DNA of 64,000 nucleotides from Umbilicaria muhlenbergii (taxonomy: Eukaryota > Ascomycota > Lecanoromycetes > Umbilicariales > Umbilicariaceae): contig KK106987.1 of the NCBI GenBank assembly GCA_000611775.1, positions 372,001 through 436,000 on the forward strand, read 5' to 3'. The notes beneath the pieces were generated by a model that saw only the letters and a list, made by a program, of their open reading frames with translations, did no database searches and was not told the origin of the DNA. Each line of letters begins with the position of its first letter. The first letter of the stretch is position 1. Both the position numbers and the translations under genes were made by a program. Shown here in pieces: positions 1 through 64,000 of the stretch.

Positions 1-1290
1 ACAAATTTAAAGTGCTTCTTGTGAATGAAAGTCTTCTCAGCAGCATCAGTGTTTAGCAGAGCTGCTACTCTTATGATTAAGTTATTAACTGCAAGTTAAC
101 AATCTCAGGTCAATGATGACTTCTTTAAAATGTTTAACATTTTCATCTTGCTTATCTTTGCTCCTTCTGTTGACTTTAGAGTGAAGACTTCATCTAGAGT
201 AGCTTGTTTTCTGAATCTGAATGATCAGAGTCTACAGCCTTTGCCTCAGCTTTCTTTAACTTATCAGGATAATCCCTCATCAGGTGTTTTTTCTTATTGC
301 AGATGTAACAGGTTATGTTAATTAACATTAACTTAATTACTTTTCATGTAACAGCAGTGATTGTCATGATTGTCTTCTTTTTAAATTTAAAAGCTGACTG
401 CTTCCTCTGCAACTTTCACTGATTTTTTCATTTCTTAATTCTTTCATCTGCTTTGATAAGATCTCTCATGAACTGTTGAGCCTTCTTACAGTAAGCGTCA
501 AATGACATGTTTTCATCAACAACATAAATTTTCATTTAAACTCAAAGTGAGTTATATAACTTGTCATGAATTTTCTCTTTTCACTGATCTGTTGACATCT
601 TCACTGAGTTCATCAGTCATAGAAACTCTGACTGAAACATGTTAAAGTCCTCAAGATAAGGCATCTTGAACTTCTTTAGTTGCTTTCATGTCTTCAAGTG
701 ATGATCTGAATCCTTAAAGATGTTCTTCAGATACTGAATAATTTCTTCAACATAAATCTCTCTTCCTGACTGAGCCTTCAATCATGAATAAAGGTGTTCA
801 GCAGCCTTGCTGTCAACTCATGTCTTGATGTAGATCACTTTGACATGTTCAGCTTCACTTTAATCTGGTTGATTGAATTAATCATCATTGATTAATAACT
901 TGCTCTTCATCTGATCATCTCATACCTGAAATGTGAGCTTAAAATCATCATTCAGAATTAGCAGATTTGAAAACTTCACTGAATGCTTCTTCATTATGTC
1001 ACTCACATTCAATTTGAGTGTGCCTTCTCTTGACCACTCTGCTTCAGGGTTGTTAAGTTGTCAGGTTAACTTCAACACATCTTGTTTTAATTCTTATTTC
1101 TCAGTTGTTAACTTTTTTATCTGAGAGTCTTTCTGATTATTCTGTTCTTTTAAATTCTGTATTTGTGTCTTGTATGAATTTCTCTGATTTAGCATCTTCA
1201 ACACTAGATGACAGGTGTTCTCTGAATTATGTGCTGCTCATCATTATAAGTTTTCAGAAGTCATCTCACTTTAAGAGTTCATCTTCATGA
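1..1290 (-). pseudogene. gag remnant of an LTR retroelement, cut by the window edge
   Basis: One minus-strand frame runs from about 1,290 down past 270. It begins with a charged, coiled-coil-like stretch (about 1,000-1,250), continues into a helical capsid-like region (about 420-850), and ends in a zinc knuckle at 266-310. The knuckle reads CYICNKKKHLMRDY, a CX2CX4HX4C motif whose last Cys has become Tyr by one G-to-A change. At least nine in-frame stops are TGA at places where Trp fits, with one TAA. This is the gag pattern of Ty3-like elements. Protease and pol would lie to the left, outside the window. The gene is dead. It is not obviously the same subfamily as the other gag genes here. 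Assignment to gag rests on the knuckle and layout. Confidence 0.7.
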
Positions 1291-3321
1291 TGTTTATTGT
1301 TTCTGATCTCTCATGATTATCTGATTGTCCTTCAGTCAAGGATAATCTTTCAGATTGAGGAGAGATCTCTTTCTTTTAATGTGATTTAATCATGATTTCT
1401 TCAGTGCTTCAGACATTTACTCTTAGTGCTGAGATTATTTAATTCAGAACCTTGCTCTTTCAACTGCCTCTACTGCAGTTGTCTGTGCTTATAAATAAAT
1501 CTTTGAGAGCGCTTACATATTGCAGGACTTTTCATTTGTTGTGACTGCTTCTCACAGTTATCTGTCATCATGACAGAGTACTTCTTGATCATTCATTGCT
1601 TACTTCTCACAGGACTTGAGAATTGATTGTTGATAATTAATTAATGAATTTAAGATATTTTAGAAACCTCTTGATCACTCAGTAAACTGTAAGTTGAGAT
1701 GTTTGATGATGTTGAGGAAGAATTTTCTCATCAACACATGTGTTTATCTCAGCTGATATTCTGTCACCTTCAGAGGTCAAAAAGAGTGTAGGTATTTTTC
1801 TAATGTTACAGTTAATTATTTCACTTCATAAGCAGGCCTAAAACTGTTGCAAGAGGTGAGTTATTTGAATCTAGAAAAGTACAAAGAAGGAAGCAGTCTT
1901 GTGAGTGCAGTCATGACATAAATGTCAAAGTGTCAAGACACACTAGTCTCAATCTAGTTTAATGTCAGGTAGTTCAATATTCATCAGTGTTAATTGATCA
2001 TGTCATAGTAACTGACAGGTAGGAGGAAGAGAACAAAAGATATAAATCACTTTTTTACAATTATTGAAACTGCATGATCAGCAGATGAGCCTGCAGGTTG
2101 AATTCTCTGAAGTGTGCATTCATCAAAAGTGAAAAAACTGAGCAAATCAAAGTTCACCTCTACAAAATCTCACCTCTGAAAGAAGAGATATCATTTGACT
2201 GAACCTGATGAAACATTTAACTCAGCAAGGCAAAACAGCACGCTACTCATGTCATGAAGCAGTGAAGTGAATTTATCAGTGCTTAATGATCCTGAACAAC
2301 TGAACCGCTCTTTAGTTGAGTTTCAGTCACAGGTTTCAGCCAGTGCACTGTGAAGAAGTGCATGAATAATTGAGTTTTAAAATGCGTGAGAAGTATCTGA
2401 GTGAAGTTTCAAGACAAAGATAACACTTAAGTGCAAACACAATGCAGCAGCTCTGTCAACTCAGAAGGTTAATAAATCATTGAGATCAAAGCAGTGCAAA
2501 ACAATTAACACAGCAGACAGTCATCACATAAGAAAAAAGCAAATCAATGTGAATACAAAAATGAGAGCAGGACATCAGTCAAGATCATCATGATTTCAAA
2601 TCAAGCATGTTACTACACTGATTTTAGAGAAGAGTTGAGAGGCTGATGATCATATTAACATACATGAAAGTTGAAGGATTAAAGTTGCAGAGCACTCAAC
2701 TTCTGAATTTAAAGTTACATAAACAAAGTTATGATAGAAGTGATGCTACATTCATTTGTTTACTGTTTGAGCTTCACTGATATCTCTCAAGATGCTGTCA
2801 TGAAAGTCACTCTCTCACAACTTTGTAAGCCTGCTAGAATCTGACTACCTGTGAATTAATCACTGAAAAGAGTTTTGTACTGCTACTTAGTCAAGCACTC
2901 TCATAACTCAACCTCAGTTTAATTTTATGCATCAGGGGCCTCCTTTGATCCTCTCTTTCAACAGAGCCAGATCACATATAAATGCATGAGCTTAAAAACA
3001 TCAAGTTGCAGTCTCATTCTTTATGTACATATCTCACTTGATGTTTCTGAGCATGAGGTGACCTGTGATTGCATTAAAAAGTCATTGAAAGTCAGCTTCT
3101 TCACAACAGATCTTTCCTCTGATACTCAGCATAACATTCTGTACACAAATCATAGAAAAAGAGCTCTGTCCTCATCATTAAGCCGCCTTTTATAAGTTTT
3201 AAAAGATTGATCAAGAATTAAAATGAAGCTTTTTCAATTTCCTGTCATGAGATAAGTGAACTGTTAGTGAATGATGACTTGAACATGACTTGTTGATGAT
3301 GTTTTCTTTTCTAGTTGAGAT
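1291..3321. other. AT-rich, transposon-like DNA without a recognisable gene
   Basis: The stretch has the same TGA/TCA-rich, CpG-poor composition as the retroelements. It probably holds the 5' leader or LTR of the element whose gag lies to the left, but I found no second copy of an LTR to define its ends. Short open frames such as 2,986-3,195 (+) have no recognisable motif and are likely chance. The right edge is the start of an inverted-repeat element at 3,322. Confidence 0.5.
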
Positions 3322-4342
3322 CATCCGCAACTTGGCAGCCCGCTCAAAAATAAGGTTTTAGTTAATAGTACTTTATGCGCTCAGAGCACTCTCTGAGCAG
3401 TAAATGAGCTCATACAAATCTTACACTTTAAATAACTATTATACCTTCATGAATAATAAAAAACTTTTTATTGAAAAGTTTTAGATCTCTTTATTCTGTA
3501 CACTTTACAAACTAAAGATTTCTTCATAAGTTTAAATTTGCAATAGTTATGAATTAAAAAACTTTTAACTAATTATAAATATATTAGCATATTGAATAAC
3601 TATTGCGCTTTTATACTTATGATATAACTTTCAGTGATGAAAATCACAACATTAATAAACCGACTTTTAATGACTTTTTGAATAACTCAACAACAACAAC
3701 ACATAAAAAGAAACTTTGTATAAGAAAAGTCTTAAACAGCTTATTCTCTACAACTTATAAACTGAAAGTTATATCATAAGTATAAAAGCGGAATAGTTAT
3801 TCAAAGTATGTGACTTTTTTTGAAAGATTTTTCGCTATTGAAAACTTGAATTAAATATAACTTAAGAACAACAGCAGTTATGAAGAAACTTTTAGTTTTA
3901 CATTAATAGAGAATACTGTTTTTTATAAATTATGCATTAAAAGTTTCTTCATATCTGTTGAGGTGCAAAAGTTATTAAAGTGTGTAGATTTTTAAGTGGC
4001 GAAAATCTTGAAGTTCTTTAAATATTCAGAACTCAACACTTATAGAGTGCTTTCAGACTCAACAAATCATGATTTTTTATTGCAGAAAAGTGAATTTTAG
4101 CAAAAGTTTACTTATTATAAGTTTTACTGTTATTATAACATTGTGTGTGTACTTGTTTAAACAATTGTTTTAATAACTGTTTTTTTATCACAAAATTTTG
4201 ATGTTCCGCTCAAGATTTAAGGTTGAGCTCAAAGCGCTCAGCAGGTGCTAAGAGCGGCTGTTAGCTGAGACATGAGATCAGAAGCTCAGAGCGCTCAAAG
4301 TGCTAAAAACTAACTCAGAGTTAACTTGCTAAATTGCTGATG
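3322..4342 (-). mobile_element. Terminal-inverted-repeat element, copy 1
   Basis: This unit of about 1.02 kb begins CATCCGCAACTTGGCA and ends with the reverse complement of CATCAGCAATTTAGCA, so the termini form an imperfect 16-bp inverted repeat differing at three sites. Copies 2 (10,052) and 3 (50,693) have the same ends and interior but lie in the opposite orientation. No protein-coding frame is visible, so it would be non-autonomous. The interior holds long palindromic sub-blocks, for example around 3,600-3,670 against 3,770-3,850. The left flank is retroelement-like sequence; the right flank is the 3' half of the mutated SANT gene. The superfamily cannot be named. Confidence 0.75.
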
Positions 4343-4705
4343 ACCTGCCCTAATATAGAAATCACTCAACTAGCTCAGCAAGATAAGCTAATACAGGTTA
4401 AACTAATTATTATATAAAACATTAAGCTTACTAAATATATAAACATGTATCTAGTTAAGAGTAATATTAGTGATAATAACTAGTACATGAGTGATACTAA
4501 TTTAATCAATAATAAGTGTTAGAATGCTAAGAAGAATACTTCTTAATTACTAATAAAAGAAGAACAACTACTTTAGTAAAGAGAAGCAGACAAGTTTTAA
4601 GATTAAATTAACACTCAATTCCTAAAGAAGACTCTAGAAGTATTGTGTATATATTAATATATAAAGTTAAGATAAAAAGCAGAGTTTATTAAAGACATTT
4701 AAGTT
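4343..4705 (+). pseudogene. SANT/Myb-like gene copy, RIP-mutated, 3' half (inverted)
   Basis: Read on +, this stretch aligns by hand with the end of the intact SANT gene read on its coding strand (about 60,270 down to 59,896). The shared anchor AAGAAGAATACT followed by the SANT-encoding region lies at about 4,530-4,660. Differences are mostly C-to-T and G-to-A, including loss of TGG, CAG and CAA codons, so no frame survives. It starts exactly at the right end of inverted-repeat copy 1. The matching 5' half is at 10,974-12,623 on the opposite strand and abuts copy 2, so one ancestral gene was split and one part inverted. The position of the lost stop is approximate. Confidence 0.75.
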
Positions 4706-5415
4706 AATAAATCATGTTTCTTCCTTTTTATATTAATTATATATAATATTAAGAGTAGTAGAGGTTAATTATAATAAGGAATAAAGCTCACTTTATTTTA
4801 TTTTATTTTTATCCTTTCTTTCATGTTAAATAAGTGCTTAATGCACTTAGGGGCTGTCTTTCTGAGAATACTTATTAATACTTCTACATAAATGCATTGA
4901 TATCTTTATTTATCCTTTTTATTATAATTTTATGTGTGTTACTTAAACTGCTCTCCTCTTTATCTACTGAAACATTCTTACACAACGCTACTTTACTAAC
5001 TAGACGGCCGTAAAACTTCACTTGTGATAATAATTGTGATAATTTGATAGCAACTTTAAATTGTTTATTTATGAACTATCTATACTGAAAGGTAATAAAG
5101 GTTATTAATAGAAGTAAATTTATATTTAAATCCTTCTCTATATTAGGACTTAAGCACTTAGACATGAGTTATTAAATATTATTCTATCTGCACACCTTTT
5201 TATATTTAAATTATTTTTAATCTCTTTACTTTACTCTCATTTGTTATATATTTTTTATTTATCAGATCTAGATCCTATCTAAACTTAGATTATAATTTCA
5301 GTCATCATAATAAGTGTCTTTAAAAAAGACATCATAAAAAAGATAAAAGTCTTTAAAGTGCAGCTTGCTAGTGTTTTCCTTGAGTTAGTAGAATAATTTG
5401 ATTGTGAGGGTGAAC
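4706..5415. other. AT-rich downstream flank of the SANT pseudogene
   Basis: This TA-rich stretch has the classical-RIP look of the SANT pseudogene beside it and contrasts with the TGA/TCA-rich retroelement to its right. I found no convincing alignment to the region downstream of the intact SANT gene and no gene. The last five bases, TGAAC at 5,411-5,415, would be the target site of the chromovirus LTR starting at 5,416. Confidence 0.5.
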
Positions 5416-5829
5416 TGTTATGACTTAGTCAGGACAGTACTTAAAGGTATGTGCTTATGATGAACAGCTGATACTGATTGAAGTGATCAAGATGAGTGAG
5501 GGCTTGAACATTTTAATCACCTCAATCAGGATGATTGAGCTGTTCAGAGTGAGTGAGAGTTTGATCATTATGATCACCTCAATCACATGAGTCTCCTAGA
5601 GTCTATATAATCACAGGTAAATTCATAGTTAAAAGCTCATGCTCTGATGCTCAACTCATGTATTAAATGCAATCTCTTAAGTTTATGATTGCTAATTTCC
5701 TCACTTGATCTTAACCTTAAGATCATTGTTGATCATATAGTTCATTGAATCTTGTCTAGTTCATTGAATCATATCTATAATTCACTGAATAATAATATTA
5801 CTTCAGTCATTATGATATCACCTGTTACA
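5416..5829 (+). repeat. 5' LTR of Chr1
   Basis: It starts TGTTATGAC and ends CACCTGTTACA, the same end as the Chr2 LTRs, and is followed by the same CTTTGAGCA leader. Its upstream half has two copies of a ~57-bp unit ending CACCTCAATCA. No partner 3' LTR is in the window. Confidence 0.7.
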
Positions 5830-5888
5830 CTTTGAGCATTAACCTACGGGGTATCAGTCACGCAACAAATTGACTCATTAATCTCAAG

Positions 5889-6780
5889 ATGTTCAAATCC
5901 TCTGATAAAGAAGAATCAATCACTGAACATTCCTCTGACAAAGTAGTCTGAGTTAAGATCTCATTGTCAGATAAGTTTCTTGATGAGAGAAGATTGTTAA
6001 ACTCATTTTTCACTCAGCTTGACATGTACCTGCAGTTCAACAAGTCTCTATTCATGTCAGAATCAGAGAAAGTGTTGTTCACTTTCTCATTCCTGAGGTT
6101 GAATGCTTTGAACTGATTTGAACTTATTCTCTGAGATTACCTTGACAACAAGAGTGAAGACCAGAACAACTTAATTAACAAAATCTTTTATACATTAAAG
6201 GAATTCAAGAAGCAGATAAGGATAATGTTTAAAACAGTTAATGAAGAAAGAATGATAAAGTAAGAAATCTACAATATTCAGCAGAAAGAAGTGACTGCTA
6301 CATACATGATAAACTTTCAGAGACTCACCTCACATATAAATTAAAACAATATTGCTTTGACAGCGCAATATTATAAGGGACTGAAGAACATGATGAAAGA
6401 TGAAATCTTTAAGGTTGAACACTCTGTCATGCTCTCAGAAATGATCAAATGATCAATCATCATCAACAACTGAGCTTATGAATGAAGCTTAAAAAAGAGT
6501 CATAAGATTCTTATACCTCAAAGGGCTGAGAAGAATCATGAGCATCAGTACAATAATCAACTCTATTATGAACCTCAACTCATGAAAATCAATGCTGTTA
6601 CTTGAGTGAATCAGTTTCAGTGAGGGAAAGGACCTGAGAAGAACTCAGAAAAGAAAAGAAAGTCTCACAGAAACAATTATTACAGCTGCAGAAAATCAGA
6701 ACACTTCACTTAAGACTGTTAAAATTCTGAAAAAACTGTTTAATCAAAGAAAACATATGCTGCCACGCAAGAAGTAAAAG
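5889..6780 (+). pseudogene. Chr1 gag
   Basis: The frame opens at an ATG at 5,889 and encodes a capsid-like segment (about 5,990-6,500) followed by a degraded zinc knuckle near 6,683-6,725 (YYSC...H...DC, with the first Cys lost). It is interrupted by several TGA codons where the related Chr2 gag suggests Trp. The frame continues toward protease, as in polyprotein-type Ty3 elements. The gene is dead, and its 3' limit is approximate. Confidence 0.7.
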
Positions 6781-7499
6781 ACAAGAACAGTTATAACATT
6801 ATGTTTTAAACAGCATATTACAATGATGACTGTCATACACATCAAAGTGATAAAGACAGCTCTGAGTGATTTTCATGTCAATTTAAGAGGATAAGAGAAT
6901 ATGTCATCACCTCTCACTTAAATCAAGCCGCAGACTTGAAGAAATGACAAGTTTGATGAGATCAGTTCAGCCAAGAAGACAATTATGTTGACAGTGATGA
7001 AACAATGCCCTCATCTAATGAAGAGGAAGACTTCATGAAAGTAATAAACTCTGATGACTCAAGAGAACTCATTGAGAAGAATGATAATATTTAAGCATTC
7101 ACTCATGAAGAACAGTGATTGAAAACTTATGAAGAAGTATTTAAAGTGATGAAAGAATCTCCTGAGAATTATGAAAATCATGTAAGTCAGTTGCAGGAAT
7201 GAATCCTGTGAACAATTAAAAACATGTTCACTCAGAAAGATGAAATCAAGGATATGAATTATCAGAATATACTCAAAGAAACATCATTAAAAGACTCAAA
7301 GTTCATCATGAAAGAAGAGTACATTACTCTCAACAGAGCACACATCTCAAGAAAACTACACATGAAGATTTAAGAACTTTAAAGTGAATACTTAAAGTTA
7401 AACCTGATACAGTACCTGAACAAGAAAGTTAACTTAAAAGACTTTAAGTATGTGAGAGAGAATCTGAGATTCCTCTCATTTAGTTTAAAAAATTAAAGA

Positions 7500-10051
7500 G
7501 CTCTTCAGGTCAGAGGTCTCTGAAGACATTTAAATTAAAGCCTCTGAAAGAGGTGATTGCTAAAGAAATCATTATCACAGAAGACATGAGCAACTTCTGT
7601 GTTTAAATTAAAGTAAAAAGTCATTCAGTCAGACTGTTAATCAACAACAGCTGTACAGGGAATTTCTTGAATTCATGATTCACAAAATTGAACAGGATAG
7701 AAATTCAGAAAAAGAAGAATTTTTATTCACTTCAAGAGTTTAATGAAACTCTTATGAAACACAACAATGATCATGTGAATAAAGAAATCATCCTGACACC
7801 TATACAGATAAGTCAACACTGAGAGAAAATTAATTTCAACATTATGAAGCAGTCAGGAAGCAACATAATCTTAAACATATTTTAACTTCAAACAGTCAAT
7901 CTCATGATTGATTGAGCTGAGAATGAGATATACTTCATCAAAGGTAATATCTTTATGAAGTTATATTCAATCCTACACTCATCTGAAGGAGTGAAAGTCT
8001 TCATTATAACAATGAAAGAGACACATGAGGAACTAAAGAATCCTGATGCAAAGATATTATGAACTAAGAGAGTTGATGATGACTGAGACTCTATTATCAA
8101 GTTATCTATCCCTAAAGAATACAAAGACTTTGAAGAGTTGTTTACAGCAGTAAAGAAACAGGACATCTTACTGAAACATTAAAAATAAGATCATGAAATC
8201 AAGATCATGAAAGAATGCAAACTGATGAAGCAACTCATATACTCATTGTCACCTCAAAAGTTAAATGCATTGTGAGAATATTTAAAGGAGAACTTATGAA
8301 AAGAATTCATTTAAGAATCTCAGTCTTTAGCTGAATATCTGATATTGTTTGTCCCAAAATCTGACAGATCATTGAGGTTGTGTGTTGATTACAAGACATT
8401 AAACAACATAATGATAAAAAACAGTTACTCACTGCTGCTCATGTCAGAACTGCAGGACAGATTTCAGAGAACATAATGATTCATGTAGTTCAACATTTCA
8501 GAGGCATTCAACCAGATACAAATAAAAGAAGGTGATGAATGAAAAACAGTGTTTCAAACATGCTCAAGACTGTATGAGTACTTGATAATGTCATTTGAAT
8601 TAATCAACACCCCTGCAACCTTTCAGGCTTTTATTAACAATGTTTTACAACAATATTTAAATTAGTTCATGGTCATCTACCTTGATGACATACTGGTATA
8701 CTTGAAAATGAAAGAGCAACATGTCAAACATGTTTAAAAAGTTCTACAAGTGTTGAAGGATGCTGACTTGTGAGTTAAATCTGAGAAGAGTCTTTTTCAT
8801 GTCAAGGAAGTTCAATTCCTCAGATTTATCATCACATCAAAAGGTTTATGAATGAACCTGAAAAAAATAAATTTCATGATTAAATGATCAGTTCTGATGA
8901 ACATCAAGGAAGTACAATCCTTTCTAAGCTTTGCAAACTTCTATAAAAAGTTCATTGAGAAATATTCTAAAATTGCAGCACCTCTAAAAGAGTTGATGAA
9001 GAAAGACTGAAAATTTGTTTAATTTACTGAAGCACAGAAATCCTTCAAAGAGCTGAAGAAGTACTTCACATCATAATCAATTCTCATGAGTTTTGACCCT
9101 GAGAAACTTATTACACTTGAGATGAACACATCAGATGAAGCTATAAAAGTGTGCATTAATTAATTAAATGATAAGAGACGTCTGTGATCAGTAGCTTACT
9201 ACTCATGAAAACTGTTAAGCGCTGAACAGAGTTACAAGATATATGACAAGGAGCTATTAATTATTATTAACACATTTAAGCAATGACATGTATATCTCAA
9301 AGGATCAAAGCATGAGGTTTAAGTGTATTCAGATCATAAGAATCTGTTATACTTTACAACAATGAAGGTCTTGAACTGAAGACAAGTTCATTAATCAGAA
9401 GAATTGTCACAGTATAATTTCAAAATTCATTATCAAAAAGGATTAAAGAACATCAAAGTGAATGCTTTTAACAAATGAGCTGACTACCTGCAGGAAAAGT
9501 CAGTCATGAATTAAGTCATCCTTCAAAAGAATGAGCAAGAGAGCATAACATACAATAAAGAAGTCAACTTTACAATAAAAGTTGAGGATAACATTTTCAA
9601 AAGTCAAGTTCAAAAAGCATTGAAGAATGACAAGTTAGCACAATAAGTTCTTCAAAATATCAATGATCATGAAAGCTTTAAAAAGCAAGAAGGCCTCTTA
9701 CTTTTTTAAAACTTAATTTATGTGTCAGTCAGCTTATGAGAGACGCTGATAAAAGAATGTCATTTCAGCAAAGTAAATGAACATCAAGGAGTTGAAAAGA
9801 CAGTGAAATGACTCACATAAACATACTACTTCTCATGATTGAGAAAGAAAGTTGAAGAAATTATTCAAAAAAGCAATACCTGCTGAAAGAATAAAGCAGA
9901 ACATCATAAGTCATATGAATTATTAAAGTCATCATCAACACTGTCACAATCATGATTGAGCATCACACTAAATTTCATGATAAAACTGCCAAAATCAAAA
10001 GAACCCCTGATGAAAGTATTGTATAATGCAATACTGATTATAATGAACTGG
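7500..10051 (+). pseudogene. Chr1 pol (protease, RT, RNase H, partial integrase)
   Basis: Protease: a degraded active site reading LINNSCTGNF near 7,638, where D-S/T-G is expected. Reverse transcriptase: about 8,300-8,950, with the catalytic motif VIYLDDILVY intact near 8,680. RNase H: about 9,100-9,330, containing SAEQSYKIYDKELLI-like sequence. Integrase begins near 9,550, with its zinc-binding region around 9,760-9,900, and is cut at 10,051. In-frame TGA codons sit at expected Trp positions (for example after DE before KTVFQ near 8,540); several Gln positions are TAA. The domain order PR-RT-RH-INT makes it Ty3/gypsy. Confidence 0.85.
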
Positions 10052-10973
10052 CATCAGCAATTTAACAAGTTAACTCTGAGTTAGTTTTTAGCACTTTGAG
10101 CGCTCTGAGCTTCTGATCTTATGTCTCAGCTAACAGCCGCTCTTAGCATCCTCTGAGCGCTTTGAGCTCAACCTTAAATCTTGAGCAGAACATCAAAATT
10201 TTGTGATAAAAAAACAATTATTAAAACAATTGTTTAAACAAGTACACACACAGTGTTATAATAACAGTAAAACTTATAATAAGTAAACTTTTGCTAAAAT
10301 TCACTTTTCTGCAATAAAAAATCATGATTTGTTGAGTCTGAAAGCACTGTATAAGTGTTGAGTTCTGAATATTTAAAGAACTTCAAGATTTTCATCACTT
10401 AAAAATTTACACACTTTAATAACTTTTGCAACTCAACAGATATGAAGAAACTTTCAATGCATAAGTTATAAAAAACAGTATTCTCTATTAATGTTAAACT
10501 AAAAGTTTCTTCATAACTGCTGTTATTGTTAAATTATATTTAATTCAAGTTTGCAATAGTGAAAAATCTTTCAAAAAAAAGTCACATACTTTGAATAACT
10601 ATTGCGCTTTTATACTTATAATATAACTTTCAGGTTATAAGTTGTAGAGAATAAGCTGTTTAAGAGTTTTCTGATACAAAGTTTCTTTTTATGTGTTGTT
10701 GTTATTGAGTTATTCAAAAAGTCATTAAAAATCTGTTTATTAATGTTGTAATTTTCATCACTGAAAGTTTGAAATCAATATAACTTTTTAACAACAACAG
10801 TTATAAAAAAACTTTAAGTTATAGAACTGGTTAATAGCTTCTTCTCTACAACTTATAAACTAAAAGTTATATCATAAGTATAAAAGCTCATTTACTGCTC
10901 AGAGAGTGCTCTGAGCGCATAAAGTACTATTAACTAAAACCTTATTTTTGAGCGGGCTGCCAAGTTGCAGATG
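10052..10973 (+). mobile_element. Terminal-inverted-repeat element, copy 2
   Basis: It is inverted relative to copy 1 and about 100 bp shorter. It starts CATCAGCAATTTAACAAG and ends CAAGTTGCAGATG. It interrupts the Chr1 integrase on the left and abuts the 5' half of the SANT pseudogene on the right. The flanks at this copy do not match each other. The right flank of this copy (ACCT on the gene strand) does match the flank of copy 1 at 4,343 (ACCT), as expected if the segment between the two copies has been inverted. Confidence 0.75.
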
Positions 10974-12623
10974 AGGTTTAGTTATATTGTGCTAACAATT
11001 ATCACTCTAAAAGCCTAGCATTTAAGTGATTATTATAATAAAAACTTATTACTAGCTATGCACCTGATAAAGCTTGCTTAATTATAATATTATTTAACTT
11101 ACATACATCACTGAGAATGCTTTCTAGTAGTATAAGTGATTAACTGCAGGAAATTAAGAGCATGTCTAGAAGATTAAAGATTGCTGTTAATAAATGACAA
11201 CTAGTTGATGAGTGCAGCTAGAGGCTAATATAAATTAACCTTTATTATATATCTTTATTATCAACTTATAATCTATTCATCATGTTTGCGAGAGGCTAAT
11301 ATAGCTAGGATTAAGGAGAGGGACGGGAGTAACTAAACTCAAAATCAGACTCTAAATTATTAATCATTTAATGTATAATATTAAGTTATTTCTTGAGATG
11401 TGATCATTTTATTAGTAGATAAAAAGATTCTTATTAAGTTATAAGTCTATCTATAGGCTTTTTACTATTATATAAAGTGGTCAATATACTTTTCAATAAT
11501 TAATTATTAAGGGAATTAGCTTTAATTCTGTTTAAGTGCTAGATCTTTTATCTATGCTCTTCTTATAAACTAATACTATTATTCCTGAGCCTATTATTCT
11601 CCTTTAATAGGTTGTGATGCTGTCTCACACAGATATTACCGCCCTCTTCTAGTTCTTGCATATTACCTTCCTAGTTGTTAAACTTTAGAGTTGTAAGAGT
11701 AAAGCATGCTGAGCTATCTAATTATCTATTATTCTAATTATAGTCCTACCTATCCTCTCCGCAGCTATTACTATATAGAGGTTTGTTGCTGCTGAGCCCA
11801 CTATAGTCCTCACTATTATCACTAATATGCCCGTTGCTGCTGTCAATAAAGTAGTTCGCGTTTATATTTAGCTTTGTTATTTTAGGTTCCGGGGTTGCTG
11901 CCGCGTTAAGAGCTAAATAGTTATCGGGATATAGGGAGAGCTTATATCATTCTGGAGGGAATAAGTCGTCAAGAGCTAGTCTTGAGCGCGCACTTAGAAT
12001 TCTGTTGTTAAGCACGTCGTGATTAGGAGAGCTAGAGCATAGCTGCTTTGCAGGTAGTAAAAGCGACGCATTAACTTAAAAGATCTCATGTTTAAGGCTT
12101 ATTTTAACCGCCAGAAATAGATCTAGATAATAAATAAGGGCAAATCTAATATCACTTGAGTACATCTACCTTAGTTCCTGACTGCCTCTGCAACACTAAC
12201 ATCTTTATCCTTCGTATTAGGCGGTATATCCCGTGCGCTCAGGTTAGCGGATAGTGCTGCCTTTGACTAGCTGGCCGGTTTATTAGCCCACAAATTATCT
12301 AGATTGGTAGCTAAAGTAGAGCAGTCGTCCGTTAAGTCACGGAAGATAGCCTCCGATAGACTAAAGTTCGTATCAGCTCCGCCGGACTATTGAGAAGATT
12401 AGTAAATTGCATAGCTGTTCGGCTAGCTACCGCCGGAGTCGGGTTCTGGGTATAGATTGACTACGGTCCGCCTGTTAACCTTGGTCTGCTGACTAGTAGG
12501 GTATGAAGGGCGCTGCGTAGAGATTCGTCGAGGCTTTAGCGGTTTAGGACCATTATAGGGTATGAAGTGTGCAGATATGCCTGTCTGAGGATGCACGGGA
12601 AATGTATTGAAAACGGCTGACAT
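10974..12623 (-). pseudogene. SANT/Myb-like gene copy, RIP-mutated, 5' half
   Basis: The stretch aligns by hand, collinearly, with 60,282-61,841 of the intact gene. Anchors include TGCTTTGCAGGT near 12,050 and 61,235, and the N-terminal MSAVF start, with ATG at 12,623. From 12,623 down to about 12,400 it is nearly unmutated. Further left it becomes saturated with TpA-type changes (TGG to TAG, TGA to TAA, TCA to TTA) while CpG sites such as GCGACGC survive. No usable frame remains. It breaks off at copy 2 of the inverted-repeat element; the rest of the gene is at 4,343-4,705 on the other strand. Confidence 0.85.
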
Positions 12624-12681
12624 TATTACTCTCGCTGAAAGATTGTTCGAGCTGAGGGAGGAAACGGACAGCACTGGAGGG

Positions 12682-12690
12682 TTTAAATAA
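12682..12690 (-). promoter_or_regulatory. Conserved TATA-like box of the SANT gene copy
   Basis: TTTAAATAA lies 59 bp upstream of the ATG at 12,623. The intact gene has the same box at 61,900-61,908, also 59 bp upstream, within a shared block GGAGGGTTTAAATAACCTG. Equal spacing and conservation suggest the core promoter was duplicated with the gene. Confidence 0.55.
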
Positions 12691-13320
12691 CCTGACAGTC
12701 CGCTCCAGGAGAATCAGGAGAATCAGGAGAAACACCGCGGACCGCGGGCATCCGCAGCATGTGCGACATGGCGCAGCGGATTTATTCGATAAAGGGGATC
12801 AGTCAAACCCGAATGATGAATAAAGAATAAACAAATTCGTTTGGCAGCTTTTGGTCTCCCTTTGGCAGCTTTCTTGGGTCCGTTCCCTTTCAGCAACTTC
12901 CGACTGCGCGGAAGTCGCAAAATCATTCGAAGCGAAAGAAATGGTGGGAGTGACTGTGGCTTTAAGGTGGCTGAGTATTCCAGCACGTGTTCTGAACCGC
13001 CTCATCTCCCGTCGCGGTCGGATCCCTCACCTTCGACTCTCCAACATTCTGCACGCTGACCGCTTCTACGCGCAACACTTACTTGGGTGTGGGCTATGGT
13101 TTGGCAGGTTTGCACCCAAACGTGACTTTGCAGAACCACAAGACCGGCTTCCGGACTATCTATGCTGAAATCTGCGACCGCTCTGTCATTAGGAGCCATT
13201 CTCAGTTAGTTTTCGCTTACGACGGTCGAGCAATCACTTATTAAAAAAGGCTTGGGTAGAGGATGGCTATTTGGGAGGGCTTTATAATATTAAAAAGAAT
13301 GCTGTCCTTTGAAATGTTCT
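12691..13320. other. Balanced-GC intergenic stretch
   Basis: The SANT upstream homology continues to about 12,785 (matching about 61,990), including the block ACCGCGGGCATCC. Beyond it lies balanced sequence between the SANT upstream region and the 3' end of the FunK1 gene. A 105-codon open frame at 12,851-13,168 (+) and overlapping frames on both strands show no motif; I cannot call a gene. Confidence 0.5.
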
Positions 13321-15824
13321 TCACTCGGAATCCACCACTCTACAGCTAGCAATGGCTCTTTCAAAGGCCTCGATCATAGGCCGGTACAGCTTGTCCGGGT
13401 CACGATAGGTCCCTGTGAAGAGGCCTTCCCGATATGGAAAGAGGATATCGCGTATCTCCTCAGCCAGTCCTTTGAGGCTCTCGAACTCCGCAGGGAACTC
13501 GGCGAGGATGCCTTTGAATTTTGCCTTGTCCATATGGCGTCCCTTTATTTCCGCTATCTGGTCGTAGGTTCCTTTATACCAGCGTCGAAGTCGGCTTGTC
13601 TCCGGCAGAGTCTTATCTCTTCCTCGGATGATGACCCAGAGAAAGACGTAGAAGAACGATTCCAGATCGTGACGGTAGGTATGCGCTGTGCCTTCAAGCA
13701 CCTCAATAGCCATGAATTCCATGGTGCCGGTCCGGTGTCTTGCTCCGCTCGGGCCACTGTCCAGTTCCTTCGCAAGGTCGAGATCGATCAACATTCCAAC
13801 TGGATCTCCCTCGCTCTCCGCATTTGTGATGACGACGTTGTTCTCCGATATGTCGCGATGAAGTACGTTCCCATCTTCGTAGAGAGATCTGAGCGCCTTG
13901 ACAACATCATGGCACGCATCTAGAAACTCTCCGACGGACTCAAACTCATCAATCGCTCGTCCGGGAGGGGAAATGACCAGGCAAGAGAAGATTCGGTTGT
14001 CGAATGATCCATTGTCCCGAACCTCAGGACACATGAGACTGTTCGCATTGGGTGGCTCAATGCTATACTTGCTAGCCCCTTCAGTGCCGTGCTCTTCCTG
14101 CGCAGTGACCAGGTTTGTGATATCTGACCGCCTGCGGCTGCTCTCCGATCTGGAACGCTTTGCTTGGGCAGTCGAAGGCGTCTCCTCTTGCCGCTTCCGT
14201 TTCCGTCCCGACGACGAGGATGAGAGTGGATTGATTCCCAGTCCATTCAAGAAGCTGCTACTCGTTACCGACAGGCTCTGGTTGATTGAGTTTTTCATGG
14301 CCGCCCGGAATGTTTGCGGCTTTCCAAACTGCAATCCTCGACGCAGATCAGCGATGCTTTCAAGATCCCGGTGACCAAACAACTGCGCAACGCCCCACAC
14401 CTTCCTTTCTTTGGCTAACTTCAAGAGTTCTCCTTCCGCGCGTCTCTTATCCGACCGCCAGGAGAACTTGACCACGAATTCCCAGCTCTTTGAGTGCCGT
14501 CTCTTCGCTCGATAACAGGTAGTTCCCCTGCAGATTATCGCTCGCTGGAAGGCGATCGGCTTGTCCTCTAGGTAGAGCTTTTCCTCCTCCGTCTTATCGT
14601 CCCCTTCGAACATGATGTATTTGCCAAACCCATCCTCTTTGATATAGGTATTTATGCCCAACTCCACATCGCTCATCATAGTATAACCGGCCATGACTTT
14701 GATAAAGCGATGCGGATTCTTGTGGATGTCAAATTTCTCGCTGGCGTACGGTCCAGATCTGTCAAACACCCACAGCTCCATTATAGACCCACGGATAAAG
14801 AAGCCATGCAGGAATCGGCGTGTAGGCTGGCTCGCAAACACCTCTCGGGCATGCCCAGAGAACCTAAGCAACTCTTTTGTATATTCATTCGGGATTTCAC
14901 TTTGCTTCAGCTCTGCGATAACTCGGACGTCCGCCCAGTTGTATTTTCCATCGTGCTTGGAAATGCCCGAAAGTGCCAAAAATAGATCCGGTTTGCGCTT
15001 GCAGTCGGAACCAGCCAGCGGTAGATCGGGAGACGCGTAGTACGTGCCGTGCCCTCCTCGGAAGAATCTTGACTGAAACCCCCAAAGCCACCTCAAGAAA
15101 ACACTCTGAGATGGGATAGGCGGATAGGCTGTCCAGCGGCCATCAACAACCTGCGGATCCGCATCCCGAGCGATCAGTTCCGCGGCGTTCGACCACTCCT
15201 TCCCCTCAAAGTACTTCTCATAGAAGCCTCCAGTATCCTTGTATACGCAGCCGTTGATCTCTTGAAGTATGCGTAGGTCGACATCGTCGTGAGTCTGTTC
15301 GTTGGCTTGCTGGGAAGAGGAAGTGGATTTGAGGGGCGTGTCGGAGGGGAGTTTGTCAAAGACGGTCGGAGGTGTCGATTTCTGTGTCCTGACAAGCGCA
15401 AAAAGTGCGGTGCAAATCTCCAGGTCCGATGCATGGCTGACAATTCGCTCGAACAGTGGAATGAACGATCTGGCATTGAACTCGTTCGACTCAATCTGGG
15501 ATCCGAGGCTAAAGAGATCTCGTAAGAGAGTTCCAGAACCGTTACGGGAGGGAAGGACACGAGCAAATGGAGCGGTCTGCAAGGCCAGAATAAGTTCGAG
15601 TGCTAGATCTTTGGCGTCTACCTAAGTTAGCTGACGTGGCCCTCAGATGCTTTTGGTCCGTCCATACCAGAGGTTTCCACCAACCGGTTGACCTGCGTTG
15701 TATGATCTTCGACTTTAGAAATACCCAAGCCATAGCATTTCGACGTAAAGAGAAGGCGAAACCCGTCTAGGCGTTTTCCAATAGGGTTCCTTGCAATGAT
15801 GTCTGCATCGGAGAGGACACTCAT
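13321..15824 (-). CDS. FunK1-like fungal protein kinase
   Basis: Proposed gene: exon 1 at 15,824-15,693 (44 codons from ATG) and exon 2 at 15,621-13,321, separated by a 71-nt intron with GT start and CTAACTTAG end, giving about 810 residues. The exon join is my inference; exon 2 alone has a long open frame without an ATG at its start. The C-terminal half is a kinase fold of the fungal FunK1 family: VLHRDISENN catalytic loop near residue 630, DLD in place of DFG, and the family signature YRHDLESFFYVFLWV. A Ser/Arg/Lys-rich linker (RKRKRQEE region) could be a nuclear signal and precedes the kinase lobe. Codons are GC-balanced and Trp is TGG, unlike the repeats around it. Substrate unknown. Confidence 0.85.
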
Positions 15825-16053
15825 CGCGGGGGAGGCGTCCACGCAGATTGAAAGCCCAACCTAGAGACTTATCGACAAAAAAGCGGCGAGCGCAAGAGGC
15901 TTCCGTATGGTCGATAAACAATTGCAGAATGGGAGGAAATTACTGAGAAGATTTGGGGACGCGTCGTAGATACCAGAGAAGTGCGATGAGGAAGTTCGTG
16001 GCTTAGATGGAGGCTTTGATTGTTTTGGTTGGTTGATTAGTCAGAGTCCGACA
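15825..16053. other. Upstream flank of FunK1 gene up to the retroelement block
   Basis: Balanced sequence without a clear promoter motif. It ends CCGACA, immediately followed by the outermost LTR of Gyp1 at 16,054. Confidence 0.4.
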
Positions 16054-16190
16054 TGTTGCTAGAAAAAGGGACTTGGTCGGCAAGACGTTTCGTGCAATTG
16101 ATAGAGAAGAAAGCCCCTCAGCGAAAATCTGGCTTATGAACCAGTCTAACTAGTACTAATTTGGCTGGACTCGGAAAAGTCCGATCAACA
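16054..16190 (-). repeat. 3' LTR of Gyp1 (outermost, little mutated)
   Basis: On + it starts TGTTGCTAGAAAAAGGG and ends CCGATCAACA, so TGTTG/CAACA form perfect short inverted ends. Compared with its partner at 25,215-25,371, this copy keeps CpG and CCA sites; sixteen differences over 120 bp all make the inner copy C-to-T or G-to-A mutated. Confidence 0.8.
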
Positions 16191-16327
16191 CCTCCGCTGC
16201 ACACCCAGTCGGCGCCCTGATGATGAACAACTGCTCCAATTCACACTCCTCTAGACAGAAGTAACCCTCTACATATGGCTTTCATCAAGAAATCCTCCTC
16301 CTTCCGCTTTGCCTCCTGCTCCACCCT

Positions 16328-18733
16328 TCAAGTCTTATCCTCCTTCATCTTGAGGTTCCTTTCTCTCATCTCCACTGGCTCCTCTTGCCATGCACTATTG
16401 ACTTCTGCTATGTGCCTAGTGATAGCCGCCTGAGCTTCCACAACTTCACGAACGTCCTTAGCAGTCCAGACATATGAAGTGATGATAGAGGGTGGCTCAG
16501 CTTCAATTGAAAGTGCAGCATTCCTGGCCTCTGATTTCAACTCAGCTGAACAGGTTCTCTCATAGTTGATGTTGATATCTGCTCTTACACTGCTGCTGTA
16601 TCAGTCTAACTTGTTGAGGGTAGCTTGAATAGTCTCAGTAGGCTTCTTGTAGAAGGCATTTAGATTCACAAATTGAGTGAAAGTGATCACATCCTCTGTC
16701 ATGATAATCTCCTGAAGCTGTCTAACTTCAGACTGAGTGAACTCAAAATCCAGATTGAGGAAAAGGGGAGGGACAGAAGTGACTGAGATAAGGTTTAATG
16801 ATGACTGCAGCTGAGCAGGTTGCTCTGACATGCATTTAACACACTCACATTGATGAGCATCAGGTGCTAAGTATGTAATAAATTGAGGGAAGAAAGCAGA
16901 GATAAGTATGTTGATATTCATGACTGCATCAGTGAAAGTAATGAAAGAGTATAAAGCCTGCTCCTGATCAGTGATCTCAGTGCTTGCACAGTGAAGAAAG
17001 ATGATCAAAGGTAAAAGCTTTCAGTGAAACTGCTTCACAAGTGAGGCAAGATGATCTCTTAAACACTGAATCAACTGATTATACTTCACTGCTGAGATAA
17101 TGAGTATTGAAGTCTTGATGAGGGCCTCAATACCTGACTCAATATGCTTCATGATTTTGATCAAGGTCAAGACTGTCTTTGTTACATGAAGGCTTTTAAT
17201 CTCTGCCTGAATTACCTTCTTTTGCTTGAAAGCTGCCTCTGACATGTCCTTAAACAAATCTGCCTTTACTTTCAACTTCTTTATCAACTTATCATGCTCT
17301 GACTTTGATCTGACATCAGCATTTGAAGTCTTGATTGCTCTTTCCCTTAAATCCTCTTCCTTATTCACAAGTGTTGAAAAGAGGACTCTGTTGATGTGTA
17401 AGTTCAAGAACCTCAGCTCCTCATCTGTAAATGATGATTGAAAGATCTCTGAGCTTATAATCTTCTGAAAGTCATTCACCTGCGTGAATAGAAGGTTGAC
17501 AAGCAGTTGACTGCAGTTCATTTTCACCTGATTAACCTGAAATGACTCATATTTGGTGCAATAAATCATTGTATCAATTAAAACATCACTTTTAACAACC
17601 CTCTCCCCTCTTACAGTGAACTTAAAAGATATATTCTTCTTAAATTTTCATTTCTTTTTAGCCTCCTGTGAGCTCTCATCACCTTTAACTGAGGTTTCAG
17701 TAACTGATTGCGTGCGTTTCAAAGGTACTTTGGCAGGTGAAGCAGATGCATCAGAAGCAGAGGAAGCTTATGAGGTCAATTGAGCAGCTCTCAGAGAAAG
17801 CTCAGAGGCTGTGACAGGGGAAAGGTTAACTGTAGCAGCAGGAATCTGAGCTGAGATAGCTGAAGCAGGGATTGAGGTAGTAAGAATAATAACACTGACA
17901 GTATCTGATGCCTCTGCTGTAAGCGCCAGAGCTTCCCTCATGTGAGTGTCTTCAATCAGCAGTTTTTCAGAGAGAGTGATCAACATCTTATTCATCACTT
18001 CCTCACTAGTGTAAGAGCCTTGTGTCAACGTCAGCATGAAGCTCAAAGTGAGAAAGATAAACTCATGATGCACTGAGATAAATGATGAGGTAACTTGAAT
18101 GATAGAATTAGCAACTGATGTAAATAAAGCAGTGATTAAAGTGTCTCTGAGAGTCACCTCTGACATCAGTGCTGCTGTAAAGATGAAGTTTAAAGCAAGG
18201 TGACCTGACTGTGATATCACTCTTTGAAGAAAACTCATAAGGTCAGAGTCCTCTGATGATAATCTTTCAGCTTCATCAAAGAGATTTAGCTGACTAAACA
18301 TGAGTGAGTTCATGAGCTTAAGCTGATTGCTCTCACTGAGTGAGCTGAAGGTGAAGTTGAAATCATTAAAAGCTCATTTGACAGATGTAGGAAACTGAAG
18401 AGCTTGTGATCAGGATTCATCCTTCATATGAGAGTACTGTGACTGTGAATTGTTGATCTCTGAAGAATAAAATATAAGTGAGACTTCTTGTTCTTGAACA
18501 GGCGGCTTGAAAGCTTCTTCATCATGAGTGTCTTATCAGTTAGATGAACTTGAGCTCATGTCAGTGTTTAAACTGACACCCTCATTGAGGTCATGATCAG
18601 TAAATTGCATGCTGATAATGAAACTCACTGTTCCCCTCTCTCTGACTAATTCCTGTCACTTTCACTGATTTAAACAGTCATGTTGTTGCAGTTTTAAGTT
18701 AAGATTACTACTGAAGATTCTGTTGTGAGGCAT
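16328..18733 (-). pseudogene. Gyp1 accessory ORF, about 800 codons, unknown function
   Basis: A single minus-strand frame starts at an ATG at 18,733 (MPHNRIFSSN) and stays in frame through the open stretches ending at 17,768, 17,021, 16,601 and 16,328. It is broken only by scattered TGA/TAA codons, many at plausible Trp or Gln sites. It lies downstream of integrase, in the same direction as pol, and before the 3' LTR. The N-terminal part is Ser/acidic. A middle segment (about 17,770-18,310) is hydrophobic-helical and Thr/Ser/Ala-rich. A Lys-rich patch lies near 17,650, then long charged helices (17,021-17,569). The part nearest the LTR is almost unmutated. I recognise no domain. It could be an envelope-like or captured gene; nothing seen settles this. 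Confidence 0.6.
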
Positions 18734-18969
18734 TGTGTTGTGTAGTAAGAAGGTTGCATAAAAAATGAGCTCAAATAAAATGTGAAATGAGCATCCACGC
18801 TGACTGAACATGTTCATGATGTAGTCATGAAATAAATGATTTAATGATGAGAAGAGGTGTTATGATCTCCTCTGAATTTAAATATGTAAGCAGCATTTAA
18901 AGCTTTTGTGAGCTGCTTTTAAGGTAGGTGAGAAAGTGAAGTCTGAACTTAAAGCAAATGATGTAAAAA

Positions 18970-21900
18970 CTTTAAAGTGAAAGAGAAGACATCTCCTTCT
19001 TCTTGAAGAACTCTCTCAGAGTCTGAAAAGTGAGGTAAATTAACTCACTGAAGAGCTTTAGATGTCCTGTTCAAGGTTGAAAAACCTGAAGATCATCTTT
19101 ATGAAAGGTTCACTTTATATGCTGACTGTTGATTTGATGAATATGATAACTTGCATGATCACCTGTCTTGTTCACAACAAAAGAGCTTCTTCATTAAGCT
19201 TTCAGCTTGACAGACTCTCTCTGATGCAGAAGAACAAGATCCTCAGTAAACAATTCTTTATGTGCAACTCTTTGATTGTACCTCTCAGCCATTCTTATCT
19301 TATTCTCTTCATTAACCTTCATCACTTCCTTTCTTTGAGAGGTCAAATTGAGTAGGTGATTTTGAACAGCTTAAGCATGAACCCTGAGGTCTGTGATAGA
19401 ATTCACTCATTAAAAAACAGTGACCTCTGCTAGATTGCTGTTCCTGAGGAGAGTGATGAGAGGGGAAGTAGAAGAAAGACTCATTAAAATGCTCAGCAGA
19501 GAGTATCATAAATGACTTATGATTCAATTATTGATTTCATGAGTGAATTTGACAAGCACCATATCTCAAGCAGAGCTGAAGGAGGTTGACTTTTGAATCA
19601 CATCTTTTAAAATTCAATTGCCTCATTTCATAAGTTCAAAGGATTTTAATGATCTGCTGAGCTTAAATAAAAGCTTTACCTCTTGCTTCTTCATGTATTC
19701 CTCAACAGCCTGATTCTTAAAATGTTGATCTTGATTGAGGAAAAACACCTCTGGCTGAGTGAACTGATTGAACACATCATCAAGAGCCTGAATGATGTTC
19801 AGAGCATTAACAGTCATGCTGAGGTAAATCATGAAATACCTACTGAAGTAATTCATTAAGTGTAAGATGTATTCAAAATCAGCTGATGTAATCTTCCTCA
19901 GAGGTCTGATGAAGTTCATAGTGAGCAGTTGAAAGAAGTGATGAGTTATGATAAGTTGAAGCAGCTGACTCCTCTGCACTGAGACATGATGAGCACATTG
20001 TAAACATTCAGCAATGTACTGCTTCACATCTGTGAACTGAGAAGGTCAATAAATGAGCTCTCATAATTTAAGAATCATGCTGTCTTTGGCTCAATGATCA
20101 CTCTTATCATGAGCTTTGTATAAAGTGACTGCAACTTTGAACTCTGAGATGCAAAGGAGGTGTAATTCATCTTAATGCATTCACAGTCAAGAGTCCTCAT
20201 CAATCTGATAATTTAAACACTTTTAGAGAAAGTTGATTGATGTAGGCTCTGATAAGTTTCCTGTTGAGATGTAGTTGTAAATCATTTCAAATCAAATTGA
20301 AGCTCAGTAGGCCTCTTGTCATGAGGTGAAAGACTGAAGTGTAAACATTGAAACATTATGCAAGATTCTCTGACCTATGACTTCTGCTCTCTCTTCATCA
20401 GCAAGCTTCTTTAAAAATGATTTAAACTCATCCTTTTTATCCTTTCAGATTTATTAAGCTTCATTTTTTTGAATGTGCTTTTAAATTATTCAGATGATAT
20501 CATCCTCCTCACAATCCTCTTGAAGAATATGATTTTGAATAAGTCATCAGCAATGATGTTTTGTTCTTCTTTGATATGCATCATCCTTATGTGAAGTTCT
20601 CAGAGCCTCACAGCTCAATGTTCATAAATGTCATCATGTAGACTAAAGCTGAGAAAGTGAACAAGGGGTTTGTGATCAGTGTGTATGATCTCAGGACGCT
20701 CTGAATTTTGAAGAAGATATTAAAATTTGATGATGAACTTAACAATGACACAAAGCTCCTGTTTATAGGTTTGATATTTTCATTCCATGACTGAAAAGGT
20801 AAGAGTGTCATAGATGATAAAGATCTTAATTGATTTTAACTCTCTGCTGACCTTCTGAAATTGAGTTATCATTAAATCATCAGTGAATCCTGAGGCATCT
20901 GAGTAGAAGTGAATATTCAGAGATCAGTTAATGCTGTTCATGACAACCTTAGTTGCGCACTTTATTCAGAGGATCTCAAAGGATAATTGCTCTGACTGAG
21001 TTTACCTTCATGAAACACTCTCAGTCAGTCAGTTCAGAGGCTGAGCAATCTCTGTGAAATTCTTTACTCATCAGCAGGTTATACTTATAGCTTCTAGAAA
21101 GCCTCACACTCCTTTAACATTAAACAGTTCTGATCACTTGACAATGATCTCAACCTGAGCTGAAAGGATGTGAATTTTCTCATTAACATAATGCTTTACT
21201 TCTAAGGCTTTGATATTGTCTACAAACAGCTGGAATTTCCTAAAGGATAAAGTGAGCTTGACTCACTCAATTCAAGGAAAGAATTGATCTCTGAGAAAAG
21301 TGAATTGAGATTCAAAGTTCAGGTGATCACTGAAGAGGTCATTTATATAAAAGATTATTAAGGCTGATTCAATGAGCTTCTCATGCATAAGTGATGATTC
21401 TGACTGAGGCTCTGAAATTGATTTTAAAGTGATGTTCATCAGTTTTAACATCATGAAGCCTGCAGATCAAGATTCCTGAGGCATTCATGTGAGTTGCAGT
21501 TGTTCAATTTCAAGAATAGAAAATGCAAACAAATGATGATCATCTGAGTGCAAAATCATGCTGAAATATTCATGCTTAATATCTGCCTGGAAGAAGGTTT
21601 CATGTCTCAGATCAAAGAAGTAGTCATGAACTTTAAACATCAATTTCAGATAATTTCTCAGCATGTTCTCTCTAACCTTGCTGTAATTGAAAGTGAGTTT
21701 TAACTCATCAGTGAGCTTTGAGTTCTCTTCTTTATTCATGAGCACAGCTCAAGCATTTCAAGCAGACAACTTCTCATTGACATGCTGAGTTCTTTCATAA
21801 ACCCCTTCAAGCATACCGTCCTGCATGAGCTTTCAGAGTCATCACTCTTTGTGAGGTGCTCAACAGAATTGTACTTCCTCAGAGGAGGATTTCATCCCTG

Positions 21901-22640
21901 AGGTAAGATGAGCTTGATGTAAGATAAGATCAGTGACTGAAAGGCTGTTCAAATTTGCATCATTAAGATGCTTATAAGAGTAGAGAAGCTGAAGAACCTG
22001 TAATTCATCAATCTTTATTAAAATATGATTGCTGAGCTGAATCTTAAGCTCAGAGGCTCAGCTTAAGAGCTTTGTGTGACTGAGGTAATCATTGAGATTC
22101 TCTGATAAAGGACGCTGTTGAGGCTTTTGCTTGATTGAGAAGAATGCCTTCAGCATCATTGAATTGATGACCTCAATACTGGCTTGATTAAGCTGCAAAG
22201 AGAGCTTGAGTAATGATGTATGCCTTCATTGCTGCTGTAATACCACTGATAATGAGGATGAGGGGCTGGCGTAATGAGAAGACTGAAGGTGATCAGTTAC
22301 TGACATAAGTGACAGGAGTGTGAGGTCTGCAGAATAACTGTGAAAAAGGCTGAGATAATAAATGACACTTTCCTCTAATGAGGAGGCAGTGAACATTTTT
22401 ACTGAGCATGATAATATTGTTGCTGCTCCCTGCAGTTTAAAGTCCTGTGAAGGACTTAATGAAAATCCTGCTTCTCAGCCTTGATGTTCTTTGATTTTTC
22501 TTCATCAGACAGATTTATTGAGCTGTTTGTATCTGAGTCTGCTTCTGCATCAGCATCTTCCTCATCTGAGTCATCCTTCATATGAGAAGTCAAGATGATT
22601 TTAAAATACATAAGAAGATTATGATCCTGTGAGAACATTA
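18970..22640 (-). pseudogene. Gyp1 pol
   Basis: Reading down on -: an acidic linker (22,638-22,456); reverse transcriptase (21,745-21,272) with ADIKHEYFS and a degenerate catalytic motif FYINDLF where YMDD is expected; RNase H (about 20,950-20,600); integrase core (20,027-19,623) with CLQCAHH zinc-binding residues and MNFIRPL; and a C-terminal tail (19,527-18,970). The Gyp2 sequence aligns through all of these parts. Many TGA and TAA codons interrupt it. Confidence 0.8.
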
Positions 22641-23351
22641 ACTTTGAATCAACAACATCCTGTACAGTTTCTTCAGCAGCTGAGTCTTCAATCTCAATTT
22701 TGAATCCTCAGATCTCAATGATGGCATTGACTGAATATAGTTAAAGAATTCTCAACAGCAGACTCAAGTGTTTCATCTCAGGCACAGGAGATGAAAGTTT
22801 CAAAGTGATAAAGCAGTGAATTTGCCTTCATATTCTTTTCACCTTAAGTTTCAGATATACTCAATGATGTAAAAGTGTTTCCTGATGATTTATTGTTTTC
22901 ATGATTAAACTGATGAATCTCACATCTGATAAGACATGAAATGAGAGCTCAAGCTGTTTGATCATTGTGATGAAGATGACATTCATGTCAGATTCTTAAT
23001 TCACCTGAATTTAAGAGCAGTTCAATGTTAACTCTCTGCTTTCAAGAATGTGAACAGTACATGAAATTTAAAAAGCTTTGTCAACACTCATGAACATGCT
23101 CAGGAATTAAGTATTCTCATTTATAATTATAGAATTGACTGTCTCCTGTTGAGTTTAAGATTAACTTGTCAGAGCTTTTCCCTTCTTCTTGTGATTGAAC
23201 ATTTAAATAAGTAACCGCTTGAGCTCCTGACACACAGTGAGAGATCAGACACAGAAGTTCATTCAAGTCATGTTTATCTTTTGAGACTTCAAAAGCTGTC
23301 AGACTGAAGTCAGCTTATTTATAAATTCAATGTCTTCATCAATTAAGTCAA

Positions 23352-25190
23352 TTAATGAGATGATTGTGACTGCTTTCTCTGTACATTTTTAATCTTTCTT
23401 TTTTGATCACTCATTCTCCTTCTGAATTGAGATGCTTTAAAAGAAGAAATCTTGATCAGTGAATGTTTCTGATTGAAAGGTGATGAGCTGAGCTGAAGAT
23501 CATGAGGACAAAGGCACTGCAGATGACTCCTCAACATGAGATCTTTTGTTAAGCTCAGATCCCTCCTCAAGGAATACTTCTGTGAAGTTAACATTTTCAC
23601 TTACAGTTCATAGATCAGCCAGACTGTAAGTTATGAACTGAACTCTCATCACTGATGAACCTTGAGGTAGGGCATTGCTGATAATCACTGATGTAGATAA
23701 GCTGATGTCAGTTGTGACAAGTTCAGAGAACTGATCTCTGTCACTTAAAATCATGATCTTCAGGATGCTCTGCTCATTCCTTGATAATGCTTGATTAACA
23801 CAATTGCAGCTGATGTGATCATCTTCTCTGCATCTTATACACATAATGATTTCACATCCTGAGGTGAACGTCCTGATGTCATTGATGTACAGGTTGTTTA
23901 ATTAATCATTTTCATTATCACCTCCTCTGTTATAATTCTCATCTTCTTTCACAGCTTGATGAGGCGCCTGATAAATGTTTCATGCAGCTGAGATAAGCTG
24001 CTGAGGTGACTGAGATCATTGTGAAGGATAGTAGAGAGCTGAAGTTGAGTACATCAGTACTTGAGTAAATCAGGTCATAGGTGGCTGCTGCTGAGAATTC
24101 AATTAATTTTGATAACCTCACTGAGGCGTGTTTGCTTGGTAGGAGGCTCTTAATGAATTGATTTAAACTGTTGACATATTCTGATGAATCACATCATGAT
24201 AAAACTGAAGTTCTTAAGCTCAGGTGACTTTCTCTTATAAGCAGATGTATTCTGCTTTGATTCTTCATGATTCTTCTGCCACAGTATAAACCTCAAGGAG
24301 GAAGCAGTCTGATGAAACTAAGTTTTAAAGAGCATCTTATTGAACATCAGAGTCTTGAATTCCTCAGGTAAATGCTCTCATCATGATGTTCAACATGACA
24401 GTTTCAAGAGGGGATAAAACAGGTGAGTTTAAAACTGCTGAAGTTAATCTTAAGTGATCTCATCCTCTCACTCAGAATAACAGTTCAGCAGTTCATTTGT
24501 AATAAGTTATCAAGGCCTCATCATCTTGCTGACATAAGTCTGATATTTCTGAGTTGAAATAAACAGCTGAAGCTTCAGAGACTTTGATAAGATATCTCTG
24601 AGTAAACAACATCTTGAACTGTGCCACTGTGTCAGTTGTGAAAGAGGGGGATTTCAGCAGTTCTGTGATGAGAGAGGTGATTTCTGCTCATGCTGCAGCA
24701 TCATCTGCTAGTAGGAGGTTCACAGCCTGCAGGAAGTCAGCTGAATTAATGATGTTAATGCTGAAGTGTTTCTTAAGCTCTCACTCAAGTTTCTTCAGTC
24801 AACGGGTGGCTGACTGTTCATTTTTCCCATTGAATGATCCACAAAGAGCAAAGTCTGAGTCATTATTTATGACTGTCATAATGAAATGTATAGTTGAGGT
24901 AAGTACAGGACTGAATGAGAATAAGAAAGTTAATAAGTGATTTAAGTACTCTGTGAGAGTGCTCAGAGTACTTGTACAAGGTGAAATAAAGAAGACAGGT
25001 TTAAAAAGCTCTCAAAGAAGAGTTATCATTCTATTCTCAGGACTGAAGTTTATTTTGATGATGATGTTCTTTCAAAGGGAAGGGTTTTCAGTTGATAAGT
25101 GATTTCAATGCAGAGTTTTTCATAACAGAATGATATGTTAAAGCCTGTTTCTTTCCTCAAGCTCAAGCAGATTCAGGGATAATGAATATG
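23352..25190 (-). pseudogene. Gyp1 gag
   Basis: It contains an intact-looking zinc knuckle near 23,797-23,841, CIRCREDDHISCNC (CX2CX4HX4C), matching the Gyp2 knuckle at 26,893-26,940. Upstream sequence is broken into several frames by TGA codons but aligns with Gyp2 gag. The start is not defined. Confidence 0.65.
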
Positions 25191-25214
25191 ATGATCAAAT
25201 GCAGTCACAGTGAG

Positions 25215-25371
25215 GTTGTTAGATCTCATCATGAAATCATCAGAAAAAGAAACTTGATCAGCAAGATGTTTCATGCAATTAATAAAGAAGAAAGCCCCTC
25301 AGTGAAAATCTGACTTATGAATCAGTTTAATTAGTACTAATTTGGCTGAACTCAGAAAAGTCTGATCAACA
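25215..25371 (-). repeat. 5' LTR of Gyp1 (inner, mutated)
   Basis: It aligns with 16,054-16,190, with a 19-bp extra stretch near 25,222-25,240 and dense C-to-T/G-to-A changes. It ends TGATCAACA at 25,371, directly against the first LTR of Gyp2. Confidence 0.7.
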
Positions 25372-25546
25372 TTACTCATTTCTCAGCAAAACCTGATTTT
25401 TCAGACTCAAAACCTGATTTTCTTAAGCATTAATGTAGTTTAACTTAGTTAACTTCCTGGCTCAAAAAGCCTGAATTTCATGAGTGGATTTTCTCTTTAT
25501 TTATTGCAAGAAATGTCTTTCATCAGTCAGCACTTTTTTTCTGACA
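25372..25546 (+). repeat. 5' LTR of Gyp2
   Basis: It matches 54,724-54,901 over its length, from TTACTCATTTCTCAGC to TTTTCTGACA. The expected initial TG is CA here and overlaps the end of the Gyp1 LTR, so the junction is not a simple insertion. Confidence 0.75.
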
Positions 25547-25645
25547 ACTTCAGACAGGACTTCAAGAATTCACTTTTAATTACAATATAATCATCATATT
25601 TCTATCTTCATAGCTGACTTTTATGAAAGAATAAAAACTCCTATC

Positions 25646-27390
25646 ATGATGAATTTCAGCTCAAGGAACATTATAGTGTTGTCTGAAGAATTCTCAGAGT
25701 TGATCTTTTCTATCTCACCTCATTCATCCTCCTTGAGTACTTTCACAGAGTATTTAAATGACTCTTTAATCTTCTTATTTTCATTCAGTTTTATATCTAC
25801 CTCAGTCATTTCTTTCTTTATGATCACCTTCACGGTTCAGGGGAACAGCCTGAATTTTGCTTTGTGTGAATCATTCAATGAGAAGAATGGTCAGTCTGTT
25901 ACTTAATGACTGAAGAAGCTTGAATGAGAACTTAAAAGACATTCAAACAATGAAGTCATAAACTTTGTTGATTTCCTTCAAGCTGTTGACCTCCTATTAG
26001 CTGATGATGCTGCAGTATGAGCAGAGATCACCTCAAGTGTCACAGAGTTATTAGAACATCTCACTTTAACTGTAGATGTCATCATTCAATTTAAGGAAAT
26101 GTTCACTCAGTGATATTTAATCAAGGTCTTAAAGGTTTCAGCTGTTCACTTCAATTCTGAAATCACAGACCTGAAGCAGCAAGATGAGAAGACTTTAATT
26201 ATTTATTACAAATGAACTGCTGATCTGTTATCCTGAGTTGATGAATGAGACTGCTTTAAAGCAATCACAGCACTGCTGAATTTCACTCTGCTAACATCAT
26301 TGAAAGCAGCAATGCTGAATACAGTAATGAGAGCATTTACTTGAGGCATTCATGATTTAAATGTACAGTGAGATTCTTTATGAAGCTTGATATCATCAGA
26401 TCATTTCCTCTTCAGACTTTACACATTATCAGAAGAATTCAGGAGGGTTAAGATAAAGTACATTAAACTGCAAGAGGAAGTCATTAAAGTGCAGGAACTT
26501 CAATTCTATTAAGAGGTAATTCAGAGGAATATGCCTTTCACTTAAATCAATTCCCTGAAAGCATTCTTTCATGCTCAGTATATGCCTCAATGAGGGTATC
26601 TCAGTCAACTGATGCTTTAATAACTCATATCATGATTTACACCTATGCTCATGTCAGCATTTACATCAACTCATGCTGCTCAAGCTCTTTACTATGCTCA
26701 TTGACCTCCTCAGCAGTTTACATCAGTGCTTCAGCAAGCTTATCAACCGCCTTCTCCTCAATCATCAGTGTCAGCATCAGCTTTTTATCAGCTGTGAGCT
26801 TCTTATCAGCTGGTTGCAGTTTCAGCTGAACAGTTGAATAATTCATATGTCAACAACAGCATGACATTCAGTCCTGACAGTGATATCATGATGTGTGTAA
26901 GATGTGAGGAAGAAGAGCATACAAGTAATATCTGTGTAAATCAAGAATTATCAAGGAATAAGCAGAACATTCTGAAGAACATAATATTTAATGATCAGGC
27001 TTAACAAAATTCAGAATCCTCAACAGCTGAGTCTTTCACATTAATGATTTTAAACATCACTCTTTCATGAGCTCTCCCTCCCTCATCAGCTGTCAGTGTT
27101 CATTCAATAATGTATGACATGACAGGCTTAAAAGTGATGAGTGAGAACATTAATCTGAATGAGAGTGATAACATTAATTCAACTGAGGTGTTTCTTGAAG
27201 AAGGATCAAGATTGAATAAACATGTTCATATAAATACATCTGCCTCTTCATCAGTTCTTTTTTCATCAAGGCTTACAGTTCCGCCTGCTGCTTTTCACTC
27301 AGGTACATTCACTGATCAGGATTTCTTCTTTCAGAGAATGTTTAATGTTCAAAATGAAAATGAAAGATCAATGAAGAAAGGTTAAAGGTG
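25646..27390 (+). pseudogene. Gyp2 gag
   Basis: An ATG at 25,646 opens about 100 bp after the 5' LTR. The capsid-like region (about 25,900-26,580) is broken by TGA codons at expected Trp sites. A Ser/Gln/Pro-poor linker with short repeats follows, then a zinc knuckle at about 26,893-26,940 (CVRCEEEEHTSNIC, CX2CX4HX4C). Further downstream 27,110-27,385 is open in an acidic, Ser-rich segment. It mirrors Gyp1 gag on the other strand. Confidence 0.7.
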
Positions 27391-27399
27391 AATTAATAA

Positions 27400-30013
27400 A
27401 ACAATAATAATCACCTCATTAATTGAACTCATCAATGAGAACACTGAATTTGTGAATAAGTCAACATCAGTTTAACAGCTCCTCAAGTCTCAAAAGATAA
27501 ACATGACTTGAATGAATTTCTGCATTTAATTCTTGATGATTTATCATGAGCTCAAGCGCCTTCTGACTTATATGTTCAATTGCAAGAAGAAAGGTAAGTC
27601 TTCAGCTGAACACTTTTACACTCAGCAAGAGATGATCAATTCAATTGCAGTGAATGAGAATACTCATTTTCTTAACATGCTCATGAGTGCTGATAAAGCC
27701 TTTCAGATCTCATGCTCAATTTACATTAAAGACAGTGAGTTGACTTTGAACTGTTCTCAGGTGCAAGTGAATCAAGGCTTTAACATGAACATCATTTCAA
27801 CAGTTATGACTAAATAACTGAGGTTGCTGTTTCACTTATTGTCTAATGTGAGTTTTATAAGTCTCATTATGAAGACAGCTGATCATCAGGAGACTTTTTT
27901 GCATCATTAAATTTATTTAAAACTCAGAGTTGAGGATATTTGAAGGCAGATTCATTACTTTATGACTTTAAAGCTTTCATCCTCTATGTTAAGCACAGAG
28001 CACCTCAATTTACTTTTAAAAATTTCATGATTATACTTCATCAATGTCATCATTGAAATCTGAGGTTTGAGAATTGAGATTGATGACTCAGCTGCTGAAG
28101 AAGCTGTATGAGACATCATTAAGTTAAAGTTGATCTTTTCACAGGATCATAATTTATTAATGTATTTTAAAGTTATCCTGACTTCTCAGGTGAAGGATGA
28201 CTCAGATGATGAGAAGTTAAATATAAAGTCTGAGACTGATAATGCTGTGAGCCTGTCAGAGGAAGAGGAGGAGCTTAAGAAAGTTAAATTTAAAAAAAAA
28301 AGTTTTCATTAAATTTTTCACAGAACTTTAAACTGCAAGAGATAACATTATTTAACTCTGTGAAAGTGTACATTGCTTCTGTTGAGAAGATTATTATTCA
28401 TTATTCTGATTTCTTCTGCAGTTATTTTGTGAATTTTACTTTATTATCATCTCCCTCATACTTTTCTGATTATTACACTGAGCTTTTTCATTACATCAGC
28501 CCTTCCTCCTCTTTATTCTTAATTTTGCAGTATCAGTGAACACTCCTCAGATTGCCTCTTCATCTCAATCAGATCAGCTTGAGTGTTGTTAATTCAATGT
28601 CACTGCACATTTCATTCTTTGTTCAGTGTTGATTAATGAAATGCCTTCTATTAAATGATCTTAACAACTATTTTAATTATATTGAACTTCAAGCGTGAGC
28701 TGTGAAGCTGAAAGTTCAATTAAGTAGTTTAATTCTCACTGAAGTAGATGAGTTACAGGTTCTTCAGCTCCTTTATTTTTATCAGCACTTTAATGACATC
28801 AATCTTGATACTCTTCTCTTCATCAACCTCATTGTGCACTGAGCTTGACTTACCTCAAGCATTAAGTCATCCTTAATTAATATGCAGATTTGATGAGCTC
28901 CTCACAAAGAATGATGACTTCAGAAGCTCATACAGGATGATATGTTGAGTGAAATTTATAAAAGAATGCAACATGTCAATGAAGAGTTGTCTGCCTGAAA
29001 TGCTTAAGCTGTGATTATCAACAAAGAGGAAAATCTGAAGCCTACTGATGAGTCAAGGCTCACTTTTGATTACAGCAAGATAAAAGAGAACATGTCAGAG
29101 AGTTATCTTAAGCTTATGTTTAAGATTCACAACTACTTCTCAGACTCAAGACATAAGATGTTTTTTCAAGCTGATATTAAACATGAGTACTTCAGTGTCA
29201 TTCTTCACTCAAAAGATCATCATCTATTCACCTTTACTATCCTGGGAATTGAACAACTTCAGTCAACAAGAATGCCTCAGGGATTTAAGTCAATTGATTT
29301 TACAATATCAGAGCTTATGAACATCATGTTAAGATTAATTCTGAAGTCACATTCAGAGTCATCTTTGATGCATGAGAAGTCTTCAGAACCTGCTTTGATT
29401 ATCTTTTATATGAATGATCTCTTTAATGAATACTCAGACTTTAAATCTCAATTCTTCTTCCTCTGAGATCATTTCTTTTCTTGAATTGAATGAGTCAAAC
29501 TTACCTTATCTTTCTGAAAGCTCAGGTTATTCATGAATCATATTAAAGCTCTTGAGGTGAAGCATTATGTCAGTGAAAAGATTCACATCCTGAATTCATG
29601 AGTTGAAGTCTTAGTCAAGTGGCTGAAGCTTACAAATGTTAAAGGAGTACAGGGTTTCTTAGATGCTGTAAACATAACATGTCACTGAGTGAAGAACTTC
29701 ATCAAGATCACAAGGCCTCTGAATCAGTTGACTGAAAATGCGCCTTGAAGATGAACACAATCAGAGCAACTGTTCTTTAAAATCCTCTGAATAAAGTGCA
29801 TGACCTGAGTTGTTATGCATGACATTAACTGATCTCTGAAAATACACTTCTATACTGACGCATTCAGCTTTGCAGGGGGGTTGATGATCACTTAATTTTA
29901 AAGACTGAACAGCTCTCTTAAGTCAGTGAAAGTTCTCATCATTTATGACACTCTCACTTTCTCAATCACTGAATGAAAGTATCTGATCTACAAACAGGAG
30001 CTATGCATGATAA
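27400..30013 (+). pseudogene. Gyp2 pol, 5' part
   Basis: The stretch contains a protease-like region (27,533-28,100), an acidic linker (28,130-28,312), and reverse transcriptase (29,011-29,466) with ADIKHEYFS, TRMPQG and FYMNDLF (a one-base change from FYMDDLF). It continues into an RNase H start near 29,830 (HFYTDAFSFAGG). It is interrupted at 30,013 by Chr3; the remainder resumes at 52,761. Confidence 0.8.
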
Positions 30014-30303
30014 TGTAAAAGATGAAATGTACAACAGAGCATCATAATGATGTTTGAATGAAATGTTGTAAACAATATAATCATGATGAGGTCAATGCAA
30101 TGATTATATATTTTTTATTTAATGACAAAACTGATTACTGAGAAAGCAGGTTTCTGCATTTCCTTGTGAAGAGTTTTCATTTAATGTCAAGGTGCTAGGC
30201 GCTGAGTCATCATATTTAAGTTATAGTGTCATATCATAGTGTCATATTATAGTATTGTATCATAGTGTCATATTATCATACTATATATATGATGGTCTTA
30301 ACA
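30014..30303 (-). repeat. 3' LTR of Chr3
   Basis: It starts TGTAAAAGATG and ends GGTCTTAACA on +. It aligns with 52,471-52,760 and shares the palindrome-like GGTGCTAGGCGCTGAGTC and a run of TCATATTATAGTGT-type short repeats near the end. Confidence 0.85.
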
Positions 30304-30791
30304 CAGCATTTCACTTCTCATGATGCTGTTCTCAGTGCTAATTGACTTTAAATTTGTCATTATAAACATCATCATGATGACCTGATAAGTGATTGATCAT
30401 GTAAAGTGAGGGTGTGAAACTGTGTTAAGGTAAGATTGATCACATGTCTCATTTAATTGTGATGATATCACACCTGGCAGTAAGTTCCTTTTAACATAAA
30501 TATTAAAATTAAAATGTTTATTATAAGTTTAAAACATTCTTTCCTTGTGTTTCTTCTTTATCATCTCTCTTACAACATGTCATCATACTTCTCATGACTT
30601 TTCTGCAGCTCATTGAGTGACTTGATGACTTCATGACATCATTCTCATTGCAGAGGTGTTCACCTCATGAAGGAAGCATCATGAAGCTTACAGCTCATGA
30701 TTTAACATTCTTGCAGTGTCATACCTCCTGTCATACATCATATGAATGTTAACATGATATATAAGCAATCAATAATTGAACTCTTGAACTC

Positions 30792-31330
30792 ATGATCATG
30801 AACAATGATGAAGACTCATCTTCATCAGGGAAGCCTGTTGATCTTCAGGCTCAATGTGATGAGAAGGGCTCTGAGTTGAAGTTAATGAGTGAAATTGTGA
30901 TGATCAATACCTTCAGAAAGAGACAGGGAAACAGAGTGATAAAATTGATTATTCAGCACTTGAAGAGAATCAGATGTTTACCTTTAAGTGACATCTTCAA
31001 CAGCAGTTCTTGCTCTGTGTGATGTCATGATAATACCTCACTGCTGATGCACATGCAGCAGGGTCATCATCATGAGCATGTGATTTAAAAGAACCTCAAT
31101 CACATGCTGTTAAGTACTGCTTGCTGTGACTCTTGCAGAAAAGCTGAAGTTGATTAATGCTTCATGTCACAAGTCAATTCAGCCTGTGCTCATTGCACAT
31201 CACTTCACAATCTTCATGATTAATGCATGATGAAGCCTCTGATCATCACTGCCTTAATCTCTGAAAGCTCTGATGTTGTTGTTCTGCATGTACATGCTTA
31301 TGATAACAGAAGGAGTGATGACACTCTGTA
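30792..31330 (+). pseudogene. Antisense Cys-cluster ORF of Chr3
   Basis: A plus-strand frame opens at ATG 30,792 (MIMNNDEDSS) and stays in frame to a stop near 31,330, apart from four in-frame stops (one TGA, three TAA). At about 31,120-31,235 it encodes CCDSC...C...CAHC...C, that is C-x2-C-x7-C-x8-C-x2-C followed by a further Cys. It runs opposite to gag-pol of Chr3 and sits between the chromodomain and the 3' LTR. Chr2 and Chr4 carry equivalent frames in the same relative place. The frame ends beside CTGTAAGT, which could be a splice donor rather than a stop. A zinc-binding role is an inference from the Cys spacing. Confidence 0.6.
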
Positions 31331-31339
31331 AGTTTATCT

Positions 31340-32340
31340 TTTCTAATCCTCTTTCATTTTGTTTCATTTAATATGAATATGATGTACTTATCATACTTAT
31401 GACATATTGTTGTACTGTCATATATACAACATTTTGCTGTACTGTCATACTGTTGCACTGTTGTACTATTAATATATTAATTATTGTATAACACCTGATG
31501 ACTGATTAATTCCTCATGCTGCTGTCTTTTATTAATCATTATTGACATTCTTCATGCCTTTCATAATCACTCCTCAATGTGAGTTTCTTGACTTCATTGA
31601 GATTAAAATGTGTTAATTCAGTAGTCTTAAGAAGCTCATTCAAGCTCTTACTGTCTTGCTGAAAAGCACTGCTCATGCTCTCTGTGTCCTCAATGCTCAT
31701 CAATCTCATCATCATCAAGAGTACGTTGAACTCTGTGAGTGTCAGCATGTTGAGGAGATGAGGTCAGAGGCTTCATCAAACAGTAATAAAAAAGAGTTTA
31801 AAATGATAAAAGACAAGTAGATAAATGAGGGTGACTTGACATGATGCTGATGAAGAGTCAAGTGCAAGATGTTAATCTCAGATTCATTTTAATCTTTAAA
31901 CTTGAAATGAAATGCTTCTGTGTTTAAGTGTTCTCTGCAATGTGACACGTCTGTGATAATGTAGTTTATGCAGTAATTTTATTAAAAATCTTGTTATAAT
32001 GTTGTAGTGTTGTAGCCCCTGTCATATTTGTTATAAGGCACAGGCTTCATCATAGAAGATCAGGTTAATAAAGTTAATAAAGTTTTCAATTTTTAAGACT
32101 CATGACTTTTGTGACAGCTTCTCAATCAACCTTGAAGAGTCACATCTTAAAGCTCATGACTTTTGTGACAGCTTCTCAATTAACCTTGAAGAGTCATGTT
32201 TTAAAGCTCATGACTTTTGTGACAGCTTCTCAATTGATCTTGAAGAATCACATCTTAAGACTCATCTGAATTTCTGTTTATCAGGATTGTCAGCATGAAA
32301 TTTTCACATTTTGTCTTTATATTACAGATGAAGTGTGTTA
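31340..32340. other. Chr3 3' non-coding region
   Basis: TGA/TCA-rich sequence between the antisense ORF and the chromodomain end. It contains a minus-strand open frame at 31,748-31,539 without recognisable motif, and the 54-bp tandem array at 32,096-32,257. Confidence 0.4.
32096..32257 (-). repeat. Tandem array, three 54-bp units
   Basis: Units start at 32,096, 32,150 and 32,204 with the core CATGACTTTTGTGACAGC. 54 bp is 18 codons, and on - the unit can be read as an 18-residue repeat (DSSRLIEKLSQKS core). It lies just past the chromodomain end of Chr3 pol. Confidence 0.8.
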
Positions 32341-35300
32341 ATTCTCATGTGTCATCTCACACCTGATCTGTTGATTTTCATTTAATGAGGTATTAAAGCT
32401 TGCTGTCATGAACATGATTATTCACAATTGCCTTGACTTCTCACTCATCATCTCAATTGAGTAGTAGGTCTTTTCCTGTTAATGCAGAAGATACATGATG
32501 TGTGTCTTGAAATGACTTCAATAAAGTGATGTTGAATATGTTATAGATGTTTTGATCCTCTGAGAGATCAAGTTCATATAATGACTGACTTATCACATGT
32601 CATATCATGAATGAGCTGAGCTTTTTTCAATGCAGTTTCTTCATCTGCTTGTTCATTGACACATTCTTTTCATTGATCAGTATTAAATCACCTTCTTTGA
32701 ATGTTATCTTTATTCAGTGCTGATTATAATAGTTTGCATATGTTTCATTAACCTGTCATAGCTGCTTCTGAGCTGTTGTAATTTGATCTTGAAGCTGCTG
32801 TGCATCTGCATAAAGTCTTATTTGTTCATGTGAGTGCTGTATAAACAGTTTACTTAGACTCATCTGAGGATCTCACTTTAAGTTAAGCTGAAAGGGGCTC
32901 TTTTCTGTAGCAGCATGTATGAAGTTGTTGTATGAGAACTTCATGCAGAGTAAAAGCTTCACTCAGTCCTCTTGCTGTTTATTAATGAATATGTGTAAAT
33001 ATGTCTTCAGAGACTGATTCTGCCTCTTTGTTTGACTGTCAGTTTGCAGGTGAAAAGCTGTTGACATGTTATGATGACATCACATGTAAAAGCAGAAGTT
33101 GATTCACTGCTTTAATGTAAACAGCTTGTCTCTATCTGTGATTAAAACTTTTAACATGTCATAATGCTTGATTATGTCTTGAATAAACACTTCAATGAAG
33201 TCAGCAACTGACATTGTCTTCTGTATTGAAATATAATGAGTCATTTTGGTCAACTTATCAACTACAACAAGGATTGAATCTCATGTCATACTTTCATACA
33301 TGCTGCTCAGTGGCAGATCTGTAATGAAGTTCATTGTCATTATATGTCACAGCTCAGTTGAGACTGACAATGAGTTTAATAATCTGTATGATTTGTGATG
33401 AGCTGACTTCATCTTTTGACATTTAACATAATCATGACAGTAACATCATACGTCTCTGACAGCATCAAGTTAATCATAAGATCACTGCATTAATTTTGTA
33501 ATTTTTAACTTCCTGAAATGACCTGCAAAGACATCATCATGAAATTGACTGATCATCACATTGCAGAGGGCAGGGTTCTGTGAAATGTAAATCTTATCAT
33601 CATAATATACAACATCCTCAATTTCCTCTCAATGTTTCATTACATCAGGAAGTATTATTATCATATTTATCATTTCTGACTCAGTCAAGTTGTTTTTATC
33701 CTTGAGAGGGGTAGTTAATCCCTGTTGTACTCATCATATCAAACCGTCTTTTGACTGTTCAGTATGAATTGTATATTCAAGTTGTTTAATAAACATTCTT
33801 GTATAAGCTGTTATCTCCTCATTTAGAGGTGAGTGAGTAGACATGAGCTGAAGCACTTCAACAGTGTCAGCAGAAGAAGTGCTATCCTTAATTTAAAAAT
33901 TAATAAAAACATGACTTGCATCACTGTTCATAATTACAGTGCTTGCTGCATTATTCTTAATTGAGTGCTGCTCAGGTTCTGCATACTTAAGTTTTCTTAT
34001 TCAGTCATGACTTGCTTCTTAAGCATATAGGTCATGAACTGCTGGTGTTTCAGTTGTATCATTAACTTCAATATTCATCATATTGATATGTTCATCACGG
34101 CTTGCTTCTTGAGCATGTAGGTCATAAACTGCTGATGTTTCAGTCATGTCATCAGCTTCAGCATATGTTGTACTGACATATTCATCACAGCTTGCTTTTT
34201 AAGCATGTAGATCATGAACTGCTGATGTTTCAGTTATGCTGTCAACTTCAGTATTCATCATACTGATATTATTCATTATGACAGGTACAACATTCTTTTG
34301 TCATAACTTCTGTCATACTGAGCGTCTTGACTGCAGTGTCATTGCAGCAAGTGTGTATAATTTCTTTTGCATTAACTTATAATCCTTGCTTCCTAAATGA
34401 AAGGACTGTTGCATTATTTCAGCAGCAGTTGAGGTACTGACAGTCTTCAGCAGTTCATAATCAGGTCATTTTGATAAATCATTAACAGAGTTCTTCTTGT
34501 CCTCTTAATATGTAATCTTAAAGTCATACTCAGTGAGCTTTTCAACTCACTTGAGCTGTCTTCATGTGAGGTTTGAGGTAGTCATAAATCAAACAAGGTT
34601 TGTATGATCAGTCAATATGATGATCAGGTGCTTAGCGCCTCAATAGTAATGTCATTAATGATGCATGACTTTCATGATGACAAGGAGCTCTTGCTCATCT
34701 GTATCATATTAAGTCTCAGTATTTAGCAGCTTCTTGCTGTAGTAAGTAATTAATAATCAGTGCAATTGATCATCAACCTTGAAGTGTTGTGTTAAGATTT
34801 CATTAATTGTGAATTCAGAGGCGTCTGTTTCAACCTTCATGAATTTGTTTTCATTGAAATAATGTAGTAATGAAGCACTCATGAAGATCTTCTTCAAAGC
34901 ATTAAATACTTTCAATGTGACTCCTGAGAGTGAAAAAGAGGCAGATATGACATTTTCTTATTATAACTCTCCTCTGACTTGCAGGTTACATGCTGAATAC
35001 TCTGTATTAAATCTTTACAATGAGGTCAGATTGTTCTGCTTTTTTTTAATAATAATCTGTTGAGACTGAAGAGGAGAGAGTGATGTATTCTTAATCTTCT
35101 TTTTATTCTTTTCTGTTTTCAGAAGATTTAACAGTGATGCTGTAATTCATGAATAACCTCTTATAAACCTTTAGAAGAAGTTAATGAAGTTTAAAAAGAT
35201 CTGCAATTCATGAATGTTCTTTAAGGGTAGTCATTCTTCAACAGCGTGAATTCTTTCTGAACTCATATGTATGCTTTCAGTATTAATCTTAAACCTCAGG

Positions 35301-36421
35301 AAGTTCACTTCTGTTGCATTAAAAAAGTATTTGCTGATCTTAAGATGAAGATCATGATGTTGTAATGTAATTAATACTTATCATACATGCTCCTCATGTT
35401 CAGATTTATCTTTACTGAAGATCAGGATATCATCTAGATAAATCATGCAAATTATATTAAGAAACTCATTAAGAGCCTTATCAATGAATGCTTGAAACAT
35501 AGCAGGAGCATTCATGAGACTGAAAAACATGATAAGATATTTAAACAGGCTGAATCATGTTTAAAATGCTGTTTTTCACTCATCTCTGCCCTTGATTCAT
35601 ATTCAATTATATGCATTCTTGCAGTTCAGCTTAGTGAACTTTTTAACTCCTTGAAGATGATTCAACATGTCTGATATAAATGATAATGAGTAGTGATTTT
35701 TAATGATAATATCATTCAAGTGCTTATAGTTAATGATTAATCATAGGCTGTCATCTGATTTCAGTACAAACATAACAGGTGAAGCTGCAGATGATATTAA
35801 TTTATGAATTATGCCTGCCTTCATAACATCATCTAAATATACCTTCAGTACATTAAGATAAAAAAAAAACATAAAGTATAACTTTCTGAATGAAGGTTGC
35901 TGCCTTGATTTCAAGTCAATGACATGATCATGTGAATCTCTCTCAGATAAAGACTGCTTCTCAGCTGCTTAAAATATGTCTGTGAAGTCATGATATTCAG
36001 AAAGTAGACTGTCATAGACATTATCATACTTTTTGTCATATCACAATGAGTTCATCTGTGGGGTATATTTTTTCATATCAGTCACTAGGTTCATCAGCCT
36101 TATAAAGCAGTCAGTAATGATGAGGTTATTCATACATAAGACATTCTTCAACATCTTCTTTTCATCAGCAGTGAATATATGATGTGCAGTAGTATGTTTT
36201 AACTTTATTCATAGAAATTTACCTATATTGTAGTAGTGATTTGAGTTTGCATGAATTAAAAATGATAATCTGAGGACAAAAAGAGCTGATGTGTTGTCTT
36301 GTGTGATAAAGAAATAATTGCTATAGTGATAAGATTAATCATCAGTGTCATATGTTGTAATCATCAGTATGACAGACTCTGATAACTCAATCACATTACC
36401 TCATGCATTATCTTGAGCCTC
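32340..36421 (-). pseudogene. Chr3 pol (RT, RNase H, integrase, chromodomain)
   Basis: Reverse transcriptase lies at about 35,850-35,200 with an intact catalytic motif MIYLDDILIF near 35,425. RNase H is at about 34,900-34,500. A linker with three 90-bp repeats is at 34,280-34,011. The integrase zinc-binding region and core (DRDKLFT and STAFHLQTD-like motifs) span about 33,600-32,950. A chromodomain lies at about 32,440-32,350 (EVKAIV...YLIK-stop-K), its aromatic-cage Trp codons now TGA. Upstream protease sequence continues beyond the Chr2 insertion at 43,031-43,470. The chromodomain suggests targeting to methylated-histone chromatin, as known for chromoviruses. Confidence 0.85.
34011..34280 (-). 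repeat. Tandem array, three 90-bp units within Chr3 pol
   Basis: Units start at 34,011, 34,101 and 34,191 and share CTTGCTTCTT and AACTGCTGATGTTTCAG. Ninety bp is 30 codons, so the array keeps frame and would lengthen the linker between RNase H and integrase by repeated 30-residue blocks. Confidence 0.85.
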
Positions 36422-36426
36422 ATAAG

Positions 36427-36860
36427 TGTTACACCTCTCACTAGATGACACCTGATTGATATGTGTAACAGGTGTACATGTGATACTGCTCATGATGCTT
36501 AAAACATGAGCATCTTAAGCACCTGATCACTCATGATGTTTAAAACATGAGCACCTTGAGCACCTGACTGCTCATGATGCTCAGGGCATGAGCACCCTGA
36601 GCAGTAAAGTTACACATGTAGAGCAGTACAATCACACATGAGTCTTTTAAAATATTATATAATCACAGGTAGATTCATAGTTAGAAGCTCATGCTCAACT
36701 CATGTATTAAATGTAATCTCATAAGTTTACAGCCTTCTAGCTTATTCAAGTCTACATGTGATCAAGTAGTTCATTGAATCAAGCGCTGTGATTAGATGAA
36801 CATTGATATAGTTCATTGAATGATTGTATTATCTTCATCACTATGACATCACCTGTTACA
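36427..36860 (+). repeat. 5' LTR of Chr2
   Basis: It starts TGTTACACCTCTCAC and ends CACCTGTTACA, so it both begins and ends with TGTTACA. From about 36,489 it carries two 41-bp units and one shorter unit built on the palindrome GCTCATG...CATGAGC. Confidence 0.9.
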
Positions 36861-36949
36861 CTTTGAGCATCATCACTGAGATATCAGTCATGAAATGAAC
36901 TGTGACTCATGAGTTCCTTGAAAGGATGACAACTTTCAGTTGTAACTCA

Positions 36950-38110
36950 TCAGTCATTAAAAGTTCAGTGTCATCAAGGATGAAGATCAAGATCTCATCA
37001 TCAAACAAGTTCTTAAAAGAATGAAGAATGTTGAGTTCATTCCTCACTCAACTTGATACTTACATTCATCTTAATCACATCATGTTCAAGAAGGAAGCTG
37101 ACAAAGTGTTGTATACATTTTTTTATTTGAGGTCTGATGCTCTCAATTGATTCAAGCTGACCCTCTGAGATTATATGAAAAATGAGAAGAAGGATCATGA
37201 TGATGAGACAAATGAAATCTTCTTCAATTTAAAGGAGTTCAAGAAGCAGATAAGAATCATGTTTAAGATCATTAATCAGGAAAGAATCATGAAGTGAGAA
37301 ATTTATAATATTATGCAGAAAGAAGCTGTCATGATGTATGCAATCAACTTTCAGAGACACATCATGTATATGAATTAAGATGACACTGCCTTAACTGCGC
37401 AGTACTACAAAGGCTTGAAGGACTTCATTAAAGATGAAATCTTTTAATCAGAGCAATTAAGCACCTTAATCAAGATGATTGAAAAGTCAGTCATCATTAA
37501 CAACCGCGTGTATGAAAGATCTATGAAAAAAAGCCAGAAGAATTATGTACCACCAAAGATGAACAAGCCTCATGAAAGCACTCAGTATAACAATCAACCT
37601 TATTACAGCCCTCAGTTGATGAAAATTGATGCAACTTTCTGAAGGAATCAATTTCAGAGAGGAATCAAGCAGCTATCAAAGGGTATCAGAGTTAAAGGAA
37701 ATTGTTATAGCTGTGAAAAGTCAGGACATTTCACATGCAATTGTTAAATCTCAATGAAAGCCTTTTCATTAAAGAAGAAGACATACGCTGCTGTGTTAAA
37801 AGAGTTAGCACTGAAGTAATCAGTTCAGCACAACATTATGTCTTGAACAGCTTGTTATGATGACAGCTGTACAGTTCACTGAAGTGACAAAGATGACTCT
37901 GAATGATTTTCATGTTAATCAAAGAAGGCAAAAGAGTATGCTGTAACCTCTCACAGGAACTCTGTCACAGACATAAAGAGACATCAAGTCAAGTGAGAGC
38001 AGTTCAGCTTGAAAGACAATTACATTAACAGTGATGATATGATACCCTCACTTAATGAAGAGGAAGACTTCATGAAAGTAGCATCTTCTGAAGGTTCAAA
38101 AGAACTTATG
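36950..38110 (+). pseudogene. Chr2 gag
   Basis: Capsid-like sequence aligns with Chr1 gag. An intact zinc knuckle lies at 37,705-37,746, CYSCEKSGHFTCNC (CX2CX4HX4C). Trp positions are TGA. The start codon is uncertain and the frame probably continued into protease as a polyprotein. Confidence 0.75.
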
Positions 38111-38559
38111 AAAGAAGATAATAATGAGTGATTAACTACTCACAAAGAAAGGTGAATTCAAACATACACTGAAATACTTAATGCCCTCAGCAAGAAAGAG
38201 GAGTACATGAAGTGAGTAAAAGAGATAAAAAATCAGATCCTTTACATTATTTAAGATGCATTTACACAGAGTTAAAATCATGAAGAAACCAATTATCAAG
38301 ATATAATTAAGAAGACATCTCTGAAAGGTTCTCAGTTCATCATCAGAGGAGGATATGTTACCTTTGATGAAGCACACATCTCATGAGAACTTCATATGAA
38401 AGTATGAGAACTCTGAAGTGAATACTTTAAGAGAGATCTGAGCAAACATTCAGCTCAGAGAGTGAATTCAGAAGACTTCAAGTATGTAGAGAAGAACTTA
38501 AGTTTCTTCCTTTTTAATTCAAAAAACTAAAAGGCCCTCTGAGTCAGAGGTCTCTGAAG

Positions 38560-41500
38560 ATGCTTACTTTGAAGCCTTCAGGCAGTGAATGACAACAAGA
38601 GTTCACTGCTGCAGCACAGAAAGACATGAGCAACTTTCATGTCTGAGTTAAAGTCAACAGTCAGTCAGCCTGACTGTTAATAAACAGTGACTGCACAGGG
38701 AACTTCATGAACTCAGAATTTGCTGTGAAACATGTAATCTGAACACAGGTGAAGCAGAATCCCTTTAAACTTCAAGAGTTCAATGAGATCTTTATGAGAC
38801 ATAATGATGAATGAGTAAACTGAGAGACGGTTTCTACGCTTATGCATTTAGGTCAACATTGGGAAAAAATTCAATTCAACATAATGAAGTAACCAGGAAG
38901 TGATATAGTCCTGAGAATATCATGACTCTGAGCGGTCAATCTGATGATTGATTGAGCTGAAAATGAGATATACTTTGTTAAGAGTGATAATTTAAATAAA
39001 TTATATTCAGTCCTGAACTCACCTGAAGGTGTGAAGATCTTCATTATGTCAGTGAAAAAAATGCATGAGGAATTGAAGAATCCTGATGCAAAGGTACTGT
39101 GAAGCAGATGAGTCAAAGATGATTAAGACTCTGTTATTAAGTTATTTATTCTTAAAGAATATAAAGACTTTGAGGAATTATTTACAGCTGTAAAGGATCA
39201 GGACGCCTTGCTGAAATATTAAAAATAAGATCATGAAATCAAGATCATGAAAGATTACACATTAATGAAGCAACCTATTTACTCATTGTCATCTCAAAAG
39301 TTAAACACTTTATGAGAATACTTAGAGGAGAACTTATGAAAAGGATTCATACAAGAATCTTAATCTTCAGCTGAATATTCAATACTGTTCATGCCAAAAT
39401 CAGACAGTTCACTTAGGTTGTGTGTTGACTATTGAGCATTGAACAACATTATCATCAAGAACAGTTACCCTTTGCTGCTCATTTCAGAACTGCAGGATCA
39501 GTTTCAGAGAGCATAATGATTTATCAAGTTCAATATTTCAGGAGCCTTCAACCAGATTCATATCAAAGAAGAAGATGAATGAAAAACTGTGTTTCAAATA
39601 AGATTCAGACTTTATGAGTACCTGATAATGCCTTTCAGATTAACAAACACGTCAGTAACTTTTCAGGCTTTTATTAATAACATACTGTGAGAATACTTAA
39701 ATCAGTTCATGATCATCTACCTCAACAACATACTGATCTACTTCAAGATGAAGGAGCAGCATGTTCAGCATGTTTAAAAAGTCCTGCAAGCACTTCAAAA
39801 TGCAGGATTACAGGTAAAGCCTGAGAAAAGTCTTTTTCATTTCAAGGAAGTACACTTCTTAGGCTTCATAATAACATCAGAAGAGTTACAGATGAACTTA
39901 AAGAAGATATAATTTATAATTAAATGATCAGTATTGAAGAACATCAAGGAAGTACAGTCCTTTCTTGAGTTCATGAACTTCTATAAAAAGTTTATCAAAA
40001 AGTATTCAAAAATCACATCACCTCTAATGAAGTTGATTAAAAAAGATCAGAAATTCAAGTGATCACCTGAAGCACAGAAAGCCTTTGATGAGTTGAAGAA
40101 GAGATTCACTTCTTAATTAATTCTCATGAGTTTCAACCCTGAGAAACTTATTACGCTTGAGACGGACGCGTCAGATGAAGCTATAAGAGCATGCATTAAT
40201 CAGTCAGATGATAAGAGACATCTACAGTCAATAACTTTCTATTCAAGAAAGTTTTCAAGTGCTGAAATGAGTTATGAGATACATGACAAGGAGCTGTTAA
40301 TTATTGTTGATGCATTCAAGCAATGACATGTGTATCTGAAAGGACCTAAACATGAGGTTTAAGTATACTCAGATCATAAAAATCTGTTGTATTTCATGAC
40401 AATGAAGGTCTTAAATTGAAGATAAGTACATTAATTGAAAGAATTGTTGCAGTACAATTTCAAGATTCATTATTAAAAAGAATCAGAGAATGTCAAAGTG
40501 AATGCTCTCAATCAATGAGCTGATTACTTGCAAGATAAATCAATCATCAGTCATGTTATCCTCTGAGAGAATGAGCAAGAGGACATGTCTTTCAATAAAC
40601 AGTTCAACTTCATCATACAGGTAGAGGATAACATTTTTGAAAATGAGATTCAAAAAGTGTTGAAGAATGATAAATTAACACAGCAGGTTCTTCAGAATAT
40701 TAAAAATCATGAAAGCTTTAAAAAGAAGAAAGGTTTACTACTTTTTTAAAACTTAATTTATGTTTCTATTAATCTTCAACAGAAGTTAATAGAGGAAAGT
40801 CATTTCAACAAGATGCATGATCATCAAGGAATTGACAAAATGATAGAATGACTCACAAGAACATATTACTTCTCACATATAAAAAAGAAGATTGAAGAGA
40901 TCATTCAAAAGTGCAACATCTGCTGAAGAAGCAAAGCAGATCAACATAAGTCATATGATTTACTTAAATCATCAAAGACATCATCAAGATCATGAGCAAG
41001 CATCACATTAAACTTTGTAATTAAGTTATCAAGGTTGAAAGAACCCCTGATGAAAGCAGTTTATAATTTGATATTGATTATCACTGACAGACTTATGAAG
41101 TACGGATACTTCATACTTTACAATGAAGCATCATCAGCAGAGGAACTCACATATATGTTTTTAAAAATTATAGCAGTCAATCATGAACTGCTGAAAGAGA
41201 TAATCTCTGATAAAGATAAACTCTTCACCTTTAAGTTCTGAAAATCATTAATGAACCAGTTGAGGATTCATCACAAGTTGTCAACATCATATCATCCTCA
41301 GACGGATGAACAGACAGAATAATTAAATCAAATTATGAAACAATACCTGTGATGTTACATTAATTATCAGCAAATTAATTGAGTAGAACTCTTACCAATA
41401 GCTCAGTTAACATATAATTCAGCAGCAACAGAGACAACTGAAGTATCATCATTCTACATCAATTACAGTTTCAACCCGGCTATGAATGAGGCCAGGAGGC

Positions 41501-42060
41501 TAATAATGATAGCACAAAAAGCAAGAATATAAGTGAATCACCTCAAGGACCTGCATGAAATGTTGTAAAAGAACATCAAATTCACCTCAGAAAGATCAGT
41601 GATATATTATAATAAAAAAAGAGTTAAAGAATCTACTTTTAAAGAAAGAAATAAAGTATACCTCCTGTGTCACAATATCAAGACAAAGTGACTTAGCAAT
41701 AAATTGAATCACATGAAGTTGAGACCTTTTCAAATTGCAAAAACTAAGAGAAGCGTCAACTATGAGCTTGAGCTTTCACTCACTATGTGAATACACTCAG
41801 TATTCCACATATCACTACTTGAACCAGCAGACCCGGAAATGCCAATACAAGAAAAATCATCAGAGATCAACTCAGAGAGTCAAGATGCTGAATTCAAGGT
41901 AGAAGAAATTCTAAATCAGCAAGACATAAATGATGAATCACACTACTTGATCAAATGAAAAGGATATGACAGTGAAGGAAACACATGAGAGTCAGAGGAA
42001 AATCTCACTCATTATGCAGTGAAACTGCAGCAGTTTCATCAAAGAAACCTGCAGGAAGTC
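38560..42060 (+). pseudogene. Chr2 pol with chromodomain
   Basis: The protease active site is degraded near 38,670 (INSDCTGNF). RT spans about 39,300-39,950, with catalytic YLDD changed to IYLNNILIY near 39,715. RNase H is open at 40,126-40,326 (LETDASDEA, SAEMSYEIHDKELL). The integrase zinc-binding HHCC region is near 40,800-40,930 and its core is open at 41,035-41,241, with YHPQTDEQTE after it. The chromodomain lies at about 41,899-42,045 (VEEILNQQDIND, YLIK-stop-KGYDSEG), its two Trp codons now TGA. The order PR-RT-RH-INT-CHD is diagnostic of chromoviruses. Confidence 0.9.
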
Positions 42061-42591
42061 AGTTCACATCATTGAAATTAAAAGCCTCAAGCGCAAGAAA
42101 GTTGAGTGAAGGCTTAATAAAAGAATCAGCAGTTACAGCAGTTGCATGCTCATTCACCTTCAACTCTTCAATGTTCTGAAGTTCAGTACAGATCAAGTCT
42201 GACTGCTTCTTTCTCAGAAAAGTGATTTGTTTGTGAAGTCTTTCTTTCTTCACTCTTATCTTTCACTTTTGTGTCATGACGGCATCCTTTTCCTTTTTTA
42301 AGTGATGAATCTTCACACTCACCTTGTTGATCTCCTTCAGAGATATGAACAAGTCACAAGAGATGCTCAGCTAAACACAGGTGCTGCATTTATCATAATC
42401 ATTCAACATCTTGCACTTCTTGTCATCAGTTAAACAGTGATTACATGTTCACATGACAACCCTCCTGTTCTCAGTGATCAAATCAGTCAAATGAGAATGA
42501 TGAGAAGTAGATGACTTCTTCTTTCTGATACTGAATGAAGGCATGAGGAAGGTTGAGTTTTCAAGGATGAAAATGTTGAGAGAGGAGCTAA
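42059..42591 (-). pseudogene. Antisense Cys-cluster ORF of Chr2
   Basis: On - a single frame (open apart from three stops) runs from the 3' LTR region down to a stop at 42,059, antisense to pol and directly abutting the chromodomain end. At about 42,447-42,355 it encodes TCNHCLTDDKKC then KCSTC and SCD: C-x2-C-x6-C-x8-C-x2-C-x6-C. A charged coiled-coil-like part follows (KKERLHKQITFLRKKQSD; 42,253-42,180), then a Leu/Ala/Phe-rich tail. The segment before the cluster (ENRRVVM-stop-TCNHC) and the coiled coil after it resemble a multi-copy family of uncharacterised ascomycete proteins that I recall but cannot name. Chr3 and Chr4 have positional equivalents. Confidence 0.7.
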
Positions 42592-43025
42592 TGTTACACC
42601 TCTCATTAAACAGTACCTGGTTGATATGCATAGCAGGTGTACATGTGATACTGCTCATGATGTTTAAAACATGAGCACCTTGAGCACTTGACTGCTCATG
42701 ATGCTCAGGGCATGAGCACCTTGAGCATTCAATCACTCATGATGCTCAGGGCATGAGCACCCTGAGCAGTAAGATTACACATGTAAAGCAGTACAATCAC
42801 ACATGAGTCTTTTAAAGTATTATATAATCACAGGTAGATTCATAATTAGGAGCTCATGCTCAACTCATGTATTAAATGCAATCTCATAGGTCTACAGCCT
42901 TCTAGCTTATTCAAGTCTACATGTGATCAAGTAGTTCATTGAATCAAGCGTCATGATTAGATGAACATTGATATAATTCATTGAATGATTGTATTATCTC
43001 TGTCACTATGACATCACCTGTTACA
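42592..43025 (+). repeat. 3' LTR of Chr2
   Basis: It is nearly identical in length and layout to the 5' LTR, with the same palindromic units (about 42,650-42,765). It is preceded by a purine-rich tract. The antisense open frame can be read into this LTR as far as 42,736, so the LTR could supply its promoter or first codons. Confidence 0.9.
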
Positions 43026-43475
43026 ATAGGATTCAGTCAGTAAAGACAGCTTATTGACAACATCTCATGTGATTATATTACCCTGACTGCTGTTGTTAAT
43101 AATATATGAATATTGTGGAGATTTGCTCATCATATCACTCATTGTTGTTATGTGCAGTTTCACCTCTAGTTGCCTTGATATCAGATGTGAGATATCATCA
43201 ATAATTAATAATGAGGCAAACTGAAGGTGATTCATGAGTCATTTATTCACATTAACTGCAGTGAAGACAGCTGTAGATTATTCAATCATACAATCATTTA
43301 TTCAATGACTGATGACTTCACATTTAATGCAGAGACCTGCTGACCTTCATGCATTTACTTTATTTCTTGAGATGAAGTCTCCTTGTCAGCATGAGGAGAT
43401 TGTGAATATTCATGTCATCATCATAATTGCTCCTTCAGTGATTAATATATGATTGAGATTCTGACTCTGATTGCA

Positions 43476-43703
43476 TGTAAGACTATAGCGTCCCTTACTA
43501 GAAAGAGAAGTATAGTTGAGGTATGTGACAGCATGAGATATAAATGTATAAAGATTATATGATCCTATTTATATAAAACTAATAACTAAGGAATCAAGGT
43601 GAGATTAAGCAGTGCAGAGTTTTCATGTAACTCACTAACACTGTCAAGTCACTGATAAGGTGCATGCCTTATGTGAGTCTCAGATTGTCATTAACTCATG
43701 ACA
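43476..43703 (-). repeat. 3' LTR of Chr4
   Basis: It aligns with 50,082-50,309 at equal length; the shared core CCCTTACTAGAAAG and AACTAATAACTAAGG make the match unmistakable. Differences are nearly all transitions. Confidence 0.9.
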
Positions 43704-44148
43704 ATTATCTCCCCTCTATACAGCAGCCCTTCAGCGCAGAAAGGTAAGTGACTGTTAAAAAGCTCAGTTAACAGTTGAAATGATGACACAGTGTCAACAT
43801 TGATTAAGTGAGATGATAATGAGGTGAGCTTGTCACATGACAGTGAAAACCCTGAGGAGTGAAGAGGCAGCAGCAGAGTCATGACAGCATAAGCATGACA
43901 ACATTATAATAATGTAATTAAGAGCTCAGGTGATGATATCATAATAAGAGTTTCAGAATATAAATACTGTCAACTCCTCAGCCTTCTGTCATCAACTTTT
44001 GTCAGAGCAGTGATTTATCATCACAACATCATCAATGCATCCTCAAGATGCATCATTTTCATCACTGCAACATCAGTCATTATGCCTGTAAGTCAGAGAA
44101 GCTGACTCCGCAGATGCACTTCTAATGTGAGTTATCATATAATGCTCA

Positions 44149-44826
44149 TTGATTGTCAAGTGCTCTGCTGAACCTCATGTGCATCTTATTGAACCTTTTT
44201 GTCTCTGTTGCTCTCATCACTTCACGGATGATATGACTCAGGTATGTGACATCAGGTTGAATGTCAAGTGCACATATTGCACAAATTTGCATAAAGCTTG
44301 TCTTTTGATAAGTTTAACTTGCTCACTTGTTGCATTTCACTGATGATTCAAGGTTCTCACATGATTTACCTGCAAGGTAAACACCTTCATATGCTTGATC
44401 AATAAAGTTAATATTAATGCTCCCTCACCTGTTCTCCTGACCGCTCTCAAGACGCGTCAAAAGTGTTATAACAAGAAGATTACAATGCATCTTTGTGTTG
44501 TTGACTGTCATCAGAAGCTGTTAAAATTAAAGTTTACTGTCAAGATCAACCTCCTGCTTCTTGAGCAAATCAAATGCATCAACAATGCACTTAAAGATAT
44601 TCTGAATATCATGTGATATTCAGTTTAATCCCCTTCTCTTCACCTCTGACATGATGATTATGAACAGTTAACATGCATTTTATTTTAAAAGCATTTGCCT
44701 GTCATTGTTGATAATGATGATGATGATGATGACAGAGATTTCTCTCCTTTCAAGTCAGAGGAGTCAGAGGAAATGAAGAAGAGTGATGAAGATGAGACAG
44801 AAGATGATGATGATGAAGATGAGTAA
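44149..44826 (+). pseudogene. Antisense Cys-cluster ORF of Chr4
   Basis: A plus-strand frame, broken by a few stops (mostly TGA), runs from about 44,149 to a TAA at 44,824-44,826. Near its start it encodes CLCCSHH, VCDIR and KCTYCTNLHKAC: C-x2-C-x11-C-x7-C-x2-C-x6-C. A basic middle part (44,395-44,616) follows, and it ends in a strongly acidic tail of Asp/Glu runs (44,710-44,823). It is antisense to Chr4 pol and lies between the chromodomain and the 3' LTR. The true start is unclear, as the first in-frame codon is not ATG. Function unknown; a zinc-binding N-terminal part and an acidic tail are all that can be said. Confidence 0.65.
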
Positions 44827-45129
44827 ATAGTGTTTTGTCAGCATTTTGCTGATCTTGTATGATAATTTCTTTTTCAGCCTGCTCTGATCTGCTGTTATGA
44901 TGATAATAATATTGTGCTTTCCTTATGCTTTGCTGATGATTCATCTTCTTTAGTGAACTCATCACCCTTGACCCTTGCTGTAGATCACTTATAAGGTCTT
45001 AATAAAACTTGTAAAACCTCTTGAGGAAAATCAAGAAAGAGTGTTCTTATGACATCAATTAAATCTTTCTAGATCACTTTTTTCTACACTTGTTTAATTC
45101 ATTATTGAAGGCTGCTCACATTTTCTGCA

Positions 45130-48100
45130 CACCTTTTAAGTTCTTTTTTAACACTCATTGATCATATTCTTCTGATCAACCCTTTCATCTCACTTTGTAC
45201 AGGATTTCATTCCTGGATTTTCAGTGATTTAAAATCTCTTCAACTTCATATTCTTCTTCATTGTCAATTAGCTTTGAAGGCAGCAGTAATGATTTAAAGT
45301 TGTCATCAGCTCTGCACTGATATGACTTCAGATAAAAGACATGAAAGACATTATGAATTTAATAAATGAGCAGTAAAGTTAACTTGTAAGCTTGCTTCTC
45401 TATTAAGTCTTCAACCTGAAATGATTTAATGAATTTGTGAGACAGTTTCCTGCTCAGGCGCTTCTGTCATAAGTTTTTCATGAATAACATTATTAAGTCT
45501 CTCATATTATAGGTCTTGAGTTTATGTTTGACATCATAATATTTTGTCTGAGAATTAATTACATTTTCTCATCATTGTGACAGCACTTCTTATATGTCAT
45601 GAAATCATTTCATCTGATCTTTAACTGCAGGTACTTCTTCTTTTCTAAAGTCATTCTTGACTTCAAATCTTACTTTCAGATGATAAGCATACATGACATA
45701 AAAAGAGCTGCACTTTATTGATGCTTGTGTTTCATTGTTGTAAGTGAATTCTGTCAGAGGTAAAAGATTCATTCAGTTGTCTTGTTCATCTGAGTAATAA
45801 CAGTGAAGATAATGTTTTAAGATTTGATTCTGTCATTCTGTCTGTTCATTCATTTGCAGGTGAAAGACAGTGCTTAACTGATACTTCATTCTTAAATAGT
45901 AGCACATTTCTGATCAGAAAGTGCTTGTGAAAATTGATCTCTGATCAGAGACAGCTCCTTTCAATACATTGAATCAGCATATTATTTCCTCATAAAACAA
46001 GTCAGTCAACTCTGTTGCTGTAATCATTTTCATGATTTGAATATACTGAGCCATTTTCATATACTGATTTATAATCATTAAGATCACATCATACACATAA
46101 TCTCTGCACTTACTTGACAGTAAGTCAGTGATAAAATTCATGATGACTTGCTGTCATGATTCTTCTGACTGAGGCAGCGCCTGTAGCTCATCATAAGAAT
46201 GATGTTTAAGCACTTTCATCCTTTAACAGATGTCACATGACACAACATAATCTTTGACATCTTGACTCATATCAATTCAATAGTATTTGCAGTCAATCAA
46301 TTCAAGAGTTCTTTTTACCCTGAAATGCCCTGTCAAGGCATCATCATGATGATGTTTCAAGATCTCTGCCCTTACAGACTCTTCTTTCAGAATGTATATT
46401 TATTCCTCATGAAATAAAAGGCCTTCAGAGTCAACCCTTCAAGAACTTTCAGCTTTAGCCTTGCACTTCACTGATGTACAGTCAGCATTGCGTGTCACTT
46501 CTACAAATGAATCATCATTTTGTAGAGTTCAAATCAAATTTCTTAAGAGTAAACTCAAGCTTTCATCAGCTGTTTCATGAATGACAAGATCTCTTATCAT
46601 CACATGTGAAATGAGTTGTTTGCAATCAACAGTTTCAGTGACAGGGTTAAGTTGTTTCACAGTTATGTTATAATCATCATGAGTAAATGTTTTGCTGTCA
46701 CTCCTTCAGCATTTTTTCTGAAGTTTAAGATTTTTAATCTTGATCATTCTCCCTGCCCCTGCAAGCAACTGCCTCACAATAGAGGCATATCTGAGTGAGA
46801 ATATGTTCACAAGAGTGATTAACTTTCTCTGAAGCATTGAGAGTAATTTCTTCATAATTTCACTCACCTCTTCAACATCCCTGTAGTCTGATCACCTTGA
46901 CAGCACGTCAGCAGGGTTGATCTTTTCAGACTGATGCAGAATATTGAAATCAAAAGCAGTGAGTTTCATTGCTCATCATGCTTGTCTGTCATTCAATTCC
47001 TTCACGTTCATAAATCCTCATAAATTGTTATGATCAGTCAATACCTCTATGATATGACAACTGCCTTTGAGGTAGTGTCATCAGTGTTTAAACATCATAA
47101 TGATGACAAGGAGCTCCTGGTCATGAGTTTCATATCAAATCTCTGAAGGAGATAACTTTCTTAATCAGAATGCAACTGAATGTCACTGCCTGTTATTCAA
47201 CAGCTGAGACAGGATGTCAGTGAGTTCAATGATTAACACATCAGTTTTCACCTGTATCTGTAACTTCAGATTGAAGTGAATCAGGATAGATGCTGTCATA
47301 AAGATTTCATGAAGGTGATTAAACACCTTCTTTGCATCACTTGAGAATTTAAAAGGCTTGAACTTCTTTTCATCCTTGCTACCTTTCATAAGGTTTGTCA
47401 AGGGGGCTGCAACTTATGAATAGCACTTAATAAAGCGTCTATAAAAGTTCACAAAGCTCAAGAAGACTTGTACTTTCTGAAAAGTTCTTGATACTGATCA
47501 GTCCTGTATGATGTTCACTTGTCACAGATTCATGACTACGCCTTCAGTTGTAATAATAAACTCTAGAAATTTCACCTTGATAATGAAGAATTCACACTTC
47601 TTAAAGTTCACATAAAGTTGAAATCAACAGAGTCAGTTTAACACCTGCTTAACATGCTCTCAGTGTTGCACTGATGATTCTGAGTATATAAGAATGTCAT
47701 CTAAATAGACAACACAAAAGACATTCACAAGCCTTGTTAATGCTCAGTTGATGTAAGCCTGAAACATAGCTGAAGCGTTGACCAATCTGAAAGGCATGAT
47801 TATATACTCAAAGTGACTGTAATGCATGTGAAACACTGTTTTTCACTCATTACCCTCCTTGATGTGAATATGATGATAAGTGTTCTTCAAATCTAGCTTC
47901 ATAAATAGCTTGACTTCATTAAGCTGATTCAACATTTCATTTATAAGAGGTAACAGGTGCTTGTTCTTGATGATCATCTTATTCAACTTCTGATAATTAA
48001 CACATAACTGCAGCTCTTCATCTTTCTTTAAAACAAAAAGAATGAGTGCTCCTGCAGGGCTCATGAAGTGGTGAATTCAATCTTTCATTAAGGTGTTGTT

Positions 48101-48880
48101 CAAGTATTCTCATAACACCTTTAATTCAGTATTGAAGAGGTTATACAAAGGGTCATAAGATGAATCTGTGCTGTTCAGGTCAATTGCATGATCACTGATC
48201 TTATGAGATGAAAGAAGATCAGCATTCTTCATTGAGAACACATCTGCATAATCAGTGTATTCCTCAGAGAGAGCTTGTGTTATCTTAATGCTTTGTATGC
48301 ACACTTCTGATGCAGCGTCATCACTCACACCTACTCATATCAGAGCGTAGATAGCAGAGTGATCTTGAATCTCTCTTGTGAATTCATCAGATGACTGTAA
48401 CTCAATAAGCTGCTCCTTAATGTTGAAGTGCCATGCCTTCATTTCACAGTCAATTCACACATGTTCAGTCTTCAATGCAGAAAGTTCAAGGATAAGGGGT
48501 GATCCTGATTTATTTAATGCATAAAATACATGTTCACATTCATGAGATTGTCCTCAACTGTCAGTAAGCTGATAATGCACATGATAAGCACTGAAGCAGT
48601 AAGCCTTCTGATCATTAAAGAATTAAGGTTGAGGCAAAAAGCTCTTCATATGAGTCAATTGATGCTCAATAATGAAATGTTGCAAAATCACATTGACTTC
48701 AGCTCCTGTGTTCAATAAGACTTGCATGAGTATGACATCATCATTGTGAAGAACTTGTTCATCAACAATTAAATTAAACTCTGAGGTTACTTTTGTTCAG
48801 CACTTCAGTGACATGAAGCCTTCACTGAAGTGTTCTCATTTTTTAATGCTGAAACAACTGCAACTGAGGTCTTATTCAGG
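45130..48880 (-). pseudogene. Chr4 pol with chromodomain
   Basis: Protease-like LLNTGAEVNV lies near 48,710. An acidic inter-domain segment is open at 48,328-48,110. RT is open at 48,064-47,843 and continues to about 47,400, with the catalytic motif VVYLDDILIYSE intact near 47,710. RNase H is at about 47,400-46,980 and integrase at about 46,700-45,700. A chromodomain lies at about 45,265-45,140 (EYEVEEILNH, ILYKVR-stop-KG). The stops are mainly TGA at Trp positions. Confidence 0.85.
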
Positions 48881-49990
48881 TCTGAGTTTTTCACAGGCTG
48901 TGAATAATCAGGGGAATAATGTCTCTTCTGATTACAATTTCAACAAGTCACATGTGACAAGTTTTTTATTTCAGGAGCCTTCACTGATCTGCTTTTATAT
49001 TTATTATCTCACTTGCTCTTCATCTTGTTCTTGCTGAGCTTATGATCCTTATTCTCAGCAGGCTTTGATGATGACTCAAGTTTGCAGCTGAGGATAACTG
49101 TCATATTAAGATTTGCTTTCAATTTCATGATGCCTCTCAAATGTAGATTATTCTTCAAGTGTGCAGTTAAGATGATGATTCTCTTTCAAGTTGTGAGTAG
49201 ATCCTGATAATTCATTAAGGCTGCATGAACCTCAAGTTTTAATTTTGTGAAGAAGTGAGTCCTCATGTGCTCTTCACTGTAAGAAGGTAACTGAGCTTTC
49301 AAGGTGCTTAAATAGTTATTGAAAGCTTAAACTGACTAATGAGGTAGTTGAACAGCATCATTATACAGTTGAGTGATGTGAAGCTGATGATTCACAGGGT
49401 CCTTAATAATGTTGAGCAGAAATTTCATAAAATCATTTCAGATAACAGTGAAATAATCTTTAATCTCATCATCTTGCAGTCACGCCTCCTTTGATTCACC
49501 CTTTAAGTATTACATGATGTAAATCACCTTATCCTCCTCATGAGGGAAATCAGCTGAGTTAAAATGAAAGGTATTTTTTGCATCTTGCATTTAATTCAGG
49601 TGCTTTTTCACATTCTTGTCATGATATAGTGGCAACTCCTTTGCCTGAATCCTTGATCATACATTTCATATTGACAGCATTTCATTGATGCAGTGCTTGC
49701 TCATTACAGACTCAGTGTTCATAAAGTCAAGGAATCTCTCAGCTGAGGTATCAACATGAGTAGCAGGATCTTTAAGTAGGTTGACTTTTAATGTCAGAAC
49801 TTTCATTTAAAGCTGCTGCAGCTCTTGTTGCTTAAGAAGTTCATCTCACTGTCATCTCACTTGCATGATCTCATCATTAATGTTGTGCATCATTTCACCT
49901 GAGGATCCTTCACTCATGAGGTTCACTTCACTGATGCTTGAGGAAATGAGTGACATTTCACAGTCATTTTGTTGATTCTTCATCATCATG
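48881..49990 (-). pseudogene. Chr4 gag
   Basis: From an ATG near 49,985 (MKNQQNDCEM) a frame broken by TGA/TAA encodes a typical Ty3 gag capsid (for example KVIYIM-stop-YLKGES and DFMKFLLN), ending in a degraded zinc knuckle near 48,905-48,950 (C-stop-NCNQKRHYSPDY). Confidence 0.75.
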
Positions 49991-50081
49991 TCTTGTTCTG
50001 CTTCAGAAGTTTAACATAGTTGATTTCAAATCTGCATCTTATCTCAGGTCACCACCCTTTGAAAGGTAAAGTTATTAAAAC

Positions 50082-50309
50082 TGTAAGATTATAGCATCCC
50101 TTACTAGAAAGGGAAGTATAGTTGAGGTATGTGACAGCATGAGATATAAATGTATAAAGGTTATATGATCCTATCTATATAGAACTAATAACTAAGGAAT
50201 CAAGGTGAGATTAAGCAGTGCAGAGTTTTCATGTGACTCATTAACACTGTCAAGCTGCTGATAGGGTGCATGCTTTACATGAGTCTCAAATTGCCATTAA
50301 CCTGTGACA
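50082..50309 (-). repeat. 5' LTR of Chr4
   Basis: It is the partner of 43,476-43,703. It is followed on + by the TTGCA target duplication and then resumed Chr3 gag sequence. Confidence 0.9.
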
Positions 50310-50314
50310 TTGCA

Positions 50315-52440
50315 GCCACTTTCATGATAAAAACCTCATGAGTTGTTTCCTCTTTCATGGCTGAATTGAGTGAATTGAGTGCAGGTTGTTTATTATTCAG
50401 TGAGGAATTCTTTTCTGTTGTAATATGACATCTGTGTCATACTTTTGTTGTTGTTATCAGTTTTGCTTTAATGATCCTTTTTGATATCTGAGCGGCTTCA
50501 GAACAGTTCATGATTAATGATGATGTCAAGATGTGCTGAAATTTCCTGCATTAACTGTCTTGCAACCTGCATTGAATCTCAACATCATAGTTCAGTCAAG
50601 ACATGGTGAAGAAGCCTTAATCATCAGTGATTTTAAATGAGCATTTCACTGATTTCCTTGTGTGAAGCTGAAAGAAAGCAGTAGAATTCTGACATCAGCA
50701 ATTTAGCAAGTTAGCTCTGAGTTAGTTTTTAGCACTTTGAGCGCTCTGAGCTTCTGATCTCATGTCTCAGCTAACAGCTGCTCTTAGCACCCTTTGAGCG
50801 CTTTGAGCTCAACCTTAAATCTTGAGCGGAACATCAAAATTTTGTGATAAAAAAACAGTTATTAAAACAATTGTTTAAACAAGTACATACACAGTGTTAT
50901 AATAACAGTAAAACTTATAATAAGTAAACTTTTGCTAAAATTCACTTTTCTGCAATAAAAAATCATGATTTGTTGAGTCTGAAAGCACTGTATAAGTGTT
51001 GAGTTATAAATATTTAAAGAACTTCAAGATTTTCATCACTTAAAAATTTACACACTTTAATAGCTTTTGCACCTCAACAGATATGAAGAAACTTTTAATG
51101 CATAAATTATAAAAAACAGTATTCTCTATTAATGTTAAACTAAAAGTTTCTTCATAACTGCTGTTGTTGTTAAGTTATATTTAATTCAAGTTTTCAATAG
51201 CGAAAAATCTTTCAAAAAAAGTCACATACTTTGAATAACTATTGCGCTTTTATACTTATAATATAACTTTCAGGTTATAAGTTGTAGAGAATAAGCTGTT
51301 TAAGAGTTTTCTGATACAAAGTTTCTTTTTATGTGTTGTTGTTATTGAGTTATTCAAAAAGTCATTAAAAGTCGGTTTATTAATGTTGTGATTTTCATCA
51401 CTGAAAGTTATATCATAAGTATAAAAGCGCAATAGTTATTCAAAGTATGTGACTTTTTTTGAAAGACTTTTCACTATTGAAAACTTGAATTAAATATAAC
51501 TTAACAACAACAGCAGTTATAAAGAAACTTTTAATTTAACATTAATAAAAAATACTATTCTTTATAACTTATTTACTGCTCAGAGAGTGCTCTGAGCGCA
51601 TAAAGTACTATTAACTAAAACCTTATTTTTGAGCAGGTTGTCAAGTTGCGGATGTTGATAATCTGTTGTATCAAGAGGTGATTATATCATGATTGTGAGG
51701 TTCAACTGCATTGAAGATGATAATATTTTGTTCATTTGTGTCTTCATCAGAGGATAAGTTCTTCTTTAAAATCTTTAAAAAGTTGTTGTAAATGATTTAA
51801 ATGTGATCATGCTGCTTCTTTTGCTTCTGTCAATCACTCATGACTGTTTTCTCAAGGTAAGTGCCTGCTCAGATGATGAAATCTCATTCAGTAAAAAATT
51901 GCTCTGACATCAGCTCTTGATTCTGATTGATTTCATTTAAATATTTTTGAAGTTTTCATCTCATGACTTTAACACCTCCTGCATAGAGATGAGGCTCTCA
52001 TGACTTTATAAGGTGTTGAAAAGGGAAAGGTATGATGTCTGTCATAACTTGACATTATAATTCATGTGATGAACCTGCATTGTTTCTTGAGTTTATTATA
52101 ATTAAAGAATTTTCTTACAGATGTTGATTAAGCTTCTGAAGCTTTCTTTTATTGTCCTTAAACTCAATTTCTTGTCATATGCATCATAATTGTAATCACT
52201 GATGCTTGATGACTTTTTGATTGTGAGCAGTGATTGCTTCAAGATTATTAATGAAGTCATCAGGGTTACCTGCATCAATATGTTCATCATTGTCATTGAC
52301 AATGTCAGAAGCAGGAATGTCAACAGTTGATAATATAAATCTGTTAATTGAAGGCTCTGATTTAACTTAATTGACTGCTTCACTGACCTGATGAGATTAA
52401 AGTGTTGATGTCATCATGTCTTATTTGCTTCTGATGTGAC
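50315..52440 (-). pseudogene. Chr3 gag region, interrupted
   Basis: Minus-strand frames at 52,383-52,102 and neighbouring frames encode a gag-like N-terminal part (a frame reading DIVNDNDEHIDAGNPDD). Sequence at 50,315-50,692 continues it beyond inverted-repeat copy 3 (50,693-51,654). No intact frame. Chr4 is inserted at its downstream end. Confidence 0.55.
50693..51654 (+). mobile_element. Terminal-inverted-repeat element, copy 3
   Basis: It begins CATCAGCAATTTAGCAAG and ends CAAGTTGCGGATG. Candidate 4-bp target duplication: CTGA before and TTGA after, differing by one C-to-T. The interior contains a ~100-bp inverted repeat: 51,165-51,270 pairs with 51,405-51,515, with about 140 bp between the arms, so a long hairpin can form. 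No coding frame. Confidence 0.75.
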
Positions 52441-52470
52441 CGTTCACCTGAAGGTACTGAGTGATCAGTA

Positions 52471-52760
52471 TGTAAAAGATGAAGTGTACAACAGAGCATT
52501 ATAATGATGTTTGAATGAAGTGTCATAAACAATATAATCATGATGAGGTCAATGCAATGATTATACATCTTTTATTCAATGACAAAACTGATCACTGAGG
52601 AAGCAGGTTTCTGCATCTTCTTGTAAAGAGTTTTCACTTGATGTCAAGGCGCTAGGCGCTGAGTCATCATATTTAAATTATAATGTTGTATCATAGTGTC
52701 ATATTATAATGTCATATTATAATGTTGTATTATTATACTATATATATAATGATCCTGACA
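52471..52760 (-). repeat. 5' LTR of Chr3
   Basis: It is the partner of 30,014-30,303, beginning TGTAAAAGATG and ending GATCCTGACA, followed by the GATAG target duplication. Confidence 0.85.
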
Positions 52761-54460
52761 GATAGTCAGATTTATCTTAAAGTTTTAATACCTTCTCAGG
52801 AACCCTGAGCGCTCAGTCATAATTCATATAAATCACAAACCTTTAATTCACTTCTTTAACTTCAATCTTCATGACAGTATTTATGATCACTGAGCAGCTC
52901 AGCTTCAGGAGCTGCATATTAAAACTGTTCACATTAAGAATGTCAAGAATATTGTTGCAGACAGTTTATCCTGAATTATTTTCTTCAAAGAGGATTGTGA
53001 GGAAGATGATACTGTTCATGTGACTCAAGAGCATATTAGACAAGAAGGCGCTCAGTGAATCTGAAAGAATAATAAAGATGAATTTAAGACTTTCTTAAAG
53101 AACTTAGCTGATGAGGAAAGAGCAGAAGTCATAAATCAAAGAATTTTGCACAGTATTTTAATATTTGCACTTCAATCTTTCATCTCATGACAAGAGGTTT
53201 ACTGAGCTTCAATTTAATTTGAAGTGATTTACAACTACACCTCAACAGGAAACTTATCAGAGTTTACATTAATCAACTTTCTCTGAAAGTGCTTGAATTA
53301 TCAAGTTGATGAAAACTCTTGACTGTGAATGCACTGAGGTGAATTACACCTCCTTTGTATCTCAGAGTTCAAGGTTGCAGGCGTCTTATACAAAGCTCAT
53401 GATAAAAATGATTATTAAATCAAAGACAGCATGATTCTTAAATTATGAGAACTTATTTATTAACCTTCTCAATTCATGAATGTGAAGTGATATATTATTA
53501 AATTTTTACAGTGTGCCTGTCACACCTCAGTGCAGAGGAGTCAGCTGCTTCAGCTTATTATAACTCATCACTCCTTTCAACTACTCACTATGAACTTCAT
53601 TGAACCTCTGAAGAAGATTATGTTAGCTGATCTTGAATATATTCTACACTTAATGAATTACTTCAGTAAGTATTTCATGACTTACCTCAGCGTGACTGTT
53701 AATGCTTCAGATGTCATTCAGGCTCTTAATGATGTGTTCAATTAATTCACTCAGTCAGAGGTGTTCTTCCTCAATTGAGGTTAACATTTTAAGAATCAGG
53801 TCATTGAGGAATATATAAAGAAGTAAAAGATAAAGCTTCTGTTTAAGCTTAACAGATCATTAAAATCCTTTGAACTTATTGAATGAGACAATTAAATTTT
53901 AAAAAATATAATTTGAAAGTCAACCTCCTTCAGCTCTGCTTGAGATATGATGCTTGCTAAATTCACTCATAAAATTAATAACTCAATCATAAGTCATTTA
54001 TGATACTCTTTGTTGAGCATTTTAATGAGTTTTTCTTCTGCTTCCCCTCTCATCACCCTCCTCAAGGACAGCAACCTAGCAGAGGTCATTATTCCTCAGT
54101 GAGTGAATTTTATCATAAACCTCAAGGTTCATGTTTAAGCTGTTTAAGATCACCTACTCAATTTGACCTCCTGAAGGAAGGAAGTGATAAAGGTTAATGA
54201 AAAGTATAAGATAAAAATGACTGACAGATACAATCAAGGAGTCATGCATAAAAAATTATTTACTGAGGACCTCATCCTTCTACATCAAAAGAAGTCTGTT
54301 AAGCTGAAAGCTCATTGAAGAGGCTCATTTGTCATGACTAAGTCAGATGATCATGCAAGCTATCATATTCAGCAGATAAACAGCTGATGAATTAAGCAGA
54401 CATTTTATGAAGATGATCTTTAAATCTTTCAACCTTGAACTGAGCATCTTTTGCTCCTGA
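52761..54460 (+). pseudogene. Gyp2 pol, 3' part (RNase H end, integrase, tail)
   Basis: It resumes the RNase H frame cut at 30,013, with ERSVII(H)INHKPLIH-like sequence near 52,800-52,860. Integrase follows, with an open core at 53,530-53,745 (MNFIEPL, NYFSKYF), and then a Pro/Gln-rich tail at 54,000-54,197 nearly identical in layout to Gyp1 19,527-19,312. Sequence quality improves toward the right, where CCA and GGA codons survive that are TCA and GAA in Gyp1. Confidence 0.8.
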
Positions 54461-54723
54461 ATGAACTGAACTACCCTACCTCGCAAACGCTCAGAGAGTC
54501 ATCTCAGAAGAAAGTGAACTCTGCACATCATTAATGAAGGCAATCAAGCAATCATCTGACATGGCATTTGAGCTCAGAGGAGCATATGAGATCAGGGGTC
54601 ATACATCAAGAGAAACATTCAGTCTAAGGGGGGGGTTAATTTGAGCTCAGGGAGCGGGTTTAAGTTGGCTTTATATTTGCTATGCAGTTGAGTCAGGGAC
54701 TCAATGTCATTTAGGGGAGGAGT

Positions 54724-54901
54724 TGTTGCTCACTTCTCAGCAAAACCTGATTTTCCAGGCTCAAAACCTGGTTTTCTTAGGCACTGACGTAGTTTAGCTT
54801 AGTTAGCTTCCTGGCTCAAAAAGCCTGGATTTCATGAGGGGATTTTCTCCCTATCTATTGCAAGAAACGTCTTCCACCAGCCAGCACTTTTTTTCTCGAC
54901 A
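54724..54901 (+). repeat. 3' LTR of Gyp2 (outermost, little mutated)
   Basis: It starts TGTTGCTCAC just after the polypurine tract and ends TTTCTCGACA. It retains CpG, CCA and TGG sites lost in the 5' LTR. Its end region resembles the Gyp1 LTR (GCAAGAAACGTCTT against GCACGAAACGTCTT), so the two LTR families share an origin. Confidence 0.85.
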
Positions 54902-55651
54902 TGCCGCTGAATGGCAGGCCATAGGGCTTGGCGTCCCACCCTGCCCCATCGCCGAAACGCTGCGGCCAACAATCCGGCGCTACTGGCCTTCATCCGTGAG
55001 CTATTTCTGGCACCAGACTCCATTTTTAAATCCGGGCGTCCATTTTTATCTTTGGTGCCATTTCTAGCTGAGGGTCCATTTCTGGCGCGTTCTTGGGTCT
55101 CGTGCTTCCTGACGTCAACCTCTTCACTTTGGTAGGTGCCGTGGTCACAGTTGTGGCCATCTCACTCAACTGCGGAATTCCACCTAAGAACGTATCAAAT
55201 GACCAATCGCTGGTACACTGATCCCATGTGGCTCGGTGAATAGAATTAGATGGGGACAAAGTACCGTTACCATCAATCTTGCTGTGACGTACTCTGTAGA
55301 TTCGTAAATCAATCAAGCACGTGACACCCCATCAAATCAAGGGGACAACCGGCAACTTCAGAGTCGCGAATACTTCGACAACAGTTAAAGATTCGTTTTT
55401 AAAGCGATAGATATTTTCGCCGAGGCGTTAAATATACTTCTATCGTTTTCATAAAATTTATTATCGCTGTTGTGAGATGTTGGCGCGGTGCTGTTGTATG
55501 TCGGCTTGTTCGCCCTCGGTTACCACCAAAATTCAATGATTGATTTACGAATCTAATTACAGAGTAGGAGCTCACGGGTCCAACCTGCCAGACTTTGTAA
55601 AAGATCCACGAGCTCTGCTTTCCTTCCAATCGAGATATCGCCACATTATAT
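54902..55651. other. Balanced-GC flank without a supported gene
   Basis: Sequence right of the retroelement block. A minus-strand open frame at 55,316-55,026 has a Met/Lys/Glu/Pro-patterned end built on repeats of CCATTT..., but I cannot support it as a gene. It includes the 3' flank of the kinase-like gene. Confidence 0.4.
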
Positions 55652-56680
55652 TTATAACGCCAGAAATTCCTTGATTCTTGAGATCCCTTGTAAATCCCCC
55701 TCCGCTGTCTCGTTCAGCGCATTGTCGACCCAATCCGGCGAGTAGCCACCACCAAAATCTATTACCCAAGCGTTTCCCCTGTCGTCAATCAAGACATTAT
55801 CTGGCTTTACGTCCCCCCAGATAAGTTCCATACTATGCAGTTGTTTGATCGTGTTCTGGATCTGCCGTATCCACCTCTCCCGAACCGAGTGCGACGCACC
55901 GTTCACCGCGTCCCGCAGAGTCTCTTGGTGTTCGATGTATTCAAGAAGAAAGCCCATTATTGAGACTCCATCGCTCCATTCTACGAGTCCTACAAGCTTT
56001 GACACGTGCAGCTCGTCGGAAAAATGACGATCCCTGATGCGGAGTAGCGTATGGAGCTCACGGGTGAAAGAGCCTCTTTCAAACGCCGCTTTGAAGAAGA
56101 ATTGACGCCCATCATCCTTCACACAGACAGCTTTGGGAATTGTGCAGAACTCCTCATCAAGAGGGTCTGGTCCGGGGAGAATTTCCAGCTGAGACGCCTT
56201 CATACGGGGTACATCTTGAAGGAGTTTTGTTGATACAGTCCGGTCAGATAATGAGACTTTCGGAGTAAGGTACCGTGTCAACGATAAATGATTAGGGCAT
56301 AACTTTGCTTCAAGCCGGCCATTCACATTCACTAATGTGAGGATGAACGTAACTGGATCAAAGTATTCCTCGAGAGTAAGGGTTTTGGCGCTTTCCGTTG
56401 ACCACGCCAATTTCCTGAGGTAAGGAACACATGGCTCCATTATCCATTCTTCAAAAGCTTCCATAGCCGTTGCGTCATCATCCATGAGGTCCCGAAAGTG
56501 CAGAAACTCTTGCTCGAGAGCTGATGTCTTGGTACTGGTTCTCGACTCGAGCGGTTCCCGAAGATTTTCAGACAAGATCTGTATGCAGAAGCGCTTGCCA
56601 TTACACATGACTGCTACCGAAGCATCAAAGTCTCCAAAGCTGATATCGATAACTGTGTAACAAGGCCAGGAATACTCCAT
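55652..56680 (-). CDS. Kinase-like protein with atypical catalytic loop
   Basis: A 342-codon frame starts at a true ATG (MEYSWPCY). The C-terminal half has kinase-fold motifs: an FKAAFERGSFTRELHTL segment in the Lys/Glu region, LLEYIEH hinge, QLHSMELIWGDVKPDNVLI catalytic loop near residues 280-298 with Trp-Gly in place of His-Arg before the catalytic Asp, and WVIDFGGG in the metal-binding position near 307. Such WGD/DFGGG kinase-like proteins are common and mostly uncharacterised in filamentous ascomycetes. The frame ends soon after DFGGG, so the usual C-lobe is short. A downstream exon cannot be excluded. GC-balanced and unmutated. Confidence 0.8.
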   Translation of the reverse strand: MEYSWPCYTVIDISFGDFDASVAVMCNGKRFCIQILSENLREPLESRTSTKTSALEQEFLHFRDLMDDDATAMEAFEEWIMEPCVPYLRKLAWSTESAKTLTLEEYFDPVTFILTLVNVNGRLEAKLCPNHLSLTRYLTPKVSLSDRTVSTKLLQDVPRMKASQLEILPGPDPLDEEFCTIPKAVCVKDDGRQFFFKAAFERGSFTRELHTLLRIRDRHFSDELHVSKLVGLVEWSDGVSIMGFLLEYIEHQETLRDAVNGASHSVRERWIRQIQNTIKQLHSMELIWGDVKPDNVLIDDRGNAWVIDFGGGYSPDWVDNALNETAEGDLQGISRIKEFLAL

Positions 56681-57455
56681 CTTTGTGGAACTTTCTGCGG
56701 AGGTGATCGCGGAGCGGTAAAACGTGGATAGTAAACTGAGCTTCAGGTACGTAGATTAGCATTCGGACAAAGGGTCAATGGGTGATCTTCGAAATACCTA
56801 CAGAGATTCTAGTCCTGAAAGGAAAATTTATCTGTAAAAGGCTGTTTCCGACCGCAGATAATTGAGAGGGGGACGGCGAACAACGTCGAACTTATCGCTA
56901 CGGATAAGGCGTTCGGAGGAAAGTAACACCGAGCACGTGAATCTTAGGGGCGGTGGTGTAAGCGCCAACCCTAAATCTTCTCGTAAATCCCCGAGTTCAC
57001 CGGCACCAACACATCGTTTCAACGTCTTTGGCTATTCATAGTGTCAGGCAACTAGGGACAGCTCCAGGAGGCTTGATAGTCCAGTAGGTTCCCGCGCGCT
57101 ACTAGAAGCCAATGAAAACCGCTAGACTGTTTCCAATTGTTATACTTTATCTCAGCAACTGGACGACACGGTTCCTCCTGGTACATCCAGGCGCCATAGC
57201 AAGGAGTATAAAAACGGGTAGCAATTGCTTTTGGCTACTGACCGTTCCACTAAAATCTTTTCTCTTCCAAAATAAAGCTTATCTACTAAATTAAATTGTT
57301 TAACCTTTGTTGGTCTTAGGCTACTACGCGCGCGGTACCAAGGAAGGACAGAAACGGGCGGAACTACGTACTCTCAACTTCCAGGTACCAATTATGCCCC
57401 CGATACTTTTTTAATATGGAACATTTATCAGCATAGACCGGACTTGCCCCAGTGT
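56681..57455. other. Intergenic, balanced composition
   Basis: Lies between the kinase-like gene and the small Cys-rich ORF. A few short open frames (for example 57,112-57,294 +) lack motifs. I see no RNA gene or repeat. Confidence 0.4.
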
Positions 57456-57628
57456 ATGTCTTCGAAAGGTAAGTACTTAAGCCAGGCTTCTGAATTAATC
57501 AGAGCGAGTATTAGTTCACTTGGTACTCAGATTAGTGTATCATTAATATCCTTTTCTTTCTTATTATCTTACAGTATATTCGATCTCTCCCTTCCTGGAA
57601 TTCCCGAAAACACCTCTGCCACTAAGCA

Positions 57629-57925
57629 ATGTGTGGTCGAAGAAGAGTCCGATACCGATGTGGTCACGAACGCTACACGGGGGGTATCACGTACTGCCCT
57701 TACGCTGGACGAGCGCCAAATGGAAAGAGAACGATGTGTCAGACAGGTACTACTACATATATGTACTCCAGTGGCGACGTTTGTGGTCGGTCAACCTGTT
57801 TGATGAGCCAGCGGAATGGTGTGTGGCGCTGTTGCTCTTGCCTACACCAACCGAATCGCCTCCAGATCTGTATGGGCGATAACTGCGAGCATGAAATCTG
57901 CCAAAGATGCACAATTGCTGCCTAG
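57629..57925 (+). CDS. Small Cys-rich, possibly zinc-binding protein
   Basis: A 98-codon frame from ATG at 57,629 encodes about a dozen Cys in paired patterns: CGRRRVRYRCGHE, TYCPYA, VCGRSTC, WRCCSC and CEHEICQRC. The pairing suggests a small zinc-ribbon or RING-like fold. An upstream ATG (57,456) followed by GTAAGT at 57,471 and an acceptor CTTACAG near 57,572 could add a short first exon, but that join leads into a different frame, so I keep the simple frame. Cys density argues for a real gene; expression is not evident from the sequence. Confidence 0.5.
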   Translation: MCGRRRVRYRCGHERYTGGITYCPYAGRAPNGKRTMCQTGTTTYMYSSGDVCGRSTCLMSQRNGVWRCCSCLHQPNRLQICMGDNCEHEICQRCTIAA

Positions 57926-58376
57926 TCAAGGTATACTCTCTATCCAAGAGTAGATTGGCCACATACATTGCTAATACCGACAATACAGAAGAGCTCAATA
58001 TCTCCAGTTAGCTATTATCACGAATACGAACGAGCTTCCGTATAAGATATGTGAAGTGCTCTTCGACAAAATTAAGGGCACTAGTGATTAGAGCGGACCG
58101 CTGGCAACTGAAAGTGGAATGTCATTATTAGATACATATTTACATGAACAATTCCGGTGCCAGTAACATACTTCTTTCACTTCACAATCCTCCGTTCCCA
58201 AGGCGCAGGCGCCCCTTCCAATACTGTCGCGCGGAGGGGTGGACTCTTAAAGAAAAGGTCTAGCCGACCGCGCGCATGGAAGGAATTCACATCATGCCTG
58301 TCGTGCCAGAGGGGGCCGATCACCAGCTCTTCTAGTCAGCCCGCATATTTCTTGCTCAATATGCAACTTAGATACA
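57926..58376. other. Intergenic, no gene recognised
   Basis: Balanced sequence between the Cys-rich ORF and the decayed SANT paralogue. A chance open frame at 58,157-58,543 (+) overlaps the SANT remnant on the other strand. Confidence 0.4.
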
Positions 58377-59800
58377 TCAAGCTGACTCTGCTTTCGATCG
58401 CAACTTCATATACCAGCGTCCCCGCACTAACCCGGGGGTTCTCTTCGGAAATCGGCGACAGATCCAATCCCATGGCTTACCCTCTTTCTCCCACCCAAGT
58501 AAGCACTTGTTGTCCACTCGTGACCCAGACGTACTTTTCATAGACCTCACTATCGTCGCGCAGATATTTAGTGTTGTCGCTCGAACACTCATCATTGTCG
58601 CTGAGGTCATCGTCGCTCGAGCGCTCATCGTCCTGTGGGCCAACGACTTTGGCCCTCATTGGCTGGCCATGTAGAGCTGGTGTAGGCTTCTCTATATTGC
58701 GGTGGGTATTATTTAGTCGTATGGTTGGTTGGCCGGCCGGAAAGCGGACTATGTTGTAAGGACTCTGAATAAAAGCTGTTGGAAGCCACATGTTTGACGG
58801 GAGCGGCTTAATAGTGTTATTATCAAGCTTCTCTAAAACGCAGAGAATATTCTCTAGAGGCATCACTAATTAATTGGCTTCCGTAGAGGGCGAGCATGTC
58901 GCGAACATCACAAATGACAGCAGTTAGGAAAGCCATGGTTTTTGCCGGACCTCTCCGGATGATTCGCAAACTTCGTTGCGGTTAGACCGCACCCTCGCTT
59001 CTGTGACTGGGGACGATAAAGGGAAAGCGGGCGATGAGGGTTCGGTTAAAGTACTCCCAACATATGGCGCGGGAGACCAAACCCTGCTGTGACGACGCTT
59101 GGGCGGACGCTTAACGCTTGGTTCCCTACGGATGGGACAGGTGTACTTTCGTCTCGTCACAGACCGTACTGTCGTCCTTGTGGCGTTCGAGGAGGAACAG
59201 GACGGATTTGGGTTCCGTGCGTTGGAGCGTTCGTTCTTATGGTCCTCGTCATTGTCAGCGGTATTACGTCCGGCATTGCCTTCCGGGTTTTGATGCTCTG
59301 CCTGAGGGACTTCGGTATCGTCCGTCTGGGGCCGCCCGCCGACGCTGGGTAAGTTGCATCGTCTTGATCATCTTCTCCAGCCAAATCATTGATAGAATCC
59401 CCGAGGGTCTGGTTATAACCACCGTCGCAGAGAGGGGTTGACTCATCACGGGAAAGGCTAGCCGGCCGCGTGGCGAATACCGCTCGCTCGTCTTCGGTGT
59501 GGTGGTGGTGTTCAATATAATCATCCTCGTTGTTGCTGTTATCGTCGCCAGAGTTACGATCAGTGCCGTCGTATAGCCGTCGAGAATCGTGGTCGGGGGT
59601 AGGGAAGTAGGGGTTTTGGTTGTGGGAATCGGGTGGCTTTACGTAATTCGAGGCATTGTAAACCGGCCCGATACCCACCAACGACAACCTCCTCAGAGCG
59701 ACTCGGCGCGAGCACTTCGCCTTCCGCAGCTGACACGGGCTTGCTGTCTAGCCTTTTGTTGCTCTCGATAGAAGCTTCGAGTATCAAGGTCCTCTCCGGA
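58377..59800 (-). pseudogene. Decayed tandem paralogue of the SANT gene
   Basis: The minus frame 58,866-58,477 parallels the C-terminal half of the intact protein: PLENILCVLEKLDN against LLESILGGAPKLDD, and NDECSSDN against SDECSSDA. A frameshift near 58,480 moves the SANT motif into another frame (58,643-58,377: KPWDWICRRFPKRTPGLV). Upstream, 59,687-59,157 resembles the middle of the intact protein, with acidic stretches and a PRRTIPKSLRQSI segment matching RPKTQLKTMRQAI. It lies directly downstream of the intact gene in the same direction, so a tandem duplication is likely. It is not RIP-mutated, in contrast to the distant copy. Confidence 0.65.
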
Positions 59801-59895
59801 GACCGGTCGCAAATCTAGTCCCAGTGCTTGCCGCCTTTTCTACACCGAACCTCCTCGACCACTTAAGTGGAACCAAACTATTCGCCTCAGATACC

Positions 59896-61841
59896 TCAGA
59901 CAGATTGGTTCTCTGCTTTGGCTTTGAGCTTCGTGTACCACCGTGTACGAACCGACCCGGGGGTCCTCTCTGGAAATTGATTGAAAATCAAGTCCCAGGG
60001 CTGGTCGGCCTTTTTCAACCGGAGTAGTCGTTCCTCCTCTAATCGTGACCAAGGAGTATTCTTCTTGGCATTCCACCGTTCATTATCGATTGAGTCCGCA
60101 TCGCTCGAACATTCATCACTGTCGCCGAAATCACTAGCGACTGGATAGATGTCCCTGGTGTTCGCATGCTGGTTCTTCGGCGAGACCACCGGCTTGACCA
60201 GCTTCGGTTGGGCGTGTCGAGCCGCTGGAATGATCTCTTCATCGAAGTGTATATCGTTTGATTGTGCCGGTGATTGTCGCGTGGTTGGTGTAGCTTTGGC
60301 GCAGCTATCGCAGTAATAAAGACCAGTTACCAGCCATGCGCCTGAAGAAGCCCGTTTGATACTGATATCATCCAGCTTCGGTGCGCCGCCGAGGATACTC
60401 TCCAGTAGCACGAGCGGCTGGCTGCTCCTGGAATTTGAGGGCACGTTTGGAAGACCATAAATGGCCGCTGACAGGTCAAACTCGTTCGGCGAGTGAAGCT
60501 GGAGGCTGATGTGAACTGCCCTCTGTTGTACATCCCCACCGCCGACCGATGACTTCGTCGCGTTTGTGAAAGGTTGATATGGCAGAGGCTGAGGGCAGGA
60601 TTGGGAGGGACTGGACTCGGAATCGGGCTCGATCTCGGAGTCGGAGGCGTCGATTGCTTGGCGCATGGTCTTGAGCTGCGTCTTTGGACGACATCGTCTC
60701 CCTAGCAGACGAAAAGATCCCTTTCGCCTTGAGAGACTGATCACGGTCTCTTTAACAATGTCAATGTCTCCGCGCTCATCATCCTCCACCTCTTGGTTAT
60801 CATCCTGCCTTGTACAGCCATCACCGCCCTCTATCGGTTCCTGCACACCATCTTCCCGGCCATCAGACTCTTTGATTGAAGGAGGTGCCAAGTATGCCGG
60901 GCTATCTGGTCGTCCATTGTCCTGATCGTGGTCTTGTCGGACTTCTCTGCACTCATCTCCATGAGAAAGGTTGTTACTGCTGGTGAACTTATTGTAGTTC
61001 TCGGCGTTATTGCTGCTGTGGTCGTCGACGACATTGACGATGTCGTCCGGACTTGTGCATAACTTGGTTGGATTGGGTTCAGGAATTGCTGCCTCGTCGG
61101 GAGTCGAATTGTCGTCAGGGCAAGGGGGGAGTTTATAGCGTTCCGCGAGGAGCGAGTTGTCGAGTGGCGGTCCCACGGGCGTACTCCAAATTTGGCTGTC
61201 GAGCACGTCGTGGGGAGAGGAGCCGGGGCATAGTCGCTTTGCAGGTGGTGAAGGCGACGCGTCAACCTGGTTAATTCCGCGTTTAAGGCCGTTCTCAACC
61301 GCCGGGAAAGTATCTGTATCAGGGGTTAGGACAGACCCGTAATCGATTCTGTACGCCTACCTTGGTCCCCCCGTGCCTCCGGAATATCACCAACTGTATT
61401 CTTCGCGTTAGGCTTTAAATCGCGTCCGCTTTGATTTGCAGATGATACTGTCTTTGACCAGTCGGCCGGGTTATCAGCCCACAGATCATCCAGATTCGCA
61501 GCCGAAGTCGGCCTGTCGGCAATCGAGTCATCAAAGATAGCCTCCAATAACTCCGGACTGAAGGTCGCCGCATCAGCTCCGAGGGGCTGTCGAGAGGGCT
61601 GGTAAATTCCATGGCTGCTCTGCTCCCCACCGCCAAATTCGGGTTCTAGGCAGAGATCGAGTACGGACCGCCTGTCGACCTCGGCTTGCTGGTCGGCTTG
61701 CTGACTGGTAGTGTATAAAGGACGCTGCTTGGGGATACGTCGAGACTTCGGCGCTATGGGAGGGCCATCATAAGTTACGAAGTGCGGAGATACGCCTATC
61801 TGAGGAGGAGGCACACGAAATGTACTGAAAACGGCTGACAT
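59896..61841 (-). CDS. SANT/Myb-like domain protein, apparently intact
   Basis: Two exons: 61,841-61,361 and 61,313-59,896, joined over a 47-nt intron (61,360-61,314) with GTAGGC start, CTAAC branch site and ACAG end. The join keeps frame and gives about 632 residues. The C-terminus carries a SANT/Myb-like motif (PWSRLEEERLLRL, PWDLIFNQFPERTPGSV, RTRWYTKL), roughly residues 580-625, with the spaced Trp residues expected of this fold. The remainder is low-complexity, acidic and Ser/Pro-rich. Role unknown; DNA or chromatin binding is inferred from the motif. A heavily mutated second copy lies at 10,974-12,623 plus 4,343-4,705, and a decayed tandem copy lies just downstream. Confidence 0.8.
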
Positions 61842-61899
61842 TGTTACTCTCGTTGAAGATTGTTCGAGCTGAGGAGGGGGACGGGCGGGACTTGGAGGG

Positions 61900-61908
61900 T
61901 TTAAATAA
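61900..61908 (-). promoter_or_regulatory. TATA-like box of the SANT gene
   Basis: TTTAAATAA lies 59 bp upstream of the ATG. It is conserved in sequence and spacing at the duplicated copy (12,682-12,690). Confidence 0.55.
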
Positions 61909-61989
61909 CCTGGCAGTCCGTTCTGAATGAATCAGGAGAAGCGCCGCTGACCGCGGGCATCCTCAGCATGTGCAACATGGCGCAGCCCG

Positions 61990-63545
61990 CATGGCGTTGA
62001 AATCAAACCGCATGAACAAGTCGCATGCTGAAGGAATAGCGCCGGACAGCTCTCGCATATTGTCTCCCGTACCTCATGACGCATTGCCTCAAGACTCGGC
62101 GCTTTCCAACGGAGTACCGCATTGAATTGCTGCCCAATCTGGCAGGTCAAGAGAGTCAAAGAGGCTAGATCATAGCAGATCTTGCTCATGCCGCGAGCTA
62201 AGTTTTCACTCCGTCATGCAAACATCAGCTGATATCTGCATCCAAGGTTCTCGCAATTTCCATTGCCGATCGCCTTGTGACTTCAGCTGGACCAGGGCCG
62301 GTCTCAGATGAAAATCCAGAAGTATAACCGATCCCATATACGATTCTCCGATTTCAGCGAAATGAAGACTGTGTCTGAGAGGGAAGGGCGAGCGAATAGG
62401 GCATCGAAACGACGGTCCAGTCCAACTTATCCCAGACGGCCGGTCCGCTCCAGCTATATTACCCTCCAGCAGCATCCAATACCGCCTGATTCCATATCCC
62501 AGCCGCCGGCTCCTCATGCTACACCACAATGCGACGTTGCAGTGTCGGGAGCAAGCCTTTCATGCAAGAACAATCCAGCGTGCATGGCGCCGCGCCGTGT
62601 CGCTGCGGCATGCATCTTCTCTTCCATCCAGCGTCTCAGCTAGGACCTGCACCTCGTCACAGCTGCGCCTGCGAGACTGAGTCGCAGATTGTCCGTTCAG
62701 CACTCCCATCCTTGATCCGCTCTGCACATGAAGGCTGGCGCAATCGCATCGGCGATTCGCGTACACCAATCCTGGCAGCGTTGGTTTACGGCATAAATAG
62801 TCGTGTGATCCAGCAGGGGTATGGCCAAGGGGCTGTGGACGACGCCAGTTCGCGCAGGATCGGACCGATATGGGAATCCGAGGGGGTCGGGCGCCATCAG
62901 AAGTAAGCCTGGTCATCCATGCTGTTGCTGACGTGGCAGAGAATGATCTCCGAGGCAGACGGGTCGCGGAAACTCGTCCTTAGGGAACAGGAATTGGGTG
63001 TGACGCTGCTGCGAGGGGGAACAAAGGCTCGAGGAAGGCTGTATCCAAGATATGAAGAGTATCCAAGGATCCAAACGCTCAAGCAGGAGAGAATGTTGAC
63101 AGAGGTCCATTGGTAGCGTCGATGCTGCTAAGAGCGACGCGGCGGAAAGGGGGAGTCGCGCCGGGAAGCTAGAAGCTGAGCATTTCTCGTCCAGTCTCTC
63201 GTCGGGAACGCCGGAATGGTGCAGCGCCTGCAAGTGTTCGTCATGTCAGGTCCTGAGACATCGGAAATTAGGAAGGAAGCGGGCAGTGCAAGGCATGCAT
63301 TGAACGCCAAGGGGGAGGAAAATGCCTCACCGGTCGGGCTGAGCAGGTCTGAAAAGAGGGGGCGGCGTAGCGTTGGGAGAAAAACGAGAGTGAGAAAGAA
63401 GGATGATCGTAAAAACAGCGAGGGAAGTTGCAGTTATATGGTGGTGGTTTTGGTGGGGTCTTGGCTGACGCTAGGACCAGGGGCACGACCGCGCCTTGCC
63501 CGCAAAGGCAGCCTCCGTTTCCTGATGCAGGCATGCCGCCTGATT
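61990..63545. other. Balanced-GC region without a supported gene
   Basis: Overlapping open frames occur on both strands (for example 62,308-62,906 + and 62,916-62,560 -), but none has a recognisable domain, intron signal or homology to other parts of the window. They look like GC-rich chance frames, although a spliced gene cannot be excluded. SANT upstream homology ends near 61,990. Confidence 0.4.
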
Positions 63546-64000
63546 CTTTACTTATTTAAAATAAGTTTATAAAATAATAATAATAATATAATTAAATAAT
63601 ATATAATTTTTAAGTGTTAAATTAAAATTCAAAAATAACTTTAAATAAAACTTAATTACTTTTAAAATATTAAATGACATTAAGGTTTAACCTTTTATAT
63701 GTATTTAATAATTTTATACAGAAAAAGTATTAAATTTATTATAATAAAAGTAACTCAAATGCTTATAGCTTATAATATAAGTATTTAAAAACTTAATTTT
63801 ATTAATTTTATTAAATTTAGTAAAAATGTTTATTATAATTAATTTAATTATAGATCTTAATTATTAATTATCAAATAAATATTTATTTTAATATATATAT
63901 TAAAAATCAAGAAATATGTTATAATAAATTTATAAATAACTAATAAGATTATTAATTGAGTAATTAGTAAAATAAATAAATTTTTTATTATATTTTTAAT
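63546..64000. other. Extremely AT-rich tract
   Basis: From about 63,546 to the end the sequence is almost only A and T, with TAAT/ATTA and TTAAAT patterns and nearly no C or G. The change from balanced DNA happens within about 20 bp. It resembles fully RIP-saturated repeat or AT-isochore DNA. No gene or recognisable repeat unit. Confidence 0.6.

Follow-up and report, generated by a model that had tools for sequence, protein, structure and literature searches.

An antisense gene under purifying selection, with a predicted Zn2Cys6-like fold, in Chr2-type chromoviruses of Umbilicaria muhlenbergii

Three nested LTR elements, designated Chr2, Chr3 and Chr4, lie in the window (the whole stretch of DNA analysed, 64,000 nucleotides). 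Chr2 and Chr4 are both inserted in Chr3, between its LTRs. The features relevant to this study are as follows.

36427-36860 (+), Chr2 5' LTR, 434 bp, 89.6% identical to 42592-43025
40927-42075 (+), 3' part of Chr2 pol, integrase pieces interrupted by stops
41893-42045 (+), Chr2 chromodomain (C7:413893-414045, E 7.5e-8)
42005-42454 (-), antisense ORF of Chr2, made up of a six-cysteine cluster, a long helix and a tail ending LHNE
42148-42340 (-), stretch matching the family's long coiled-coil-like helix, limits approximate
42356-42445 (-), Chr2 six-cysteine cluster, C-x2-C-x6-C-x8-C-x2-C-x6-C
42455-42736 (-), open frame 5' of the cysteine cluster, through a polypurine stretch into the 3' LTR
42592-43025 (+), Chr2 3' LTR, with a 41-bp tandem repeat of 2.9 copies at 42650-42768
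43476-43703 (-), Chr4 3' LTR, 91.2% identical to 50082-50309
44092-44826 (+), Chr4 antisense frame, with a cysteine cluster at 44200-44301 and an acidic tail at about 44690-44823
45179-45529 (-), Chr4 pol chromodomain region
50082-50309 (-), Chr4 5' LTR
30013-30303 (-), Chr3 3' LTR, 88.7% identical to 52470-52760
30792-31331 (+), Chr3 antisense frame, with a cysteine cluster at 31125-31226
32366-32749 (-), Chr3 pol chromodomain region
52470-52760 (-), Chr3 5' LTR

The ratio of observed to expected CpG is 0.06-0.11 in Chr2, Chr3 and Chr4, against 1.01-1.06 in two gene regions, and transitions are 16 times as frequent as transversions in pairwise differences among 30 Chr2 copies. A further element at 8324-10042 (+) contains reverse transcriptase and integrase pieces resembling those of chromoviruses; since it stops within the integrase at 10042, it is uninformative on the presence of an antisense ORF. 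Reverse transcriptase pieces of another retroelement family were observed at 21293-21748 (-) and 29008-29466 (+); they are 66% identical to each other, and one of them has an open frame of 152 residues. Host-like genes were found at 13321-15582 (-), a fungal protein kinase (PF17667, E 4.7e-131), at 55652-56680 (-), a kinase-like frame, and at 59896-61206 (-), a Myb-like protein.

The first-pass annotation had placed the Chr2 antisense frame at 42059-42591. Those coordinates turned out to be out of frame and contain 18 stops when so read; the true ORF is in another frame and extends from near 42454 to a stop at 42005-42007. It lies tail to tail with pol, which is on the other strand, and shares some 70 bp with the latter's 3' end. 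The copy in the window has in-frame stops beside the putative start and at codons 25, 61 and 129; among them are one TGA and one TAG within the 129 codons used for searches. Each of the six cysteines is retained in 28-30 of the 30 Chr2 copies examined.

To see how often such a cluster occurs, all six frames of the 64 kb were scanned, with stops allowed, for the pattern C-x2-C-x(5-12)-C-x(5-12)-C-x2-C-x(3-9)-C. Four matches were obtained, and three of them lie in the antisense slots of Chr2, Chr3 and Chr4, between the chromodomain and the 3' LTR, just where the pattern had been noticed at first. The fourth match, at 24628-24708 (+), is outside all three slots. In Markov simulations (60 runs each) the mean number of matches was 0.08 at order 1 and 0.03 at order 2, with a maximum of 1; this simulated chance level is somewhat too low, because the pattern was defined after the three cases were known. 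Even with that reservation, three matches out of four occupy one kind of slot. The cysteine pattern is thus present in all three slots, as claimed, while no clean ORF is found in the window for any of the three elements.

The 34.8 Mb genome (7 contigs) was searched with the Chr2 piece, 129 residues with X at stops. At least 151 matches were found (174 candidates, 150 scored); the 150 listed correspond to 148 distinct places and fall into groups of roughly 70-84%, 42-61% and 30-43% identity, with a few between. Eight of the 150, at seven places, are free of stops. The stop-free copies C1:3271-3576 and C5:2479072-2479377 have identical scores, and the former is near a contig end; they are probably one duplicated segment. 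A parallel search for the Pfam chromodomain gave at least 141 hits (508 candidates, best 150 scored). For 118 of the 150 listed ORF matches a chromodomain hit follows 14-733 bp downstream (median 20), each time on the other strand, and the 1 kb upstream of the matches held no such hit. With 200 random placements, linked matches averaged 0.43 and never exceeded 3. For the other 32 listed matches no chromodomain hit so placed was found. Conversely, an ORF stands beside 116 of the 141 listed chromodomain hits, host genes being counted in the 141; two of the 25 hits lacking an ORF were inspected, and one is by eye a CHD1-like SNF2 host gene. The proposal of an antisense retroelement accessory gene is supported for Chr2, the linkage having been followed within the element's own genome.

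When individual loci were fetched, antisense pol was found downstream of the ORF in all 36 distinct Chr2-type loci (37 reduce to 36, as the copy of L015 is also contained in L075), six of which are just 35-54% identical. The antisense position is fixed in divergent Chr2 lineages. Antisense pol also lies downstream of the frame in 20/20 Chr4 loci and in 17 of 19 Chr3 loci fetched. The Chr2-type pol is that of a chromovirus, as judged by its C-terminal chromodomain in the open-frame copy L079 and in the window.

A first database search gave 23 relatives of the Chr2 protein, and a profile search gave 85 at E<=0.001 among 7993 candidates scored, nearly all of them ENA proteins. One relative, 69% identical, comes from Lasallia pustulata, a lichen-forming ascomycete of the Umbilicariaceae, and bears the UniRef name Zn(2)-C6 fungal-type protein; this fits the first-pass statement that similar cysteine-cluster proteins occur as hypothetical proteins in ascomycetes. 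The proteins are about 150-190 residues long and share the layout C-x2-C-x6-C-x8-C-x2-C-x6-C followed by one long helix. In an alignment of 20 sequences the invariant columns include C25, C28, C35, N103, I104 and L107; C4 is near-invariant, the remaining cysteines are present in most rows, and the motif ELQNIEELE after the helix is near-invariant. A short SLVSFT-like insertion in the helix is common to P0006, P0008, P0025, P0028 and P0036, and may be a retained intron.

AlphaFold2 models were built from 9 sequences (mean pLDDT 78.7) and from 20 sequences (mean pLDDT 83.3). Both predict one long helix, of 82 and 75 residues respectively, besides two short helices, one per CxxC. When compared with the PDB by Foldseek, 23 of the 25 matches of the first model were Zn2Cys6 domains (best E 0.09), as were 25 of the 26 matches of the second (best E 0.011, probability 0.99), the last of the 26 being a kinetochore CBF3 chain; with either model no match passes 0.001. 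The Zn2Cys6 entries include Leu3, Put3, Gal4, Ppr1, Pho7, Hap1 and AlcR, together with 1cld, which is titled only DNA-binding protein and which we take to be a Zn2Cys6 domain. Little weight is given to the lack of other folds among the structure matches. Sequence profile searches of the PDB placed Put3 in register at non-significant E values of 0.55 and 0.11, and unrelated coiled-coil chains outranked it (best 0.11 and 0.0089). The Pfam pattern PF00172 is C-x2-C-x6-C-x5-12-C-x2-C-x6-8-C, and the cysteine spacing of Chr2 and its relatives fits it; in Chr4 and Chr3 the first loop is longer and there is no exact fit. Six of 13 family proteins match Pfam Zn_clus, all below the cut-off (best 16.4 bits versus 21), so the family is named here Zn2Cys6-like and is not filed as a member of PF00172. 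A search of NCBIfam with six proteins returned nothing but coiled-coil-type noise. On these models, the predicted fold resembles Zn2Cys6 DNA-binding domains.

Selection on the ORF was analyzed in three copies with open frames, L076 (168 codons), L078 (164) and L079 (187). CpG around the ORF is 0.83-0.95 in these copies. In 250-bp windows it is mostly 0.5-1.4 on the ORF and LTR side, and on the pol side 0.00-0.52 in L076, 0.00-0.54 in L078 and 0.00-0.48 in the pol pieces of L079; since the pol beside the ORF is CpG-depleted, none of the three is an undamaged whole element. The depleted stretches cover 1-2000 in L076, 1251-4000 in L078 and 501-1000 and 2251-2750 in L079, and the decay halts near the ORF. 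An open ORF beside a decayed pol has two possible readings: the ORF may be too divergent for recognition as a repeat, or it may be retained for itself. The chromodomain has two TGA stops in L076, two TGA in L078 and none in L079, and the C-terminal end of the L076 protein was, by eye, lost through an insertion. In L079 the ORF overlaps an open pol 3' end, which matches Chromo PF00385 (8.9e-17) and SH3_Tf2-1.

With the pol overlap excluded, dN/dS is 0.13 between L078 and L079 (bootstrap 0.05-0.30) and 0.31 when either of them is compared with L076 (bootstrap 0.13-0.53 and 0.14-0.57). In the control frames dN/dS was 1.03-2.41 (forward) and 1.29-2.04 (two reverse); the reverse frame with common third positions gave 0.15-0.42, as expected. 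The antisense frame is preferred over the latter because it is the one that holds the cysteines, yields the predicted fold and has relatives in the databases. The ORF is thus under purifying selection among the open-frame copies. Within the 30 closest Chr2 copies a transversion test revealed no codon-position signal. Divergent Chr2 groups gave a weak signal, with 13.1/9.0/16.3 transversions per 100 codons at positions 1/2/3; it was also weak against the most divergent group (25.2/27.9/34.3), where fourfold sites (0.204) were not above position 2 (0.279), and no conclusion is drawn from it. Taken together, the linkage, the dN/dS values and the open-frame relatives rule out chance or a RIP artefact as the origin of the Chr2 ORF.

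The Chr4 and Chr3 frames were examined in 20 fetched copies each, Chr3 copies L071 and L075 being dropped for rearranged flanks; the genome contains 106 matches to Chr4 and at least 150 to Chr3 (182 candidates, 150 scored). Chr4 has in-frame stops at codons 64, 65, 155, 159, 166 and 179 in 20/20 copies, and Chr3 at codons 76 and 98 in 18/18, so that a single continuous ORF is supported for neither; both frames may be spliced. Across Chr4 stops 64-65 there is an intron-like stretch, with GTAAGT in 2 of 20 copies, CTGAT and AAG. The cysteines are kept in 13-20 of the 20 Chr4 copies and in 13-18 of the 18 Chr3 copies. Codon positions were compared at sites variable by transversion, which CpG decay does not produce. 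In the two long open blocks of Chr4, picked after the stops were known, variable sites at positions 1/2/3 numbered 7/3/21 and 2/1/11 (19 copies, L048 dropped; combined P 2.5e-07 for position 3), and the whole frame gave 9/5/33 in 20 copies. This third-position excess means that the Chr4 cysteine block was probably long translated in that frame. No codon-position bias was seen in the short blocks or in the acidic tail (1/2/4), and in the Chr3 cysteine block variable sites are too scarce for the test (0/0/3 in 18 copies).

Comparison of the Chr2, Chr4 and Chr3 profiles by hhalign aligned the clusters, those of Chr2 and Chr4 in register, at non-significant E values of 0.05-0.2, and with E at just that level homology of the three ORFs is not claimed. 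A database search with Chr4 gave no relative at E<=0.01 among 1243 candidates. The idea that the three elements keep the same kind of gene is firm only for Chr2; Chr4 shows codon constraint, Chr3 varies too little to tell, and the profile comparison finds no significant homology among the three ORFs. If its fixed stops are intronic, Chr4 carries a probable gene of the same kind as the Chr2 ORF. That the Chr4 and Chr3 frames are no genes, the cysteine pattern being due to chance or a remnant, is an unlikely but serious possibility: the stops are fixed in every copy examined, Chr4 is without relatives among those candidates, the profile E values are high, the Chr3 sites are few and the Chr4 acidic-tail block is unbiased. 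Against it, the cysteine motif is far above chance in both elements, and Chr4 has the codon constraint and the intron-like stretch at stops 64-65.

The LTR side of the ORF was then considered. The 41-bp units of the Chr2 tandem repeat at 42650-42768 (2.9 copies) are palindromic and lie beside a TATA-like stretch. Clustered palindromic repeats beside TATA-like stretches are also present in the LTRs of the open-frame copies: L076 has a 42-bp pair, whilst the repeats of L078 and L079 are inverted and of GATCGAGG type. The Chr2 LTR palindromic repeats are possible binding sites. A pattern search of four upstream regions for CGG-type operator sites found nothing general: one CGG-N13-CCG is common to L078 and L079, L076 has others, and the window copy has none. 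Met codons are present upstream of the cysteine cluster in some relatives (P0005, P0069); as the frame reaches the 3' LTR and Met codons occur there in some relatives, an LTR-borne antisense promoter is plausible. In L078 (~400-694) and L079 (3377-3740) the ORF is immediately preceded by an LTR of its own orientation, inverted with respect to pol. This LTR has no clear target-site duplication, and its forward promoter would be placed to transcribe the ORF.

We consider it slightly better than an even chance that the Chr2 family consists of chromoviruses with a third gene, in antisense, which encodes a dimeric Zn2Cys6-like regulator of their own LTR. The LTR target and the mechanism, as we infer them, would be the following. 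The ORF would be transcribed from the 3' LTR or nearby; the protein would bind zinc, dimerise via its long helix and enter the nucleus; and the dimer would bind the LTR palindromic repeats and so set the element's own transcription, a feedback on the LTR. Repression by feedback, or copy-number control, would be likelier than activation.

An alternative is that function resides in the antisense RNA, as a source of dsRNA or a block on gag-pol, with an incidental reading frame. LTR elements elsewhere have antisense transcripts that work in this way, and a review raises such action for these ORFs (PMC7264820); the tail-to-tail overlap of ORF and pol would suit it as well. This is quite improbable, however, since the dN/dS of 0.13-0.31 outside the pol overlap, the cysteines and ELQNIEELE conserved across 20 sequences and the Chr4 third-position bias indicate selection on a protein; the transcript could act too. 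The protein might instead be a structural or targeting factor, that is, a nucleic-acid chaperone, a tether of the integration complex or an aid to nuclear import, and no regulator of transcription. Its small size and long helix, and the statistical weakness of the Zn2Cys6 assignment, are in keeping with such a role, but chaperone and tether functions are expected from gag-pol, and in spacing and predicted fold the protein agrees with Zn2Cys6 domains that bind DNA sequence-specifically, which makes this unlikely.

Zn2Cys6 regulators are a family of fungal hosts, and one may therefore ask whether a host gene of this type was captured once as a passenger, or whether copies were adopted by the host and are kept for its benefit. 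CpG is preserved on the ORF and LTR side and depleted in pol in all three open-frame copies, where the ORF is open beside decay, and L078 and L079 have the inverted LTR. Spared CpG may, on the other hand, merely reflect ORFs that have diverged too far for recognition as repeats; the antisense place is constant in lineages down to 35% identity, relatives come from other sources, and passengers decay. We regard the host-gene origin as very doubtful, and prefer the dimeric Zn2Cys6-like regulator of the LTR.

A wider proposal would be that fungal chromoviruses encode an antisense Gal4-type factor, the equivalent of HBZ built from a DNA-binding fold of fungi, that this factor reads LTR palindromes, and that the small Zn2Cys6-plus-coiled-coil hypothetical proteins, which are abundant in ascomycetes, are mostly such regulators, some of them host-adopted. 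We put this forward tentatively, as something that may well prove wrong.

Zhao et al. (2011, Virology) reportedly described Boty-like retrotransposons of Botrytis cinerea with an antisense gene, brtn. In the parts of the literature consulted, Boty has a chromodomain-bearing gag-pol (PMC4227169), the antisense gene is placed after pol and before the 3' LTR in Boty and also in Sclerotinia (PMC7264820), BRTN is matched by a Monilinia transcript (PMC5987419), and brtn is noted in BcGypsy1 too (PMC8365987). Boty resembles Chr2 both in its chromodomain gag-pol and in carrying an extra antisense gene at that position; the comparison is by description alone, the excerpts giving no domain for BRTN, and BRTN and the Chr2 ORF may be one family. 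Antisense additional ORFs are also described in plants, in excerpts on Grande gene23, RIRE2, Retand TRP28 and PvRetro13 (PMC11963269, PMC7264820). According to the same excerpts, nearly all Retand elements carry an antisense ORF with predicted DNA binding, TRP28, reported from flowering plants only and likewise set beside Chr2 by description. Sections of a review give the function of the antisense accessory genes of LTR elements as not known (PMC7264820), and HBZ of HTLV-1, an antisense protein, is recorded as localising to the nucleus and as playing a part in the life cycle (PMC11963269). A term search of an Umbilicaria pustulata transposon survey found "antisense" in the reference list only (PMC8773270), and a search of open-licence papers on antisense ORFs combined with fungi, chromodomain or Zn2Cys6 gave no description of the Chr2 antisense family.

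The Chr2 ORF agrees with the class of antisense additional ORFs (aORF-3R) in being on the opposite strand, in the slot between pol and 3' LTR and in most copies; L078 and L079, with the inverted LTR instead, are exceptions to the slot. Antisense accessory genes are thus already known as a kind. New, as far as the literature searched goes, are the Zn2Cys6-like identity, the measured selection and the placement across the genome. Because the Chr2 gene has a recognisable fold, at least 148 copies whose position relative to pol is mostly established, members with open frames and measured selection, the role of antisense accessory genes becomes directly testable. Fungal annotations may also count retroelement proteins as host Zn2Cys6 transcription factors; the Lasallia pustulata relative, already labelled Zn(2)-C6 fungal-type, may be such a case.

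With Gal4-type factors of PF00172 the Chr2-family protein shares the cysteine spacing, and it may share the two short helices and the coiled coil that follows, as the models predict them; it differs in its sub-cut-off score, in a first loop that is by eye less basic and in being encoded by a retroelement, and, unlike fungal Zn2Cys6 transcription factors, it is without a large regulatory domain. HBZ belongs to a human retrovirus and is a bZIP protein, not a zinc cluster; the two are unrelated and the analogy is functional only: HBZ originates on the 3' LTR side, dimerises by a coiled coil and regulates its element, as the Chr2-family protein may do.
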